Of a stretch of DNA of 64,000 bases, positions 1 through 64,000 are shown in pieces. Origin of the DNA: Aquipluma nitroreducens. GTDB taxonomy: Bacteria; Bacteroidota; Bacteroidia; Bacteroidales; Prolixibacteraceae. Position 1 is the first letter of the stretch, and each line of letters starts with the position of its first letter. The DNA is taken from NCBI RefSeq assembly GCF_009689585.1, contig NZ_AP018694.1, forward strand, positions 4,765,501-4,829,500, in the 5' to 3' direction. Position numbers and translations under genes: made by a program. Below the pieces are notes generated by a model that made no database searches, was not told the origin of the DNA, and worked only from the letters and a program-made list of their open reading frames with translations.

Positions 1-1236
1 TCAGGAATTGATTTGCCTGCCGGTAAAGCGCAAACTGATAAAGAAAGTAATTCAGTTCGTCTGACAGGAAAGTTTTCGAACGTAAATGATATCATGAATG
101 TTCAGGTAGCTATGCCTGGGCCGGGAATGCCGGTTTATGTAAAAGATGTGGCAACTGTTATTGATGGGGTAAAAGAAATAAGTTCGGTTAGCCGTTACAA
201 TGGCGTAAACGGAATAGGTCTTTTATTGAAAAAACAAGGCGATGCCAACGCGGTAGAAGTTTCAAAATTAGTCACACGAAACTCAAACAAATTGAAAGTG
301 CAAACTCCAACTACGGGGTGAAATTTGATGTTGCCGATGATTCAACCGACATGACCATTGCGGCAGTAAATTCAGTAGTCGATGACCTGATTCTGGCTGT
401 AATCCTGGTTTCATTGGTTATGTTCCTGTTTTTACGAAGCTACCGGAACTCTTTGATCGTATTAATTGCAATCCCGACCTCATTAATTACCGCGTTTGCA
501 GTTATGTGGCTGATGGGCTTCACCTTAAACCTGATGACCTTGCTGGCCATGTCGTTAATTATCGGAATCCTGGTGGATGATGCCATCGTAATTCTGGAAA
601 ACATTCAGCGACACCTCGATATGGGAAAAGACAAGGAAACCGCGGCATTGGAAGGGCGTATGGAAATTGGATTTCAGCCATTTCAATTACGCTGGTCGAT
701 GTGGTTGTATTCTTACCGATTCTGTTTTTGCAGGTATTTGTAGCCGATATGCTGAAACAATTTCAATCGTTGTAATAACATCAACACTTACCAGCTTATT
801 GGTGGGTTTTACCTTGGTGCCATGGCTAGCTTCACGAATAGGCAAAAAGGAAGATTTACAACGACCAACTTCATGAACCGTTTTTGCTTTGGTTCGAAAA
901 CAATTAACAACATTCATCGATTGGTACGGACGTCAGTTAGAATGGGTTCTTAGCCATAAACTTATTTTTTCCGGAATCGTTATTTTCCTTTTGGTAATGA
1001 CGGGGGTGATGATGAAACAAGGCATTATCGGAAAAGAAATGATGTCGACCGGAGATCAGGAAAGTTCGTTGAATCTGGAATATGATAAAACTACAACCGT
1101 TCAGGAAAACAATATCAGAACGCAACGAGTTGAAAACTTTATCCTTCAGCAACCTGAAGTAGCTACACTTTTCAGCAACATTGCCGGGCCAAGCACAGGT
1201 ATCGGAAGTTTAGGGGTGGGCTCTGCCAATATCTCG
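1..1236 (+). pseudogene. Partial, frameshifted copy of an RND efflux pump gene
   Basis: This stretch matches positions 17339-18583 inside the intact RND permease gene. The only differences I find are nine single-base deletions (1236 versus 1245 bases), each in a run of two or more identical bases, and no substitutions. Reading is therefore broken into short pieces, including 13-321, 318-743 and 889-1239. It encodes the middle of the pump: periplasmic docking region, then the transmembrane part with VDDAIVILENIQ. The window cuts the left side, so the copy may extend further. The identity stops abruptly at base 1236. Deletions without substitutions look more like consensus error in a repeat or contig end than an old pseudogene, but a recent duplication is possible. 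Confidence 0.9.
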
Positions 1237-1440
1237 TAAGCTTGAAATTGGCCCTTTTCGTGGTTATGCTACTAGTTGGTGGAATTCATGATTTTTATTT
1301 TGGCATGAAATCGATTGATGAATGCAACAATCATTAGGAAAGAAATTCAAATGTTAGCACGGTGGACCGGAATGCTTAATCTGTTGCTGGCCTTAATTAT
1401 TGCCTTTCTGGGCATTGCGATATCGCGAGGTGGATTCTGA
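1237..1440 (+). pseudogene. C-terminal fragment of a CopD-like membrane protein
   Basis: Immediately after the RND match stops, one frame reads LKLALFVVMLLVGGIHDFYF and a second frame, after a shift near 1320-1335, reads ARWTGMLNLLLALIIAFLGI and ends at the TGA at 1438-1440. Two hydrophobic helices, an HDFYFG motif and the R-W-x-G-x-L-N-L pattern resemble the C-terminus of CopD-like or DUF2269-like small membrane proteins. That assignment is from memory of the families. The 5' part of the gene is missing, replaced by RND sequence. The fragment lies just before the DUF2249 gene on the same strand and is probably the last part of the preceding gene of that operon. Confidence 0.55.
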
Positions 1441-1466
1441 AGTTTTGATAAATAAATTCTGGAAAA

Positions 1467-2282
1467 ATGAAAATTAACAGCGAAACAAAAATATCAGTTC
1501 TAATTAAAGAAAACTCAAACGCAATTGAAGCTATCGTTTCTGTCAACCCTCATTTTAGCAAATTAAGAAATCCATTGCTCCGTGGAATATTAGCTTCAAG
1601 AACCAGTATTGGAGATGCTGCCCGAATTGGAAAATGTGACATTGAGGTTCTTTTTAAATCACTTGCTGAAATAGGTTTCGAGATTGAAAAAGATGCGATT
1701 TTGAAAGAAGAGAAAATAGAGCAATCTGCAAATTCCGAAATTTTAAACGCCATTAAATTGGCCAAGGTGACCTCGTTGGATGTCAGGCCAACTTTGGAAA
1801 GAGGTGGAGACCCATTCAATGAAATAATGGGCGAACTAATGAGGCTTCAGGATGGATACGCATTGGAAGTTATCAATACGTTTGAACCAACGCCACTGAT
1901 TAAAATAGCGAATGCCAGAGGATATTCGAGTAGGATTGAAACAAAAGAAGATGCCGTTTACACTTATTTCTTTAAAGTGGGCGAAGCCAAAGAAGAAGCC
2001 CGTTCCAGCAACCTGGTTTTCCGGGTTTCTGTGTCAGAACATGAAGAAAGAAGGGCCAAATGTAAAAAGGATATTCGTGAAATTGATGTTCGCGACTTAG
2101 AGATGCCATTACCCATGGTCACTATTTTAAAAGAGTTAGAAGAGTTGAAAGAAAACGGTGCACTCTATGTGCATCATAAAAAAGTGCCTCAATATTTATT
2201 ACCCGAATTGGCTGAACGGAATTTTAAGACCTGGATTGCCGAGGTGGACGAAAACAACGTTAAACTTTTAATTCATAAATAA
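1467..2282 (+). CDS. DUF1858/DUF2249 protein, possible redox or NO-related role
   Basis: The 271-residue protein starts with an SirA/ScdA-N-like DUF1858 segment (VNPHFSKLRNPLLR at about residues 26-39, then AARIGKCDIE). Two DUF2249-like segments follow, at about 104-175 (SLDVRPTLERGGDPFNEIM) and 207-271 (EIDVRDLEMPLPMVTILKEL). There is no signal peptide or membrane helix, so it is likely cytoplasmic. DUF1858 is the N-terminal domain of the ScdA/RIC iron-sulfur repair proteins, and DUF2249 proteins are common next to denitrification and haemerythrin genes; the biochemical function is not established. The stop codon directly abuts the ATG of the next membrane-protein gene, so the two are probably cotranslated. 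Confidence 0.75.
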   Translation: MKINSETKISVLIKENSNAIEAIVSVNPHFSKLRNPLLRGILASRTSIGDAARIGKCDIEVLFKSLAEIGFEIEKDAILKEEKIEQSANSEILNAIKLAKVTSLDVRPTLERGGDPFNEIMGELMRLQDGYALEVINTFEPTPLIKIANARGYSSRIETKEDAVYTYFFKVGEAKEEARSSNLVFRVSVSEHEERRAKCKKDIREIDVRDLEMPLPMVTILKELEELKENGALYVHHKKVPQYLLPELAERNFKTWIAEVDENNVKLLIHK

Positions 2283-3559
2283 ATGAACCAGATAGCCAGC
2301 CAAAATGCCCCATCACCAAAGGTAGTTATTCCCCATTATGCTTTCGGGGGACTGACCTGGCTCGTGGTAACCCTGCTAATCGTATTTAATCCTGAAGCTT
2401 TCACACAACATTTTTTTAATCCTGAATTACTTGCCATAACCCACTTGTTGGTGTTGGGTTGGATTACCATGATTATTTTTGGAGCCTTGTACCAGTTGCT
2501 TCCGGTCATTATGGAAGTGAAATTATACAGCGAGCCATTTGCAATAGCTTCATTTATCTTGCTGGGCTTGGGTACTATTTTGCTGGCTTTCTCTTTCTGG
2601 CAATTTTCATTTGGTGCCATCATGTTTGTTGCGGCAACATGTGTTGTTGTGGCTGTTGGATTTTTGTTGCCAATGTATTGTTTACTGCACATTCTTCCAC
2701 TAAAAAAGTGATTGATAGAACCTTCATCATTACTTCAGTAATATGGCTGTTATTCACGGTGTTGGCCGGTTTAGCCCTGGCCATTAACCAGGTTCACCCG
2801 TTTTTGAAAACTTCGCAAATCGAACTGTTAAAACTGCATTCCCACGCCGGGATTGTTGGATGGTTTATTCAGTTGATTATTGGCGTCAGCAGTAAATTGT
2901 TGCCTATGTTTATGGTGTCTCACCACGTAAATACCAAGAAGTTAAGTGTTGCTTATTACGCTATTAATATTGGGCTGATTGCAGGACTCGTGTCGTTGTT
3001 TCTGCAGATGAAATTTGGTATCGTAATGAGTGCGATTATCATCGTGCCGGGTATTTTTAGTTACCTGTCATTTATTTATGAAGCCTATACAAAAAGGGTG
3101 AAAAAACAACTTGATATCGGGATGAAACAAACGGCCTTTTCCTTTTTGATACTGGTTATTCCATTCTTCCTGATTTTCACTCTTCTGTTTAATTTCGAAT
3201 TCCTGAACAACCTGACGCTACCCCTTTCAGTGGCTTATGGAAGTGCAATTGTAATTGGGTTTATTACTTCACTGGTCATGGGGCAAACATACAAAACCTT
3301 GCCTTTTATTGTCTGGCTGAAAGTCTATCGGGGGCGGATTGGGAAAGTGGTATTGCCCTTACCGAAAGACCTTTATTCTGAAAAAGTAGCCATTGCCCAG
3401 TTATGGCTTTTTGCTGCAGGGTTTGTTTTATTACTTCTCGGAATTTCAACAACTATTGTTAATCTATTGATTATGAGCGGTATTAGCCTGTTTTTGTCGG
3501 CCGCGCTTTATAACTTTAATCTGTTCAAAATCATATTTCATAAACCAGAAAATAAATAG
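2283..3559 (+). CDS. Multi-pass NnrS/haem-copper-oxidase-like membrane protein (frameshifted)
   Basis: The gene is read in two frames. Codons from 2283 end at TGA 2709-2711, and the frame one base back continues from GTG 2708 to 3559. Together they give about 425 residues with roughly ten to twelve hydrophobic helices. Histidines sit in membrane segments (LAITHLLVLGW, LLKLHSHAGIVGWFIQLI, MFMVSHHV), as in the NnrS and oxidase-subunit-I-like proteins found in NO and denitrification clusters. The precise family is uncertain. The break falls in an A6 run: one missing A explains it, and A AAA AAG is also a classic -1 slippery heptamer. It sits between the DUF2249 gene and the MIP18 gene on the same strand. 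Confidence 0.65.
2702..2711 (+). other. A AAA AAG slippery heptamer followed by UGA
   Basis: In the upstream reading frame the codons are CTA AAA AAG TGA. A AAA AAG is the heptamer used for -1 ribosomal frameshifting in dnaX and some insertion sequences. A -1 slip here enters exactly the frame that encodes the rest of the membrane protein. A plain one-base homopolymer error gives the same picture. I saw no obvious strong downstream stem-loop. Confidence 0.4.
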
Positions 3560-3566
3560 TTTCATT

Positions 3567-3875
3567 ATGAATACGGAAGAAAAAAATATTTTTGAATTGC
3601 TCAAAGGAGTTGTTGATCCGGAATTAATGGTAAACATTATTGATCTGGGATTAATTTATGGCGTGACTTATAATGAGCCGGAACATAAAATCGATATAGA
3701 TTTAACCCTCACCTCGCCCGGGTGCCCGATGGGCGGCTTGATCATTGAAGATGCCCAACAGTTGATCGAATCCAGTTATCCCAATTTTGAAGTCAAGATT
3801 AATCTTGTATGGGAACCCATGTGGTCAATTGAAAATCTTACAGAGGCAGGTAAAGAAGCTTTAGGCCAGATATAA
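3567..3875 (+). CDS. MIP18/DUF59-family iron-sulfur cluster assembly factor
   Basis: The 102-residue protein is a single MIP18 (DUF59) domain. Seen: the N-terminal acidic helix, VVDPELMVNIIDLGLIYGV, the SPGCPMGG motif with the conserved cysteine at about residue 53, and WEPMWSIENLT near the end. Relatives (PaaD, SufT, MIP18) help insert iron-sulfur clusters or mature metalloproteins. It begins eight bases after the frameshifted membrane protein and converges with narI. An assembly role for the neighbouring nitrate or NO enzymes is plausible but inferred. Confidence 0.85.
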   Translation: MNTEEKNIFELLKGVVDPELMVNIIDLGLIYGVTYNEPEHKIDIDLTLTSPGCPMGGLIIEDAQQLIESSYPNFEVKINLVWEPMWSIENLTEAGKEALGQI

Positions 3876-3881
3876 GATGCT

Positions 3882-4583
3882 TCAGGCTGGCCGTTTTGTA
3901 AATCCGCGCCTTACCAGTTGATAACCCGATCTGAAAAAATAAGCAAGCGGCATCACAAACATGTGCATGAGTTTCGTGTAGGGGAAAATCATAAAAATGA
4001 AAAGTCCCGTTACTATGTGCAATTTGTAAATAAGGCTATGTCCTGCAATTACTACACCTGCATCTGGTTGAAAAGTAATAACCTTTTGCGCCCATTCACC
4101 TAAAGCGGCATAGTTTTCAACGGAAGATCCGGCAGAAATGGCTACAGAGATCAACCCCAGTCCCATTTCAAATAAAAGCAAAGCGATCAAGAGGATATCC
4201 GCAATTGAACTGTTTATTCTGATCCGTTGGTCCTTAAGTCGCCTGACGAGAAGTATCGTTATTCCGACCACGGCGGCGGTGCCAAAAACAGACCCCATTA
4301 TAACTGCCAATATCTTTTTTGTTGCAGTGGTCATAAACAGGTGATAAAAATGTTCAGGAGTAAAAAGGCCCATAAAGTGTCCGATAAAAACCAGGATAAT
4401 GCCATAATGAAACAAATTGCCTCCCCATCGCTGGCCTTTCTTCGAGAGAAACTGGCTCGATTCAGCTTGTAATGATTTTGATGTTTTTACTATTCGAGTG
4501 ATAACACCAAACCAGAAAAGAGTCATGGCGATGTGTGGCAAATAGGTGAATAACAGGTTGTTGATATAATTATCCATAAACAT
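3882..4583 (-). CDS. narI: Respiratory nitrate reductase gamma subunit (cytochrome b)
   Basis: NarI anchors the NarGH dimer to the cytoplasmic membrane and passes electrons from quinol through two b haems. The 233 residues contain five hydrophobic helices. The four haem-ligand histidines fit the family: H59 and H69 in NLFHYGIILVFIGHFMG, H189 in YKLHIVTG and H207 in KLMHMFVMP. The C-terminal YQLVRRG matches the usual NarI tail. The ATG overlaps the narJ stop by one base (TAATG), which indicates translational coupling. It is the last gene of the leftward operon. Confidence 0.96.
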   Translation of the reverse strand: MFMDNYINNLLFTYLPHIAMTLFWFGVITRIVKTSKSLQAESSQFLSKKGQRWGGNLFHYGIILVFIGHFMGLFTPEHFYHLFMTTATKKILAVIMGSVFGTAAVVGITILLVRRLKDQRIRINSSIADILLIALLLFEMGLGLISVAISAGSSVENYAALGEWAQKVITFQPDAGVVIAGHSLIYKLHIVTGLFIFMIFPYTKLMHMFVMPLAYFFRSGYQLVRRGFTKRPA

Positions 4584-5212
4584 TATGATTTACAATTTAA
4601 ACAAGCATTTTCGTCTCCGAATGTTACGGGCTCTTCTTCGTAAGCTTCATCAATACTGATTTCAGGCATTTCTGTTTCCATTTTTTCAATCCGGGCTTCG
4701 GCGGGTTTGCGGCCAGATAATTTGATGATGGCAGATAAAAGATATTTATATGGATTGTCCTTATCTTCCAGCTTTTTGTGAATAAAGCCTACAATATCAA
4801 TAATCTCAGAAAGATAATCCATAGCCTTTGATTGCGTTTGCATGGCAAGGAATTCGAGAAATACAGGCAGATAATCAGGTAATTCCGGACGGTTTATATT
4901 TAATCCATTTTCATTGTAAAGACCGATCAGGTCAACCATGGCCTGACCGCGGTCTTTTGAATCGCCATGTACATGCTCAAACAGGTAAAGAGAAACCGAG
5001 CGCGAATAATCGAACAGTTGAACATAGTGCTCTTGCCAAAATGTCAGTGGCTTTTTTGCAAAAAAGTCAACAAAAATGTCTATTCCGGAAATGGCTTCGG
5101 CGTTCATCAAATTCTCCTCCTTAAGTGAAGAATTAACCTGAGGTAAAAAGTCATAAATTTCCTCGTTGGGATAAGTAATCAACAGCGAAATTATTTTATA
5201 AGTTTTCAGCAT
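4583..5212 (-). CDS. narJ: Nitrate reductase molybdenum cofactor assembly chaperone
   Basis: NarJ is the cytoplasmic chaperone that matures apo-NarGH before it docks on NarI. The 209-residue helical protein has the family features YPNEEIYDFLP, the YVQLFDYSRSVSLYLFEHVHGDSKDRGQAM core and a PDYLPVFLEFL motif. I chose the ATG at 5212 because it has a GGAGG ribosome site about nine bases upstream and lies directly after the narH stop. A TTG further upstream would overlap narH. The C-terminus ends in a short Cys-containing tail (CLNCKS), a small oddity. Confidence 0.94.
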   Translation of the reverse strand: MLKTYKIISLLITYPNEEIYDFLPQVNSSLKEENLMNAEAISGIDIFVDFFAKKPLTFWQEHYVQLFDYSRSVSLYLFEHVHGDSKDRGQAMVDLIGLYNENGLNINRPELPDYLPVFLEFLAMQTQSKAMDYLSEIIDIVGFIHKKLEDKDNPYKYLLSAIIKLSGRKPAEARIEKMETEMPEISIDEAYEEEPVTFGDENACLNCKS

Positions 5213-5213
5213 T

Positions 5214-6704
5214 TTACATTCCTCCAAATAAGTTTTTCAAACGACTTTCCATGCTGCCGCACCCTTCTCCATCACTGAACCCACACTCAGCCTTATCGCC
5301 AAAGGCATCAATAGCATATTCCTTATGTGACACGGGAATTACAAAGCGGTCTTCGTAATCGGCAATGGCCATGTAGCGGTACATCTCTTCGACCATTTCA
5401 GCCGTCAGGCCTGTACCAGATAATACCCCTTCATCTTCACTGTTTTCAACAGTTTTACTCCTCATGAACGCACGCATGGCCAGCATTTTTACCAATGCTT
5501 CCCTTACCGGCTTTTCATCGCCTGCAGTGAACATATTGGCCAGATATTTAACAGGGATACGCAGCATATCTACATCCGGAATAATGCCATTGAAACCCAG
5601 TTTTCCACTTTCAACTTCTTCCTGGATAGGCGATAAAGGCGGGGTGTACCAAACCATCGGTAAAGTTCGGTACTCGGGATGAAGTGGAAAAGCTACTTTC
5701 CACTCGACTGCCATTTTGTAAACAGGCGATTTTTGAGCTGCATCGATAAAATTATCGGGAATGCCTTGTTTGCGGGCTTCTGCTATAATTTCAGGATTAT
5801 GGGGATCAAGGAAAATACCGATATGGGATTGATACAAATCAACCGGATTTTCGGAAGAGGCTGATTCCTTGATTTTTTCGGCATCGTAAAGCATTACGCC
5901 GATATACCTGATTCTTCCAACGCAAGTTTCGCTACAGATAGTTGGTTCCCCGTTTTCAATCTTCGGATAACACAGCGTGCATTTCTCAGAACGTTTGGTT
6001 TTCCAGTTGAAATAGATTTTTTTGTATGGACAGGCGCTCACGCACTGACGCCATCCCCGGCAACGATCCTGGTCGATGAGCACAATGCCATCATCTTCAC
6101 GCTTGTAAATGGCACCTGAAGGGCAGGCCGCCACACAGGTCGGATTGAGGCAATGTTCGCACAGGCGCGGCAAATACATCATGAAGGCGTTCTCGAACTT
6201 GCTGTATATCTCTTTGTCAATGTCATCAAAATTCTTCTCTTTACTGCGTTCTTCAAATGCACCCCCCAGATCGTCTTCCCAATTTGGACCTTTCTCGATC
6301 TTCTCCATCGGAAGTCCGGTAATCATTGAATGAGGCCTGGCTGTAGGTGGTGTAGCAAACTTTCCAGATGAATGTAAAATACTGTAGTTGAAGGTGAACG
6401 GTTCGTAATAGTCATCGATCTGAGGTAAGTACGGATTTGAAAAAATGTTTTTCATGATACCTGTCTTATTCCCCATACGCGGACGAAGCTTCGATTTATC
6501 GAGTACCCAGCCACCCTTCCATTTGTCCTGATTTTCCCAGTCGGTGGGATAACCCTGTCCTGGTTTAGTTTCAACATTATTAAACCAGGCATATTCCATC
6601 CCTTTGCGGGTTGTCCATACGTTTTTACAGGTAACCGAACAAGTATGACAGCCAATACATTTGTCGAGGTTTAATACCATTGCAATTTGAGCCTGTATTT
6701 TCAT
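5214..6704 (-). CDS. narH: Respiratory nitrate reductase beta subunit
   Basis: NarH carries four iron-sulfur clusters that wire electrons from NarI to NarG. The 496 residues hold the expected cysteine groups: CIGCHTCSVTC near the N-terminus, CEHCLNPTCVAACP at about 185, CRGWRQCVSACPYKK, in which a Trp replaces one Cys and so specifies a 3Fe-4S centre, and CTLCYPKIENGEPTICSETC. Length is usual for the family. There is no Tat signal, so the protein faces the cytoplasm as in classical Nar. It is 22 bases from narG and one base from narJ. Confidence 0.97.
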   Translation of the reverse strand: MKIQAQIAMVLNLDKCIGCHTCSVTCKNVWTTRKGMEYAWFNNVETKPGQGYPTDWENQDKWKGGWVLDKSKLRPRMGNKTGIMKNIFSNPYLPQIDDYYEPFTFNYSILHSSGKFATPPTARPHSMITGLPMEKIEKGPNWEDDLGGAFEERSKEKNFDDIDKEIYSKFENAFMMYLPRLCEHCLNPTCVAACPSGAIYKREDDGIVLIDQDRCRGWRQCVSACPYKKIYFNWKTKRSEKCTLCYPKIENGEPTICSETCVGRIRYIGVMLYDAEKIKESASSENPVDLYQSHIGIFLDPHNPEIIAEARKQGIPDNFIDAAQKSPVYKMAVEWKVAFPLHPEYRTLPMVWYTPPLSPIQEEVESGKLGFNGIIPDVDMLRIPVKYLANMFTAGDEKPVREALVKMLAMRAFMRSKTVENSEDEGVLSGTGLTAEMVEEMYRYMAIADYEDRFVIPVSHKEYAIDAFGDKAECGFSDGEGCGSMESRLKNLFGGM

Positions 6705-6726
6705 AATCTAATGAGTATTAAACGTG

Positions 6727-9700
6727 TTAATGTTTTACTTCTTCGTCTTTCCATTCCACTTTCTTCAGTTTGCGGACGACCACAAACTCGTCACGGTTTG
6801 ATCCGATGGTTCCGTAATAATTGAATCCATATGACAATTGAGCATATCCGCCAATCATGTGTGTTGGCTTCAGGCATAATCGCTCTACGGAGTTATGCAC
6901 ACCGCCGCGATTACCCGTTAACTGACTAATCGGCATATTTACAGTTCGTTCCTGGTTGTGATACATGATCAGTGCACCGACAGGAATCCGCTGAGATACA
7001 ATCAGCCTAGCTACGGATGCTCCGTTGCTGTTAAAGACTTCAATCCAGTCATTGTCTTTGAGTCCAATGCTGGCGGCATCTGTTTCGCTCATCCAGGCTA
7101 CCGGACCTCCGCGGCCTAGTGTGAGCATGACTAAATTGTCAGACCACGAAGAATGGATGGTCCATTTATTATGAGGTGTCATAATGTTTATGACCATGTA
7201 CTCGTCCTCCTTTTCCGCTTTACCTAGTACTTCAAGAATTGATTTGGTGTTGATAGGCGGTTTGTAAGTGACCATATTCTCCCCAAATGCAATCATCCAC
7301 GGATGATCCTGATAAAGGGTTTGCCGTCCGGTGAGTGTTCGCCACGGGATCAGTTCATGCACATTGGTATAACCAGCATTGTACGATACCTTTTCGGAAT
7401 CGATGCCGCTCCATATAGGAGAAGTGATGATCTTTCGAGGTTGCGAAAGCAGGTCGCGATAACGTATTTTTTCCTCCTCGCGGCCTAAAGCCAGATGCGT
7501 GTGTTTGCGTCCTGTAATTGCTTCCAGCGCTTTCCAGGCTTTCATGGCAACCGCGCCATTGGTCTCAGGAGCCAGAGAAAGAATAACCTCAGCAGCCTGA
7601 ATGTCCGTTTCAATCTTCGGAAGACCTTTGGTTTCACCTTCTTCACTTTTGGTATTATTAAGGAGTGCAAGCAGGTCTATTTCGGCCTCTGTGTTCCAGT
7701 TAATTCCTTTACCACCATTGCCCAGAGTCTTCATCAGTGGCCCCAGACTGGTGAACCGATTGTAAGTTTCCGGATAATTACGTTTCAGAGTGATTATTTT
7801 TGAGAAGTTGATTCCGGGCTTTATTTCTAAATCCGAATTTTTCCAATCTTTTGCGTCGGTAGTCTCCGATAACTCCATCGGAGTATCGTGTTGAAGCGGA
7901 AGCAATACAATGTCAGTCTCGTTGTCAAGATGTCCTTTAGCCAGTATTGAAAATTTTTCTGCCAACCCTTTAAATATATCCCAATCTGTTCGGGATTCCC
8001 ATACAGGATCAACTGCCCGTGAAAATGGATGAATAAATGGGTGCATGTCGCTGGTACTCAGATCGTTTTTTTCGTACCACGAAGCGGCCGGAAGCAAAAT
8101 GTCTGAATGCAATCCGGTGGTTGACATCCTGAAATCGAGGCTTACCAGCAGATCAAGCTTTCCTTCCGGGGCATCGTCGTGCCATTTGACTTCGGAAGGT
8201 AAGGTCTGTCCCAATTCTTTCAGATCGTTGCCCTGAACGCTATTTTGTGCTCCCAGCAAGTGCTTCATAAAATATTCCATTCCTTTTGCGCTTGACCCCA
8301 ACAGGTTCGATCTCCAAACAAAAAGGTTGCGCGGGAAGTTGGCTGGATTGTCGGGATCTTCGGAGGCCAAAGTCAGTTTCCCGCTTTTTAATCGCGAAAC
8401 CACATATTCTTCTGAAGTCACACCTGCAGATTCTGCTTCTTTGGCAATTGTTAACGGATTTTTGCTCAGTTGCGGAGCACTCGGTAACCAACCCATGCGC
8501 TCTGCGCGAACATTGCAATCGATGAGTGAAAGATTTTCCCATTCCGACTTATTGGTAAGAGGAGAAAGCAATCCGTTTAGTTTCACTTTCTCATACCTCC
8601 ATTGGTCAGTGTGCATATACATGAATGAGGTGGTATTCATTTGCCTTGGCGGACGGTTCCAGTCGAGGGCAAATGCCAGTGGTAACCAACCTGTCTGAGG
8701 CCTGAGTTTTTCCTGACCAACGTAATGAGACCAACCACCGCCCGACTGGCCGACACAACCACAAAATACCAGCATGTTGATAGCGCTCCGGTAAATCATA
8801 TCAGTATGATACCAGTGGTTGACTCCGGCCCCGATAATAATCATTGACTTTCCTTCGGTAGCCGCCGCATTCTCAGCAAATTGTCTGGCGGTAGAGATGA
8901 TGTGTTGAGCTGGAACTCCGGTAATTTTTTCCTGCCATTTTGGAGTAAAAGGCAGGTCCTCGTCATAGCTTTTTGCTGAATTCGGGGCATCAAAACCACG
9001 GTCAATTCCATAGTTGGCAACCATCAGGTCGAATACAGTGCAGGTATAAATTTCACCCTGAATGGTTTTGATTTTTCTGACCGGCACTTTGCGTTCAATA
9101 ATATCGTCGTGGCCTGTTGCCGAAAAATGTTCGTGTTTAAAAGTCGAGCCTCCAAAATAAGGGAACTGCACATGAATCACTTCATCATGCTTTTCAAAAA
9201 GTGAAAGTTCAGGAATAATATCGGCGCCGGTTTTGCTGTCCTTTAGCTCGAGATTCCATTTTTGTTTTTTCTCCCATCGCGATCCGATCGTCCCGTTTGG
9301 CACCACATAGTTGCCCGACAGTTCGTCGAGTAAAACAGGTTTCCATTCCGATTTTTCACCTATAACGGGCATATTTTTAAGATCACTGGCCCTGAGAAGA
9401 GTTCCACTCATATATTTCCCGTCTTTTTTCTCAATCTTAACCAGAAAAGGCAAATCAGAATATTGACGGGCATATTTCTCAAAATAGGGTGTTTTTTTAT
9501 CCAGATAAAACTCTTTCAGGATCACATGTCCCATGGCCATACCCAAAGCAGCATCGGTGCCTTGTTTGGGTTTCATCCATAAATCGGCAAATTTAACGGC
9601 ATCGCTGTAGTCGGGGGCAATAACGATCGATTTTGTCCCTTTATAGCGAACCTGAGTATAGAAAGGAGAATCAGGTGTGCGTGTAAGCGGAACATTAGAT

Positions 9701-10458
9701 CCCCAGAGCATCAGGAATGATGAGTTGTACCAATCAGCGCTTTCAGGAACATCGGTTTGCTCTCCCCATGTTTGTGGCGATGCCGGTGGCAGATCGCAAT
9801 AGAAATCATAGAAACTTAGCACGGTTCCTCCGATTAGGCTCAGGTAGCGCGTGCCGGCCGCATAAGAAACCATCGACATGGCAGGAATAGGGGAGAACCC
9901 TGCAAGTCGATCGGGACCATAAGTTTTTATCGTATAAATATTTGCAGCTGCAATGATTTCGTTTACTTCATCCCATTCGGCACGAATAAAACCTCCCAGA
10001 CCACGTGCTGCTTTATACTGCTTTGAAATTACCGGGTTGCTGACTACTGCTTCCCAGGCTTTTACCGGGTCGGAGAGGCGAGCCTTTGCTTCCTTATATG
10101 CAGTCAGCAATTCTCCGCGGATCATGGGATACTTAACCCGGTTTGCACTATATAGGTACCATGAATAACTGGCGCCCCGAGGACAACCGCGCGGTTCGTG
10201 ATTGGGCATTCCCGGCCGTGTACGTGGATAGTCGGTTTGCTGGGTTTCCCAGGTCACAAGCCCATTCTTTACAAATATTTTCCACGAGCAGGATCCTGTA
10301 CAGTTTACTCCATGAGTGGAGCGAATAACCTTATCGTGCTGCCAGCGATTACGGTACATACGCTCCCAATCGCGATTTTCACTTGTAATTGCGAGGTGTT
10401 TGTCTTTGGTTTTTTCTACTTCTTTGCTGAAATAAAAAAGTTTATTTAACAGGCTCAT
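6727..10458 (-). CDS. narG: Respiratory nitrate reductase alpha subunit (molybdopterin catalytic subunit)
   Basis: NarG reduces nitrate to nitrite at a bis-MGD molybdenum centre. The 1243-residue protein has the N-terminal FS0 cluster ligands H49, C53, C57 and C92 (THGVNCTGSCSWK and EPRGCPRG). It also has CDLPPASPQTWGEQTD, with D222 at the position of the molybdenum-ligand Asp, YNSSFLMLWGSNVPLTRTPD, and the C-terminal molybdopterin-binding domain (TVNMPISQLTGNRGGVHNS). No twin-arginine signal is visible, so it belongs to the cytoplasm-facing Nar type. Length matches the family, and no premature stops or shifts occur over 3.7 kb. It lies 71 bases downstream of the TDT channel gene. Confidence 0.98.
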   Translation of the reverse strand: MSLLNKLFYFSKEVEKTKDKHLAITSENRDWERMYRNRWQHDKVIRSTHGVNCTGSCSWKIFVKNGLVTWETQQTDYPRTRPGMPNHEPRGCPRGASYSWYLYSANRVKYPMIRGELLTAYKEAKARLSDPVKAWEAVVSNPVISKQYKAARGLGGFIRAEWDEVNEIIAAANIYTIKTYGPDRLAGFSPIPAMSMVSYAAGTRYLSLIGGTVLSFYDFYCDLPPASPQTWGEQTDVPESADWYNSSFLMLWGSNVPLTRTPDSPFYTQVRYKGTKSIVIAPDYSDAVKFADLWMKPKQGTDAALGMAMGHVILKEFYLDKKTPYFEKYARQYSDLPFLVKIEKKDGKYMSGTLLRASDLKNMPVIGEKSEWKPVLLDELSGNYVVPNGTIGSRWEKKQKWNLELKDSKTGADIIPELSLFEKHDEVIHVQFPYFGGSTFKHEHFSATGHDDIIERKVPVRKIKTIQGEIYTCTVFDLMVANYGIDRGFDAPNSAKSYDEDLPFTPKWQEKITGVPAQHIISTARQFAENAAATEGKSMIIIGAGVNHWYHTDMIYRSAINMLVFCGCVGQSGGGWSHYVGQEKLRPQTGWLPLAFALDWNRPPRQMNTTSFMYMHTDQWRYEKVKLNGLLSPLTNKSEWENLSLIDCNVRAERMGWLPSAPQLSKNPLTIAKEAESAGVTSEEYVVSRLKSGKLTLASEDPDNPANFPRNLFVWRSNLLGSSAKGMEYFMKHLLGAQNSVQGNDLKELGQTLPSEVKWHDDAPEGKLDLLVSLDFRMSTTGLHSDILLPAASWYEKNDLSTSDMHPFIHPFSRAVDPVWESRTDWDIFKGLAEKFSILAKGHLDNETDIVLLPLQHDTPMELSETTDAKDWKNSDLEIKPGINFSKIITLKRNYPETYNRFTSLGPLMKTLGNGGKGINWNTEAEIDLLALLNNTKSEEGETKGLPKIETDIQAAEVILSLAPETNGAVAMKAWKALEAITGRKHTHLALGREEEKIRYRDLLSQPRKIITSPIWSGIDSEKVSYNAGYTNVHELIPWRTLTGRQTLYQDHPWMIAFGENMVTYKPPINTKSILEVLGKAEKEDEYMVINIMTPHNKWTIHSSWSDNLVMLTLGRGGPVAWMSETDAASIGLKDNDWIEVFNSNGASVARLIVSQRIPVGALIMYHNQERTVNMPISQLTGNRGGVHNSVERLCLKPTHMIGGYAQLSYGFNYYGTIGSNRDEFVVVRKLKKVEWKDEEVKH

Positions 10459-10529
10459 GATGGTAGTTGTAAATGAAATAATTATAAACCGAATCTTTGA
10501 CCATACTAATGTACAAAAACCCTATCTGA

Positions 10530-11594
10530 CTACGAATGTATTTTTGCAGGAATATAATCCCGTATGATTGCATAAAACATACCTATTGTACATATACTCC
10601 ATGTGACAAGTGCAACGTAAACAAAAACAGAGGGAATCTTCATCAAGAAAGGTAGGTCAAGCGCCTGCGAAAGTCTGTAAGTGCATACGGTGTACATACC
10701 CAAAGGGAAGATCATTCCCCAGTATTGTGGATGATATTTAATAGGAAAATGTTTAAATATATGACGCCAGATACCTAAGATGACTATAAGCGGAATCCAC
10801 CAGGTACCTATTGCCCAGAAGAAGAGAGTGAATCCCTTTAAAAATGGAAGTATAGAGGTTAGAAAATTCATTTTGAAAGCATTTAAAATAAGCATCGATC
10901 CTGCCAGTGTTGATATGGCCACGGCTCCCATATTAATCCAGTAAGGAGGAGCAAACTCTTCGGCTTTCATTTTGAAAAACGACATCCGATAAACAATCAG
11001 TGTTATCACGATGATATAAAACATACAGCCACAAAGAAACATGACAAGTGAGAAAAAGAATACTTCTTCATACCCAAACGGCAGATAACCTGCCAGTTGG
11101 GTCCCCAAAATAGAAATTGATTGTGTGGATACAATGAATAACAGCCACACCCCGCTGATTGCATCGTTGATAGCAGGTTTTCCTCCATTGACGGTAATAA
11201 TAGTGAATATTAGATACATGAGAATGAACCAGGCAACGGTACCCGTATAATACAAAAGAGAAGCAATGTGCAGATTGCCTGAGATCAGTACAAATTGGGT
11301 CCCGAGAACACAACTACCGGCTACAAAAGTAAGTAAACCCGGACCTTTTGCATGGTCACTGGTATCGGCCTTAAACTCTGGGAAATAGATGATTATCCTC
11401 AATAAGTACATGATGCAAAGAAAAATGTAGGCCGCCATATTGAAGTAAAAGAGCAGCTTGGCAATGAGATGGAAACTAAATAGATGAGCAGCAATAGAAA
11501 CAATACCCGTAGCCATTACAAGTGCAAAATATGCAATATGCATATTCTTTAAGCCGGATAGAAATGTATTGGTAAAAGGCGTAGTTTTATTCAA
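10530..11594 (-). CDS. TDT-family (TehA/SLAC1-like) transporter or anion channel
   Basis: The 354-residue protein has about ten hydrophobic helices. It has the TDT signature near the N-terminus ([19 protein letters not shown]) and the late [20 protein letters not shown] segment. The family includes bacterial TehA, the yeast malate carrier Mae1 and plant SLAC1/SLAH channels, some of which conduct nitrate. It sits between the Rrf2 gene and narG on the same strand, the place where a NarK nitrate/nitrite carrier would be expected, and no NarK is present in the window. Movement of nitrate or nitrite is therefore a reasonable inference; C4-dicarboxylate or tellurite-related transport are alternatives. 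Confidence 0.85.
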
Positions 11595-11637
11595 TTTGAA
11601 AAATTTGATTAAAAGTGGATGTATTGATTAACTGTGT

Positions 11638-12072
11638 TTATATCAACTTAAGATTTTTCGAAAGATCCATCTGATATTTTTCTTTGAGATCAGCAAATGT
11701 TGTATTTGTGAGAGTCTCAATCATTTTTGAACGTGCTTCCCTCCATGGTTCATGCATAATACATGGTTTATCAACAATACAGCAACTGAAGCCAAGAATA
11801 CAGTTACATATTGCATCAATTCCTTCCAGTTTATTAATAACAAGGGCCAGATTTATTTCCTTCAACTCTTGGGCAAAAACAAAACCACCATTTCGTCCTG
11901 ATGAACTTTTAAGAAATCCATGCTTCGATAAATCGGTTAACAAGCTTCTGAGATAGCGACGAGGAATATTTAATTGCTGGTGAAGGTATTCTGCAGAATA
12001 CATATTCTCATTCCGGGTTGCCATAAACCCGAGAACAGTAAGTGCATACTCTGTGGTTTTATTAAGAATCAT
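11638..12072 (-). CDS. Rrf2-family iron-sulfur regulator of the nar operon
   Basis: The 144-residue protein has the Rrf2 winged-helix N-terminus (MILNKTTEYALTVLGFMA, then IPRRYLRSLLTDLSKHGFLK and SGRNGGF). A cysteine group follows at C89, C91, C97, C98 and C104, matching the spacing used by NsrR and IscR to bind an iron-sulfur cluster. NsrR senses NO and IscR senses cluster status; which one this resembles cannot be settled by eye. It heads the leftward operon with the TDT channel and narGHJI, so it probably controls them and itself. An inverted repeat directly upstream is a candidate operator. Confidence 0.9.
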   Translation of the reverse strand: MILNKTTEYALTVLGFMATRNENMYSAEYLHQQLNIPRRYLRSLLTDLSKHGFLKSSSGRNGGFVFAQELKEINLALVINKLEGIDAICNCILGFSCCIVDKPCIMHEPWREARSKMIETLTNTTFADLKEKYQMDLSKNLKLI

Positions 12073-12079
12073 ATATTAC

Positions 12080-12123
12080 TACCTTTTTATAGTATTTAAT
12101 TCAAAGTTAAAAATAAAAAGGTA
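12080..12123. promoter_or_regulatory. Inverted repeat around the -7 box upstream of the Rrf2-nar operon
   Basis: Two 11-base arms, TACCTTTTTAT at 12080-12090 and ATAAAAAGGTA at 12113-12123, are perfect reverse complements. Between them, on the minus strand, lies TAACTTTG (12102-12109), which fits the Bacteroidota -7 consensus TAnnTTTG. The repeat begins 8 bases upstream of the Rrf2 start codon. The arrangement suggests an operator around the transcription start of the operon. The half-site resembles the one between ric and metE. Confidence 0.6.
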
Positions 12124-12212
12124 TTTCAGAGTTTATCTACTTATAAATCTCAGCAAACAATTTCATTTCAAACAAGTAATAATATGTCTTTATAAAATAA
12201 TAAAGATATCTC

Positions 12213-12259
12213 TTGCACATTAATAATTTTTAATCTTATCTTTGTGTGTGAATATTCAC
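12213..12259 (+). promoter_or_regulatory. Promoter and TetR-type operator upstream of the cupin gene
   Basis: TTG at 12213-12215 and TATCTTTG at 12237-12244 fit the -33 and -7 boxes of Bacteroidota promoters, with 21 bases between them. Directly after the -7 box is the perfect 12-base palindrome GTGAATATTCAC (12248-12259), at the expected transcription start. The same core occurs at 13683-13700. This is probably the binding site of one of the two TetR-type regulators encoded just downstream. Confidence 0.65.
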
Positions 12260-12297
12260 TAACTACATAATCTATAGATAATATAAAATTTTAAGTT

Positions 12298-12636
12298 ATG
12301 AAGATTATTAAATATCATGATCAAGTGGTCAAAGAAACGCCACACAAAGTTGACGTAAGAGAGATGTATAGTACGGAATCAGCAACCGCTACGATTATCA
12401 CATTAAGATCTGGAGAAAGTTTAAAACCTCACAAAACACCGGTTGATGTATTTTTCTTTATTTTTGAAGGATATCCAACAATTCATATTGGTGAGGAAAG
12501 CGAAGTTTGCGAGATTGATTCTCTTGTTGAAAGTCCTGCTAACGTTGTACATTTTCTCAGTAATAATTCGGATAAAGTAGCCCGGATTCTGGTAGTAAAA
12601 GCGCCAAGGCCCAAGATTTTAAGCAAAGTTCTTTAA
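12298..12636 (+). CDS. Small cupin-fold protein
   Basis: A 112-residue single-domain cupin: beta-rich, with LRSGESLKPHKTPVDVFFFI and a second GEESEVCEIDSLVESPANVVHFL motif that supplies the barrel-fold prolines and a late His. The usual three-His metal set is incomplete (one clear His in motif 1, one in motif 2), so the ligand is unknown. It starts 20 bases before a TetR-family gene on the same strand and is preceded by a promoter with a palindromic operator, so it is probably expressed with that regulator. Confidence 0.75.
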   Translation: MKIIKYHDQVVKETPHKVDVREMYSTESATATIITLRSGESLKPHKTPVDVFFFIFEGYPTIHIGEESEVCEIDSLVESPANVVHFLSNNSDKVARILVVKAPRPKILSKVL

Positions 12637-12655
12637 CTAATACCTGAATATCAAC

Positions 12656-13246
12656 ATGGAAATTACATCCCGTCAATTGGAGATTATTGAGGCAGCTGGA
12701 AAAATACTAACATCATCAGGTGTTAGTGGGTTGACCATAAAAAATCTGGCTAAAGAAATGGATTTTTCTGAAAGCGCAATTTACAGGCACTTTACCAGTA
12801 AAGAGGAAATAATCTTAGCGATGCTGGAATATCTGGCAAGAACAATCGATGAGCACCTACAGAATGCTATTCCAATTACTGATGATCCGAAAGCGAAATT
12901 TGTTGCCATGTTCCAAAGTCAGTTTGCGTTTTTTGAAAGTCATCGACACTTCGTTGTGGTTGTTTTTTCCGATGGCTTATTGAAAGAAAGTCAAAGTATT
13001 AATGAAGCGATCCTTAAACTGCTCGGGATTATTGTGAAAAATTTATTTCCGATATTGCTTGAAGGACAGAATAAAGGAGTGTTTTCAAATAGTGTTCCTT
13101 TGGAGGATCTGATGTACATTTTAATGGGGGCATTCAGGTTACAGATGTTCAGATGGAGATTAGAGGATTTCCAGTTTGATATAATTGAAGCAGGAAACAA
13201 AATGATTCAATCTGTGCTTACATTAATTCAATCCCAAAAATTATGA
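12656..13246 (+). CDS. TetR-family transcriptional regulator
   Basis: The 196-residue protein has a clear TetR N-terminal DNA-binding domain at about residues 5-50 (LTIKNLAKEMDFSESAIYRH, then FTSKEEIILAMLEY), followed by a helical ligand domain. Its stop overlaps the ATG of the next membrane-protein gene by four bases (ATGA), so the two are translationally coupled. With the cupin it forms a small operon just upstream of the RND efflux genes. The GTGAATATTCAC palindromes at 12248 and 13683 are candidate targets. Confidence 0.9.
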   Translation: MEITSRQLEIIEAAGKILTSSGVSGLTIKNLAKEMDFSESAIYRHFTSKEEIILAMLEYLARTIDEHLQNAIPITDDPKAKFVAMFQSQFAFFESHRHFVVVVFSDGLLKESQSINEAILKLLGIIVKNLFPILLEGQNKGVFSNSVPLEDLMYILMGAFRLQMFRWRLEDFQFDIIEAGNKMIQSVLTLIQSQKL

Positions 13247-13653
13247 AAGAGGTATTCTCATTCCTGGCCGCTGGAATCTTGGCTGCATTTGGCTTTCTGG
13301 CCCTATTTCTCAGTATCTCTGTGATATTTGATTTATTTGACTTTAGATCACAAGAAGGCAATTATGTTCTGTTTATAGGTTGGATAAATTTCATTAGTAG
13401 TTTGTTCTATCTATTTGCTACTTATGGATTCATAGAGAGCAAGAAATGGACAGCAAATCTCATGGGTATTTCCTCCGTTATGATCATTCTTGTTTTTTTA
13501 GGGTTGCTATTTCACATCAACTCTGGATGTATACATGAAAACAAAGTTATTGGGGTTATGACCTTCAGGATTATCGTTTCAATAGTTCTTACAATATTTG
13601 CTCATTATTCAATAAATGAATACAGTAAGCTTGAAAGCCATAAAGCACAATAA
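13243..13653 (+). CDS. Four-helix membrane protein, paralogue of the gene at 36763
   Basis: The 136-residue protein has four predicted membrane helices and the conserved stretch ISVIFDLFDFRSQEGNYVLF. It is clearly related to the protein at 36763-37242, which shares the pattern SxSxIFDLFxxRxxEGNYVLF. I do not recognise a named family. Both paralogues sit beside TetR-family genes and export operons, which hints at a role in envelope stress or as a partner of the regulator; this is speculation. It is coupled to the upstream TetR gene by a four-base overlap. Confidence 0.75.
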   Translation: MKEVFSFLAAGILAAFGFLALFLSISVIFDLFDFRSQEGNYVLFIGWINFISSLFYLFATYGFIESKKWTANLMGISSVMIILVFLGLLFHINSGCIHENKVIGVMTFRIIVSIVLTIFAHYSINEYSKLESHKAQ

Positions 13654-13682
13654 ACGTTTTTCTATTTTTTTACCTATTAAGG

Positions 13683-13700
13683 TTAGTGAATATTCACTAA
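13683..13700. promoter_or_regulatory. Perfect 18-base palindrome upstream of the second TetR-like gene
   Basis: TTAGTGAATATTCACTAA is perfectly self-complementary and ends ten bases before the start codon at 13711. Its 12-base core equals the palindrome at 12248-12259. Size, symmetry and position fit a TetR-family operator, probably controlling the regulator at 13711 and the efflux operon behind it. Confidence 0.7.
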
Positions 13701-13710
13701 TGTCTAAAGT

Positions 13711-14262
13711 ATGGATATCAATAAAAGTAATATTGTAGAAATAGCAGGAGCAATCATTAACGAGGCAGGAATAGATGCTTTATCGGTTGATGCCTTAATA
13801 AAGAGGATTGGGATTTCGCGTAACGATCTTTTAATTTATCTAGGAGCGGATGATGATATCTTAAAATTCATGTCCTTGAGCCTGGAAGATGAAATACAGC
13901 AATTGATTAAAAATGTGGCAGCTATGAATCTCTCACCTGAAAAAGAGCTTGAGAATTTATTTAAAAGTCTTTATGAATTCTTTGGTCAGAAATCATATTA
14001 TCTGCATGTGCTGTTTTCTTCAGAAATAACTGAAAATGATGTTGCTATTCAAAGGGTATTACAAAGAATAAAGCATAATGTTAAAGCTTATTTGTCAACA
14101 GTTTTAGATAGGGGTAAGAAAATAAGAGTCTTCAATAATAAGGTAGAGACGAGATATCTGGTCGAAAATATTCTGGGCCGCTTTCGTTTGTTCATGAGCG
14201 ACCAACAGCTGACAAACAAAATGATTCGAGATCTAAAATTAATAAGAGCCAATAAGGAATAA
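13711..14262 (+). CDS. Divergent TetR-family regulator
   Basis: The 183-residue, mostly helical protein keeps the TetR layout: a DNA-binding segment at about residues 8-50 (GIDALSVDALIKRIGISRND, then LLIYLGADDDILKFM) and a C-terminal helical domain. The recognition helix departs from the usual Y-x-H/Y-F pattern, so this is a divergent member. It starts 22 bases before the TolC-like gene and ten bases after a perfect palindrome, consistent with autoregulation and control of the efflux operon. Confidence 0.75.
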   Translation: MDINKSNIVEIAGAIINEAGIDALSVDALIKRIGISRNDLLIYLGADDDILKFMSLSLEDEIQQLIKNVAAMNLSPEKELENLFKSLYEFFGQKSYYLHVLFSSEITENDVAIQRVLQRIKHNVKAYLSTVLDRGKKIRVFNNKVETRYLVENILGRFRLFMSDQQLTNKMIRDLKLIRANKE

Positions 14263-14284
14263 ATACGAATTAAAATAATTAGAA

Positions 14285-15628
14285 ATGATTACATCAAGGG
14301 AAAAGCTATCAAGATTTAATTTACTAAAAGTTCTGCTATTGGGGATTATCCTGTTTATAGGTTTTCTAACAAAAGCTCAAACGTTTACACTGGAGCAATG
14401 CATCGACACTGCATTGCAGTATAACCGAACCATCAAACTATCACAGCAGGATGTTTTTCAGGCCAATGAGAAAAACAAGGAAACCAAAGGCAATCTGTTT
14501 CCAAAACTGAATGGGATAACTGATTATCGCTATTATACCGACTTACCTTATCAGCTGATGCCTGCTGATGCTTTTGGAGGTCCTGCCGGAACTTATAAGG
14601 AAGTACAATTTGGTGTGCCGCAAAGCCTGAATACCAATCTGCAACTAACGGTGCCCATTTACAACCCAACAGCTTTAGGTGCGATAAAAACTACCCGGAT
14701 AGCCAGTGAACTTTCTGAAGTTCAGAAAAGGAAAACAGATGAAGATGTGGTGCTGGAAGTTTCAAATGCTTACTACAACGCACAGATTCTATTGAATCAA
14801 CTGGCTTTTTTGGACAGCAACATGATCAATACCAATAAACTACTGCAAACAACCACGTTGCTGCACCAACAGCAGATTGCAAAAGGAACTGATGTGGACA
14901 GACTCCAATTACAGTTGGATCAGTTAGCCAATCAAAGAAAAACCGTTTTTTCGCAGCAGCAGCAAGTGTTAAATGCACTCAAATTTCTGATGGGAAAACC
15001 AATTTCTGATTCCATCCAGGTTGCAATAACTGAAAACACTTTGGTTCAATTGGATCCTCAGATTCAAGCGACTACAGACATGAAGTTGATTGATAAAAAA
15101 TTACAATTTAATTACGCTGAACTTAAAGGGCTTCGTAATTCAAAATTGCCTTCGTTGGGTGCTTACGGAGTTTATGGTACGACTGGCTATGGCAATACTG
15201 GCGCCAATAGCTTTTTCAATTTTCATCCAATCGGTTATGTTGGCGCTCAACTGTCGATCCCACTGTTTAATGGCACGATTACAAAACACAAGATTGTACA
15301 AAAAAAGATAGATATACAGAAAACAAATATTCAGAAAGAACTGGTATCAGAAAAATCGAAACTCGACCTGATTAATGCCGAAATGCAATATACGCTTGCA
15401 AACCAAAACATTGCAACAGTTAATGATCAAATAAAACTGGCAAAAAAGATTTACAACAATACCGTGCTGCAAAACAAACAAGGAATGGCAACCATTACTG
15501 ATTTGCTACTGGCCGACAATTCATTACGCGAAGCACAGCAAAACTACATCGTTGCAATGGTAAATCTTCGAAAGGCTGAATTGGAATACAAACGGGTAAC
15601 AGGAAACCTTATGGCAATTAAAAATTAA
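14285..15628 (+). CDS. TolC-family outer-membrane efflux protein
   Basis: The 447-residue protein has an N-terminal signal segment (LLKVLLLGIILFIGFLTKAQ) and the repeated OEP architecture: FTLEQCIDTALQYNRTIKLS near the start, long coiled helices, and a second repeat ending in the QQNYIVAMVNLRKAELEYKR helix. It should form the outer-membrane and periplasmic channel of the RND system encoded next. It is 25 bases upstream of the adaptor gene. Length is typical. The start used gives a slightly long leader. Confidence 0.93.
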   Translation: MITSREKLSRFNLLKVLLLGIILFIGFLTKAQTFTLEQCIDTALQYNRTIKLSQQDVFQANEKNKETKGNLFPKLNGITDYRYYTDLPYQLMPADAFGGPAGTYKEVQFGVPQSLNTNLQLTVPIYNPTALGAIKTTRIASELSEVQKRKTDEDVVLEVSNAYYNAQILLNQLAFLDSNMINTNKLLQTTTLLHQQQIAKGTDVDRLQLQLDQLANQRKTVFSQQQQVLNALKFLMGKPISDSIQVAITENTLVQLDPQIQATTDMKLIDKKLQFNYAELKGLRNSKLPSLGAYGVYGTTGYGNTGANSFFNFHPIGYVGAQLSIPLFNGTITKHKIVQKKIDIQKTNIQKELVSEKSKLDLINAEMQYTLANQNIATVNDQIKLAKKIYNNTVLQNKQGMATITDLLLADNSLREAQQNYIVAMVNLRKAELEYKRVTGNLMAIKN

Positions 15629-15653
15629 AAATCACGAATTAAAAATCAAGGAA

Positions 15654-16709
15654 ATGAAAAAAACGATCATTTATATAATTGTGGCATTGGCTTTAATCTC
15701 CATAGTGGTAATTCGCCTGAAGACCAACAAAGAAACCACTGTAAACAGGGTTTATCAATACAACAAAGAACAGGCAATTAATGTGCAGGCCATCACGCTG
15801 AAGCTTGAAAGTGTTAAAAATGATATTTCTTACACGGGAACCTTTGAACCCAACAAAGAAACAAGAATAAGCGCGGATATTCAGGGAAAAATTAATTCGG
15901 TTTTGGTGGATGTTGGAAGTGCGGTCCGAAAAGGTCAGGCTTTAGTTCAACTGGACAACTCCTTACTGGAACTGCAATTACAAACCATTGAAATTCAGAT
16001 TGAAGGATTGGAAGCGGATGTAAAACGATATACCGTACTTGCCAATGCCGATGCCATTCAAGGTGTTCAGCTGGAAAAGACCGAATTGTCCTTTAAATCA
16101 GCTAAAGTACAGAAGGCTACTCTAACGGAGCAAATCAATAAAACGATTATTACAGCGCCATTCAGCGGAATTGTTACCGCGAAACTAACAGAAGAAGGAG
16201 CCTTCTCGGCACCAGGTATTCCTTTACTCCAAATCACAGATATCTCAAGCCTGAAGTTTACTGTAAATGTTCCCGAACAGGAGTTAAGTCAGTTCGAAAC
16301 CAATCAACAATACGCTCTTTCCGCAGATGCTTATCCGGAAACGGTGTTGTCGGGAAAGGTGATCATGACAGGCAGCAAAGCCAATATGGGGAATAGTTTT
16401 CCGGTACAATTTTCAGTAAACAACACCGCCGATTTAAAAATCAAATCAGGAATGTTTGGAAATGTACAGTTGAAAAACAAGGCAGAAGAAAAGTTAATCA
16501 TTATCCCGGCATCTGCAATCGTTGGAACAAACATTCAACCACAAGTTTTTCTGGTCAAAAATGGTAAAGCCATTCTTCAAAATATCACCACTTCAAACCG
16601 GTTTCAAAATAAAGTACAGGTTTCAAGTGGGTTAACCGAAGGCGATGTAATTATAACCAACGGGTTTATCAATCTTTTTGATGGCGCAAATGTGACAATT
16701 AGCAATTAA
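15654..16709 (+). CDS. RND periplasmic adaptor (membrane fusion protein)
   Basis: The 351-residue protein begins with a membrane-anchoring helix (IIYIIVALALISIVVIRLK). It then has a split lipoyl domain (GKINSVLVDVGSAVRKGQAL and later TAPFSGIVTAKLTEEGAF), an alpha-hairpin between them, and beta-barrel and membrane-proximal domains. This is the standard HlyD/AcrA layout. It links the TolC-like channel to the inner-membrane pump. The pump gene starts five bases after its stop. Confidence 0.94.
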   Translation: MKKTIIYIIVALALISIVVIRLKTNKETTVNRVYQYNKEQAINVQAITLKLESVKNDISYTGTFEPNKETRISADIQGKINSVLVDVGSAVRKGQALVQLDNSLLELQLQTIEIQIEGLEADVKRYTVLANADAIQGVQLEKTELSFKSAKVQKATLTEQINKTIITAPFSGIVTAKLTEEGAFSAPGIPLLQITDISSLKFTVNVPEQELSQFETNQQYALSADAYPETVLSGKVIMTGSKANMGNSFPVQFSVNNTADLKIKSGMFGNVQLKNKAEEKLIIIPASAIVGTNIQPQVFLVKNGKAILQNITTSNRFQNKVQVSSGLTEGDVIITNGFINLFDGANVTISN

Positions 16710-16714
16710 GTATC

Positions 16715-19700
16715 ATGAACATTACAAAAATAGCAATCAATCGTCCATCGCTGATCATCGTTCTTTTCAGCGTATTCGCCCTGTTGGGGATCATTGGATT
16801 TACAAACCTGGGGTATGAACTGTTGCCAGACTTCAACCAGCCGGTGGTAGTAATAAAAACAATGTATCCGGGTGCCGAACCCAATGAAGTAGAAACCTCT
16901 GTTTCCAGAAAAATAGAGGACGCCTTATCGAATCTCGAAGGTGTCGATTATTTGGAGACCAAGTCGATGCCCAATGCTTCCGTTATTATTGCCAACCTAA
17001 AATACGGAACGAACCTGAGCATTGCCATGCAGGATGCCCAGCGGTATATCGACAATATTAAAAAAGATCTACCGGCAGACATTTTGAGTCCGGTGATGAC
17101 CAAGGTTTCGCCCAACGATTTACCCATTATATCGATCAGCGCAACAAGTCGCTTGCCTGCTACAGAGTTTTATCAAAAAATGAAAGATGAGTATCTTCCA
17201 CAAATTCAGCAATTGAAAGGGGTGGCAGAAATTACTCTGCTTGGCGGAGAAGAACGGGAAATTCAAGTGAAGGCTGATCAGGATAAACTGAAACTGTACA
17301 AAATATCACTATATCAGGTTGTAGAGGCCATTAACCGCTCAGGAATTGATTTGCCTGCCGGTAAAGCGCAAACTGATAAAGAAAGTAATTCAGTTCGTCT
17401 GACAGGAAAGTTTTCGAACGTAAATGATATCATGAATGTTCAGGTAGCTATGCCTGGGCCGGGAATGCCGGTTTATGTAAAAGATGTGGCAACTGTTATT
17501 GATGGGGTAAAAGAAATAAGTTCGGTTAGCCGTTACAATGGCGTAAACGGAATAGGTCTTTTATTGAAAAAACAAGGCGATGCCAACGCGGTAGAAGTTT
17601 CAAAATTAGTCCACACGAAACTCAAACAAATTGAAAGTGCAAACTCCAACTACGGGGTGAAATTTGATGTTGCCGATGATTCAACCGACATGACCATTGC
17701 GGCAGTAAATTCAGTAGTCGATGACCTGATTCTGGCTGTAATCCTGGTTTCATTGGTTATGTTCCTGTTTTTACGAAGCTACCGGAACTCTTTGATCGTA
17801 TTAATTGCAATCCCGACCTCATTAATTACCGCGTTTGCAGTTATGTGGCTGATGGGCTTCACCTTAAACCTGATGACCTTGCTGGCCATGTCGTTAATTA
17901 TCGGAATCCTGGTGGATGATGCCATCGTAATTCTGGAAAACATTCAGCGACACCTCGATATGGGAAAAGACAAGGAAACCGCGGCATTGGAAGGGCGTAT
18001 GGAAATTGGATTTTCAGCCATTTCAATTACGCTGGTCGATGTGGTTGTATTCTTACCGATTCTGTTTTTGCAGGTATTTGTAGCCGATATGCTGAAACAA
18101 TTTTCAATCGTTGTAATAACATCAACACTTACCAGCTTATTGGTGGGTTTTACCTTGGTGCCATGGCTAGCTTCACGAATAGGCAAAAAGGAAGATTTAC
18201 AACCGACCAACTTCATGAACCGTTTTTTGCTTTGGTTCGAAAAACAATTAACAACATTCATCGATTGGTACGGACGTCAGTTAGAATGGGTTCTTAGCCA
18301 TAAACTTATTTTTTCCGGAATCGTTATTTTCCTTTTGGTAATGACGGGGGTGATGATGAAACAAGGCATTATCGGAAAAGAAATGATGTCGACCGGAGAT
18401 CAGGGAAAGTTTCGTTTGAATCTGGAATATGATAAAACTACAACCGTTCAGGAAAACAATATCAGAACGCAACGAGTTGAAAACTTTATCCTTCAGCAAC
18501 CTGAAGTAGCTACACTTTTCAGCAACATTGCCGGGCCAAGCACAGGTATCGGAAGTTTAGGGGTGGGCTCTGCCAATATCTCGGAATTTACCATTCAGCT
18601 AAAACCTGAAAAGGAAAGAGACATCAAAACTGAAGCGTTTATGAAATCGCTTCGCGAAGAGTTGAAAAAGCAATTTACGGGAGTTAACTTTTCAATGGCA
18701 GTTTTAGGCTTACTGCCAAAACAGGCGCCCATCAAAATAACCCTGAGCGGAAGCGACCTGAATTTGGTAATGAAAACAGGAAATGAACTGAAAGCGGCTA
18801 TTGAGAAAATACCAGGCGCCGATAATGTTCAATTGTCGGTAGAAGAAGGAAGCCCTGAATTCAAGGTGATTCCCGACAAAGATAAGATGCAGCGATTGGG
18901 ATTAACAACTGCCTATGTCGGGTTGAATTTAAGGACAGCCTTTACGGGAAACGATGATGCCACATTAACCGAGAATGGAACAGAATATCCGGTAAGGATA
19001 TGGCTGGATGATTTTGACCGGAAAAACTTTGAAGACGTGCAGCGTATTTCCATCGTAAACCCAATGAACATTCCCATTGAAGTATCTCAGTTTGCTGAAG
19101 TCAGGCAAGACAATTCGCCTTCGTTGCTCGAAAGACTGGACCGGCAACCTTCTGTAACCATTACTTCAGAATCGTTTGGAAGACCTTCAGGAACGCTGGC
19201 TGATGAGGCAATCAGCTTTCTGAAAACGCAACCGTTGCCCGAAGGGGTAAAATTAACCTGGGGGGCAGATATCAAAACGCAGAATGAAAGTTTCGGGGCT
19301 TTGGCTTCGGTTCTTATCATCTCATTTATACTTATTTACCTGATCATGGTAGCCCTCTATGATAGTTACATTTATCCGTTTGTGGCTCTATTTGCCATAC
19401 CGATGGCTGCTATTGGTGCATTCCTTGCCTTAAACTTATCGCTAAACCATCTGACTCTGTTTGCACAGTTAGGATTAATCATGCTTATGGGGCTGGTAAC
19501 AAAAAATGCCATCCTGATTGTAGATTTTACCAACCAGCTAAAAGCCCAGGGCAAATATTATAAAGAAGCATTGATCATTGCAGGGAAAGAGCGTATGCGC
19601 CCTATTTTAATGACAACTCTGGCTATGGCAATTGGAATGTTGCCCATTGCATTGGCACGAGGTACAGCCAGCGAGTGGAAAAACGGTTTGGCATGGGTGA

Positions 19701-19810
19701 TCATCGGAGGTTTGTTATCGTCCATGATTTTAACGGTTTATTTAGTCCCGATGGTTTACTATGTTGTAGATCGGATTAAAGAGAAAGTCGCGAATAAAAA
19801 ACAGAAATAA
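16715..19810 (+). CDS. RND multidrug/metabolite efflux permease (HAE1 family)
   Basis: The 1031-residue protein has the RND plan: TM1, a large periplasmic domain, TM2-TM7, a second periplasmic domain and TM8-TM12. Seen: the N-terminal NRPSLIIVLFSVFALLGIIGF, the TM4 proton-relay segment LIIGILVDDAIVILENIQ, and the late VTKNAILIVDFTNQ. It exports hydrophobic compounds using the proton gradient; the substrate is unknown. Bases 17339-18583 are duplicated at the left edge of the window. It is followed two bases later by a DUF2141 gene. The intact reading frame supports this being the functional copy. Confidence 0.97.
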   Translation: MNITKIAINRPSLIIVLFSVFALLGIIGFTNLGYELLPDFNQPVVVIKTMYPGAEPNEVETSVSRKIEDALSNLEGVDYLETKSMPNASVIIANLKYGTNLSIAMQDAQRYIDNIKKDLPADILSPVMTKVSPNDLPIISISATSRLPATEFYQKMKDEYLPQIQQLKGVAEITLLGGEEREIQVKADQDKLKLYKISLYQVVEAINRSGIDLPAGKAQTDKESNSVRLTGKFSNVNDIMNVQVAMPGPGMPVYVKDVATVIDGVKEISSVSRYNGVNGIGLLLKKQGDANAVEVSKLVHTKLKQIESANSNYGVKFDVADDSTDMTIAAVNSVVDDLILAVILVSLVMFLFLRSYRNSLIVLIAIPTSLITAFAVMWLMGFTLNLMTLLAMSLIIGILVDDAIVILENIQRHLDMGKDKETAALEGRMEIGFSAISITLVDVVVFLPILFLQVFVADMLKQFSIVVITSTLTSLLVGFTLVPWLASRIGKKEDLQPTNFMNRFLLWFEKQLTTFIDWYGRQLEWVLSHKLIFSGIVIFLLVMTGVMMKQGIIGKEMMSTGDQGKFRLNLEYDKTTTVQENNIRTQRVENFILQQPEVATLFSNIAGPSTGIGSLGVGSANISEFTIQLKPEKERDIKTEAFMKSLREELKKQFTGVNFSMAVLGLLPKQAPIKITLSGSDLNLVMKTGNELKAAIEKIPGADNVQLSVEEGSPEFKVIPDKDKMQRLGLTTAYVGLNLRTAFTGNDDATLTENGTEYPVRIWLDDFDRKNFEDVQRISIVNPMNIPIEVSQFAEVRQDNSPSLLERLDRQPSVTITSESFGRPSGTLADEAISFLKTQPLPEGVKLTWGADIKTQNESFGALASVLIISFILIYLIMVALYDSYIYPFVALFAIPMAAIGAFLALNLSLNHLTLFAQLGLIMLMGLVTKNAILIVDFTNQLKAQGKYYKEALIIAGKERMRPILMTTLAMAIGMLPIALARGTASEWKNGLAWVIIGGLLSSMILTVYLVPMVYYVVDRIKEKVANKKQK

Positions 19811-19811
19811 A

Positions 19812-20261
19812 ATGAATAAGATAATCATAATCATTCAATCGCTTTTAGTAATCGTACTGCTGTCTTCATTTAGCATTCAAAAGCAGGAACCCTGCTCATT
19901 AACAATTGAAGTGAATGAATTACGAAATTCAAAAGGTACAGTGCTCTTCACGTTGTACAACAGAGAGGATGCATTCCCTGATGAGCATTATAAAAAGTAT
20001 TTCAAAAAACTTACCGGTAAAATAGTAAATGGCTCATCTTCGGTAACATTCAAAAACCTGCCGGAAGGGAAATATGCGGTAAATATCCTACACGATGAGA
20101 ACAATGACGGGAAAATTAAAAAAGGAATCATCCTACCCAAAGAGGGAATTGGTTTTTCAAATTATGAATCTATTGGTTTTTCAAACCGGCCCTCTTTTGC
20201 AAAAGCATCTTTTAGTGTGCAGGGTGACAAAAAGATAAAGATTAATATCATATACCTGTAA
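19812..20261 (+). CDS. DUF2141 secreted beta-sandwich protein
   Basis: The 149-residue protein has a signal peptide and the DUF2141 pattern: LTIEVNELRNSKGTVLFTLY, the VTFKNLPEGKYAVNILHDEN core with an acidic NNDGKIK turn, and IGFSNRPSFAKASFSV near the end. The family is periplasmic or surface-exposed and of unknown function. It starts two bases after the RND permease and four bases before the outer-membrane protein gene, so it belongs to this efflux operon. Confidence 0.9.
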   Translation: MNKIIIIIQSLLVIVLLSSFSIQKQEPCSLTIEVNELRNSKGTVLFTLYNREDAFPDEHYKKYFKKLTGKIVNGSSSVTFKNLPEGKYAVNILHDENNDGKIKKGIILPKEGIGFSNYESIGFSNRPSFAKASFSVQGDKKIKINIIYL

Positions 20262-20264
20262 AAG

Positions 20265-21161
20265 ATGAAACGTTGTCTTCTTCTGATTTTGATTTCTACA
20301 ACTCCGATCCTTTCAAGCATTGGGCAGGGAAGAGATTCACTCCAGATTGGACTTCCAATAATATCTCAGGTAACCCAGGGCAATAGCTATATCACTTTTC
20401 CTGCTGATATTGGTAACATTGAACCACTCTGGTTCGAAGGAAATGTTATTCCGAATTTTTACCTTAGAGAAAGTAAGGATTCTCGTTGTATGGGAGTTCT
20501 GACACCTCAAATTATCATCCGGATGTATAATGAGCCTTCGTTTCCTGTCCGAACTCCGAGCTACATACCGCAAGTAACATTGTACTATCGATTAAAGAAT
20601 AAATCGAACCTGCGGACTCAGAATTTATTTCTACGGTTTGCGCACCATTCCAACGGTCAGGATGGAGATTTTTATTTGGAAAACGGTGAACTAAATGTGA
20701 AGTCTGGAGATTTCGCTACCAATTATATAGAGCCTGGTTTTATCATAACGAATGTAAATAAACGTCTAAATGCTTATCAGTTTTTCAAAACTTCTGTTGA
20801 GATTCATCCCCCAGGTTATAGTAGCGATGAACTCGATGGAATATACAGTAAAGTTCGCTGGCATACCGCAGCTTCCATCTTTAAACTTCCGAATGATAAT
20901 AAATTAATTACAAATAAAGGGAATGCATCAATATCGCTGAAAGGCGAGGCTACATGGATGTTTGGGAATGTGAACAGTTGGGATTGGATTTCATCAGACA
21001 GGCTAAATGTGAGCTTTACTTTTTACTATCACCCAAAATTTTTGGAGGATATCGGGCTATTCGTTCAGTATTATCATGGGTTGGATTATTACAACATGTA
21101 TTTCAGTCACAGGCTGGATGTTCTTCGGTTTGGGTTGATGACGGAAAAATTAAGGTTTTAA
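20265..21161 (+). CDS. Outer-membrane beta-barrel protein, possibly phospholipase A-like
   Basis: The 298-residue protein has a signal peptide (CLLLILISTTPILSSIGQG) and many alternating amphipathic strands ending in a barrel-like tail. The strand containing LFLRFAHHSNGQDGDFY resembles the His-Ser-Asn-Gly active-site region of outer-membrane phospholipase A. That resemblance is by eye, and the other catalytic features are not clear. It lies at the end of the RND/DUF2141 operon, ten bases before a TetR gene. An uncharacterised barrel is the safe call. Confidence 0.6.
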   Translation: MKRCLLLILISTTPILSSIGQGRDSLQIGLPIISQVTQGNSYITFPADIGNIEPLWFEGNVIPNFYLRESKDSRCMGVLTPQIIIRMYNEPSFPVRTPSYIPQVTLYYRLKNKSNLRTQNLFLRFAHHSNGQDGDFYLENGELNVKSGDFATNYIEPGFIITNVNKRLNAYQFFKTSVEIHPPGYSSDELDGIYSKVRWHTAASIFKLPNDNKLITNKGNASISLKGEATWMFGNVNSWDWISSDRLNVSFTFYYHPKFLEDIGLFVQYYHGLDYYNMYFSHRLDVLRFGLMTEKLRF

Positions 21162-21171
21162 ATCTAAAATC

Positions 21172-21567
21172 ATGGGAAGCAAGAAGTTAACTACAGAAGC
21201 TAAAATATTTGACGCTGCAAATAGTATCTTTCTGTTATTCGGATACCATGGAACTACAATACAGCAAATTGCGACCAAAGCTGATGTAAATACAGCGGCA
21301 ATTCACTACTATTTCAGATCAAAAGAAAAGTTATACCGAAATGTCGTCGAAAGCATAATTGACATATTTTTAAGAAATAGATCTCAAATTATTTCAAATA
21401 GTAAAAGATTTGAAGAAACCAGATGGTTCTTCTTTACTGAATTATACAATAACAAGGAGCTATTTGAAAAAACACTGAAAGAGTTATATCCGGATGTTTG
21501 GGATAGGAATTTAAACGACATAAAGAACTGGATTGATAATACAAACACCCAACTCCCGAACCCTTGA
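21172..21567 (+). CDS. Short TetR-family regulator, C-terminal domain truncated
   Basis: The 131-residue protein has a full TetR DNA-binding domain (AKIFDAANSIFLLFGYHGTT, then VNTAAIHYYFRSKEKLYRNV). The ligand-binding domain is only about 70 residues instead of the usual 130-150. It ends in WIDNTNTQLPNP with no relative of the family's tail. It may be a genuine short form, or a gene cut by a frameshift or point stop around 21560. It follows the efflux operon by ten bases. Confidence 0.8.
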   Translation: MGSKKLTTEAKIFDAANSIFLLFGYHGTTIQQIATKADVNTAAIHYYFRSKEKLYRNVVESIIDIFLRNRSQIISNSKRFEETRWFFFTELYNNKELFEKTLKELYPDVWDRNLNDIKNWIDNTNTQLPNP

Positions 21568-21653
21568 GATAACCATGGTTTTCAATAAAATGGTCATGAT
21601 AGATATATGAATACATCAATAGAAAATATGAATATCTTTTAATAATATCTAAT

Positions 21654-21857
21654 ATGACAACAGATAAAATCGGTAGAAATGCTCGCATACTTTGGGTGAT
21701 TCTCAACAATAAAAAAGGAATGTCGCTTTCCGCTTTATTGAAAACTAGTGAATTAACCGAGTCTGACTTTTCAATGGCAATAGGTTGGCTTGCCCGGGAA
21801 TACAAGATTGCTTTTTATAAAATAGATGAAGAACAAATGGTGACTTTACTCTATTGA
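21654..21857 (+). CDS. Small winged-helix protein (DUF2582-like)
   Basis: The 67-residue protein matches the short winged-helix proteins called DUF2582: GRNARILWVILNNKKGMSLS, then a second helix pair ESDFSMAIGWLAREYKIAFY and a short strand. It has no other domain. A similar protein lies at 26430. The two flank the glycan/lipid modification operon, so a regulatory link is possible, but DNA binding has not been shown for the family as far as I know. Confidence 0.75.
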   Translation: MTTDKIGRNARILWVILNNKKGMSLSALLKTSELTESDFSMAIGWLAREYKIAFYKIDEEQMVTLLY

Positions 21858-22044
21858 TTTGAATCTTTATGGAGTTGCAGACTGAAGCCTATTCTTTAGT
21901 TAAACCTTGAAGAATTTAAGGATATAACGTTATGAAAACGACAATTGTTCCTGTCCCATATACCAGGCTACTCAATGCTGGTATTTGAGTAGGGAAATTA
22001 ATGAAAGTATTAATTTGAGAAACTAAATCTACAAAACGTCAGAA

Positions 22045-22845
22045 ATGATTAAAGATCAAAATGCTGAAGACATCAAAATCTTCAGTAACGGCCTTGATAT
22101 AAAAAGAGCAAATAAAACAGCCAATTACGAATTCACGATCATCGTTCCTGTTTTTAACGAGCAGGATAATATGCCCGCACTGGAAGATAAGTTTTCAGCT
22201 TTTATTTCAGAATCGTTGCTCAATACTTGTGTGTTGTTTGTAAATGACGGTTCGTCGGACCAAAGTCTCGAACGAATAATTGCAATATGCGCCCACAACG
22301 AACATTTCTTCTATGTCAGTTTTGAAAAAAACGCGGGGCTAAGTGCAGCGATAAAAGCCGGAATTGAAGTTTCACAGTCAAAATATGTTGGTTACATCGA
22401 TGCAGATTTGCAAACTACTCCGGAAGATTTTAATCTGCTGATACCATACTTGCACAACTTTGAAATGGTGATGGGAATTCGGGCTAATCGGAAAGACCGT
22501 TTTGTAAAAAATCTGTCATCCAAAATTGCCAATGGATTTCGCCGGTTCATGACCAAGGATGGCGTTTCGGATACTGGATGTCCGTTGAAAATTATGCGAA
22601 CCGATTACGCCAAACGGATTCCATTATTTAACGGCATGCACCGTTTTTTACCTGCCCTCATACAATTGCAAAATGGCAAAGTCGAACAGGTTCCCGTTCG
22701 CCATTTTCCACGCGTTGCCGGAAAATCGAAATTCAATCTGGGCAACAGGCTGGTTGCGCCTTTCATCGACTGCTTTGCCTATCGGTGGATGAAAAAACGG
22801 TACCTCAATTTCCAAATTGCAGAAACCAACATTGATAGAAGATGA
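22045..22845 (+). CDS. Family-2 glycosyltransferase (polyprenyl-phosphate sugar transferase-like)
   Basis: The 266-residue protein is a GT-A fold GT2 enzyme: EFTIIVPVFNEQDNMPALED, FVNDGSSDQS, GLSAAIKAGIEVSQSKYVGY, the catalytic DADLQT, then SDTGCPLKIMR and FPRVAGKSKFNLGNR. This is the DPM1/ArnC/GtrB pattern, where a sugar is moved onto undecaprenyl phosphate. No C-terminal membrane helices are present, so it is a soluble or peripheral form. Its stop overlaps the next gene by four bases. Together with the LABN and ArnT-like proteins it probably supplies a lipid-linked sugar for lipid A or another glycan. Confidence 0.9.
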   Translation: MIKDQNAEDIKIFSNGLDIKRANKTANYEFTIIVPVFNEQDNMPALEDKFSAFISESLLNTCVLFVNDGSSDQSLERIIAICAHNEHFFYVSFEKNAGLSAAIKAGIEVSQSKYVGYIDADLQTTPEDFNLLIPYLHNFEMVMGIRANRKDRFVKNLSSKIANGFRRFMTKDGVSDTGCPLKIMRTDYAKRIPLFNGMHRFLPALIQLQNGKVEQVPVRHFPRVAGKSKFNLGNRLVAPFIDCFAYRWMKKRYLNFQIAETNIDRR

Positions 22846-23486
22846 TATACGTTTTAGGATTCATATCGCAGGTACTTTTCTTTACCCGTACTCTTATTCA
22901 ATGGGTGTTGTCGGAGCGCGCCCAAAAGGTGCTTTCGCCAACCATTTACTGGGTATTGAGCATTGTTGCCTCTTATCTTTTTGTCATTTATGGGTGGTTT
23001 CGCAACGACTTTGCCATCCTTCTCGGACAACTCATTTCGTATTATATCTACATCTGGAACCTGGATGAAACTGGCGTGTGGAAACGAATGAACCGCTTTC
23101 TAAGGTCAATTCTCGTCGTTACCCCAATCATTGCAATCGTGTTTGTGATACAAAATGGGCACTATTTTATCGAGAACTTTTTTACCAACGAAAAAATCCC
23201 CGTTTGGTTAATCATTTTTGGCACCCTGGGGCAAATTCTGTTTTCGCTGCGTTTTGTTTACCAGTGGCTTTATTCCATGTCTAAAAACGAGTCACTGCTT
23301 CCCATCGGCTTTTGGCTAATCAGCCTGGTTGGCTCAGGAATAATTGCCATTTACGGAATCATCCGAGTTGATCCGATACTGATACTGGGGCAATCGGTCG
23401 GGTTTATTGCCTATACACGAAACATCATGCTTTACAAAAAAGAACTAAATAACCGATTACATGATGAGCCGATATTTAACCAATAA
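22842..23486 (+). CDS. Membrane protein with two lipid-A-disaccharide-synthase N-terminal (LABN) domains
   Basis: The 214-residue protein has six hydrophobic helices arranged as two related halves. The repeated pattern is F-x-x-R-x-x-x-Q-W-x-x-S-x-x, seen as FTRTLIQWVLSERAQKVLSP and FSLRFVYQWLYSMSKNESLL, each followed by P-x-x-[YF]-W and a GQ motif. This is the LABN (LpxB N-terminal-like) domain often found next to GT2 and ArnT-like genes. It overlaps both neighbours, so the three are tightly cotranslated. Its role in moving or modifying a lipid-linked sugar is inferred. Confidence 0.85.
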   Translation: MIYVLGFISQVLFFTRTLIQWVLSERAQKVLSPTIYWVLSIVASYLFVIYGWFRNDFAILLGQLISYYIYIWNLDETGVWKRMNRFLRSILVVTPIIAIVFVIQNGHYFIENFFTNEKIPVWLIIFGTLGQILFSLRFVYQWLYSMSKNESLLPIGFWLISLVGSGIIAIYGIIRVDPILILGQSVGFIAYTRNIMLYKKELNNRLHDEPIFNQ

Positions 23487-25047
23487 TACCTTGAGGTATG
23501 CCTTGTTTTTCATAGCTGTTTTACCGGCATTCATCTTTCGCGACTTTACTCCGGATAATGAATCGCGATATTTAAGCATTGCCGACGAAGCCTTGCGTAA
23601 TGGCGCTGTTTTTACATTTGCCGATCATGGAATCATTTATGCCGACAAGCCCCCACTTTATCTTTGGGTTGTGATGTTCGGCAAATGGCTTTTTGGCTAT
23701 CACAACCTGTTGTTTTTAGGCCTATTCTCGTATGTACCAGCTTTAGTCGTTCTCTACATAATGGACAAATGGGTGAAAAACATCCTTTCCGAAAGAGAGC
23801 GTCTGGTGGCACAACTGATGCTTTTAACGAGCGGTTTTTTTGTTGGCACAGCCATCGTGCTTCGAATGGATATGATGATGTGCATGTTCATTGTTTTAGC
23901 ACTTTACACGTTTTTCAAAATGTATATTGGGGAAGGAAAGCCCCGGGATTCCTGGTTGTTCCCTTTCTTCGTATTTATGGCCATATTCACTAAAGGACCA
24001 ATCGGGATTATTGTTCCGCTCGTTTCAACCATCACTTTTCTTATTCTGAAAAAAGAACTCAGAACGATTGGCAAATTTTGGGGGTACAAAATGGTACTGG
24101 TTTTATTGGTATTGTGTGGAGCTTGGTTTGCAGGGGTTTATGCCGAAGGTGGCAGCCAATACCTGAATGATCTGCTTTTCAATCAAACGATTAACAGGGC
24201 TGTGAATTCGTTCCATCACAAAGCACCTTTTTATTACTATTTTGGAGCATTCTGGTATTCGCTTGCTCCATGGTCGATTCTGATTGCCGGAATTTTGATT
24301 GCCGGACTTAAAAAGAAACTGGCTGCAACTGATCTGGAACTTTTCTTCCTGGTGATTGCCCTTTCGACAATTGCGACTTTATCACTCTTTAGCTCCAAAC
24401 TGGCCGTTTACATGCTTCCTTCTATTCCGTTTTTTGTGTATCTGAGCGCCCTGTGGCTGGCAAAGTTAGGTTCGCCGCGTTGGATGTTTCTACTTGCTGG
24501 TATTCCTGCAATAATCCTTATCCTGATTTTTCCGGGAGTAATTGTGGCTTCCCAACTCCAAAAAATCAATGAAGTTGGTATCTCTCCGCTGGTTTTTATT
24601 TCCTGTTTTATTTTATCAGGTTCAGGAATTCTGACATTTCGCTTACTGAGAAAGCATGAGCTGAATAATGCAATCATTTCACTTGGAACCGGAATATTGA
24701 TATCCGTATTCGTCGTTTCATTTGCAATCCCCCGGTATAACAAATATATCGGGCTTCAGGAAATTTGTAATCAGGCAAAAGAAACAGCCTTTGAAAAGGG
24801 TGGTGTAAACTACTACTACTGCGAAATGACCATAGCCGACAATCTGAATGCTTACCTGGGAGTTATGCCTGAAAAACTTCGAATAGTTGATTTATATAAG
24901 GCAGATTCTTCGATGAAAACACCGGCAATACTTTTTACATGGCACAAGGCTATTGAACGAAATGACTCTCTGAGAGTATTTCTGAAGGGCAAAAAAATGC
25001 ATCAGTGGGGCGGCAACTTTTACATAGAAATAGACCGAAAGAAATGA
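23461..25047 (+). CDS. Family-39/83 membrane glycosyltransferase (ArnT-like)
   Basis: The 528-residue protein has about twelve hydrophobic helices and the ArnT/PMT hallmarks. Near the N-terminus are DFTPDNESRYLSIADEAL, with the acidic residues of the first periplasmic loop, and FADHGIIYADKPPLYLW. LASLFSSKLAVYMLPSIPFF-like sequence follows mid-protein, and a periplasmic C-terminal domain ends it. ArnT transfers a sugar from undecaprenyl phosphate to lipid A outside the inner membrane. The start overlaps the LABN gene by 26 bases. The acceptor and sugar cannot be told from sequence. Confidence 0.88.
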   Translation: MMSRYLTNNTLRYALFFIAVLPAFIFRDFTPDNESRYLSIADEALRNGAVFTFADHGIIYADKPPLYLWVVMFGKWLFGYHNLLFLGLFSYVPALVVLYIMDKWVKNILSERERLVAQLMLLTSGFFVGTAIVLRMDMMMCMFIVLALYTFFKMYIGEGKPRDSWLFPFFVFMAIFTKGPIGIIVPLVSTITFLILKKELRTIGKFWGYKMVLVLLVLCGAWFAGVYAEGGSQYLNDLLFNQTINRAVNSFHHKAPFYYYFGAFWYSLAPWSILIAGILIAGLKKKLAATDLELFFLVIALSTIATLSLFSSKLAVYMLPSIPFFVYLSALWLAKLGSPRWMFLLAGIPAIILILIFPGVIVASQLQKINEVGISPLVFISCFILSGSGILTFRLLRKHELNNAIISLGTGILISVFVVSFAIPRYNKYIGLQEICNQAKETAFEKGGVNYYYCEMTIADNLNAYLGVMPEKLRIVDLYKADSSMKTPAILFTWHKAIERNDSLRVFLKGKKMHQWGGNFYIEIDRKK

Positions 25048-26078
25048 AAATATTAATCACAGGCGCTGCAGGCTTTATCGGTTTCCATGCCGTGAAGCAT
25101 TTTGCGGAAAACGGAGATCGGGTTGTCGGGATTGACAACATCAACAATTATTATAATGTTGACCTAAAATATGACCGGTTGAAAGAAACTGGCATCTGCA
25201 AGGCGTTGATACAAAACCACAAAGCGGTTCAAAGTGTAAATTATCCAAATTACCGGTTTTTCAAGGCCGATCTTTTGGATAAAGAATTCATCGACGAACT
25301 TTTTAAACACGAACATTTCGATGTGGTTTGCAACCTTGCCGCCCAGGCCGCGGTGAGGTATTCCATTGAAAATCCATACGTTTACATCAATTCAAACATT
25401 ATTGGGTTCCTGAATATCCTTGAAGCCTGTCGGTTTCATCCGGTACAGCATCTTGTTTATGCCAGTTCGAGCAGCGTTTACGGCATGAATACGAAAATCC
25501 CGTACAACGAATCCGACCAGGTTGACAAACCAGCCAGTCTTTATGCCGCCAGCAAAAAGTCGAACGAATTAATGGCGCATGCGTACAGCAAGCTCTATAA
25601 AATCCCATCAACCGGAGTCCGTTTTTTTACAGTCTATGGTCCGTGGGGAAGGCCTGATATGGCACCATTTATATTTATGGATTCAATCATAAACCAGAAT
25701 CCTATTGAGGTATTTAATCACGGAAAGCTTTCGCGTGATTTTACCTACATCGACGATATAGTTGAAGGATTATCGGTAGTCATCGATCACGCCCCGACCA
25801 ATGAAATTCCTTATAAAATCTACAATATTGGTGCAGGAAAACCGGTTCAACTTTTCGATTTTATTGCTGCCATAGAAAAAGTGACTGGCAAAACTGCCAT
25901 TAAACGGATGGTAGAGATACAACCCGGCGACGTTTATCAGACCTTCGCCGATACAACAGAACTAGAAAAAGACCTGAACTACAAGCCTCAAACATCTATT
26001 CAGGAAGGAATTAACAAGTTGTATAATTGGTATTTAAACTATGACAAGCGGTCCAGAAAAAGACTACAGTTCAATTAG
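25044..26078 (+). CDS. NAD-dependent nucleotide-sugar epimerase (UDP-glucuronate 4-epimerase-like)
   Basis: The 344-residue protein is an extended SDR enzyme. Seen: MKILITGAAGFIGFHAVKHF with GxxGxxG at the N-terminus, VCNLAAQAAVRYSIENPYVY, the catalytic YASSSSVYG and YAASKKSNELMAH (Tyr-x3-Lys), and RFFTVYGPWGRPDMAPFIF typical of UDP-GlcA/UDP-Glc 4-epimerases. I place the start at 25044 because its ATG overlaps the stop of the ArnT-like gene (ATGA) and begins exactly at the Rossmann strand. It should supply a sugar nucleotide, perhaps UDP-galacturonate, to the transferases of this operon. Confidence 0.92.
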   Translation: MKILITGAAGFIGFHAVKHFAENGDRVVGIDNINNYYNVDLKYDRLKETGICKALIQNHKAVQSVNYPNYRFFKADLLDKEFIDELFKHEHFDVVCNLAAQAAVRYSIENPYVYINSNIIGFLNILEACRFHPVQHLVYASSSSVYGMNTKIPYNESDQVDKPASLYAASKKSNELMAHAYSKLYKIPSTGVRFFTVYGPWGRPDMAPFIFMDSIINQNPIEVFNHGKLSRDFTYIDDIVEGLSVVIDHAPTNEIPYKIYNIGAGKPVQLFDFIAAIEKVTGKTAIKRMVEIQPGDVYQTFADTTELEKDLNYKPQTSIQEGINKLYNWYLNYDKRSRKRLQFN

Positions 26079-26162
26079 TTTGAACAGAAATATTTAGAAT
26101 TGACTTAATTGATTGAAAACATGCTCATTATAGAGTATAAATTTTCGTAGATATTTAAATAT

Positions 26163-26303
26163 ATGGGAGGAGTTAAAGCTATTTATGGCGGGGGCATTAG
26201 ATATTCATTAAAAACAATATTGGGACCGCAGAATATGACTTTGGGGTATTCCGGATCGATGGATAAACCCACTTTCTCGGCCAACTTCGGGTACTGGTTT
26301 TAA
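26163..26303 (+). pseudogene. C-terminal remnant of an outer-membrane barrel protein
   Basis: A 46-codon open stretch encodes the last strands of a barrel: AIYGGGIRYSLKTILGPQNM, then TLGYS and a terminal FSANFGYWF. A C-terminal aromatic Phe and the GGGIRYSLKTILGP pattern are typical of the barrel end of patatin-like/BamA-type outer-membrane proteins of this phylum. A stop codon (TAG at 26148) lies just upstream in frame, and no N-terminal portion is nearby. It is best read as the tail of a deleted gene. The rest of 26079-26429 shows nothing I can name. Confidence 0.55.
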
Positions 26304-26429
26304 TGGTCTATGAAACTGGGAAACAGCAGAAAAATGAACAGTCAAAATCAGGTCAATTTTAACACCTCCGGGGCTGACGGCAACCTCAGTAAAATAAAAT
26401 GATATAGTTATCTGATAAAAATTAAAATT

Positions 26430-26666
26430 ATGGAACTTGAAAAATTAAAAACCGTTGCCTCAACCATAACGGTTATTCTGGAAGAAGAAGGAATTATGTC
26501 GTTGGATGAGTTAAGAGACATGGTAAACCTACCTGAAAAAGATGTGTTATTGGCACTGGACTGGCTTCATGGCAAAGAACGGGTAGAGCTCCTGCCAGCA
26601 GAGAATATAATGCTGGTATTTAATCTTTTGGCAGAACAGCATTTTATACAGAACAGCCACATGTGA
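26430..26666 (+). CDS. Small winged-helix protein (DUF2582-like)
   Basis: The 78-residue protein follows the same plan as the one at 21654: an N-terminal helix (VASTITVILEEEGIMSLDEL), then VNLPEKDVLLALDWLHGKER and a short strand, with a few extra C-terminal residues. It is 22 bases upstream of the phosphoesterase gene and follows the glycan operon by 350 bases. A regulatory or protein-interaction role is guessed from the winged-helix fold only. Confidence 0.72.
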   Translation: MELEKLKTVASTITVILEEEGIMSLDELRDMVNLPEKDVLLALDWLHGKERVELLPAENIMLVFNLLAEQHFIQNSHM

Positions 26667-26688
26667 TCAGAAACAATTACACAGAAAC

Positions 26689-27474
26689 ATGAAAACAATT
26701 TATAACGGTATGATGGTCATGGTCTTGCTTGTTATCTGCTCATGCAGTAAGCTCACACAATACAGCCCGTATGATGCAAATACCGAGCACAGCAACGTAA
26801 ATTCGCAAAATATTTCGGAAATACTGAGCAAACAACAACCGGGCGATTCACTTGTTTTTATTGCCATTTCGGATACTCATACCGACTATTCCGATCTGAG
26901 AGCTGCGGTAACAACCATCAACGAAATGGAAGGGATTTCGTTTGTAATGGTTTGCGGTGATATCACTGATTGGGGCTTGTTCAAAGAGCTCGACGACTAC
27001 TATCACCTGATTAGCCGATTGAATATTCCATTTGTGACCCTAATCGGGAATCACGACTATCTGTCAAATGGCAAATTAATTTTCAACAAGATGTTTGGAC
27101 CGACTAATTACTATTTTGATATCGGGAATTACCGGATGGTTGTGTTCGACAATGTGGTTTGGGAAAACGGAAATCAGGAACCTGACTTCGAATGGTTTCA
27201 GCAAACGCTTAATATTCCTAAAGGGATGACCAGCATTACCTGCTTCCACATTCACCGGTTTGACCCCCAGTTAGATAATGGTTATGCTGATAAAATGCTT
27301 GGAATTATAGAAAAGTATCCGGTGAGTCTCAGCATTTTTGGGCATGGGCACGATTACTGGGAAGAGGAAGTCAATAACCGCCGATACCTTATGGTTCCGG
27401 ATATTACGATGCGGAATATGACTAAAATAACCCTTGCCAATAAAACTGCAACAATTCAAATATTAAGTTTTTAA
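26689..27474 (+). CDS. Calcineurin-like metallophosphoesterase lipoprotein
   Basis: The 261-residue protein begins with a lipoprotein signal (MVMVLLVICSCSK). It then has the metallophosphoesterase blocks in order: AISDTHTDY (metal site, D and H), VCGDITDWG, LIGNHDYL, CFHIH and FGHGHDYW. These residues bind a di-metal centre that hydrolyses phosphoesters. A lipid anchor places it in the periplasm or outer membrane. Its place after the lipid-sugar operon suggests a phosphate group of an envelope lipid as substrate, but that is inference. Confidence 0.88.
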   Translation: MKTIYNGMMVMVLLVICSCSKLTQYSPYDANTEHSNVNSQNISEILSKQQPGDSLVFIAISDTHTDYSDLRAAVTTINEMEGISFVMVCGDITDWGLFKELDDYYHLISRLNIPFVTLIGNHDYLSNGKLIFNKMFGPTNYYFDIGNYRMVVFDNVVWENGNQEPDFEWFQQTLNIPKGMTSITCFHIHRFDPQLDNGYADKMLGIIEKYPVSLSIFGHGHDYWEEEVNNRRYLMVPDITMRNMTKITLANKTATIQILSF

Positions 27475-27484
27475 AAACAACACG

Positions 27485-28093
27485 ATGAAAGCCATAAGTA
27501 TAAGATTGTTCCTACTTCTTGTTTTTGCTTTTGTTTCCGGAAATATTTTTGGTTCTGGAAACAAAGATTCAAAACTGACAAAAAAAATATTTGCACCAGA
27601 CTATCTTAATTTTCAATATGCGGGAAATCTGGGATTGGGATCGGTGGGCATTGGCTATATTTCTGTGAATAATAAAAGCACTTTAGGATTCAGTTATGGC
27701 TACTTACCAGAATCTATAAACAAGGTAGAAGTTCATACTCTTTCGTTAAAAAGAGTATTCCATATCAGCAAACACAGATTTTCAAAAAATCTTCTTGGTA
27801 CGAGTTATATGGGCACAAACATAATTTTGTCTAAAACTAAGAATACTTATATTAAGTTTCCGAATCACTTTCCTAGCAAATATTATTTTACAAATGCTGT
27901 CCATTTTGCTCCATTTATAGGTGCTAAATTTGATAACATCTTAACGAACAAAAAGAAATTATTTAGATATCCGTATATAGAAATCGGGACGATTGATTAC
28001 TACTTATTTAATTTAATAAAGTATAAACAACTAGATTTTGTCGATTGCTTAAATGTGTCCATGGGAGTTTCCTTCTGTTTAAACAAAAAATAA
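27485..28093 (+). CDS. Secreted or outer-membrane protein of unknown function
   Basis: The 202-residue protein has an N-terminal signal peptide (LFLLLVFAFVSGNIFG) and strand-rich sequence such as FQYAGNLGLGSVGIGYISVN and TLGFSYGYLP, ending in SMGVSFCLNK. The alternating pattern suggests a small outer-membrane barrel. I recognise no family. It starts ten bases after the phosphoesterase gene and may be cotranscribed. Its base composition becomes more AT-rich toward the end, where the mobile-element remnant begins. Confidence 0.65.
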   Translation: MKAISIRLFLLLVFAFVSGNIFGSGNKDSKLTKKIFAPDYLNFQYAGNLGLGSVGIGYISVNNKSTLGFSYGYLPESINKVEVHTLSLKRVFHISKHRFSKNLLGTSYMGTNIILSKTKNTYIKFPNHFPSKYYFTNAVHFAPFIGAKFDNILTNKKKLFRYPYIEIGTIDYYLFNLIKYKQLDFVDCLNVSMGVSFCLNKK

Positions 28094-28140
28094 TTGATAG
28101 AAAGGTGGTGATTTAACTTTATCTACAGGACTCATTATTT

Positions 28141-28547
28141 ATAAAGAAAATAATAGCTTTTATTGAATCCGTTTATGATCAACTTGAAGATATTGAAGGT
28201 TGAGAAGAAATGTCATTGGCCAATGCAAGTGCTGCCATTGCTGTATTGGAAGATTCATTTAATAAAGTCAAAACATCAATTTCAGCATACATTTTTAAAA
28301 ATGAAGCTGAAGAAATTCATTTTTTCAAAGTAACCAATACCCAATTATTTAGCAAGCTTATCTATTGCCAAAAAGTTTGCAGAATTGAGGCGGCTCGTCC
28401 CGCCGGGAGCAATACAGCAATAAAAACTATTTAACAAAAGAATTTGACCGGATTCAATACTATTTTGAAAGAAATATAGACTTTTATAAATACTATCGAA
28501 ACGGGTATACCCATTTTGATACCTATTATTTTTTGAGGGGCAAGCCT
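28141..28547 (+). pseudogene. rteC: 5' part of a disrupted rteC gene
   Basis: RteC is the regulator that triggers excision of CTnDOT-type conjugative transposons of Bacteroides. The reading IIAFIESVYDQLEDIEG is followed by an in-frame TGA at 28201. From 28210 it continues with EEIHFFKVTNTQLFSKLIYC and a degenerate R-P-A-G-S-N motif. One base is missing from an A run near 28422-28426, after which YLTKEFDRIQYYFERNIDFY continues to the insertion element at 28548. The two halves of RteC are thus separated by the IS, with one stop and one frameshift in this half. Confidence 0.8.
28472..28547 (+). repeat. Left copy of the 76-base target duplication
   Basis: This 76-base segment recurs at 30186-30261 with one mismatch (c at 28497, a at 30211). 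It ends exactly where the inverted repeat of the IS starts. It is part of the rteC coding sequence, which the second copy continues, so it is a target-site duplication rather than part of the element. Confidence 0.9.
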
Positions 28548-30185
28548 CCTGTTTTCCGCACTTTTCAAAAACAGCCACTGGAAGGCCTGATTTTACTGGG
28601 ATGAATTTTGAAAATGGGTGTCCCATTTATATTTTTGGGCATGTTTGTACGAAAGAAGTTAAATTCATCAGGGAGTACTTCGGTTCAAATTATCATTAAA
28701 GCCAGGGGAAACTACAAGGTTGTCAAAACAATTGGGTGCAGTTCCAACGAGCAAGAGTTGCAGAAATTGTTCTATCTGGGCAAACAGGAGATCGAAAGAT
28801 TAACTGCTCAGTCCAGATTATTTGTTTCAGAGAACGATACTATTGTCGAACAGGTTTTTTCCGCCATGAGCAATGCCAGCATTCGTACCGTTGGCCTGAG
28901 CTTGTTTTCGGAAAGATCTACGACAGCATAGGCTTTGGTGTTTTGCAGGAAGACCTTTTTCGCCATTTGGTCATTACCCGGCTGGCTTTTCCCTAAGCAA
29001 GCTGAAAACGATAGAATACCTTTACCGTTTTCAAGGAGTAATGCTTGATTTAGATACGGTGTACCGTTTTCTGGATAAGCAGAACAGCCAACTGAAAGGA
29101 CATGTTGAACAGATTGCTTTTGCGCATACATTAAAGGTTTTACAAGGCAATATCAGTATTGTATTTTACGATATGACCACGCTATACTTTGAAGCCAGCG
29201 ATGAGGATGATTTACGAAAAACGGGTTTCAGCAAGGACGGGAAACATGAAAACCCTCAAATTTATATTGGGTTGCTTGTTGGCCTGGGCGGTTATGCGAT
29301 CGGGTACGATATTTTAGAAGGTAATATTTACGAAGGGCACACACTAATCCCGTTCATCGAAAAAATCAGCGAGAAATTTAAATTGAAACACCCAATTGTG
29401 GTTGCAGATGCAGGGCTTTTATCGAACGACAATGTAAAAGCACTGGAACAGAAAGGATACGAGTACATTATTGGTGCCCGGCTGAAAAATGAACCGGATA
29501 AGGTAAAAAAGCAAATCCTGGAATGTCAGTTTTCAGAAGGACAGATCAGAAGGATAAACAAAGTTGGCCGAACCCGGATAATTGTGAGTTATGCAACAAC
29601 CCGGGCGAAAAAAGATGAGCATAACCGCAACCGTGGATTGCAACGGCTGGAAAAACAGGTTAAAGCCGGAAAGCTGACCAAATCGAGTATCAACAATAAA
29701 GGCTACAATAAATACCTGCGGCTACATGGAAATATGACCATCGAGATTGATTACCAGAAGTTTAATCAGGACAAAATATGGGATGGATTGAAGGGATACG
29801 TTACCAACACAAAACTCAGGGACAAACAAGTAATTGAGAATTATAAAAATCTGTGGCACATTGAAAAAGCATTCCGAATGTCCAAAACCGATCTGCGCAT
29901 ACGTCCAATCTACCATCGCCTTAAACACCGGATCGAAGCCCACATCTGTATATCATTTACGGCATATTGTATCTACAAAGAGCTGGAAAGAGTACTTTAC
30001 AAGGAAAAGTCAAGCCTGTCATTAAAGAAAGCAGCTGAGTTGACCCATAACATGTACCAAATCTCATATATGCTGCCTGAATCAAAACATACCAAGTCCA
30101 AACTCCTGAAAATGGACGACCAACAAGCAGAACTACACCAAATTATCTCGAAATATTTTCAGGGTGTCCCATAGCGGAAAACAGG
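28548..30185 (+). mobile_element. IS1634-like (IS4-group) insertion sequence
   Basis: The 1638-base element is bounded by 12-base perfect inverted repeats: CCTGTTTTCCGC at 28548-28559 and GCGGAAAACAGG at 30174-30185. It encodes one DDE transposase. A 76-base direct repeat of the target flanks it. IS1634 and IS1549 are known for unusually long, variable target duplications, and the protein fits that family. It splits rteC. One base of ambiguity exists at the ends because G precedes the left target repeat and also ends the element. Confidence 0.9.
28608..30174 (+). pseudogene. IS1634/IS4-group DDE transposase, two frameshifts
   Basis: The protein is encoded in three successive frames. 28608-28905 gives VQIIIKARGNYKVVKTIGCS and following residues, about 28905-28993 gives FGKIYDSIGFGVLQEDLFRH, and from about 28993 the main part runs through the ATG at 29041 to 30174. 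Each shift equals one missing base, at TTGTTTT near 28904 and CCC at 28991-28993. The main part has the DDE residues in IVFYDMTTLYFEA and IVVADAGLLS, and the Y-x-x-L-W-x-I-E-K-A-F-R motif (NLWHIEKAFRMSK). It is inactive as written, unless the shifts are sequencing errors. Confidence 0.88.
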
Positions 30186-30261
30186 AAATATAGACTTTTA
30201 TAAATACTATAGAAACGGGTATACCCATTTTGATACCTATTATTTTTTGAGGGGCAAGCCT
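30186..30261 (+). repeat. Right copy of the 76-base target duplication
   Basis: Second copy of the rteC segment, immediately after the right inverted repeat of the IS. Coding of RteC continues directly from it into the rest of the gene. The single mismatch to the left copy shows the insertion is not brand new, or that one copy contains an error. Confidence 0.9.
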
Positions 30262-30696
30262 GATGTTCAACTAGCTTTAGATAGTTTTTATTTTGAGCGA
30301 GACTCAAGATTTTCTACTTGCTATGATTTTGCAGTAGCTAAAGTTATCGCAAATGATATGTTGACCGTTTATCTCAACAACGAATTGGTTAAACTCGATA
30401 AACACCCAGAAGAAGAACAGATTACTGTTTCATTTCCAAAAGTCAAAGAAATCTGGACAGAAAGTAAGACTGACCTTGTAGAGTTACTTTACGCTTTGTA
30501 TGAATTAGGATGTTTTAATTTCGGAAAGATTTCACTCATACGTCTAGCCAATTATCTGGAAAACGTATTTAATATTAGCTTAGGAGATGTATATCGTACC
30601 TATCTTTCGATACGTGGTCGTACTAACAGAACACAGTTTTTAGATCAATTGAAAGAGAGACTGATTGCAAAAATGAATAAGGATGACCAAAAATAG
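30186..30696 (+). pseudogene. rteC: 3' part of the disrupted rteC gene
   Basis: The reading frame from the target duplication encodes GYTHFDTYYFLRGKP, then DSFYFERDSRFSTCYDFAVA and KVIANDMLTVYLNNELVKLD. It continues to a helical C-terminus with SIRGRTNRTQFLDQLKERL. This matches the conserved core and C-terminal domain of RteC. The C-terminal part is intact, but it has lost its start through the IS insertion. Together with the HTH fragment at 31040 it marks a relic of a CTnDOT-like integrative conjugative element. Confidence 0.85.
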
Positions 30697-31039
30697 CGAT
30701 AATAGGTTATTACCAAGTTCTTCTTTTCGAATCTTCTATAAATAAATTTTATAATATATTGAAAAAAAGAAATATAACGATTCAGAAACACCAAGTACAA
30801 TACCAAGATTTTATTCCAGAAATTCTCCAGTATTAAGTCTATAAGCAGCCGCATTAAGCGCCTTTTTAAATTTATTGAAAAAGAAATTTGCTAGAACCAA
30901 GTTTCTTTTTCATGATTATTTAAAACCTAGCTTATAATATATTTATTCACGCAGCTTTCAATTAATTTGGAAAAAAATTTGATCAACTTGGCCTTATAAA
31001 ATATTACTAGTCCTGACTTTTGTGACAAAACTAATTGCT
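30697..31039. other. AT-rich stretch without recognisable genes
   Basis: This 340-base stretch is very AT-rich and contains only short open frames with no domain I recognise. It separates rteC from the HTH fragment and is probably degraded mobile-element sequence. Confidence 0.5.
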
Positions 31040-31270
31040 ATGGAAGTCATTACAGTTGAATCGAAGGCATACAAAGAATTGATGGCAAAGATTAACCCAA
31101 TTGCCCAGTTTGTGGCAGAATACCAGTCTGTCAACATGATTAATCCTGAAGAGGAGTGGATAGATAGTTTCAAAGTTTGTTACTTTTTGAACATCAGCCA
31201 ACGCACAATAAGGGGATATAACAATATTTTGAAGCGATTGTCCTTTTCAAGTATATTCTTCAATCTATGA
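31040..31270 (+). pseudogene. Truncated excisionase-type helix-turn-helix protein
   Basis: The reading frame from the ATG at 31040 gives MEVITVESKAYKELMAKINP and EEWIDSFKVCYFLNISQRTI. This is the start of the MerR-like/excisionase HTH proteins carried by Bacteroidetes conjugative transposons. The next part of the HTH, normally about 35 further residues, is replaced by SSIFFNL and a stop at 31268-31270. A neighbouring frame carries residues resembling the missing end (CPFQVYSS, then SVTLLKT), which suggests a frameshift. It is likely a non-functional relic next to rteC. Confidence 0.65.
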
Positions 31271-31459
31271 GAGTGTAACTCTTTTGAAAACATAGAAAGT
31301 TCTTCCTCTGATTTATTATTTTTATGAAAGTCGCTGCTCTATAATTTTTTTTCGTTAAAACTGTGTTTGAGATTATATAATTTTAAACTTCTGGGGTCAA
31401 TAAACTCGAGACATTTCTTTGATACAGTTATAGAATTACAACCATTAAAAATAATTCTA

Positions 31460-32830
31460 TCAATAAATTACTCCTAATAAATATTGAAGATTTGCATATT
31501 CAAGGAGAGTATCCTTCTCAATGTTTAATAACTGGATATTTATTTTGATTATATTTAATTGTGCGTCATTCAATTCGATAGTGGTTATCACACTGTTTTT
31601 ATAACCTACCAGTGCAATTTCATAAGCTTTGTTTGCCACTTCCACGTTAGTCAATACCGATTCACGCTGTGCATTGAGTGAATAGATATGTTGAATAGAT
31701 GTTAAATATTTATTTTTGAATTGAAGCTTGAAGCTTTCTTCGTAAGCTTCAAGCTTCTCAATACCGGCCTTAATTTCCTGAGCTTTACTTTTCGATAAAT
31801 TCCCGTCAAACAAATTGATTCTTATACCAACTCCAATCGCATAACCTTGTCTCCATGCCTGATCAAAAGGAGGGGTGTCAAGTCCATGATAGATATGATA
31901 GTTACCGAATGCAAATAAAGTCGGTAAATTTTCAGCCTTTTCAATTTTCTCTTTATAATCGAGGACACTTTTCATTGCTTTTAGTGACTGTATTTTATTA
32001 TTCCCGGTATTAATACTGTCTGAAAGTTGTCCTGACGAAAGCATTGAGCAATCAATAGGATTGGAAATACTACCTATACAAATGATGGAGGTGGTATCTG
32101 AGAGATTAAGCAAAACTTTTAAAGCATCGAGTGTAATTTCTTTTTTGCTTTTAAGTTCAAAGAGTCGACTTTCGAAATCTTTCAATTTAGCTTTGAACAT
32201 AAGAACGTCAAATTCCGAACGAACACCTTCCTGATAAGATTTTTCAGCCATGGCGAGATGTTCCTGGATTTGACTCAATGCCTGCTCATTAACCTTCAAA
32301 ACTTCATCCAGAAAGAGCACATTATAAAATGCAGTCTTAACATTCAGGCTTAAATTCCCTTCAGTTTCCCGAAAATCTTTCTGGTAGGCTTCTTTTAATG
32401 CGTTGGTGCTCTCCAAAGCATTTTTACGTTTCCCTCCCGCATATAACGTGTATGTCATATTCATGTCCATGGTTAATATATCCCTGTCGAGTATGGAGAA
32501 AGGCGCCTTTGAATGCATAATAATATCTTCACCGGTTGGTGTGCCACTGCTCAGAACTGGGACACTGGAACCCTCAAGTGGGAATAATCCTGCCGTATTA
32601 TTGGAATAAAAATACTTTGAAAGTATTTCTGCCTGAGGAAGAAAATTAGAATTGACCTGATCGTGTTTGGCGTCAGCTTCCTTAATTTGACTTTCATTTA
32701 TCTTTATGTTTGGATTTTGATCTAAAGCAATCCGGATGGCATCATTAAGCGTAAGTGCCTTTTGTGCAAAAGATGTTGTATTCCATAAAGCAAGTGACAT
32801 TAGAAAATAAATAATTATACCTTTTTTCAT
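31460..32830 (-). CDS. TolC-family outer-membrane efflux protein
   Basis: The 456-residue protein has a signal peptide (IIYFLMSLALWNTTSFAQ) and the OEP pattern LTLNDAIRIALDQNPNIKIN, long coiled helices, and a second repeat with YKNSVITTIELNDAQLNIIK. It overlaps the upstream ABC permease gene by four bases and ends the leftward operon. It should be the outer-membrane channel for the HlyD/ABC-2 exporter encoded with it. Confidence 0.92.
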   Translation of the reverse strand: MKKGIIIYFLMSLALWNTTSFAQKALTLNDAIRIALDQNPNIKINESQIKEADAKHDQVNSNFLPQAEILSKYFYSNNTAGLFPLEGSSVPVLSSGTPTGEDIIMHSKAPFSILDRDILTMDMNMTYTLYAGGKRKNALESTNALKEAYQKDFRETEGNLSLNVKTAFYNVLFLDEVLKVNEQALSQIQEHLAMAEKSYQEGVRSEFDVLMFKAKLKDFESRLFELKSKKEITLDALKVLLNLSDTTSIICIGSISNPIDCSMLSSGQLSDSINTGNNKIQSLKAMKSVLDYKEKIEKAENLPTLFAFGNYHIYHGLDTPPFDQAWRQGYAIGVGIRINLFDGNLSKSKAQEIKAGIEKLEAYEESFKLQFKNKYLTSIQHIYSLNAQRESVLTNVEVANKAYEIALVGYKNSVITTIELNDAQLNIIKINIQLLNIEKDTLLEYANLQYLLGVIY

Positions 32831-34029
32831 GATTGAATCTCCTCTACATTTAATTTAATATTTTCATGTCCTAATTTCTTTTCGCGATGTTTTCTTTCAA
32901 ATTGACCAACAATTATGGACACAATTGACAATACGGAAAATAATCCTGTGAATTGCCAGAGTTTGTTCATAAAAGGTTGTGCCGTAGCTAGTGGCTGATG
33001 ATGGTTAAATACCAGATAAAGTGATTTTAGATAATATCTTAATGGGAACCAACCTCCGATTCGGGTTGGTAAATCAGCCATTTGTTCGAATGGCACCATA
33101 TATCCTGAATACATAAATGCAGGGAGGACAATAAGAGTGATAATGGCAGCTAAGATTCCACTATTGTTAATGTTTAAAACAAGAAAGTAGGAAATACTTT
33201 CCATTGAAATAGTGAATAGGAATATAACTGATATCACATTCCAAATTTCGGATTGATCAAATGGAACACCAAATAATAGCATTGTAGAATAGAATGCAAC
33301 AGAAATCGATGTCCCTGCAACAAATCCAGAAACTATGGCCGCCCGGATAAGTTCTATTGCCGGAATTTGTCTTGCATTTCGAATTAGTGGAAATTTTTGT
33401 TTCCAGATTTTGAGGCTTCCAAGTAAGGCAAAAAGTATAGTAATCATTGAAATCGTTTGCATGGCTAAACCCATAAATGCCGGAAGTACAGAAGCCTCCA
33501 TACTCAGAGTAGGTGAGTAATAAACTCTTTCGGCAACACTGATTAGAGGTTCTTTTGAATGTCGGCTATTCGGAATACTACCTAAATCTTCCACCCGAAC
33601 ATGCAATGCAAGTTGACCATTGATCGTCGAAATAATCTGGTTTAATTTTGAAAGCGCTGTACCCGGAATTGATGGATTTGCAGTGCCATTTAATGCTGCC
33701 AATATTCTGACTCCAAGATTATTTTGGATGTCATGATAGGCATCATGAGGAATAACTACACCCATATCAATTTCATTCCCGTCGATCATTTTCTGTAATG
33801 AAAGGTAATCAATGGGCTGATCTACAATTTGATAATAATCGGAAGCACGAATGTTGTATAAAATTGACCGACTCAATACAGAATGATCCTCATCCACAAT
33901 TGCGATGCGAATATTGCGCGGTGCAGTCTTGTAATACATTCCTGCCATCATGCTGAAAAACAATATCAATACCAATGAAACCATAACGATTCGCATGATA
34001 ATCATCATAGCAAGTTTGAGCATTTTCAT
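32827..34029 (-). CDS. ABC-2-type transporter permease
   Basis: The 400-residue protein has an N-terminal helix, a large extracytoplasmic domain (IRIAIVDEDHSVLSRSILYN) and a C-terminal six-helix ABC-2 membrane domain with PAFMYSGYMVPFEQMADLPT. It matches YhbS/YhhJ-type permeases that work with a HlyD-like adaptor. No ATPase gene is visible beside it, so the nucleotide-binding subunit must be encoded elsewhere, or the system lacks one. It lies two bases from the adaptor gene. Confidence 0.9.
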   Translation of the reverse strand: MKMLKLAMMIIMRIVMVSLVLILFFSMMAGMYYKTAPRNIRIAIVDEDHSVLSRSILYNIRASDYYQIVDQPIDYLSLQKMIDGNEIDMGVVIPHDAYHDIQNNLGVRILAALNGTANPSIPGTALSKLNQIISTINGQLALHVRVEDLGSIPNSRHSKEPLISVAERVYYSPTLSMEASVLPAFMGLAMQTISMITILFALLGSLKIWKQKFPLIRNARQIPAIELIRAAIVSGFVAGTSISVAFYSTMLLFGVPFDQSEIWNVISVIFLFTISMESISYFLVLNINNSGILAAIITLIVLPAFMYSGYMVPFEQMADLPTRIGGWFPLRYYLKSLYLVFNHHQPLATAQPFMNKLWQFTGLFSVLSIVSIIVGQFERKHREKKLGHENIKLNVEEIQS

Positions 34030-34031
34030 GT

Positions 34032-34862
34032 CTATTGGTTTTTAATTGGGTTCGAATTGTCATTACCCGGCTCTTTTAGCGTAAGATAGACATACATGCC
34101 TGGTTTACAGGTGACTATTGAAGCATGTCGAGGAGTATCCACCAATTTCATCTTTACATCAAAAGTCCTTACGTCGCGTTCGTCCCTCAGTGTTGTTGGT
34201 GTATGTGAGGCGAATTCAGCAAAGGGAAGTATTTGAACCACCTTTGCTGCATAATCTGGTCCGGAAGTATTACTTTTTATTTCAAATTGCTGTCCAATAT
34301 TGATCTGGTCTATGAATCTTTCAGGTATACTAAATCTTGCCCAGGTTCCATCCGGATCAGTAACTATAACGACTGCCATTCCTGGCGATAATATTTGTCC
34401 GTTTTCCAAAACCTTAACATTCACGATGCCATCTATTGGTGAGGTAATAAGCATATCTTCAATTTTGGTTTTTAATGCCAAGATATTACTTCGAAGTACC
34501 TCATACGATGTTTCTATCTCATCAACCTTCTGCTGCGGCAAGGCACCAGCTTGAAATAAATGTTCCATCCGGCTTTTATTCAGAATGATGTTTTTAAGCT
34601 GAGAATTCATTGCATCCATATTTGCATCTAATTCCCTCGTATCAAGGCGGGCAATTTTATCACCTTGTTTTACGGTGTCTCCTTCATCAACATATATTGA
34701 TGTAATTTTCCCAGGTAGACGTCCGGTTATATTGACCTGTGTATTTTCAATATAACCCATAAATTGATGTTGAGTCGGTTCTTGTTTTAACGAATTTGTG
34801 CAGGAAAAAAGAATGATTCCTATCAGCGATAGCGAAATCTTTAGGAATAGTTTTGCTTTCAT
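34032..34862 (-). CDS. HlyD-family membrane-fusion lipoprotein
   Basis: The 276-residue protein has a lipoprotein signal (SLSLIGIILFSCTNS), a first lipoyl half (GRLPGKITSIYVDEGDTVKQ), a coiled hairpin, a second lipoyl half (LITSPIDGIVNVKVLENGQI) and a beta-barrel domain. It bridges the permease and the TolC-like channel. A Cys-anchored form is common in this phylum. It is 11 bases downstream of the outer-membrane gene at 34874. Confidence 0.92.
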   Translation of the reverse strand: MKAKLFLKISLSLIGIILFSCTNSLKQEPTQHQFMGYIENTQVNITGRLPGKITSIYVDEGDTVKQGDKIARLDTRELDANMDAMNSQLKNIILNKSRMEHLFQAGALPQQKVDEIETSYEVLRSNILALKTKIEDMLITSPIDGIVNVKVLENGQILSPGMAVVIVTDPDGTWARFSIPERFIDQINIGQQFEIKSNTSGPDYAAKVVQILPFAEFASHTPTTLRDERDVRTFDVKMKLVDTPRHASIVTCKPGMYVYLTLKEPGNDNSNPIKNQ

Positions 34863-34873
34863 AGTAATATATA

Positions 34874-35812
34874 TTATTTATTTGTTTTCAAATCGAAATA
34901 ATAATCAAGCTGTATTAAAGCAGTATATTTGGTTAACCAGCTTTTATTTTGATAGATCGTGTAGGGCACTCCGAACCGGAGGTAGAAGTCTTTCAAATAA
35001 TTAAACCATGCGCCAACAAAAAGATTAGCATTGTAATCGTCGGTATATGGAATAGATGAGCCAGCTTTTTTGTCCTTTAAATTCCAGAAACCATAAGCGC
35101 CACCTTCAAGACCAAAATTTCCATAATTTGAATTGAACTGTTTTTGAAAAGTTATAGATGCGCCTGCTTCATCTCCTACATTTAATCCTTGGGAATTGCC
35201 GGTACGATATTCAAAATAGATTGAATATATCATATCCAGATTCTTGAATCGATGCAGGCCGGCTACGTCACCTTTAAACTTGTATGCCCCAAGACCGAGC
35301 GGGTTATCATTCGCTCTAATATTTTTGTATTTTCCGGTTGGAAAACCAACAGTTATGCTTGAAGTCAGGTTATTTTCGAAATTTTTCGATTCAAGAAGTC
35401 TATAATTACCCCCTATTGCAAAATCTCCGAATCCTTTGTCGGTAATTGTTGTTGTTGGAGAAAAATGATGAATTGAAGCAAGCTGAATTATAGTGAATAA
35501 ATTAATACGGTCTGTAAGTCCATAAACTGCACGACCATAGTAATATGCCTCATTTAGGACCATAGTTTCAGAAACTTGCTCGGTTTTTCCATTTTTCGAA
35601 TTCAGATATTTGTAGTATTCAGGGAACTCTGCCTGTAAACTAAAAAGTATCCTATTCTTACTGAGGGTTAAAGGTTGAAGATTTAATACTGAGATAAATA
35701 CGGGTCTTTTAGCAAATCCGGTATCTTGTAGTATTTCGGAATTCTGTCCGATAGATGGCCTTACTAATACTAGTAATAAGCTGAACAACAGAAGAATCAT
35801 TTTCTTTTTCAT
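34874..35812 (-). CDS. Outer-membrane beta-barrel protein of an export operon
   Basis: The 312-residue protein has a signal peptide (LLLFSLLLVLVRPSIGQ) and strand-rich sequence throughout, for example AEFPEYYKYLNSKNG, SSITVGFPTGKYKNIRANDN and YFYLRFGVPY-like strands near the end. It resembles the barrel 'transporter' proteins of Bacteroidota, but I cannot name a family firmly. It is the first gene of the leftward operon. A candidate TetR operator lies about 100 bases upstream. Confidence 0.6.
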   Translation of the reverse strand: MKKKMILLLFSLLLVLVRPSIGQNSEILQDTGFAKRPVFISVLNLQPLTLSKNRILFSLQAEFPEYYKYLNSKNGKTEQVSETMVLNEAYYYGRAVYGLTDRINLFTIIQLASIHHFSPTTTITDKGFGDFAIGGNYRLLESKNFENNLTSSITVGFPTGKYKNIRANDNPLGLGAYKFKGDVAGLHRFKNLDMIYSIYFEYRTGNSQGLNVGDEAGASITFQKQFNSNYGNFGLEGGAYGFWNLKDKKAGSSIPYTDDYNANLFVGAWFNYLKDFYLRFGVPYTIYQNKSWLTKYTALIQLDYYFDLKTNK

Positions 35813-35914
35813 CGTATATCTATTTAAGATTTATGTATGCTGAACATCTATTGCTTAATTAACTTTCTTGTTTTTGCCTGTATAGTAATTCGTATTTAAT
35901 GATTTTATTTAGAT

Positions 35915-35934
35915 GCAAATAAACGCTCACTTAC
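35915..35934. promoter_or_regulatory. Candidate TetR operator upstream of the export operon
   Basis: GCAAATAAACGCTCACTTAC shares 15 of 20 bases with the reverse complement of the site at 36566-36585. It lies between the TetR gene and the first export gene, upstream of that gene. Two related sites near a TetR gene and its presumed target operon suggest one regulon. Confidence 0.5.
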
Positions 35935-35968
35935 ATTGCTGGTCAAAATTTTTTAAGTTTTAAAGCAC

Positions 35969-36559
35969 TTATTTTTTAAGCATTTTCAATAATAATAGTA
36001 TCATTTGGCTGCAAAAATTATCGAATTGAAAACCTTTTCCACCAATCAACATTTCCATATTCATTGCAAGAGGAATGCCCATATACATTAATGCTACGTT
36101 TTCTATAACGACATTTTCATCCCAGATTTCTGCACTAATACCATCTGAAATTATTTCCATCACGAACTGTTTTTGATCGTGAAAGATTTGTTGCAGACGT
36201 TTCTTTAGTTCAGGATCGTTTTTATAGGATGCCTCAGAAAAAAGCAACATGTTTATTCCTTTGTTATTAGTATGATATTCAATAGTCGTACTCAGGTATT
36301 TATTTAATCGAATGGAAGGCTCTTCATCAGACCTTGCTATTTTTCCTAGTTCCCCAATAAAATTATCTTGTATATCGTTGAAAATGGATACGATAATGTC
36401 ATTTTTAGATTTAAAATGACGAAAAATACTTCCCTCGCTCATACCAATCCGTTCAGCAAGATTCTTGATTGATAGATTTTTTATTCCATGGGTTGAGATA
36501 ATATCAATTACTGCTTGTTTAATTTGTTCCTGGCGAATATCAGTGCTCTGTCGTTCCAT
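35969..36559 (-). CDS. TetR-family regulator of the ABC-2 export operon
   Basis: The 196-residue protein has the TetR DNA-binding domain (IKNLAERIGMSEGSIFRHFK at about residues 25-44) and a helical ligand domain. It precedes the export operon on the same strand, with a gap that contains a candidate operator. A second, related site lies 7 bases upstream of its own start. This pattern fits autoregulation plus control of the exporter. The inducer is unknown. Confidence 0.88.
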   Translation of the reverse strand: MERQSTDIRQEQIKQAVIDIISTHGIKNLSIKNLAERIGMSEGSIFRHFKSKNDIIVSIFNDIQDNFIGELGKIARSDEEPSIRLNKYLSTTIEYHTNNKGINMLLFSEASYKNDPELKKRLQQIFHDQKQFVMEIISDGISAEIWDENVVIENVALMYMGIPLAMNMEMLIGGKGFQFDNFCSQMILLLLKMLKK

Positions 36560-36565
36560 AATAAA

Positions 36566-36585
36566 GTAAGTGAGTGTTTGCTTAC
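36566..36585. promoter_or_regulatory. Imperfect inverted repeat upstream of the tetR gene
   Basis: GTAAGTGAGTGTTTGCTTAC starts and ends with GTAAG/CTTAC and is imperfect in the middle. It sits directly upstream of the TetR start codon. The related 20-mer at 35915-35934 is its likely second copy. Confidence 0.5.
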
Positions 36586-36762
36586 AAAGATATAGGTATT
36601 TTTATAAATAACCAACAATCCTCAAAATATTTTGAAAGAAAAACTCAAGCAGTTCGAATCAATATCAGTGTCTGAAGTTTCATTTTTCACTTTGAAAAAA
36701 CTTAGAGATTGCTTAAACTATCTTCGATTTTAGATAACTGATTGCTTCAGTTGAGGCCAATT

Positions 36763-37242
36763 TTATTTTTCACACAACCGATTAGAAAAAATTGGACAAT
36801 ATAGTTGGTAAGTATTTGCTAATACAATCTGGTGAAATTTCTTATAATTCTTTTTTTTTTTGTTTCTTATAATCGTGAAATATGCAAAAAAAATAAAAAT
36901 CAAGGTTACGGCTATTCTGAAAATCATCGCACCCATAGTTTTAGTTTCGTATTTACCTCCTGTTTTCACATGAATTAGGAATCCAATGAATGTAAGGATG
37001 AGTATCAGTAATGTAATTCCTAAGGACTGCACGGTCCATTTTTTAGCTTTTATAAATCCAAAAACAGCAGACAAATAGAGTAGGCTGCTTACGAAATTTG
37101 CCCAAACAACGAATAAGACATAGTTTCCCTCTTTTGCTCGTATGCCAAATAAATCAAATATTATTGAACTGCTTAGAAATAAGGTTAGTAACCCAAAGGC
37201 GGCTAAAGCTAATACCAATAAATAGGGAAGTGCTCGTTTCAT
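36763..37242 (-). CDS. Four-helix membrane protein, paralogue of the gene at 13243
   Basis: The 159-residue protein repeats the plan of the one at 13243: SSSIIFDLFGIRAKEGNYVL, four hydrophobic helices and a basic C-terminal stretch. After RNKKKKNYKKFHQ the sequence loses similarity. A long A/T run (about 36850-36860) precedes this tail, so a homopolymer error may have extended the frame. No named family is recognised. It lies downstream of the haem-copper operon and near a TetR gene. Confidence 0.7.
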   Translation of the reverse strand: MKRALPYLLVLALAAFGLLTLFLSSSIIFDLFGIRAKEGNYVLFVVWANFVSSLLYLSAVFGFIKAKKWTVQSLGITLLILILTFIGFLIHVKTGGKYETKTMGAMIFRIAVTLIFIFFAYFTIIRNKKKKNYKKFHQIVLANTYQLYCPIFSNRLCEK

Positions 37243-37299
37243 GATTAATTGATTTTAATGAATGTGAGATTTGATTGTGCTATTTTTGCTCCATTTCAA

Positions 37300-38055
37300 T
37301 CAAATCTGCTTATGCCGAACGCTATAGCTAATGCCAAATAGCAATAACAGCGCAATGATTGCTGGTAGCGCCAGAAAAAGCAAACCTAATCCGGGAGTAT
37401 TCTTTCCCGTTTCAGGATTGTAATTAAAACAGGAGAATAATTGATTCTTAGCTGGCAACCGATATGAAGGAGAAAAAACATCGTTGACACTTCTGATCAA
37501 TAATTCAAGATCTGATTTATTTCTCATGCCAATCAGTTTTTTCGTGATATAACCTTCTTTATTAACGCCAACCAGTAGGGCATCATGATCATACTGGCTC
37601 CGGATGCTGTCCCATAAAGGGTTGAACCCTACCGACAGGTTCAGTTTTTCAATGTCGCCGGTGGTCGCAAAAAGCCATTGTTTATTATTTCCAAGGTTAA
37701 GACCTTTCGACAGGTTTATCATATCCTCGCGGGTGTCTCTGGGATCGAAGCTAAGTACTAAAACGCTAAAGTTCCCAGTATCGGTTTTAAATTGCAGATT
37801 TTCTTTTAATTGTAAGAGAAATGGGTTGCAAATGCCTGAACATCTTGTGAAAATTAAAGCTAAAATAACTGGTTTTATGGCAGATAGCTGAGTCAGAGTT
37901 CGATAATCTCCATTGTTTAAGTTTAATTTTGCATCATAAACTTTTTCGTAGATATTGTTTTCTTCCTCAAACCCGGTTGAGGCAATTTGAGCTACGGCTA
38001 ACTGATTAAAGAAAAAACTTAATGCTAGGAAGCAGAAAATAAAATGTTTAAACAT
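37300..38055 (-). CDS. Sco/SenC-family copper chaperone
   Basis: The 251-residue protein has a signal peptide and a thioredoxin-like Sco domain with the copper-binding CSGIC pair (C72 and C76) and the distal His (YDHDALL, H156). A C-terminal membrane helix follows. Sco proteins deliver copper to the CuA centre of haem-copper enzymes. The gene overlaps the end of the subunit I gene by 31 bases and is cotranscribed with it. A second Sco gene lies at 40088, so two copper chaperones serve one enzyme. Confidence 0.9.
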   Translation of the reverse strand: MFKHFIFCFLALSFFFNQLAVAQIASTGFEEENNIYEKVYDAKLNLNNGDYRTLTQLSAIKPVILALIFTRCSGICNPFLLQLKENLQFKTDTGNFSVLVLSFDPRDTREDMINLSKGLNLGNNKQWLFATTGDIEKLNLSVGFNPLWDSIRSQYDHDALLVGVNKEGYITKKLIGMRNKSDLELLIRSVNDVFSPSYRLPAKNQLFSCFNYNPETGKNTPGLGLLFLALPAIIALLLLFGISYSVRHKQI

Positions 38056-39464
38056 CGTTTACATATTTGAAAGAAAAAGATAAGAATTGCCGCTAAATAT
38101 ATGGTAGCAAACACGGCTGCCCCAATTGCTAACGGCACTGCCATCGGAAATTCAGCAGGATAATTACTGTACCTGCGAGGTATTGATTCCGCTCCGCCAA
38201 TATAAAAGGCCATAAGGAAGCCTATTCCGCCAATCAGGAGCAGTGTTATTTTTAATTTCGTTAATTTCTCGGAGTTGGTATTTTCGGAGAATTGAATTGA
38301 AAACCAATGGAAGAATGCCAGGCTGAACAGCACGTTGCCCAACGCGTTATAGGTGTGAAAATGCGCGGGAACCCATAGGGTATTGTGAAGAACAAAATTA
38401 TTTGTGATCGTTACATCAATAACGGCCCCCAATCCGCCAATAACCCATCCGGCCACACCGATAAAAAACAGTAGATTCGTTAGCGACCATTTTATGGGTG
38501 TTCGATAAACGGCTACCAACACGCTGAATACGGTAACCCCGGCAGCAGGCAAACTGGCCATGTAAGACGCAATTTGTCCAATAATCTGGAATCCAACCGG
38601 CTGAACAAAGTCCATGTATAAATGATGGAAAAAGGCGGTTAGTATAAATACCAGGGTACAGTTCCAGGCCAGGGAAATATACCAGGTGGTTTTCCATTTT
38701 GGTCTTCCGCCCACTTCCGAAAATAATTCGTAAATCACCGCCAGTCCTAAATAGAGCATTTCATTGGCAATGGTGTGACCAAAAAAGTAAGTGAGGTTTT
38801 TCATCAGCAAAGCGTCATTAACAAACGCGCCATTCGAATAATATTCGGCGGCATACATTGCAAGCAGCAGCACAGCCCCCAGCAGGCAGGCTACAATTCC
38901 AATCAGCGTAATCATCGAGATCAGGATAAAAGGAGGTGTTTGAATGGTTGGATTTTTCCTGAAATATTGCCAGGCCAAAGCTTTGGTTAGTGGGTATTTC
39001 TTCAGTGTTTGGGTCATCATACTCACTGCCCAGGTTAACCAACCAACGCCCATCACTAAAATAGAACCCAAAAACATGGGAGTTGCCCATTTGGCCCACA
39101 TAATTTTAAGCGGCAATGGATAAAGGAAGGTCCAACCCGCATGGAAATTTCCAATGTAAGTTGAAGTCCACAGCATTAGAATTCCAGTTACTGTAAGTAC
39201 CATGGCCACAACGTTGGCCAAATAGCTGGTTTTTAAATATCGTTCCATCAAATAGTTGATACCGGCCATCCCCGCAACAAACCAAATACCTATTTGGGTA
39301 AGTCCGTGTGTTGTCATGTGAGCATAGAAAGTTGCGGGTTGCTCATGGATTATTTCCCCTTGATTCAGACGCATGAGTATGCCCAACACAATGTTTACAA
39401 TGAATAAGAAAAGAACCGTTATAATCCAGAGTGAGGTGATTTTTCTCAATTTTATGGTTTCCAT
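38025..39464 (-). CDS. Haem-copper oxidase subunit I, NO-reductase-like active site
   Basis: The 479-residue protein has about twelve membrane helices. All haem and CuB histidines are visible: low-spin H53 (HMTTHGLTQ), CuB H230 (YFFGHTIANEM), H280/H281 (FFHHLYMD) and H368/H370 (VPAHFHTYNAL). Four residues after H230, where O2-reducing oxidases have the cross-linked Tyr (H-x3-Y), there is Asn234, followed by Glu235. Tyr loss and a nearby acidic residue are seen in NO reductases of this superfamily. The closest overall pattern is B-type. O2 reductase activity is therefore doubtful and NO reduction plausible. Sits between a CuA subunit and a Sco gene. Confidence 0.85.
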   Translation of the reverse strand: METIKLRKITSLWIITVLFLFIVNIVLGILMRLNQGEIIHEQPATFYAHMTTHGLTQIGIWFVAGMAGINYLMERYLKTSYLANVVAMVLTVTGILMLWTSTYIGNFHAGWTFLYPLPLKIMWAKWATPMFLGSILVMGVGWLTWAVSMMTQTLKKYPLTKALAWQYFRKNPTIQTPPFILISMITLIGIVACLLGAVLLLAMYAAEYYSNGAFVNDALLMKNLTYFFGHTIANEMLYLGLAVIYELFSEVGGRPKWKTTWYISLAWNCTLVFILTAFFHHLYMDFVQPVGFQIIGQIASYMASLPAAGVTVFSVLVAVYRTPIKWSLTNLLFFIGVAGWVIGGLGAVIDVTITNNFVLHNTLWVPAHFHTYNALGNVLFSLAFFHWFSIQFSENTNSEKLTKLKITLLLIGGIGFLMAFYIGGAESIPRRYSNYPAEFPMAVPLAIGAAVFATIYLAAILIFFFQICKRCLNILFSAS

Positions 39465-39470
39465 AATTCT

Positions 39471-40022
39471 CTATTTAATAGTTAAGGAGGCTCGCATGAC
39501 CTGATGTGCCATTCCACAATATTCAAGACATAAAATGGTATAGTTTCCAGGCTCTTTAAATTTCCATCGCAAGCAGTTTACATATCCTGGCATTGCCTGA
39601 GTCTGGGCAATTAACCTGTTAGATTGATCGTATATTGCAAAGCCATGGTTTACATCCAGGCTGGTTACTCTAAATTCGACCAGCTTGTTTGCAGGCAATT
39701 CGATGGAAGCTTCTCCCACAGGATTTTTAGGATCTATTGCTTTGTCAGACATTAAGAAAGTAAATTGCATGGCCGACACATGTATTACACGGGCAGGGGT
39801 CTCATCTGAAAAAAGAAAATAGGGCGAACGGGGAATTGTAACCGACGCGAAAATACCCAGAATCACAAACAGGATTAGTAAAAACCAAAATCTTGTTCTT
39901 AATGGGTTGCGTATCCCTTGATCATCTTTTCCGGCTTTTTTAGAAGAAAGATATACGAAGGTGAAAACCAACGTGCTCATACCTGCTAAAACCAAAAATA
40001 ATATTAGAATTGAATTCTGCAT
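39471..40022 (-). CDS. Haem-copper oxidase subunit II with CuA centre
   Basis: The 183-residue protein has two membrane helices and a cupredoxin domain. All CuA ligands are present: H126 (DVNHGF), then C165, E167, C169, H173 and M176 in CLEYCGMAHQVM. It therefore takes electrons from a cytochrome c, probably the one at 40708. It lies six bases before the subunit I gene. An intact CuA site next to a subunit I without the oxidase Tyr is unusual, since classical cNOR uses a haem c subunit. Confidence 0.92.
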   Translation of the reverse strand: MQNSILILFLVLAGMSTLVFTFVYLSSKKAGKDDQGIRNPLRTRFWFLLILFVILGIFASVTIPRSPYFLFSDETPARVIHVSAMQFTFLMSDKAIDPKNPVGEASIELPANKLVEFRVTSLDVNHGFAIYDQSNRLIAQTQAMPGYVNCLRWKFKEPGNYTILCLEYCGMAHQVMRASLTIK

Positions 40023-40087
40023 GGCATTATCTATTTTAATTTTTTGTTGAAGAAGAACAAATACCTGATTTGCTTCAACTGCATTAG

Positions 40088-40705
40088 TTACTTCGGAAAC
40101 TGTTCATTTAAAAGGGTTCTCAGATCAGCAATCAAACGTTCCGTCTCTTTTGGGATTGTTCCGTCATACACGCCACGAATGTGTTTGTGGGTGTCAACCA
40201 ACAAAAGGCCGCCACTGTGAATATAATTACCGGGAGACGATTTGTCAGGGTAGGCCGTTGCAAAATAGCTGTTTTCCGCCATCGAATAAATGCTGTCTTT
40301 TTCTCCGGTTACAAAAAACCATTTATGGCCATCGACCCCCAGAGCTTCAGCAAATGATTTTAGCCTTGGTATTGTATCATTTTCAGGATCAATGGTGTGC
40401 GACAGAAAGAAGATATGCGGATTTGTTTTAAATGCTTCATATACTTTTTTCATTTCACTGGTCATAATCGGACATATAGAAGTACAGGAAAGAAATATGA
40501 AATCGGCAACATATATTTTATCGTCGAAGGTTTTCCCGGTAACCACAGCACTATCCTGACTTAAAAATGTGAATGGTTTAATCGTAGAATATATAGTATC
40601 GTTGCCTGTTATGATTGGGTGCCCAATGATTGGCAATTTCTTTTCGGTGTTTGCACAACCAGCCAGAAGCAAGGCAATTATTAAAATATTCAGGATATTT
40701 TTCAC
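40088..40705 (-). CDS. Sco1/SenC-family lipoprotein
   Basis: The 205-residue lipoprotein (lipobox at LLAGCANT, C17) has the Sco fold with CTSIC (C74 and C78) and YIHSGGLLLV (H163). The family shuttles copper, or reduces CuA cysteines, for haem-copper enzymes. It is two bases downstream of the cytochrome c gene and 65 bases upstream of the CuA subunit gene, so it is probably the CuA maturation factor. Confidence 0.92.
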   Translation of the reverse strand: MKNILNILIIALLLAGCANTEKKLPIIGHPIITGNDTIYSTIKPFTFLSQDSAVVTGKTFDDKIYVADFIFLSCTSICPIMTSEMKKVYEAFKTNPHIFFLSHTIDPENDTIPRLKSFAEALGVDGHKWFFVTGEKDSIYSMAENSYFATAYPDKSSPGNYIHSGGLLLVDTHKHIRGVYDGTIPKETERLIADLRTLLNEQFPK

Positions 40706-40707
40706 GA

Positions 40708-41136
40708 TTACTTAATTGAAAGAATATAGTCAACTATTGCGTCTAATTCTTCAGCAGACAATGCTTTTGTAATGGCTATTTGTGGTTGCATCACGCTGGA
40801 TTGAGATGGATCAACAATGGATTTGCCTTCACCTTTCAAATAAGCTGTTAAACCCGCTTTGTTTCCTGAATAAGCCGCTGCAATATCTTTAACAGCCGGA
40901 CCAACCAGTTTTTTGTTCAATTGATGGCAAACCAGGCACCCTTTGTCTTTATACAGTTTTTCTCCGTATCCGACTGTTGCAGAAGCTACCTGGGTATTTT
41001 TTTCTTCAGGTGTTGCTTGTTCCGGATTGCTTGTTTGTACTGTTTCGGTACTTTTTTGATTATCCTTTTTCGGTGAGCTGCATGATGCGGCCATTATTAA
41101 AACCAAACTAATTGCGATTAAAGTTTCTTTTTTCAT
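40708..41136 (-). CDS. Class I c-type cytochrome, lipoprotein
   Basis: The 142-residue protein has a lipoprotein signal (IMAASCSSPKK), a charged linker, and a single-haem domain with CLVCHQ (C67, C70, H71) and the axial Met in SVMQPQ (M116). It is the likely electron donor to the CuA subunit encoded two genes downstream. Its ATG overlaps the end of the UspA-transaldolase ORF by four bases, coupling the two. Confidence 0.92.
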   Translation of the reverse strand: MKKETLIAISLVLIMAASCSSPKKDNQKSTETVQTSNPEQATPEEKNTQVASATVGYGEKLYKDKGCLVCHQLNKKLVGPAVKDIAAAYSGNKAGLTAYLKGEGKSIVDPSQSSVMQPQIAITKALSAEELDAIVDYILSIK

Positions 41137-42836
41137 GATACTGATTTTAAATTGTTATTTTTATTTCTTTTTTCTTCATCACCAAGAAGAAAACGGTCAT
41201 CAGATTCTTTTTTAGGAGAATTCTCTAATGACTTTTTTGCAATTACTTCCAACAGCTTATCAAAAGATTCAATAAATTTCTTGATCCCATCCTCTTCAAG
41301 TTTTCTGCTAATTTTTTTTATATCGATCCCGACCTCTGCTAATTCAGACATCACCCATTTAGCCTGAGCAATGTCAACTTCTAATTGGAGTGCAGGATTG
41401 CCGTGATTACGATAAGCTTGAAGAGTTTCGAGAGTAATTGTATTGATTGTATCAGGCCCAATAAGAGCTTCTACATATTTAACATCACTATAATCGTGAT
41501 TTTTGGTTTTTGTGCTAGCCCAAAGTAGCCTTTGGGGTAAGGCTCCTTCGAGGGCTAATCTAGCGAACTGTTTACCTTCAAATGTCTTTTTATAAATTTC
41601 ATAAGCAATTTTAGCATAAGAAATTGCAACCTGTCCACGAATATCTGTGGCAAAATGTGCCTGTTCTCCGTGTGAAGCAATAAAGTCTGCCTCTACCGGA
41701 TCCATCACAGAATCTATTCGGCTTAGAAAAAAGCTTGCTACTGAAACAATATTCTTAACCGGTTTACCCTGATCAAGACGCGCTGTAAGGCCAGCAATGT
41801 AGGCTTTTATAACCTGCCTGTATCGCGATAATCCAAATAATAAAGTAACATTGACATTAATTCCTTCGATAATAAGTTGCCGCATTGCAGGTAAGCCTTC
41901 GGTAGTTGCCGGAACTTTAATCAAAACATTGGGTCGATTTAATGCTATCCACAACCGACGGGCTTCCTCTATTGTGCCATTGGTGTCGTGTGCCAGATGA
42001 GGATTCACTTCCAGGCTTACATATCCTTCTCTGCCATTTGTTTTTTCATACAAGTTTCTGAATTCGTCAGCAGCTTTCTGTATGTCTCGCTGGCTGAGTG
42101 TTTCATAGATTACTTTCGCATTACTTTGCTGAAGCGCTAATGCGCTAATGTCATTATCGTAGATATGGCTTTCCGATATTGCCTTCTCAAAGAGGGATGG
42201 GTTCGAAGTCATTCCTTGCAGTCCATCCTTCTCAATCAGCTGTTTCAACTCACCACTTTCGAACATATCATTCCTGATATAATCTAACCATATCGATTGG
42301 CCGAGTGTTTCTAATTTTACTAAAGGGTTGTTTTTCATGATCGTATTTTTTTTATCTTTCTGTTTCTTTCTTTTCTGCTTGGATGGTATGATGAAAACCG
42401 GAATAGAAGAATGATCTAAAACCTTTTCTGTAGCACTCTCCAGCGTTATGTCTTCCAGCCATTTCCAGCTGTGAGAGCCCATAACTATAATATCAGCATG
42501 CAAATCTTTTGAACTCCTTAATATCGATTCTGCAAAATCACCTTTCTTTACACGGGTTTGAATGCTCTTATATCCAAGAAGTTGTTTGCATTTATCAAGA
42601 AAATGCTGCGATGCTTTTTTCAGTCCTGCAACACTATCTGATTGCAAAGGACATTCATTCACTATACCTGTAAATCCCATGATCGGAGAATATCCTACTG
42701 AAGGATAATACACCGGATCTGCGATTACATGCAGCAAAATAACTTCAGCATTTATGGATTTAGCAATTGAAAAACCTGCTTTTGCTACTTTTTGTGCTGT
42801 TGAATCATAATTCAGCGCAATCAGTACTTTTTTCAC
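41133..42836 (-). CDS. UspA domain fused to transaldolase (single ORF as sequenced)
   Basis: The 567-residue ORF has a universal-stress domain at about residues 1-152 (MKKVLIALNYDSTAQKVAKA, GSHSWKWLEDITLESATEKV). A basic linker follows, and a TalA/B-type transaldolase starts at residue 167 (LVKLETLGQSIWLDYIRNDM, with the Schiff-base Lys in VLIKVPATTEGLPAM). The linker contains an A8 tract (42346-42353). With A7, the first gene would stop at TGA overlapping the ATG at 42338. So the fusion is either real, phase-variable or an indel artefact. It lies inside the haem-copper operon, two bases after the SPFH gene. Confidence 0.85.
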   Translation of the reverse strand: MKKVLIALNYDSTAQKVAKAGFSIAKSINAEVILLHVIADPVYYPSVGYSPIMGFTGIVNECPLQSDSVAGLKKASQHFLDKCKQLLGYKSIQTRVKKGDFAESILRSSKDLHADIIVMGSHSWKWLEDITLESATEKVLDHSSIPVFIIPSKQKRKKQKDKKNTIMKNNPLVKLETLGQSIWLDYIRNDMFESGELKQLIEKDGLQGMTSNPSLFEKAISESHIYDNDISALALQQSNAKVIYETLSQRDIQKAADEFRNLYEKTNGREGYVSLEVNPHLAHDTNGTIEEARRLWIALNRPNVLIKVPATTEGLPAMRQLIIEGINVNVTLLFGLSRYRQVIKAYIAGLTARLDQGKPVKNIVSVASFFLSRIDSVMDPVEADFIASHGEQAHFATDIRGQVAISYAKIAYEIYKKTFEGKQFARLALEGALPQRLLWASTKTKNHDYSDVKYVEALIGPDTINTITLETLQAYRNHGNPALQLEVDIAQAKWVMSELAEVGIDIKKISRKLEEDGIKKFIESFDKLLEVIAKKSLENSPKKESDDRFLLGDEEKRNKNNNLKSVS

Positions 42837-42837
42837 C

Positions 42838-43698
42838 TTATTTTTGTTTTTTATTTAACGGTACTACTCCTGCCATTTCTCCGATAATATTGACCAGTTC
42901 GGTACCTGTTGGAATTACAATTTTAGTATTATCACCAAGTGATACTTCAAGAGCCTCTAGCTTTCTCAATAATTGAGCGTTTCCGATAAAATATTTATCC
43001 GCTGCTTCATTGACCAGTTTAATTGCTTCGGCTTCTCCTTCGGCATGCAATATCTTCGATTGCTTAAAGCCTTCTGCTTCTTTAATCTTAGCTCGTTTTA
43101 TACCATCGGCTACGGTTTCTGCAGCTGTAGCCGAATCAATGGCCGCTATTTTCTCATTTTCAGCTTTTACCACTTTATTCATGGTTTCCTGCACATCTTT
43201 TGGCGGATCGATTTCTTTTAATTCTGTGCGTACTATCTCTATACCCCAGCTTTGAGTTTCATTATGAAGTGTTTTATAGAGTTCTGCATTAATTTTCCCG
43301 CGCTCACTGTTTGCCGACTTAAGCGTTAGAGTGCCAATGATATTTCGTAGTGTAGTACGTGCTAGATTAACGATCTGTGATTTGTAATTATTAACATTGT
43401 AGATCGATCCTTTAACACTTTCTTCATCAGATTTCACCCTAAAATAAACTTGTGCATCAACGCGTGCATTCAGATTATCGTTGGTGATTATTTCCTGTGG
43501 TTCGGCATCAACCATTTGTTCAGTAACATTCACCATATATAATCTATCGATAATTGGAATAATCCAGTGAAATCCAGGATAGGCAAAATTATGGTACTTT
43601 CCGAGCCGTTCGATCAAACCACGATGGGTTGGCCGTACGATCCTTATTCCTAAGAGAGATAGGAATACAACAGCTATTGTTGAATACAAATAGTACAT
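42838..43698 (-). CDS. SPFH/band-7 (stomatin-like) membrane protein
   Basis: The 286-residue protein has a single N-terminal membrane helix (YLYSTIAVVFLSLLGIRIV), the SPFH domain (THRGLIERLGKYHNFAYPGF, TLKSANSERGKINAELYKTL) and a long coiled-coil with repeated A/E/K stretches. It is the QmcA/stomatin type that forms membrane oligomers and controls proteases or microdomains. It precedes the UspA ORF by one base, in the middle of the leftward operon. Confidence 0.93.
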   Translation of the reverse strand: MYYLYSTIAVVFLSLLGIRIVRPTHRGLIERLGKYHNFAYPGFHWIIPIIDRLYMVNVTEQMVDAEPQEIITNDNLNARVDAQVYFRVKSDEESVKGSIYNVNNYKSQIVNLARTTLRNIIGTLTLKSANSERGKINAELYKTLHNETQSWGIEIVRTELKEIDPPKDVQETMNKVVKAENEKIAAIDSATAAETVADGIKRAKIKEAEGFKQSKILHAEGEAEAIKLVNEAADKYFIGNAQLLRKLEALEVSLGDNTKIVIPTGTELVNIIGEMAGVVPLNKKQK

Positions 43699-43761
43699 TT
43701 TATTTTCCTTTCTTTTTATTAAATTATTATGTGTCAGTATAATAGTTGGCTATTCTGTCAC

Positions 43762-44100
43762 CTATGGCTTAATTGATTCCATTTCATCTATCGCCAAAGC
43801 AGCATGAGCATAAGCGGCTCCTGCCCGCATTTCCGAAGCTACCCAAATGGCTTCCATAATTTCTTCTTTGCTGGCTCCTTTTCTCAAAGCCAATTTCGTG
43901 TGGCTGCTTATGCAATACGGGCACTGGGTTACATGTGCCACTGCTACGGCAATAAGCTGTTTTGTTTTTTCAGACAGTGCACCTACTTTAAAAACCGCTT
44001 TCCCGAAATTGTGGAATGCTTCTGCCATTTCAGGCGCCAAAGCCACTCTTTTGTCGTAAATTTCTTTTGTTGTTTCAGGATAGAGCTGATTACTTTTCAT
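43762..44100 (-). CDS. AhpD-like carboxymuconolactone decarboxylase family protein
   Basis: The 112-residue protein is a compact AhpD/CMD fold with the redox CxxC plus His motif CPYCISSH (C60, C63 and H67), preceded by TKQLIAVAVAHVTQ. AhpD-type proteins reduce peroxiredoxin partners. It lies in the NO/haem-copper block and may add peroxide or nitrosative-stress protection. The partner is not in the window. Confidence 0.9.
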   Translation of the reverse strand: MKSNQLYPETTKEIYDKRVALAPEMAEAFHNFGKAVFKVGALSEKTKQLIAVAVAHVTQCPYCISSHTKLALRKGASKEEIMEAIWVASEMRAGAAYAHAALAIDEMESIKP

Positions 44101-44165
44101 GGTACTTTATTTTATTGTGTTTAAATAATTGTGCTTAAGAATTTCCGCACCAGATCATGGAAATG

Positions 44166-44507
44166 TTAGCGGCTAAAGAGTTCTTTAAGAACAAGTGCTT
44201 CATTGTGCTCTTCATCTTTTGCACCAAAAATCAGGGTTACAACTCCATTTGTTAGCTGTTCTTTCAGCATTGCAACTGACTTCTTGTTTTCGTTGAGTTC
44301 AGCCAGATAGCGTTTTTTGAATTCATTCCATTTCTCAGGGTCATGACCAAACCATTTCCGGAGTTCTGTACTTGGAGCAATATCCTTCAACCATATATCG
44401 ATGCTGGCTTTTTCTTTTGTCAATCCACGTGGCCAAAGTCGATCAACAAGGATTCGTATGCCATCTTCGTCTTCCGGCTTTTCATATACTCTTTTGATCT
44501 GAATCAT
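44166..44507 (-). CDS. DUF488-family protein
   Basis: The 113-residue protein begins with the DUF488 signature (IQIKRVYEKPEDEDGIRILV then DRLWPRGLTKE). It has the usual WLKDIAPSTELRKWFGHDPE and FKKRYLAEL stretches. Function is unknown. DUF488 proteins are often adjacent to stress and redox genes. It lies 24 bases after the small cupin gene. Confidence 0.88.
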   Translation of the reverse strand: MIQIKRVYEKPEDEDGIRILVDRLWPRGLTKEKASIDIWLKDIAPSTELRKWFGHDPEKWNEFKKRYLAELNENKKSVAMLKEQLTNGVVTLIFGAKDEEHNEALVLKELFSR

Positions 44508-44531
44508 TTTAGATTGATTTTCTTTGTCGCG

Positions 44532-44858
44532 CTAACCCTTGATCATAGTCAACAGCATTTTGAACTGTTCAACAGCCTGCAAGGCATGTGATACATTTGC
44601 CGGCATAATAATGGATTCGCCCATTCGCACTAAATTGGGATTTCCTCCAATAATGATTTGTGCTTCACCATCCAATACCTGTACAATGGCATCAAACGGT
44701 GCAGTGTGTTCAGTCAGGCCTTGTCCTTTATCAAAGGAGAACAGGGTTATATTTCCGGACTGATTTTTCAATACCTGTTTGCTTATGACTCCTCCGGATG
44801 AATATTCTATCATTTCTTCCAGATTCAGTACTTTTCCCTTACCAAATAGTTCTTGCAT
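44532..44858 (-). CDS. Small cupin-domain protein
   Basis: I place the start at the ATG at 44858 (MQELFGKGKVLNLEEM), since the longer open frame upstream overlaps the nadA gene. The 108-residue cupin has FDKGQGLTEHTAPFDAIVQV and IIMPANVSHALQAVEQFKML, with metal-site His residues in the EHTAPFD and VSHAL motifs. This is the cupin_2 type. It probably binds a small molecule or metal. It lies between nadA and DUF488. Confidence 0.8.
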   Translation of the reverse strand: MQELFGKGKVLNLEEMIEYSSGGVISKQVLKNQSGNITLFSFDKGQGLTEHTAPFDAIVQVLDGEAQIIIGGNPNLVRMGESIIMPANVSHALQAVEQFKMLLTMIKG

Positions 44859-44904
44859 AATCGTTTGTTTTATAGTATTTTGTGTTGATTTTTCAATTGT
44901 ATAT

Positions 44905-45840
44905 TTAATTCGATAATTCAAACATTCTCAGGATCGGCTTTCTTGCTTTTTCCATGATTTCTGAACTTAGATTCACTTCAAATTTCTCTTCATTCAGGCT
45001 GTCGTATATTTTTTGCAAATCATGGAGCTTCATAAACCGACAATCATTACATCCACATGTTGAATCAATGGGTGGCGCAGGAATGAATGTTTTATTGGGA
45101 TTCCGTTTCCGCATTTGATGAAGGATGCCCGATTCTGTGGCTACAATATATTCACTTCCACTATCTGTTTCGGTAAACTTTAGAAGAGCTGATGTTGAGC
45201 CAACAAAATCGGCGGCTATCAGAACTGGTCTTTGACATTCTGGATGAGCAATTAATTTGGCTTTTGGATACATTTTAAGTAGTGCCAACATCTTCTCCAG
45301 TGAAAATTCCTCGTGTACATGACACGCTCCATCCCATAGAACCATTTCTCTCCCTGTAATGCTGTTCAGGTAATTTCCCAGATTCCGATCGGGCGCAAAA
45401 ATTATCTTTTGATCGTTTGGAATGCTTTCGATTATCCGGACCGCGTTGGTGGAGGTGCAGGTAATATCGGTCATTGCCTTAATCTCCGCTGTCGTATTCA
45501 CATAAGAAACAACGATATGATCGGGGTATCTTTCCCTGAATTCCTTAAATTTGTCCGCAGGGCATGATTCCGCCAGCGAACACCCGGCATTCATATCCGG
45601 AATGAACACCCTCTTATCTGGCGATAAAATTTTGGCCGTTTCGGCCATAAAGTTAACCCCTGCAAATACGATAATATCAGCCTTTGTTTCAGCCGATTTT
45701 TTTGACAGATCAAGGCTATCTCCAACAAAATCAGCAATCTCCTGTATTTCAGGAATCTGGTAATAATGTGCCAGGATAACTGCGTTTTTCTCTTTCCGTA
45801 GCTTCCCAATCTTCTTTATCAGTATTTCATTATTTTCCAT
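44905..45840 (-). CDS. nadA: Quinolinate synthase
   Basis: NadA condenses iminoaspartate with dihydroxyacetone phosphate to quinolinate for NAD synthesis, using an oxygen-sensitive 4Fe-4S cluster. The 311 residues show the family pattern: AVILAHYYQIPEIQEIADFV, FMAETAKIL, DMNAGCSLAESCPADKFKEF, WDGACHVHEEF, HPECQRPVL and DSTCGCNDCRFM. nadB and nadC are not in the window. Its cluster would be a natural target of NO damage, in keeping with its RIC-containing operon. Confidence 0.96.
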   Translation of the reverse strand: MENNEILIKKIGKLRKEKNAVILAHYYQIPEIQEIADFVGDSLDLSKKSAETKADIIVFAGVNFMAETAKILSPDKRVFIPDMNAGCSLAESCPADKFKEFRERYPDHIVVSYVNTTAEIKAMTDITCTSTNAVRIIESIPNDQKIIFAPDRNLGNYLNSITGREMVLWDGACHVHEEFSLEKMLALLKMYPKAKLIAHPECQRPVLIAADFVGSTSALLKFTETDSGSEYIVATESGILHQMRKRNPNKTFIPAPPIDSTCGCNDCRFMKLHDLQKIYDSLNEEKFEVNLSSEIMEKARKPILRMFELSN

Positions 45841-45912
45841 AACTGTTTTCCTTTTTTACTTTATATTCGTGATCGTACTCAATATAAAATAAGCCGACTA
45901 ATCAGCTCGTTT

Positions 45913-46209
45913 TTACTCTGCACCCACATTACAATTGAGACAGGCAAGAGCGAACGCATCATATTCATCATAGGCCGGTCCGGGTTTCCCATTTATTGAG
46001 ATAATGCGATCGATGCGGACTTCTTCTCCCGAATCGAAAACCAAATATTCCTCAATACTCCCTTTCTTAATCAAACCATTGATTTTACCTTTTGCTTCTT
46101 CCACTTCGGTTCCCTTTCCGAAATAAAAGACTCTGCTAAATTCTTTTTCCTGTTCTTCTGAAAACACCTCGTAATAAACAGGATATACAGGACTAAAATC
46201 TGTTTTCAT
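45913..46209 (-). CDS. Hypothetical protein with C-terminal CxxC-like cysteines
   Basis: The 98-residue protein has no signal or membrane helix. It contains acidic and aromatic stretches (YYEVFSEEQEKEFSRVFYFG) and ends in ALACLNCNVGAE, which holds two cysteines in a C-x2-C spacing. I recognise no family. It lies between nadA and the flavin reductase gene on the same strand. A redox or metal-binding role is only a possibility. Confidence 0.6.
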   Translation of the reverse strand: MKTDFSPVYPVYYEVFSEEQEKEFSRVFYFGKGTEVEEAKGKINGLIKKGSIEEYLVFDSGEEVRIDRIISINGKPGPAYDEYDAFALACLNCNVGAE

Positions 46210-46269
46210 TTTTTTTTGTTATCTATTTTGTTATCTCAGCTCAAAATTGGTGTGGAATTTCTGTTCCAT

Positions 46270-46935
46270 CTAATAACTTATATTTATCATGTCTTTATGG
46301 ATGCCCAACTCCAGTAATTGATCACGGATCTGTTCAGCAAAATTACCTGGACCACAGATGTAAAATGGTTGATTGGGCTTCGAAATTTGATTTTTCAGGA
46401 CTTCGAGATTAATATGTCCATATAAAAAGTTGTTTTTTTTCTCGCGCGATAAAATGTTGATGAAATTTTGTCCAAGCATTTGGCAGAGTTCTTCAAATAG
46501 AAGAATGTCCTTTTCGGTTTTATTGGCAAAAAGCAATTTGCTGCCGGATACTCTGTTTTCGACATTCAATTGGCGCAGCAAAGCAACACATGGGGTAATC
46601 CCGGTTCCGCCTGCAATAAACATTCCCGGTCCAAGGTTTTTATACGAATCCCAGGCATCTCCTATCATTAGCTGGTCGCCTTGCTTTAATTTTGATATCT
46701 CCAGGGTCATCCCGTTGTGCCCGGCATAAACTTTCAAGATCAGTTCGAGGTATTTTTCGCTGCTTAATCCGGTTAAGGTAAAAGGAGCATTCTCTCCCTG
46801 AAAACGCGGATTCTCAAGCGAAACTTCAATGGCTTGCCCGGCATAGAATGAATAATCCAATGGCCTCTCTAGCCGCAGGCAAAGTACGTCGTGAGTTAAC
46901 CAGCTCTTTTCAATTATTTTAACAATGTGTTGCAT
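46270..46935 (-). CDS. FAD/NAD(P)-binding oxidoreductase (ferredoxin reductase-like)
   Basis: The 221-residue protein has the FNR-type layout: FAD-binding barrel (LRLERPLDYSFYAGQAIEVS and APFTLTGLSS), then the NAD(P)-binding half with GGTGITPCVALLRQL and FYICGPGNFAEQ. No iron-sulfur domain is present, so it is the stand-alone flavin/NADH electron donor type. It may pass electrons to a flavo-diiron or globin partner elsewhere, or reduce flavins. It is located in the NO-associated operon. Confidence 0.88.
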   Translation of the reverse strand: MQHIVKIIEKSWLTHDVLCLRLERPLDYSFYAGQAIEVSLENPRFQGENAPFTLTGLSSEKYLELILKVYAGHNGMTLEISKLKQGDQLMIGDAWDSYKNLGPGMFIAGGTGITPCVALLRQLNVENRVSGSKLLFANKTEKDILLFEELCQMLGQNFINILSREKKNNFLYGHINLEVLKNQISKPNQPFYICGPGNFAEQIRDQLLELGIHKDMINISY

Positions 46936-46988
46936 TTCACATCTTATTTTTAGTTATCCATATAATTACAAACCATTTTGAATACACG

Positions 46989-48383
46989 TTACTGTGCCGA
47001 GATGGCACTGAATCCGGATGCTAAATCACGAATGATGGCATCCTGATCTTCAGTGCCTACAGATAGCCTCATGAGGTATCGTTTTAATCCCATTTCAGCC
47101 AGTGTTACGTTATTGTCATGGTAGTGCGTAATCAGAGAATAGGGCATCAACATTGTTTTTTCAAATCCCATGCTGGGCCCCTTAATTCGTATGGTACAAT
47201 TATCATAGAATACTTCAGCGGTCTCAAAGCTGTCGTTTATAAGCTCGAAACTAACTACATGTCCATTCCCATTTTTTAATCCGGTGGGGTAATATACTTT
47301 TGCGACACTGGAATTAGACATGAGATATTCTACAATTTTTTCTGTATTTTCAGCCATCTTCTTTATTCTCTCAGGAAAACTTCGAAGATTTTCAGAAAGT
47401 ACAATTCTTTCATCATCATCCATTTCGAATGGAAAGGGCAGAATCTTTTTTGCAAGTTCAGGATTTTGAGGATTGACAAATAAAACTCCACCAATATGGT
47501 TGTTTTTACCACTTAATGACTTTGAAGTGCTATGAATAATTATATCAACATCAAAATCAAAAGGCGAAAAATGAAATGGTGATGCAATTGTGCTGTCAAC
47601 AATAACAACCGCTCCTTTTGCATGAGCCTGTTGTACAATACTTGCCAAATTTTCTACCTTAAGTAAAGGATTCGTCGGGATTTCAAGAAATACGATACTT
47701 GCTGAATCCGGAACGTGAATCTGGCTTCCACTTTCAATGAAGATAGTCGGGTTGTAAGGAAACCTTATTGGTAGATTTTTAAACAATTTCAAAGTATCAA
47801 CATAGGCGTTCCCAATTACTACAGCACCAGTTTCCTTTTTTAGGAAACCACTTACAACGCTATAAATTGCAGCCATGCCACTGGTGAAAAGAAAGGTTAG
47901 TTCCGGGCTCGAACCTGCTTCTAATTTACTTAGCAAATACGGAAGATCATCACTTTTTTTACCGGAAGCACTATTTTCGAGTATTCGTTGAGCTTTTCTG
48001 GAATTAAGAATAACTCCTACATTCGTTACACTATCGCGTGCTGATTTAGCGTATTCTTTACTTACATAAATCAGCCCATATCTCTCTTTCCCGTTATTAC
48101 CTACTTTTATTTCAGAATGTTCGCGGGTTTGGGCATCGAAATAGTTCGAATGGACAAAACTGGCAGCCTCCAGAGTTTGAATGGCAATAACTTCATAGCC
48201 TTCCTTCCGGTGTTTTTCCTGAACTGCAACGACAAAAGGGTGAGGGATAAATCGTGGATAGCCCTGTTCAGGAACCCTTCTTTGCTCTTCGTAATTAACA
48301 ATGTCGCGCAGACGTGGAAAGATGCAGGTCAGCCCATGTGTTCCGCCGACCATCTCCGCTTTGTATATTTCTTTGTTTCCCAT
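46989..48383 (-). CDS. PLP-dependent transferase of the cystathionine gamma-synthase group
   Basis: I use the ATG at 48383, which lies four bases beyond the racemase stop. The 464-residue protein has a fold-type-I Cys/Met metabolism core. It contains FTSGMAAIYSVVSGF, VVIVDSTIASPFHFSPFDFD, the PLP-lysine motif HSTSKSLSGKNNHIGG and SVGTEDQDAIIRDLASGF. The core starts only after about 130 residues, so the N-terminal extension (GGTHGLTCIFPRLRDIVNYE and following) is longer than in typical members. Sulfur amino-acid lyase or synthase are both possible; the nearby metE makes a methionine/homocysteine link attractive. Confidence 0.85.
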   Translation of the reverse strand: MGNKEIYKAEMVGGTHGLTCIFPRLRDIVNYEEQRRVPEQGYPRFIPHPFVVAVQEKHRKEGYEVIAIQTLEAASFVHSNYFDAQTREHSEIKVGNNGKERYGLIYVSKEYAKSARDSVTNVGVILNSRKAQRILENSASGKKSDDLPYLLSKLEAGSSPELTFLFTSGMAAIYSVVSGFLKKETGAVVIGNAYVDTLKLFKNLPIRFPYNPTIFIESGSQIHVPDSASIVFLEIPTNPLLKVENLASIVQQAHAKGAVVIVDSTIASPFHFSPFDFDVDIIIHSTSKSLSGKNNHIGGVLFVNPQNPELAKKILPFPFEMDDDERIVLSENLRSFPERIKKMAENTEKIVEYLMSNSSVAKVYYPTGLKNGNGHVVSFELINDSFETAEVFYDNCTIRIKGPSMGFEKTMLMPYSLITHYHDNNVTLAEMGLKRYLMRLSVGTEDQDAIIRDLASGFSAISAQ

Positions 48384-48387
48384 GGTA

Positions 48388-49089
48388 TTATGAATTTTCG
48401 CGGCAATATTTTGCAATTGATTCGACGTGGATTTTAGTTGTGTTTAAAACAGGGATTCCTGCATAAGTTTCCGCAGTCAGGATTAATGGGAACTCTGTGC
48501 AACCCAGAATCAGTGAGTCGATCTCTTGTTCACGTACCATCTTTTCTATGATCCCGATCAGGATTTCGCGTGTTTCATCTTTAAAAATTCCCAGTTCAAT
48601 CTCGCTGAATAACTTGTAATTGATTAGTTTCCGGTCTTCTTCATCAGGAGCAACGACCTCAATGTTTTGTTTCCGAAAAACATCCGGGAAAAATGAGGCT
48701 TTCATGGTCAAATCAGTTCCGAACAGCCCAGCCTTTTTTAGTCCTTTGCTTTTCGCTTCGATGCAGGTGGTTTCAACAATACTGATTAACGGGATTCCGG
48801 ACCTTTCTTTTAATTGGTCAAATAACTGGTGTGGCGTATTTGCACTGAGGACAGCAAAATCAGCACCGGCTTGTTTCAACCCTTCTATTTTTTCGGAAAT
48901 ATATGCTGTGGCCTGTTCATACTTCTTTTCTCTCATCAGCCCGATGAAATGTGCCATATTCACACTATAAATGATAATTTCAGGATAATTTAAATCTCCA
49001 TTCCCGTTTTTAAAGGCATTGATAATTTCTTTGTAATAATCAACGGTTGCCTCGGGTCCTAATCCTCCAATAATTCCGATTCGTTTCAT
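48388..49089 (-). CDS. Aspartate/glutamate racemase family protein
   Basis: The 233-residue protein begins with the family motif MKRIGIIGGLGPEATVDYYK. It has VLSANTPHQLFDQL at the first catalytic position and LILGCTEFPLIL at the second. The second cysteine is present, but the first catalytic Cys is Ala or Thr, as in some members that use a non-Cys residue. Activity could be aspartate, glutamate or another amino acid. It lies 4 bases before the PLP gene and 13 bases after the Rrf2 gene. Confidence 0.88.
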   Translation of the reverse strand: MKRIGIIGGLGPEATVDYYKEIINAFKNGNGDLNYPEIIIYSVNMAHFIGLMREKKYEQATAYISEKIEGLKQAGADFAVLSANTPHQLFDQLKERSGIPLISIVETTCIEAKSKGLKKAGLFGTDLTMKASFFPDVFRKQNIEVVAPDEEDRKLINYKLFSEIELGIFKDETREILIGIIEKMVREQEIDSLILGCTEFPLILTAETYAGIPVLNTTKIHVESIAKYCRENS

Positions 49090-49102
49090 CTGTGAATCTT
49101 AT

Positions 49103-49537
49103 TTATAATCTGTTTAGCGTAGCCTCGCGTTTGTTAATTTTATTGGCAAGCGACTGTATAGTCCTTTCATTAACCATTTTAAAGAATGAATCCCTTACAT
49201 GGGCATAATCATCATGCAATGGACAAGGATTATTGACATCGCAGCGTTTTAACCCGAAACCACATTTTGAAAAATATTCTTTACCTTCTATTGCTTCTAT
49301 CACTTTAAATAATGTTATCGGGTTTGTCGGCTCGTTAAAGAAAAAGCCACCCCCCCGACCTTTCATGGATGACACTAATTCGGCACGGGCTAAGTTTTGC
49401 AGAACTTTTCCTGTAAATTGTTCCGGTGAATCGATCATCTTAGCAATTTCCTTAAACCCAGGCCTTTCCCCTTCCATATTTTGAATATAGATATAGACCA
49501 AAGCCCTTATTGCATATTCAGTTGTTTTTCCAAGCAT
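49103..49537 (-). CDS. Rrf2-family iron-sulfur transcriptional regulator
   Basis: The 144-residue protein has the Rrf2 winged-helix start (MLGKTTEYAIRALVYIYIQ, then IAKMIDSPEQFTGKVLQNLA and GRGGGFFF). A cysteine set at C92, C99 and C105 (KCGFGLKRCD, NPCPLH) matches the NsrR/IscR cluster-binding spacing. It sits between a cupin/ric pair and the racemase gene. It and the nar-operon Rrf2 are the most obvious candidate readers of the inverted repeats at 12080 and 50629. Confidence 0.9.
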   Translation of the reverse strand: MLGKTTEYAIRALVYIYIQNMEGERPGFKEIAKMIDSPEQFTGKVLQNLARAELVSSMKGRGGGFFFNEPTNPITLFKVIEAIEGKEYFSKCGFGLKRCDVNNPCPLHDDYAHVRDSFFKMVNERTIQSLANKINKREATLNRL

Positions 49538-49568
49538 AGCGTTTATATTCTCGATTTTAAGATGAAAT

Positions 49569-49865
49569 TTATTCTACAAATTCGATATCCGAATCCTTTG
49601 ACATTATTACCAACGCTTTGAATTTTGCTTTTACAGAAAGAGTATGGTTTTGATGAGCTGGAATGATAAACGTACTTCCTTCCTGAAGCATATGTTTTAT
49701 TTCGTCAATTTTGAGTTGTGCAAAGCCTTCCTGAACGATAACTACCGCTTCTTTGGTGCTGTAATGCAATGGCATTTTCATGCCCGCCTGTCCGATTACC
49801 TGATAAACTTTGAATGATTCTCCAGTTTTCAGCGTAACCAATTTGGGTATATTTTGTGTATTCAT
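49569..49865 (-). CDS. Small cupin-domain protein coupled to ric
   Basis: The 98-residue cupin has AGMKMPLHYSTKEAVVIVQE and STFIIPAHQNHTLSVKAKF motifs, with His residues suitable for a metal centre. Its ATG overlaps the ric stop by four bases (ATGA). Cupins next to RIC may sense or bind a small ligand, but this is not established. Confidence 0.8.
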   Translation of the reverse strand: MNTQNIPKLVTLKTGESFKVYQVIGQAGMKMPLHYSTKEAVVIVQEGFAQLKIDEIKHMLQEGSTFIIPAHQNHTLSVKAKFKALVIMSKDSDIEFVE

Positions 49866-50587
49866 TTTGTAATTTGTTTTTCGAGTTCAATGGCTTTTGG
49901 AAATAAAATATTGTTTTCCAGATGGATATGGCGATGCAAATCATTTTCAAAATCGCGGAGTTGCTTCAGGGTGAGTTCATAGGTTGTGCAGGCATCTTCG
50001 GGAGCTGTGTATCTCTCAGTCAGTATTGAAATCTGATCAAAACGATCACCTTCCTGTTGATGTTCTGCAAGCATCGCCGAGATAGGATTGGAAACTGAGC
50101 CGAACGGACTCTGGGGTAGGGGTGTGTCATCCCCTGATGAGATTTCCAGCCTCCGGATAAACGGGAACAGCATAAGTTCTTCCTTTTGCATGTGCATGAT
50201 TAAATTACCTGATGAGTCTGTAAATAATCTGTTTATCTCGAAGAGCTCGGGATGATGTTCTCCATGAACCTGACATATTTTTTCAAGATTCTTCTTAATT
50301 GTAGTGATACTTTCGCGGACATAGGTGTGATGCCTTTTAATGATGTAGGTGCTGAGTTCTTCCAGACTCAGATCATTGATGTATTGAGAATCAGCATCGA
50401 TTTGTTCTGCGATTGTTTCCAGTTGACCGATCAGTTGATCAGTATCCAACCCTGCATTAGCACACGCTTCTGAAATGGTTTTGTCTCCGCCACAACAGAA
50501 GTCAATGTTATTTTTCTGAAAGATAGAAGCAGTCTTAAAATTTATTTTTACTACTTCTCCAACTGATGCATCCGGTGATATTTTCAT
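49862..50587 (-). CDS. ric: RIC/ScdA-type iron-sulfur cluster repair di-iron protein
   Basis: I choose the ATG at 50587 because the product then starts exactly at the DUF542 domain (MKISPDASVGEVVKINFKTA). The 241-residue protein has the DUF542 FCCGGDKTISEAC motif (C31 and C32), then a haemerythrin-like four-helix domain with His/Glu pairs (IIKRHHTYVRE, QVHGEHHPELFE, HMQKEELMLFPFI, LAEHQQEGDRFD, HRHIHLENNILFPKA). RIC repairs iron-sulfur clusters damaged by NO or peroxide. It heads the long leftward operon and is divergent from metE. Confidence 0.95.
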   Translation of the reverse strand: MKISPDASVGEVVKINFKTASIFQKNNIDFCCGGDKTISEACANAGLDTDQLIGQLETIAEQIDADSQYINDLSLEELSTYIIKRHHTYVRESITTIKKNLEKICQVHGEHHPELFEINRLFTDSSGNLIMHMQKEELMLFPFIRRLEISSGDDTPLPQSPFGSVSNPISAMLAEHQQEGDRFDQISILTERYTAPEDACTTYELTLKQLRDFENDLHRHIHLENNILFPKAIELEKQITK

Positions 50588-50628
50588 GACGACAATCTTA
50601 AAATTCTTTTGTAAAGATATAAATATTT

Positions 50629-50656
50629 TATAAAAAGACATAGAGGTCTTTTTATA
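50629..50656. promoter_or_regulatory. Perfect inverted repeat between divergent ric and metE
   Basis: TATAAAAAGAC (50629-50639) and GTCTTTTTATA (50646-50656) are perfect 11-base reverse complements with a six-base spacer, midway between the divergent start codons. A metE -7 candidate, TAGCTTTG, lies at 50665-50672. The arms share ATAAAAAG with the repeat upstream of the Rrf2-nar operon. An Rrf2 or other dimeric regulator is the likely binder. It could control repair and methionine synthesis together. Confidence 0.65.
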
Positions 50657-50709
50657 TTTTTAATTAGCTTTGTAATGTGATTTTAGTGTTAATTAATATT
50701 TGAAAAAAA

Positions 50710-53022
50710 ATGATAACACACAATTTAGGCTATCCGCGTATTGGTGATAACAGGGAACTTAAAAAAGCGGTTGAAGGATATTGGTCGGAGAGAATCAGTT
50801 ATGAACAGCTCATAGAGATTAGTTCGGCAATAAAGCAGAAAAACTGGCTGATGCAAAAGGAATTGGGCATTGATTTGATCCCGTCCAACGATTTCTCGCT
50901 TTATGACCATGTATTGGATTTAGCGTTTGCACTTAGCGCAATTCCTGATCGTTATTCACAACTTCTCCGTAATTCTGATAAATTGAAACTGGATCTTTAC
51001 TTTGCAATGGCGAGAGGTTGTCAGGATGGAGTAGCAGATATTACGGCCATGGAAATGACCAAATGGTTCGATACCAACTACCATTACATTGTTCCTGAAT
51101 TTTACAAAAATCAAAAGTTCTGGTTGTCGAATTTCAAATTTATTGATGAATTTCAGGAAGCGAAGAAATTGGGTATAATTACAAAACCTGTTATTCTGGG
51201 ACCAGTTTCATTTTTACTGCTTGGCAAAGAAAAAGAGGAAGGGTTCGATCGGATTGATTTATTGGGGAACCTCCTTGAGGCCTATTTCGAAATGATTTCA
51301 CTGCTGGTGGATAATGGTGTGGAATGGATACAATTTGATGAGCCTTTTTTGGCGTTGGATTTAACAACGGAACAAAAGGGTGCCTTCAAGATTGCATATT
51401 CACGAATTAGGAAAAATTTTCCTACCGTCAAACTTTTACTCTCTGTCTATTTTGGAGGATTGTCTGATAATGTGGAGTTGGTTGCCGGCTTGCCAGTGGA
51501 TGCCATCCATCTTGATCTGGTGAGAGATCCGGCACAACTTGAAATCATGATGAATCTGGTTTCCGACGAAAAGAAATTATCGCTTGGGTTGGTGGACGGC
51601 CGAAACATCTGGAAAAATAATTACGAAAATTCGTTGAAACTAATCAGCAGGACCATCGAAAAAATTGGATTAGAAAGGGTGATGCTTGCACCTTCATGCT
51701 CGTTGATACACGTACCCTGTGATCTGGAATTGGAGACCAACGAAGAAGTTTTATCGGCTGAAATTAAACAATGGCTTGCTTTTGCGAAGCAAAAAGTGGA
51801 AGAGGTCGTGGTTCTAAAGCAATTGTCGATATACAAAGGAGATATATCATCCATACAACTTTTTAAAGAGAACCAGGAAGCCATCCAAAGCAGAAAAATA
51901 TCGAGTTTGATTCACAATGACCTGGTTAAAGAGCGCATTGACTTCATCGAACAATTTGAAGAAATGAAAAGGCTGCCCTTTTCACTTCGGAAGAAAGTAC
52001 AGCAGAAGCGACTGGAGTTGCCAGCCTTTCCAACCACAACAATCGGTTCGTTTCCGCAAACTGCGGATGTAAGAAGCTGGAGGGCAAAGTTGAAAAAGAG
52101 AGAACTTTCAAGCGAAGAATATAATCAGCTCATTCAGAATGAAATTGAAAATGCAATCCGCTGGCAGGAGGAAATTGGCCTGGATGTGTTGGTCCACGGT
52201 GAATTTGAGCGAAACGATATGGTTGAATATTTTGGAGAGATGCTGGATGGTTTTGTCTTTACCAGCAATGGTTGGGTTCAGAGTTATGGATCGCGTTGCG
52301 TAAAACCTCCTATTATTTTTGGTGATGTTCAGCGACCAAACCCGATGACCGTTAATTGGATTACCTACGCACAATCGCTTACTTCGAAGCCTGTTAAAGG
52401 AATGTTGACCGGGCCGGTTACTATTTTGAAATGGTCGTTTGTCAGGGATGATCAGCCTCTTTCTGTTACATGCAACCAAATTGCATTGGCGATCAGGGAC
52501 GAAGTTCTTGATTTGGAAAAAAATCATATCAGCGTTATTCAGATTGACGAACCGGCACTCCGAGAAGGATTGCCGCTTCAGAAAAGCGATTGGAAAACGT
52601 ATCTCGATTGGGCTGTAAATGCCTTTCGGCTTTCTTATGCAGGAGTTAAGGACCAGACCCAAATCCATACACACATGTGTTATTCCGAGTTTAATGATAT
52701 CATTGACAGCATAACTGCCCTGGATGCCGATGTGATTACCATTGAATGCTCGAGGTCGCAAATGGAACTTCTGGATGTTTTTGGTGAATATAAATATCCA
52801 AATGATATAGGTCCTGGCGTGTATGATATTCATTCTCCTCGAGTTCCCTCAGATACAGAAATGGTTGGTCTGCTAAAGAAAGCAATGGCCGTTATTCCAA
52901 AGGAAAATATTTGGGTAAATCCGGATTGCGGGTTAAAAACCCGAAAGTGGGAAGAAACCAAAGAAGCAATTAAGAAAATGGTAAATGCGACCAAAACCAT
53001 TCGGGAAAGTGTACAGGTATAA
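50710..53022 (+). CDS. metE: Cobalamin-independent methionine synthase
   Basis: MetE transfers a methyl group from methyltetrahydrofolate polyglutamate to homocysteine without B12. The 770-residue protein has the N-terminal barrel (NLGYPRIGDNRELKKAVEGY) and the catalytic C-terminal barrel with TTTIGSFPQTADVRSWRAKL. The zinc ligands H655 and C657 (THMCYSEF), E679 and C740 (NPDCGLKTRKWEET) follow exactly the spacing of the E. coli enzyme. No S-box or cobalamin riboswitch could fit in the short upstream region. The gene is divergent from ric over a perfect inverted repeat. Confidence 0.97.
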   Translation: MITHNLGYPRIGDNRELKKAVEGYWSERISYEQLIEISSAIKQKNWLMQKELGIDLIPSNDFSLYDHVLDLAFALSAIPDRYSQLLRNSDKLKLDLYFAMARGCQDGVADITAMEMTKWFDTNYHYIVPEFYKNQKFWLSNFKFIDEFQEAKKLGIITKPVILGPVSFLLLGKEKEEGFDRIDLLGNLLEAYFEMISLLVDNGVEWIQFDEPFLALDLTTEQKGAFKIAYSRIRKNFPTVKLLLSVYFGGLSDNVELVAGLPVDAIHLDLVRDPAQLEIMMNLVSDEKKLSLGLVDGRNIWKNNYENSLKLISRTIEKIGLERVMLAPSCSLIHVPCDLELETNEEVLSAEIKQWLAFAKQKVEEVVVLKQLSIYKGDISSIQLFKENQEAIQSRKISSLIHNDLVKERIDFIEQFEEMKRLPFSLRKKVQQKRLELPAFPTTTIGSFPQTADVRSWRAKLKKRELSSEEYNQLIQNEIENAIRWQEEIGLDVLVHGEFERNDMVEYFGEMLDGFVFTSNGWVQSYGSRCVKPPIIFGDVQRPNPMTVNWITYAQSLTSKPVKGMLTGPVTILKWSFVRDDQPLSVTCNQIALAIRDEVLDLEKNHISVIQIDEPALREGLPLQKSDWKTYLDWAVNAFRLSYAGVKDQTQIHTHMCYSEFNDIIDSITALDADVITIECSRSQMELLDVFGEYKYPNDIGPGVYDIHSPRVPSDTEMVGLLKKAMAVIPKENIWVNPDCGLKTRKWEETKEAIKKMVNATKTIRESVQV

Positions 53023-53155
53023 AGGCTCTTTGGGTTGTTCTCCGGTGAAATTCGGGTAACAACTTTCGTTTCCGGTTGTTTTATAGAAAAACTTCAGAAT
53101 AAATGCTGAGTGCCCCGACAGGATAGAGTAAAAAACAGATAAAACCTAAACCGTG

Positions 53156-54478
53156 ATGGATGATTTTCTTGCCGCGAGGCTACAAATGACTGTTTCTTTT
53201 GTGTTTCACATTGTATTTGCCTGTATCGGGATGACGATGCCCTGGCTGATGTTTGTAGCCGAATTAAAATGGATAAAAACAGGAAGTAAAGTATATCTGG
53301 ACCTGTCGAAGGCATGGGCTCGGGGAGTCGCTATTTTCTTTGCCGTCGGTGCAGTTTCGGGCACTGTTTTGTCGTTCGAGCTTGGACTGCTTTGGCCAAA
53401 ATTTATGGAACATGCCGGAGCCATTATTGGGATGCCTTTTAGCTGGGAGGGAACGGCTTTCTTTCTCGAAGCAATTGCTTTAGGGGTATTCCTTTATGGT
53501 CGGGACCGGGTTAACAAACGGGTGCATCTGTTCTCTGGTATTTTGGTTGGAATTGCAGGTGTGGTGTCGGGTATATTTGTGATAGCGGCCAATGCCTGGA
53601 TGAACAGTCCCTCCGGATTTGATTGGGTCAATGGTCAGGCAATCAATATTGATCCGGTGAAAGCGATGTTTAACAAGGCCTGGTTTCAGCAGGCACTACA
53701 CATGACCATTGCAGCCTTTGCATCCACCAGTTTTGCAGTGGCAGGAGTTCATGCCTTTATGCTGCTTCGTCACAAAGGAAATGAGTTTCATCGGGGTGCA
53801 ATACAAATTGCCCTTTTGTTTGGAGCAGTTGCAGCCATTCTACAGCCTATAAGTGGCGATATTTCAGCCAAAAATGTAGCGAAGCTTCAGCCAGCAAAAT
53901 TTGCTGCTATGGAATCTTTGTTCAAAACCTCAGAACCCGCAGCATTGGTAATTGGCGGTATTCCTGATGAAGAGAAAGAGGAAGTTAAATATGGTATTCA
54001 TATTCCGCACTTACTAAGCTTTTTGGCTCATGGAGATCCAAACGCCGAAGTTGAAGGACTGGATAAAACCAGTAAGGAAAACTGGCCTCCGGTTGCCATT
54101 GTGCATTTTGCTTTTCAAATCATGATATTTATGGGCGTACTGATGATGGGAACGGGTATTTTGTTCCTGATTTTCAATTTTAAATGGAAGGAGAATCTGA
54201 ATAAACGTTGGTGGCTTAAATTGTTGGTTTGGCTCACTCCGGTTGGATTTATTGCAGTGGAAGCGGGTTGGATTGTAACGGAAGTTGGCCGTCAACCCTG
54301 GATTATTTACGGAATCATGAAGACCAAAGATGCGGTGACACCGATGCCGGGTGTGCAGTATCCGTTTTTCCTGATCACACTGATTTACCTGGCGCTTACG
54401 TTCCTGGTTTTTATACTGATGCGTCGTCAAATTACGGCTGTCCATACAAATCCTCAAAATATAAATAGTCATGACTGA
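53156..54478 (+). CDS. cydA: Cytochrome bd-type quinol oxidase subunit I
   Basis: The 440-residue protein (start ATG 53156, after GTG at 53153) has the CydA pattern: DDFLAARLQMTVSFVFHIVF, with a haem His at residue 18, then PWLMFVAE and FAVGAVSGTVLSFELGLLWP. GMPFSWEGTAFFLEAIALGV and QALHMTIAAFASTSFAVAGV follow. It binds the quinol and the b/d haems. The Q-loop is short, as in CIO-type oxidases. bd oxidases keep working in the presence of NO and at low oxygen. It overlaps cydB by eight bases. Confidence 0.95.
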   Translation: MDDFLAARLQMTVSFVFHIVFACIGMTMPWLMFVAELKWIKTGSKVYLDLSKAWARGVAIFFAVGAVSGTVLSFELGLLWPKFMEHAGAIIGMPFSWEGTAFFLEAIALGVFLYGRDRVNKRVHLFSGILVGIAGVVSGIFVIAANAWMNSPSGFDWVNGQAINIDPVKAMFNKAWFQQALHMTIAAFASTSFAVAGVHAFMLLRHKGNEFHRGAIQIALLFGAVAAILQPISGDISAKNVAKLQPAKFAAMESLFKTSEPAALVIGGIPDEEKEEVKYGIHIPHLLSFLAHGDPNAEVEGLDKTSKENWPPVAIVHFAFQIMIFMGVLMMGTGILFLIFNFKWKENLNKRWWLKLLVWLTPVGFIAVEAGWIVTEVGRQPWIIYGIMKTKDAVTPMPGVQYPFFLITLIYLALTFLVFILMRRQITAVHTNPQNINSHD

Positions 54479-55475
54479 CCTCGTTATCATTGTTTTAGGC
54501 ATTGCCGTTTTGTTTTACGTGCTACTTGGCGGTGCCGATTTTGGTGCCGGAATTGTAGAATTGGTTACCGGGAAGAGAGGCATTGATACAATTTCGAAAG
54601 CGATTGCTCCGGTCTGGGAAGCAAATCACATCTGGCTCATTTTGGTGGTTGTGATTTTGTTTAATGGATTTCCGCTTGTATATACCACCCTTACGACTTA
54701 TTTACATATACCTCTGTTTATTATTCTACTTGGAATTATTTTCCGAGGAACGGCTTTTACTTTTCGGTATTACGACACCGTTGAGGAAAATATGCACAAA
54801 TATTACACGCAATTATTCCGGATATCGAGTTTGTTGACTCCTTTCTTTCTGGGCGTGACGCTAGGAGCTATTATGTTGGGGAAAATTCCGGCGCAGGTTG
54901 ACGGAACCTTTTATGCAATTTTTATCGCACCCTGGTTAAATCTGTTTTCGTTTACAACCGGTATTTTTCTGACCCTTTTGTTTGGCTGCCTGGCAGCTAT
55001 TTATCTGCTGGGTGAAGCCCGGGATGACGAATCGTTTCAGACATTTGCCAAAGCATCGCGCACCTTTTTTGTTCTGTTGGTAACTTCGGGGTTGAGTGTT
55101 TTTCTGGTGTCAGAAATGTACGAATTGAATTTCTTCAGCAGATTTCTTCACTCTCCGGTAGCGATGGGATGTGTGCTCATAGCTACCGTAATTATCCCTT
55201 TTTTATGGGTCGGGATACGACACCGGAATAATTTGCGGACAAGGTTTCTTGCTGGCGTGCAAACAGCTTGCATCTTAACCGGGTGGTTTGCCATTCAATT
55301 TCCGGTCATGATTTACCTGGCCGATGGAACAGCCCTGACGATACAGAATAGTCAGGCTCCCGAAAGAACTATGTCTTTATTGGTGTATGCCCTAATTGCA
55401 GGTATATTGCTCATATTTCCTGCGTTTGCCTATCTGTTTAAGGTATTCAAGTTCAGTCAAAATAAACAGAACTAA
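54471..55475 (+). CDS. cydB: Cytochrome bd-type quinol oxidase subunit II
   Basis: The 334-residue protein has about eight membrane helices and the CydB motifs YVLLGGADFGAGIVEL, VWEANHIWLILVVVILFNGF and FRGTAFTFRYYD. It pairs with CydA to form the oxidase core. The ATG overlaps the cydA stop (ATGACTGA arrangement), so translation is coupled. Length fits the short CIO-like form. Confidence 0.95.
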   Translation: MTDLVIIVLGIAVLFYVLLGGADFGAGIVELVTGKRGIDTISKAIAPVWEANHIWLILVVVILFNGFPLVYTTLTTYLHIPLFIILLGIIFRGTAFTFRYYDTVEENMHKYYTQLFRISSLLTPFFLGVTLGAIMLGKIPAQVDGTFYAIFIAPWLNLFSFTTGIFLTLLFGCLAAIYLLGEARDDESFQTFAKASRTFFVLLVTSGLSVFLVSEMYELNFFSRFLHSPVAMGCVLIATVIIPFLWVGIRHRNNLRTRFLAGVQTACILTGWFAIQFPVMIYLADGTALTIQNSQAPERTMSLLVYALIAGILLIFPAFAYLFKVFKFSQNKQN

Positions 55476-55509
55476 CGGAAGAATTTTTAAAATTTAGAAT
55501 GGTCGTATC

Positions 55510-55716
55510 ATGGAAAACATGGAAAAAAATAAATCAAAGATCTTAGAGGCAGCTATTAAGTCAAAACCTGAAGTTGATGAAACTGAGTTTATGAAGGAAC
55601 AGGACGTAAATATGAAAATAGCTGTCAAATTCTATCAGGAACAAACACGTCCTTATTTTTCTTCGCCATGTATGCTTTCAGAAATGGAGGATCAAGAAGA
55701 TACGTTTAACTTCTAA
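55510..55716 (+). CDS. Small acidic hypothetical protein after cydB
   Basis: The 68-residue protein (MENMEKNKSKILEAAIKSKP then EFMKEQDVNMKIAVKFYQEQ) is acidic, has no membrane helix or known motif, and ends in SEMEDQEDTFNF. It starts 34 bases after cydB in a region of otherwise non-coding AT-rich DNA. It is not CydX-like, since CydX is a membrane peptide. Codon pattern and length make it a plausible gene, but not a certain one. Confidence 0.5.
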   Translation: MENMEKNKSKILEAAIKSKPEVDETEFMKEQDVNMKIAVKFYQEQTRPYFSSPCMLSEMEDQEDTFNF

Positions 55717-56373
55717 TTATTGAGTTCAATCCGATCGTCCAAACATGAACGAATGCCTCCAGACCTCAAAGGTACAAAGTGCTACTAAACAATAGTAAGT
55801 TATTTCGAATAAGTTGGATTGATTAATGTTCGGGTGCCATAAAATAGTTTTCGAAGTAGACCTAGATGTATTTTTGAGTTGTTTGGTGTTTTTATTTATT
55901 GGAGCAATTTGAAATCATATTTCAGAACAAGCTGAAAAATCTAATGGGGTTATATTTATTTTTGGTATAATATCATTATAAGTTATTGTATAATATTGGT
56001 ATTGTCTTTATATCGAAATTAAAGTTTTGAGGCATAAAAAACTGAACTAGCACGTTAGTCGTTGTAATGATTCGACAATCTCAGCGACTGCAATTCCGAA
56101 ACAAGCCTTGACTTTTCCGAAATGCTTAAATAACGCCAGGGAGAAATTGTAGGAGACAGGAACTTTCTATACAGTATATTGAATTTCTATGAATTGGCAA
56201 AAGAAAAACCCCGAAACCAGAACGATTTCGGGGAATGGTATTATAGATTACCATTTTGGCTGCAACCTTTTTTGTAAGGGACAGTAGAGCAGCACAACTG
56301 CCCCTTTGGATGCTTTGCTATGATTGAAAATATTTTTTCATCAGAACATGAGCACTATTATTAATCAAACAAG
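55717..56373. other. Intergenic region with a terminator and no recognised gene
   Basis: About 650 bases are AT-rich and show no open frame of convincing length. I see no tRNA cloverleaf or repeat array. The only clear element is the hairpin at 56209-56233, described separately. It may also contain the start of small RNAs, but nothing supports that. Confidence 0.5.
56202..56233 (-). terminator. Rho-independent terminator of the leftward lipoprotein gene
   Basis: CCCCGAAA at 56209-56216 and TTTCGGGG at 56226-56233 form an eight-base perfect stem with a nine-base loop. On the minus strand it is followed by a T-rich run. It lies 141 bases downstream of the lipoprotein gene at 56374-57219, on the correct side for that strand. 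Confidence 0.85.
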
Positions 56374-57219
56374 TTACCTAATGTTTCCATTTAAATGAGA
56401 CTCATTTTTACTTTCTATAATTACCCAGTTTCTGCCTTTTTTCTGGAGGATGGTCATCCCAAATTGTGAACCTACACTAAAGTCAATTTTCGCTTTTGTA
56501 ATCGACTTATTGAAAAGGATTCTATTTACATACGGGTATGTTTCAAAGTGCCAAAAGTTCTCTTTTTGCCCGATATGCACCGGGATATAGCCTTTCAATA
56601 GCTCATATTTTGTTTGCGTTTCATCCAGAATTCCTTGAAATTTTCCTTTTTCTTCTATTGTCCGTAGGCTCGCGTATCCCAAAAAATTAATAAATGATTC
56701 TTCATATTCGTCCGTTTGATAAAGAATATTTATGCCCTCTGAAGTAAGTGGTGGTCTAAAATTACTGAGTAGACTTTTTCTTGATTTAATCCAATCGATC
56801 TTATTAATTTTATTTGAATTAAGTATGGAATAAAGGATTTTATTTTGAACCAATATATATTTGCAATTCGAATTCAGGTTATTGTCAAATTCCCAAATAC
56901 CAAGTCTGTGAATATCATTTGGTTTGTAAAACGAATTGAACACCTCAAAAATGGCTGCTATAGTGTCATTCTGGTTTATGAATTCAACTGTATTTGGAGT
57001 TACAGTTTTTTGCCATTCAGCAAAAATATTTTCTATCAGGATAGGTTCCTTCTTATAAAAAGCAAATTCCAAATCTTCCGTGATTTGTTCAGCTGAATGT
57101 ACTGGTTTGTAGCTATCTTCAACTTTCTTTGAATTTGATTCTTTCGGTGCAGGGCCGCAAGAAATAATTCCTAAGAAAATGATGATAAGAAATGATTTAA
57201 TTACCGCGTTCATTCTCAT
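56374..57219 (-). CDS. Secreted lipoprotein of unknown function
   Basis: The 281-residue protein has a lipoprotein signal (FLIIIFLGIISCGPAPK, Cys at about residue 21) and no further membrane segment. The rest is mixed alpha/beta and rich in Asn, Lys and Ile, for example ENIFAEWQKTVTPNTVEFIN and GYIPVHIGQKENFWHFETYP. I recognise no domain. A terminator lies downstream, so it is probably the last gene transcribed leftward here. Confidence 0.65.
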   Translation of the reverse strand: MRMNAVIKSFLIIIFLGIISCGPAPKESNSKKVEDSYKPVHSAEQITEDLEFAFYKKEPILIENIFAEWQKTVTPNTVEFINQNDTIAAIFEVFNSFYKPNDIHRLGIWEFDNNLNSNCKYILVQNKILYSILNSNKINKIDWIKSRKSLLSNFRPPLTSEGINILYQTDEYEESFINFLGYASLRTIEEKGKFQGILDETQTKYELLKGYIPVHIGQKENFWHFETYPYVNRILFNKSITKAKIDFSVGSQFGMTILQKKGRNWVIIESKNESHLNGNIR

Positions 57220-57305
57220 ATGTTTTTTTAGGGATCAATCATAACCCCTAGTTTCTATTATATTCTTTAAATCAATCAAGTCTCAAAAATTATATTTAGC
57301 ATATT

Positions 57306-58178
57306 TTAATATCTCTGAAGCATCTTGAAGAGTTCGTCCAGTTTTGGAGAAAGGATAATTTCAGTTCTTCGGTTTTTTACTCTTCCTTCCAGATCATCGT
57401 TGGTGGCAACGGGAAAATATTCACCTTTGCCTGATGCGGTTAACCGTAAAGGATTTACACTGTATTCTTCAATCAGCATTCTAACAATACTTGTAGCTCT
57501 CGCGACGCTCAAATCCCAATTGTCTTTATAAATGTTTGTTTTGATAGGAACATTATCCGTGTGGCCCTCTATTGCGATATCAATGTCGTTATTTTTATTC
57601 AAGACCTCTGTAAGTTTTTTTATGGCCTGTTTCCCTTTATCTTCAACTGCTGCACTCCCTGATTTAAAAAGAAGTTTGTCTGTCATGGAGACGTAAACTT
57701 TTCCGTTTTTCATTTCCACTGAAAGTTCATCAGCCTTGAATCCTAAAAGAGCGTCTTTTACAATTTTATTCAATGTTTTGGTAATGGAATCCTGTCTGGA
57801 AACAATGGCTTCCATTTCTTTCAGTCGTTGTTCTCGCTCCTGAAGCATGTTTTCCTTCAATTCCAATTCGTTTGATTTAGCCTTTAAATCCTTATTAAGT
57901 TGTGCCATTTGCGAATCGGATTTGTTTGACAGATCATTGTATTCTCCCTTCAGATCTGAATATTCCTTTCGAATTTTTCTCATTTCTATTCCCAGATCAG
58001 TGGTGTCTTTTTTCAATTGCTGGGCTTCGGTATAGAGGCTATTCCGGTCTTTAAGCATTGCTTTATATCTTTTGGACTGAAAAAACTCATCAACTTTTGT
58101 GCCCAGTTTGCTATTTGTATTACACGATAAAAGACTAATGACAAATACAATACATATAAAAGAATTTAAGATTTTCAT
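57306..58178 (-). CDS. OmpA-domain lipoprotein with long coiled coil
   Basis: The 290-residue protein has a lipoprotein signal (IVFVISLLSCNTNSK). A coiled-coil of about 100 residues follows (DSQMAQLNKDLKAKSNELEL, and EQRLKEMEAIVSRQDSITKT). The C-terminal OmpA peptidoglycan-binding domain has LLFKSGSAAVEDKGKQ, IDIAIEGHTDNVP and GKGEYFPVATNDDLEGRVKN. It should tether the outer membrane to peptidoglycan. A similar coiled-coil protein without OmpA lies upstream at 58321. Confidence 0.9.
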   Translation of the reverse strand: MKILNSFICIVFVISLLSCNTNSKLGTKVDEFFQSKRYKAMLKDRNSLYTEAQQLKKDTTDLGIEMRKIRKEYSDLKGEYNDLSNKSDSQMAQLNKDLKAKSNELELKENMLQEREQRLKEMEAIVSRQDSITKTLNKIVKDALLGFKADELSVEMKNGKVYVSMTDKLLFKSGSAAVEDKGKQAIKKLTEVLNKNNDIDIAIEGHTDNVPIKTNIYKDNWDLSVARATSIVRMLIEEYSVNPLRLTASGKGEYFPVATNDDLEGRVKNRRTEIILSPKLDELFKMLQRY

Positions 58179-58233
58179 GGTACTAATTATTTATAAAAAT
58201 GCCCTTATGACAATACTTATATCGTTCTGCCTC

Positions 58234-58269
58234 AAAAAACATCCGGGCGCCACATAAGCAACCCGGATG
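58234..58269 (-). terminator. Rho-independent terminator upstream of the OmpA-domain gene
   Basis: CATCCGGG at 58240-58247 and CCCGGATG at 58262-58269 form an eight-base perfect stem with a 14-base loop. On the minus strand it is followed by six Ts (aaaaaa at 58234-58239). It should end transcription of the coiled-coil gene at 58321-59193, separating it from the OmpA-domain gene. Confidence 0.9.
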
Positions 58270-58320
58270 AATCATAATTAATTATTGCAATTGTTGGGTA
58301 TCTTCTTTATTCAGTATTTA

Positions 58321-59193
58321 TTATCGTAGTTTTACATTGCAAGTACCAATATACTTTTCGCCATTATACATTTCTATTTGGTATAACCCAGGTTTTTGTT
58401 TCTCTTTCGGTTCGTAAGTCATTTCAATTTTTTTGGATACTTTGATTGCCCCACCATTAATATTTGCCATTAAACCTTCATCTTCATTTAAAATCCGAAA
58501 AGCAACCCCATTGTCCTTTCCTTCAGCTGTCTTACCATCAGGTTTTATTATTTTGAATGAAATATCTTCAACTATGTTTTCAGGAACCTTAAAAGACACG
58601 GTGATCTTTTTTGTGCGCTTTGCCATTACAGTAAGTTTTTCGAAATTTGGTTTGAGCCACATCTTTTTTGTTGTTTCAACCAGATAATTATCAGCAGTCA
58701 TCGAACTTAAAATTTCAAGATTTGAAGCGAGCTGCTTATTTTCCTCCTGAAGAGATGCGATCTTTTGATTCAATGCATCCTTTTCTGAATTCAATTTTCG
58801 AATTGATTCGTTCAGTGCAAGAACCTGACCTTCAAATTCCTTTTTCATTTGAATCAAGTCAGCAAGTTCTTTTTTCAACGATTTAATATTTCCATTTTCG
58901 CGGACTATTCGGCTTAATTGTGCTTCCTTTTCACTTAATTTCTTATTGGTTTCGGCCAATAAATTATTGAGTTCTGAATTCTTGCCACTGAGTGAATTAA
59001 TCTGGCTTCTGAAGGTTTCAATTTCTTTCTGAAGCGCCAATTTTTCGGATAAAATCATTTCCGATTTGAGCTTCTCATTGTTCAGGTCTTTTGTTGTTGA
59101 TTTATTGGCAGAATAAAAAAGCCCCGTTCCGATGAGTGCTGCAACCAAAATAAACGCTGCAATTACAGTAATCCTCTTTTCTCTTGTTTTCAT
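58321..59193 (-). CDS. Single-helix anchored coiled-coil protein
   Basis: The 290-residue protein has an N-terminal membrane helix (ITVIAAFILVAALIGTGLFY). A coiled-coil of about 120 residues with heptad Leu/Lys/Glu patterns follows (SQINSLSGKNSELNNLLAET). The C-terminal domain is strand-rich (KKITVSFKVPENIVEDISFK and KPGLYQIEMYNGEKYIGTCN). I do not recognise the C-terminal domain. It is probably periplasmic, or on the cytoplasmic face with a tail. It precedes the OmpA-domain gene, separated by a terminator. Confidence 0.75.
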   Translation of the reverse strand: MKTREKRITVIAAFILVAALIGTGLFYSANKSTTKDLNNEKLKSEMILSEKLALQKEIETFRSQINSLSGKNSELNNLLAETNKKLSEKEAQLSRIVRENGNIKSLKKELADLIQMKKEFEGQVLALNESIRKLNSEKDALNQKIASLQEENKQLASNLEILSSMTADNYLVETTKKMWLKPNFEKLTVMAKRTKKITVSFKVPENIVEDISFKIIKPDGKTAEGKDNGVAFRILNEDEGLMANINGGAIKVSKKIEMTYEPKEKQKPGLYQIEMYNGEKYIGTCNVKLR

Positions 59194-59346
59194 GATTTTT
59201 ATTTTTAATTATAGTTCTTTACTACAAAATAAGAATGTGATTAAAATATGAAATAGATCATTCATTAATGGAAAAACCTCCATAGAATGTTAGATGACGG
59301 AACTAATTATTGAATCAATATCATTCTTAAACTTATTTTTATGTGT

Positions 59347-60522
59347 CTAATCCGAATGTTTAATTTGTTTTGAATACGTACAACTTTTATCTGAAACTAT
59401 ACACTTCATGGAGGTTGGAATCAATAAATAGAAGGTTGATCCTTGTCCAGATATAGATTCCACCCAAATTTCTCCACCTAATAATTCAGTCAGGCCTTTT
59501 GATATTGACAGACCCAATCCGTTACCTCCATAGTTTCGACACAGAGCTCCTTCAACCTGACGAAATCGTTCAAATATTGTATCTTGATTATCTTTGGGTA
59601 TACCAATCCCAGTATCTTTTACATGGAATTGTACGAAGTTCTCCTTAGTTCTGATTCCTATCTCGATGAATCCATCTTTAGTGAATTTTAATGCATTGGC
59701 AACAAAATTAGTTAGGATCTGTTTCAATTTAGTCCTATCACTTTCTAAGAAAATTTCATTACTTGCTGATATTGAATCTACCCTTAGTTCTATTCCTTTA
59801 CCATTTGCCTTATTTGTAAATTCATTTTTAATTTCAATAATTATTTCATGTCCTGATACAATATCTTTTTTTATTTGAACTTGCCCTGCTTCAATCCTTG
59901 AAATGTCCATAATATCATTAAGAATGCTAAGTAATTGTTCTCCATTAGAACAAATCAATTGTGTAAATTTATTTCGCTGAATAAGGTCGAAGTCTGGATC
60001 TTGTAAAAGTTCGGAGAATCCAATAATGCTATTTAACGGAGTGCGTATTTCGTGACTCATATTTGCCAGAAAGGCCGATTTCAACCGATCGCTTTCTTGT
60101 GCTTTTTTATTTGCCAAAGTCAGTTCGACAATAGTTTTATTCTTTTCGGTAATATTGTCAATTATAAGTAGTCGTTCTTCGTCAGAATTCAGAACTTCAG
60201 TTAAAGTTAAATTAAATATCATATCACCCTCTCCTTCAGTGTGGTATAGAAACTCAAAATCTTTGACTGGATAGTTTCCAATTATTGCATTCTTTAGTTC
60301 TATCGGTAATTTTTTTTCATGAATCAACTCATCAATATGAATATTTAGATCCTGTTGCTGTCGAAGGTTGAAAAGTTCAAAGAAATATTGATTAGTATAT
60401 ATGGTGTCTAACTTATTGTCAATAACCATTATTCCCGAGTGGATACTGGCTAAGATATTTTCAATGTAGCCTGGTTTCTTTTCAATAGGATTCTTTCGTA
60501 ATTTTCCAATTGATTTATTCAT
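59347..60522 (-). CDS. PAS-domain sensor histidine kinase (orphan)
   Basis: The 391-residue soluble protein has a PAS-like sensor at about residues 20-125, then a HisKA domain with the phosphorylated His157 (MSHEIRTPLNSIIGFSELL). An HATPase domain follows, with N box QILTNFVANALKFTKDG, DTGIGI, FERFRQVEG and GGNGLGLSISKG. No transmembrane segments and no receiver domain are present, and no response regulator gene is adjacent. Its start codon overlaps the end of the upstream 124-residue gene, so the two are probably cotranslated. Confidence 0.93.
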   Translation of the reverse strand: MNKSIGKLRKNPIEKKPGYIENILASIHSGIMVIDNKLDTIYTNQYFFELFNLRQQQDLNIHIDELIHEKKLPIELKNAIIGNYPVKDFEFLYHTEGEGDMIFNLTLTEVLNSDEERLLIIDNITEKNKTIVELTLANKKAQESDRLKSAFLANMSHEIRTPLNSIIGFSELLQDPDFDLIQRNKFTQLICSNGEQLLSILNDIMDISRIEAGQVQIKKDIVSGHEIIIEIKNEFTNKANGKGIELRVDSISASNEIFLESDRTKLKQILTNFVANALKFTKDGFIEIGIRTKENFVQFHVKDTGIGIPKDNQDTIFERFRQVEGALCRNYGGNGLGLSISKGLTELLGGEIWVESISGQGSTFYLLIPTSMKCIVSDKSCTYSKQIKHSD

Positions 60523-60893
60523 TTGTTCGAATGATTTTGTTTGAGAGGCAATTTCATCATGACCGGAAGGCTATAATCGCTTGATTTTAGTGCCTTTTTG
60601 AACTGTTTGGTACTTTTATTCAACTCGTGCAGTTCATGGCGAAGATTGTAACATCTTTCCCCAGCCTTAATATCCAATTCTTTTGATTCGTAATTCTTCA
60701 AAATGCATTTTGGGCATGACAATAAATCATTCGACAAAAGAAGAACTTCCCAGAGTACTTTTCGGATGCCGTTTCGTAAAACATTTCTACCTGGTTTTGT
60801 CGTAATGAAGTATTCGAAATACTGATCCCAGCTACTAAAACCATATTCTTTGGCTATTGTATCTTTTATTTTTTCTATCTGGCATTTCATCAC
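60519..60893 (-). CDS. Hypothetical protein coupled to the histidine kinase
   Basis: The 124-residue protein is helical and Lys-rich, with four cysteines including a CPKC pair (LLSCPKCILKNYES). No motif that I know covers the whole length. Its stop overlaps the kinase start by four bases, which argues for a functional link such as an accessory sensor or partner. The cysteines could bind metal or respond to redox state. Confidence 0.6.
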   Translation of the reverse strand: MMKCQIEKIKDTIAKEYGFSSWDQYFEYFITTKPGRNVLRNGIRKVLWEVLLLSNDLLSCPKCILKNYESKELDIKAGERCYNLRHELHELNKSTKQFKKALKSSDYSLPVMMKLPLKQNHSNK

Positions 60894-61019
60894 GGTTAAA
60901 ATAATTTTGTTTTATCCATTTATTGATAATTATCATCATAAGGATATTGTTAGCCGTGTGAGGTAACAATTGCCATATTGTAGTTGGTCTTTCTCTTGGT
61001 AACCAGGCGAATAGATTAA

Positions 61020-61496
61020 TCAGAAATAGCCATAATCATGTTTATTGACATAGTAATTGCCATTTGCTTCCGGTTGAAATATCACATCAGTGATCTTGAT
61101 GTGGTTCTCATTTTTCCAAGTACGATATACGACTTTGGTTCCGGTTTTTTCGGAAAAGATGGCTGCTCCCAAAGCAGAAAAAATAGAAATTCTATTTTCC
61201 TTTATGTTCTCATATTCAGGTAATACCAGTTTTATAGTAAATGGGGCTTCAGCATTGTTTCGTTGTAGCTCTACAAAGGAATTCATTGTAACTATATCTC
61301 GTGGCACATCCTGGGGCTTAACCTTCAGTGCCAGCGAAATTTTTCTTTTTAATACTTGGACCTCATCAAATCTTGTTATGTGCCAACATTCAAGCGCACG
61401 AATGCATCCCATCAGCAACTCGGAATCTAAAGTTGAAATAATCATCTCATCTGATTTTTGTTTGTTAATTATTTGTATTAAACCATCCGCTAACAT
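61020..61496 (-). CDS. Rnk/GreA-C-like protein, paralogue 1
   Basis: The 158-residue protein has the GreA/GreB C-terminal (Rnk-like) fold: DIVTMNSFVELQRNNAEAPF, TIKLVLPEYENIKENRISIF and SALGAAIFSEKTGTKV, and it ends in DVIFQPEANGNYYVN. Rnk binds RNA polymerase in E. coli, and GreA-C-like domains do so generally. The ATG at 61445 is an alternative start. Together with the genes at 61733 and 62199 it forms a set of three related proteins. Confidence 0.85.
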   Translation of the reverse strand: MLADGLIQIINKQKSDEMIISTLDSELLMGCIRALECWHITRFDEVQVLKRKISLALKVKPQDVPRDIVTMNSFVELQRNNAEAPFTIKLVLPEYENIKENRISIFSALGAAIFSEKTGTKVVYRTWKNENHIKITDVIFQPEANGNYYVNKHDYGYF

Positions 61497-61556
61497 AACT
61501 GGAGATTCCAGTCAGCCAGCGGATGGTCAATTATAAAACAAGCTATGCGCTTAGGA

Positions 61557-61679
61557 TCAATTCACCTGTAATTTTTTACGTTTCGACATTTTTAGCTCTT
61601 CTTTTTTTGTTCTTTTCTCAAGTCTCTTCTCTTTAAGATTCTTACTGGGTTCTTTTAAGCCATTTCCTTTTTTTGCCAT
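61557..61679 (-). CDS. Small very basic protein between Rnk-like genes
   Basis: The 40-residue open frame (start ATG at 61679, stop at 61557-61559) is nearly all Lys, Arg and Glu: KEKRLEKRTKKEELKMSKRK. A further ATG at 61688 adds three residues. It lies between two Rnk-like genes on the same strand, and no other gene fits in this space. A basic peptide could bind nucleic acid or polymerase. It is short, so this call rests mainly on position and composition. Confidence 0.5.
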   Translation of the reverse strand: MAKKGNGLKEPSKNLKEKRLEKRTKKEELKMSKRKKLQVN

Positions 61680-61732
61680 AGTTTCCATTTTAATATTAGA
61701 CATGAATATGACGTAAACAAACAATTCGTAAA

Positions 61733-62146
61733 CTAAATATCAAAAACGCCATTGGCTTCCGGTTGATAAATGATGCTTTTAATCTTAATTTTTTTTTCGC
61801 CCAGAGGAGCATCAAACTTTATTATGCTTCCAACTCTGTATCCCAATAGAGCGCTACCTAAAAGTGACAGAATGGAAATATTTCCCTTTCTGAAATCGGC
61901 ATCTTTTGGATACACAAGCTTTATTGTCATTACCTTTCCGTTATCTAAATCAACAACCTCAATTAACGAGTTCATTGTCACAAAGTCAGGTTCAATTTCT
62001 TTTGGATTTACCCTTTCGGCACGAGCAATCTCCTCGCATAAAATGGTTAGGTTACTGAGTTCTTCATTTTTGGTTTTCTTAATTGAACCAATCAGGTTGC
62101 CCAGCCTAACATAGTCAAGGTCAGTAATAATAATGTTCCTTTTCAT
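61733..62146 (-). CDS. Rnk/GreA-C-like protein, paralogue 2
   Basis: The 137-residue protein has the same plan: MKRNIIITDLDYVRLGNLIG, EPDFVTMNSLIEVVDLDNGK, TIKLVYPKDADFRKGNISIL and SLLGSALLGYRVGSII, and it ends in SIIYQPEANGVF. It keeps the Q-P-E-A-N-G tail of paralogue 1. This closest relative of the bacterial Rnk protein probably binds RNA polymerase's secondary channel. The three genes are separated by short gaps, so they may be one operon. Confidence 0.87.
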   Translation of the reverse strand: MKRNIIITDLDYVRLGNLIGSIKKTKNEELSNLTILCEEIARAERVNPKEIEPDFVTMNSLIEVVDLDNGKVMTIKLVYPKDADFRKGNISILSLLGSALLGYRVGSIIKFDAPLGEKKIKIKSIIYQPEANGVFDI

Positions 62147-62198
62147 ATCTGATTTTTTAATTTTTTTGAATTGATTAACTACTCAATTGGTAAGGTTG

Positions 62199-62618
62199 TT
62201 AATGTGAAATAATTTTTTCTATTCTGACTTGTTTTAGCTTTTCTCCATTGAAATAAGTTACATCTTCTCCTTCTTTGAGTCCCAAACAAACAAATCCCAG
62301 CAAGCTATAAATTGAATAATCATCGTTCGATTCCAATTCGCCCGGATATACTATCCGAATTCGTTGTTTCTTATGCTCTGAATTGGTTATCAATATATTC
62401 GAATTCATCCTGACAAAATTTTCGGGAATATCATTCGATGTATATTTGAGACTAAAGGTCAAAGCCAGAAAAAGATGATGTAATCGCTTCGGAGAAACAT
62501 CTTCTTTTCCGATATCATTTTTTATCAGATTTATGAGTCTGAAGTAATCGGTGTATGTTATCGACTTCTTTTGAGCCTCCTTAACCTTAAATTCTTCAAG
62601 TATTGATAGTTTTAACAT
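62199..62618 (-). CDS. Rnk/GreA-C-like protein, paralogue 3
   Basis: The 139-residue protein follows the same pattern (NDIPENFVRMNSNILITNSE, RIRIVYPGELESNDDYSIYS, LLGFVCLGLKEGEDVTYFNG) but lacks the Q-P-E-A-N-G tail and has an N-terminal extension. It is the most divergent of the three. A perfect inverted repeat lies just upstream, shared with the divergent MarR-like gene, so it is probably the first gene of the leftward unit. Confidence 0.8.
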   Translation of the reverse strand: MLKLSILEEFKVKEAQKKSITYTDYFRLINLIKNDIGKEDVSPKRLHHLFLALTFSLKYTSNDIPENFVRMNSNILITNSEHKKQRIRIVYPGELESNDDYSIYSLLGFVCLGLKEGEDVTYFNGEKLKQVRIEKIISH

Positions 62619-62668
62619 ATCTTCAATTTTTTAAAGAATGGTTTAATTTATACATTTGTTAAAATAAA

Positions 62669-62702
62669 ATCGGATACGATATTAATATATATCGTATCCG
62701 AT
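62669..62702. promoter_or_regulatory. Perfect 14-base inverted repeat in a divergent promoter
   Basis: ATCGGATACGATAT (62669-62682) and ATATCGTATCCGAT (62689-62702) are perfect reverse complements with a six-base spacer. The repeat lies between the divergent starts of the Rnk-like gene (62618) and the MarR-like gene (62749). Its length and symmetry fit a dimeric regulator's operator, most simply that of the MarR-like protein, which would then control itself and the Rnk-like genes. Confidence 0.7.
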
Positions 62703-62748
62703 GCAAACATAGTGAATCTTTTTATATTTTTACACAAAAAATATACTG

Positions 62749-63450
62749 ATGGAAAATAAGTATGATGTTCTAAAACAGTTAATTGACCTATTTGAGAATT
62801 TTGAAATGGAGAATGGACAATTAGATGTCCTGAATTTTGCCCAATGGATTTTAAACAAACATCACGAAGAACCAGAACTTCAAGAGAAAATATCCAATAA
62901 AACAATATTAACTCGTTATCAGGAATCTTCAGTTCCTTTTAAAAATCACTTCGATGATAAAATCCGATTTTTAGAAGCTGTTGCGGGAATTGCCCGGTAT
63001 CATGAATTTTATACCCGGAAAGCGCTGAAAGATATGGTAATCAATACACGTTTGGAATTTCTTTTCCTCCAAGCCGTTGATATGCTTGAAAGAGCAAAGA
63101 AGACCGATCTTATCAATATCTATCATCTGGAATATACCACTGGCATGGATACAATAAGGAGATTGATTAATAACGGTTTACTATTCGAGATACAGGATGA
63201 GAATGACAAAAGAATTAAGCTGCTTATTATGTCTGATCTGGGGAAAGCTGTTTATGAGCAAGCCAAAAAGAGAATAAACGATGAAAGCACTATGTTCTTT
63301 ACCGCGATAAGTGATAATAAATGGAAAAAAGTTTTACCCGTTTTGGAGGAAATTGACGATTTCCATAGTGATGTTTTCCAGAAACATAACAATAAACCAT
63401 TTGCAGAAATATCAAATTTAATGGATTCTCTCAAACATTTATTTAAATGA
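62749..63450 (+). CDS. MarR-like winged-helix regulator
   Basis: The 233-residue protein is longer than typical MarR members. The winged-helix part lies at about residues 105-170 (LEFLFLQAVDMLERAKKTDL, MDTIRRLINNGLLFEIQDEN, MSDLGKAVYEQAKKRI), with helical segments on both sides. It starts 47 bases after a perfect inverted repeat and is divergent from the Rnk-like genes. The N-terminal 100 residues are not a known domain to me. Effector unknown. Confidence 0.8.
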   Translation: MENKYDVLKQLIDLFENFEMENGQLDVLNFAQWILNKHHEEPELQEKISNKTILTRYQESSVPFKNHFDDKIRFLEAVAGIARYHEFYTRKALKDMVINTRLEFLFLQAVDMLERAKKTDLINIYHLEYTTGMDTIRRLINNGLLFEIQDENDKRIKLLIMSDLGKAVYEQAKKRINDESTMFFTAISDNKWKKVLPVLEEIDDFHSDVFQKHNNKPFAEISNLMDSLKHLFK

Positions 63451-63766
63451 TTTGGTTATTCTCGTGTAAGGGATTCCTCACTAAATGAAGATATTAATTG
63501 ACGTCTTGTTATGTAAAATGATTGAAGTTGATAATAGTCTGACTGTTTAATAGGCATTTGCCAACTTCAACCAATAATTAAACGCCTATAAATATAGAAT
63601 TTTATGAGAGTCCGGTATCATGCCTAATAATCAAATGGAGTCATTGATTGCATCACAAATGACTACAAGTGACATTGGCAAGAAGCGTAAAAAGATATTC
63701 AGGATGATTATAATAAGGTGAATGATTGTCTATGCAAACAGAATAGCGAACCAAAATCATAGAAAA
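63451..63766. other. Intergenic region with only tiny open frames
   Basis: This 316-base stretch separates the MarR-like gene from the next gene. It contains short open frames (for example starting MPNNQMESLIASQMTTSD near 63620) without any match I recognise. I call no gene here. Confidence 0.5.
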
Positions 63767-64000
63767 ATGAAAAAGCGATTTATCATACTCATTGACTTTT
63801 CGGAGTATTCGGGCAACTTAATACGGTATGCATGCGATTGGGGTAGACAAGCAAATGTGGAATTGCTTTTAGTTCATCAAACCATTGTTTTAGCACCAGC
63901 ACTTACTGACAAAGATAGTAGACAGCAAATCGCTCAACACACAAATGATGAGGCATTGTATGAATTAAAAACCCTTGCAAAAGCGCTAATCCCACCAACA
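63767..64000 (+). CDS. Universal stress protein, cut by the window end
   Basis: The open frame from the ATG at 63767 gives MKKRFIILIDFSEYSGNLIR, a UspA-type nucleotide-binding start, and continues with ACDWGRQANVELLLVHQ to the end of the window without a stop. Universal stress proteins of this type are induced by respiration inhibitors and stress. It is the second UspA-type protein here, with the UspA-transaldolase ORF at 41133. The 3' end is outside the window. Confidence 0.85.
   Translation, partial: MKKRFIILIDFSEYSGNLIRYACDWGRQANVELLLVHQTIVLAPALTDKDSRQQIAQHTNDEALYELKTLAKALIPPT

Follow-up and report, generated by a model that had tools for sequence, protein, structure and literature searches.

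A probable sNOR-type nitric oxide reductase with an Asn-Glu signature in Aquipluma nitroreducens

Within the haem-copper superfamily, sNORs are defined by an asparagine in place of the histidine-cross-linked tyrosine at H+4 of helix VI (PMC8756737, Table A4), and the same table gives this residue for Betaproteobacteria, Silicibacter, Deinococcus and Geobacillus. One sNOR each is tabulated for Ca. M. oxyfera and Ca. M. lanthanidiphila in PMC6094997. Reduction of nitric oxide (NO) by sNOR is a published proposal, and whether NO or O2 is the substrate is an open dispute in print (PMC6967387); this one transcriptomic paper takes the oxidase view and also notes indirect evidence of a NO reductase role in Nitrococcus. 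Our literature search found no assay of a purified sNOR. The family is known but poorly characterised, and the window analysed here, a stretch of 64,000 nucleotides from the single-contig, 5.71 Mb genome of Aquipluma nitroreducens (NZ_AP018694.1, positions 4,765,501 to 4,829,500), adds a member.

Gene order and predicted metal sites

The genes of the locus (Table 1) are transcribed from the reverse strand in the order cytochrome c, SCO1/SenC protein, CuA subunit II, subunit I and membrane Sco-like protein, the last of which shares 31 bases with the end of the subunit I gene. A preliminary description of this DNA had reported a subunit I in which Asn234-Glu235 takes the place of the cross-linked tyrosine while all haem and CuB histidines are kept, a partner subunit with a complete CuA site, and two Sco proteins and a cytochrome c as neighbours, all of which was borne out. 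Subunit I is an intact reading frame of 479 amino acids with a COX1 Pfam match (E 4.3e-49) and retains the six haem and CuB histidines (53, 230, 280, 281, 368 and 370). Its helix VI motif is FFGH(230)TIAN(234)E(235), where the A- and B-type oxidases examined have HPxVY. An alignment with cytochrome c oxidases of solved structure puts GH230 on GHPEVY, H280-H281 on HH and H368-F-H370 on HFH, with N234 opposite the tyrosine of GHPEVY. These positions would make H53 and H370 the ligands of the low-spin haem, H368 that of the high-spin haem, and H230, H280 and H281 those of CuB. We take H53 to be a haem ligand from its position and invariance, as it lies beyond the reach of the solved-oxidase alignments. 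Single-sequence hydropathy gave no definite number of helices for subunit I, and in NCBIfam subunits I and II matched below the cut-off only while the SCO proteins had no match.

Asparagine occupies H+4 in all 94 family members, a count that excludes 16 rows (seven duplicates or partial copies of genes from the window genus that were counted already, seven weak rows, L028 with a broken reading frame and L108 with an incomplete extracted sequence). Codon changes relative to two homologues of the same genus are mostly silent (135 of 190 against L031 and 130 of 175 against L030), which together with the invariance of the residue argues that Asn234 is neither a chance substitution nor a sequencing error. 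Seven weak relatives (L012-L018, 24-27% identity) were not counted as sNORs; the motif was read in all but L014 and L018, and five carry the A-type GHPEVY.

The 183-amino-acid subunit II has a COX2 Pfam match (E 7.8e-7) and all six CuA ligands (H126, C165, E167, C169, H173 and M176), with H126 upstream of the loop in the protein. The SCO1/SenC protein probably serves CuA assembly, and the cytochrome c is the probable electron donor. Both of these neighbours were identified by Pfam, while the Sco-like protein, for which Pfam gave no match and PHROGs nothing, was recognised by its CSGIC motif and weak similarity.

Table 1. Features of the sNOR-like locus and of respiratory genes elsewhere in the window (window positions)
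Feature	Position	Strand	Evidence
Membrane Sco-like protein (CSGIC, His157, C-terminal hydrophobic segment)	37300..38055	-	motif, weak Sco similarity
Putative sNOR catalytic subunit I (NorY-like)	38025..39464	-	ORF, Pfam, ligand alignment, trees
Codons Asn234 (38765-38763) and Glu235 (38762-38760)	38760..38765	-	translation, alignment
CuA subunit II (NorS-like), two N-terminal hydrophobic segments	39471..40022	-	ORF, Pfam, motif
CuA loop C165-L-E167-Y-C169-G-M-A-H173-Q-V-M176	39495..39530	-	motif reading
SCO1/SenC protein	40088..40705	-	PF02630, E 6.7e-23
Mono-haem cytochrome c (CLVCH), lipoprotein-like N-terminus by eye	40708..41136	-	PF00034, E 4.2e-11
Nar genes	3882..10458		by eye
bd oxidase	53153..55475		by eye

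Family placement and competing readings

In a maximum-likelihood tree of 69 rows, the 43 rows with asparagine formed one clade (100/100), separate from A-type oxidases (9 rows, 100/100), B-type oxidases (5 rows, 99/95) and eNOR (4 rows, 100/100); the four C-type and three cNOR/qNOR rows also stood apart from it. A second tree of 48 rows, from which L130 of Methylomirabilis, a row on a long branch, was omitted, again united its 24 asparagine rows (100/100); both trees were built without bNOR and without a confirmed gNOR row. The asparagine clade includes Ruegeria pomeroyi SPO_RS20755, a Ca. Methylomirabilis isolate (L080, 54% identity to the window), which is a different isolate from the one with the published Damo_0801-0802, and a genome that carries an AMO-family gene and shares its order with a Rhodocyclaceae bacterium. 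These anchors were chosen by organism name or AMO-family gene rather than by published accession. The AMO-family search anchored one of seven genomes, and since the AMO Pfam family also covers methane monooxygenase, the label of ammonia oxidiser is presumptive. Ruegeria pomeroyi is presumably the Silicibacter pomeroyi of the published sNOR list. It was also among the best named matches of a plasmid tblastn search (33% identity over 86% of the query, E 6e-54), together with Thermomicrobium roseum and Parasedimentitalea marina.

From clade membership and the published asparagine signature, we consider it likely that the window enzyme is an sNOR, that is, a two-subunit, CuA-containing NO reductase of the haem-copper superfamily. 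The preliminary description had proposed a NO reductase of a little-studied family, which fits this placement with NO activity presumed from sequence, and had left the named family unassigned, which can now be identified as sNOR. Other members of the superfamily were set aside. For cNOR and qNOR, the window has asparagine where glutamate is expected and falls in a separate clade, and the host's own qNOR-type protein reads HLWVE. For eNOR, it has asparagine rather than glutamine, and the glutamine rows (L116, L126, L136 and L155) form a clade of their own. The gNOR type was rejected by signature, as it is defined by aspartate at this place (PMC8756737). The A-, B- and C-type O2 reductases were rejected because the window protein has tyrosine neither at H+4 nor six residues before HH and lies outside their clades.

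The oxidase reading nonetheless has arguments on its side. The sNOR genes of Nitrosomonas europaea rise 2.7-10.8-fold under O2 limitation, from which the authors propose a high-affinity oxidase (PMC6967387), and ba3, caa3, bo3 and cbb3 oxidases reduce NO too, slowly (PMC8780969), so that NO turnover by an O2 reductase could be a side activity. Such an enzyme would work without the classical cross-linked tyrosine or would use Tyr238 instead, a residue at H+8, four past Asn234, that is conserved in 93 of 94 members, as is Tyr245. On an ideal helix both tyrosines lie on the face of His230 and Asn234, and Tyr238 is possibly a non-classical redox tyrosine or part of a proton path. Against this, the redox-active tyrosine is described as conserved across all cytochrome c oxidase types (PMC8079940), whereas the family lacks it at both known cross-link places: the A/B place is invariably asparagine, and the C-type place, which is tyrosine in the three C-type rows checked (that of the same genome included), is valine or isoleucine in 91 of 91 members, the HH pattern being unmatched in three. 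The preliminary description had named a placement within the O2 reductases with a displaced tyrosine as an outcome that would count against it; in both trees the family instead stands apart from the A-, B- and C-type clades, and the host genome is already equipped with A-type and C-type oxidase subunits. We therefore regard a high-affinity O2 reductase as improbable.

Two further readings concern the ancestry and the exact kind of NO reductase. The family had been called B-type-derived, and a derived B-type enzyme, sister to or arisen from B-type oxidases, would be compatible with an sNOR. The best matches of subunit II are ba3 CuA domains and sNOR is termed B-type in published texts (PMC11388526, PMC6967387), but AU tests rejected both a clade of sNOR and B oxidases alone (p 0.0016) and one of sNOR and eNOR (p 0.0015), and B oxidases group with eNOR to the exclusion of sNOR (100/99). 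The best tree places sNOR on its own long branch as sister to B oxidases plus eNOR, with support of just 20/0 for its position relative to that pair and to the A oxidases. The B-type derivation was thus not upheld, and we hold it to be possible, if on balance doubtful. The other candidate is bNOR (qCuANOR type I of Bacillus azotoformans), which likewise has asparagine for tyrosine and a CuA subunit (PMC3475470; PMC8756737, Table A4). Its subunit I is encoded by 1707 bp and has 13 transmembrane helices (about 570 amino acids), unlike the 479 amino acids of the window protein, which is nearer to the B. azotoformans type II enzyme (1482 bp, 12 helices, and a subunit II with two; PMC3475470). The window also groups with sNOR carriers in the 69-row tree, in which bNOR is not among the rows. 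In a plasmid search for bNOR, the rows read among L109-L112 and L153-L157 were tyrosine-bearing A- or B-type sequences or a glutamine-bearing eNOR (L155), and the Geobacillus plasmid gene is a B oxidase with tyrosine. Identity with bNOR is highly unlikely, and we retain sNOR as the preferred assignment.

The Asn-Glu subclade and its gene neighbourhood

Relatives were collected by a contig scan from which the best 80 of 482 were retained, ranked by likeness to the window, so that the proportions below are no census. Among these 80, 64 of the 79 classified have glutamate directly after the asparagine and 15 another residue, L108 being unread. All 19 Asn-Glu rows of the 69-row tree form one clade (100/100), although the group is defined by a residue that is one of the aligned columns. 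In a 42-row alignment (A2), residue 235 is glutamate in 30 of 30 Asn-Glu rows and isoleucine or leucine in the 12 others, and Asn355, Asn373, Phe380 and Trp387, among others, also tell the two sets apart. Alanine or serine follows the asparagine in Ruegeria and six further rows (L145-L150), giving isoleucine, leucine, alanine or serine for the sNORs examined outside the group. By record names, 54 of the 64 Asn-Glu loci among the best 80 are Bacteroidota; the other ten belong to Ignavibacteria (2), Kapabacteria (2), Methylomirabilis, Acidobacteria, Verrucomicrobiota, Dadabacteria, Binatia and the unplaced 'Bacterium HR21'. The closest named record among the matches listed is a Prolixibacteraceae MAG with a subunit I 95% identical to that of the window. 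The CuA motif is intact in 57 of 58 Asn-Glu subunit II proteins. The window lies in a mostly Bacteroidota subclade with an invariant Asn-Glu pair that seems to be new; we found no mention of the signature in literature queries that did not name it and that left the 2024 PNAS family paper of Murali uncovered.

The gene occurs in 5 of 23 genomes searched of the window genus (its own included, and one copy with an internal stop), and 6 of 394 other genomes in the phylum match at E 1e-20 or better. One of these six (L020) has Asn-Glu, and the remaining five have asparagine followed by isoleucine, leucine or alanine. The genes for subunit II, subunit I and Sco are consecutive in 51 of the 64 Asn-Glu loci among the best 80 and in 6 of the 15 without the pair, and in the window genus subunit II is preceded by genes for a cytochrome c and a further SCO protein.

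Within about 5 kb of the 64 Asn-Glu loci there are 14 Rrf2 genes, in 12 loci (0.42 expected), and ScdA-type genes in 8 loci (0.28 expected), together accounting for 14 loci; the expected rates come from 14 hand-picked background genomes of the same set, the loci are related to each other, and neighbours were counted by blastp at the loci and by HMM in the background, so that P values for the enrichment make it look too certain. This clustering supports a link to NO stress, while the small share of loci concerned, 14 of 64, weighs against the NO reading. In the window itself, the description of the region as rich in NO-related genes held in part: a DUF542/hemerythrin (ScdA-type) gene, two Rrf2 genes, a DUF2249 gene and, by eye, Nar genes are present, but none adjoins the operon. 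The ScdA-type gene and the closer of the two Rrf2 genes lie some 8-9 kb from it, the second Rrf2 gene at about 25 kb and the Nar genes at about 27 kb.

Conservation of Glu235 in every Asn-Glu row inside a membrane helix suggests that it has a function. On an ideal helix it points 100 degrees off Asn234 and therefore need not face the active site, and direct contact is not favoured. That the clade is a chemically distinct, mainly Bacteroidota type of sNOR in which Glu235 and Asn234 deliver protons, perhaps for energy-conserving NO reduction, is a speculation that we rate as rather unlikely. In cNOR and qNOR a glutamate has such a role in proton delivery to the active site. For sNOR generally the sources disagree, with Table A4 of PMC8756737 giving no proton channel and PMC8906906 describing the enzyme as electrogenic.

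Proposed role and comparison with described enzymes

The host genome encodes a qNOR-type protein (L003) and subunit I of A-type (L001) and cbb3-like C-type (L002) oxidases, and bd oxidase and Nar genes were recognised in the window (Table 1). No match to NirS was found in the genome, and none over the curated cut-off to NirK (one below, 22.7 bits) or to NosZ (two CuA-domain matches below, one being the present subunit II); the NrfA family gave one weak match (26.1 bits), barely above its cut-off. Full denitrification is therefore unlikely, and the enzyme probably serves to detoxify NO or to respire it opportunistically, in which case N2O would leave the cell. Electrons from the neighbouring cytochrome c would enter at CuA of subunit II and move through the low-spin haem to the high-spin haem/CuB centre, where two NO could be reduced (2 NO + 2 e- + 2 H+ -> N2O + H2O). 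As two electrons suffice for NO, the redox-active, O2-splitting tyrosine would be dispensable and replaceable by Asn234. Sco proteins may load the copper, and Glu235 in the subclade and Tyr238 and Tyr245 in the family may take part in proton delivery.

Genes for sNOR are annotated as cytochrome c oxidase, the Ruegeria gene for example, with the result that NO reducers can be missed (PMC11388526), and N2O output by Bacteroidota may be under-counted because of this annotation. The interest of the locus lies in the functional dispute on sNOR combined with the invariant Asn-Glu of a Bacteroidota-rich subclade, and since the Asn-Glu form occurs in two apparently cultured strains, Gelidibacter japonicus Bio7-1 and Cerina litoralis F89, the question of sNOR function is testable.

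Among the closest described systems are the sNORs (NorSY) of Ruegeria pomeroyi DSS-3, Ca. Methylomirabilis and bacteria that oxidise ammonia, with which the window enzyme shares the asparagine, the six histidines, a short subunit I, a CuA subunit II, an adjoining SCO/SenC gene and a common clade (100/100). It is only 33% identical to the Ruegeria protein and 54% to the Methylomirabilis locus, and glutamate follows the asparagine in the window and the Methylomirabilis locus, whereas the other sNORs examined have alanine, serine, isoleucine or leucine. The Ruegeria pomeroyi locus has subunit II, subunit I and SCO in the same order as the window, but its cytochrome c lies 2 kb on while that of the window is upstream, and it also contains a formate/nitrite transporter and an Rrf2 regulator. 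The qCuANOR type II of Bacillus azotoformans and Geobacillus, compared by published anatomy alone, is similar in its asparagine, short subunit I of 12 transmembrane helices, CuA subunit II with two such helices and linked SenC (PMC3475470). bNOR (qCuANOR type I) has the asparagine, CuA and SenC in common with the window (PMC3475470) but differs in its longer subunit I of 13 helices and in being reported from Bacillota only (PMC11388526, PMC3475470). Finally, eNOR is likewise a two-subunit cupredoxin NO reductase of the same superfamily (PMC8756737), but has glutamine at the tyrosine place and clusters with B oxidases.

Repeated DNA at the start of the window

The beginning of the window consists of two adjoining repeats, which differ from their counterparts by gaps and contain no mismatches in sequence comparison (see table). 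Because the copies differ by insertions and deletions without substitutions, the pattern across positions 1-4501 is suggestive of a faulty assembly, not of an ancient duplication. The second repeat carries a gene for a putative NnrS-like protein, which is a single 425-aa frame in the L005 copy and is broken across two frames in the window copy.

Coordinates of the features (window positions unless stated)
Feature	Position	Remarks
Repeat of 17339-18583	1-1236	99.3% identity, 9 gap openings, 0 mismatches
Repeat of DNA of locus L005, ~16 kb upstream	1237-4501	3 gap openings, 0 mismatches
NnrS-like protein (by eye)	2283-3559	weak COX1 similarity; second copy in L005
Sco-like protein, core operon	37300-38055	
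GHGAQQ-bearing gene, Thermus thermophilus TTHNAR1 plasmid 4	2339-4024 of L155	annotated as cbb3-type oxidase subunit I

Other haem-copper subunits

One same-genus genome (G004 contig 335; L011/L019/L041) encodes a subunit I homologue with a stop and a frame break at about residue 400; the gene is either decaying or wrongly assembled. A 581-aa haem-copper subunit of Ca. Methylomirabilis (L130; G498 contig 161), with SHSALY in helix VI, sits on a very long branch of the subunit I tree and has no companions there. The Thermus plasmid gene carries the Gln signature of eNOR and is adjoined by genes for an Rrf2 regulator and a DUF542 protein.

Core-operon Sco-like protein

Searches of Pfam and NCBIfam returned no match to the Sco-like protein. 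Homologues are present in 59 of the 64 sNOR loci with Asn-Glu, themselves drawn from the best 80 of 482 relatives, and the closest solved sequence is 3me7 (E 1.8e-5).
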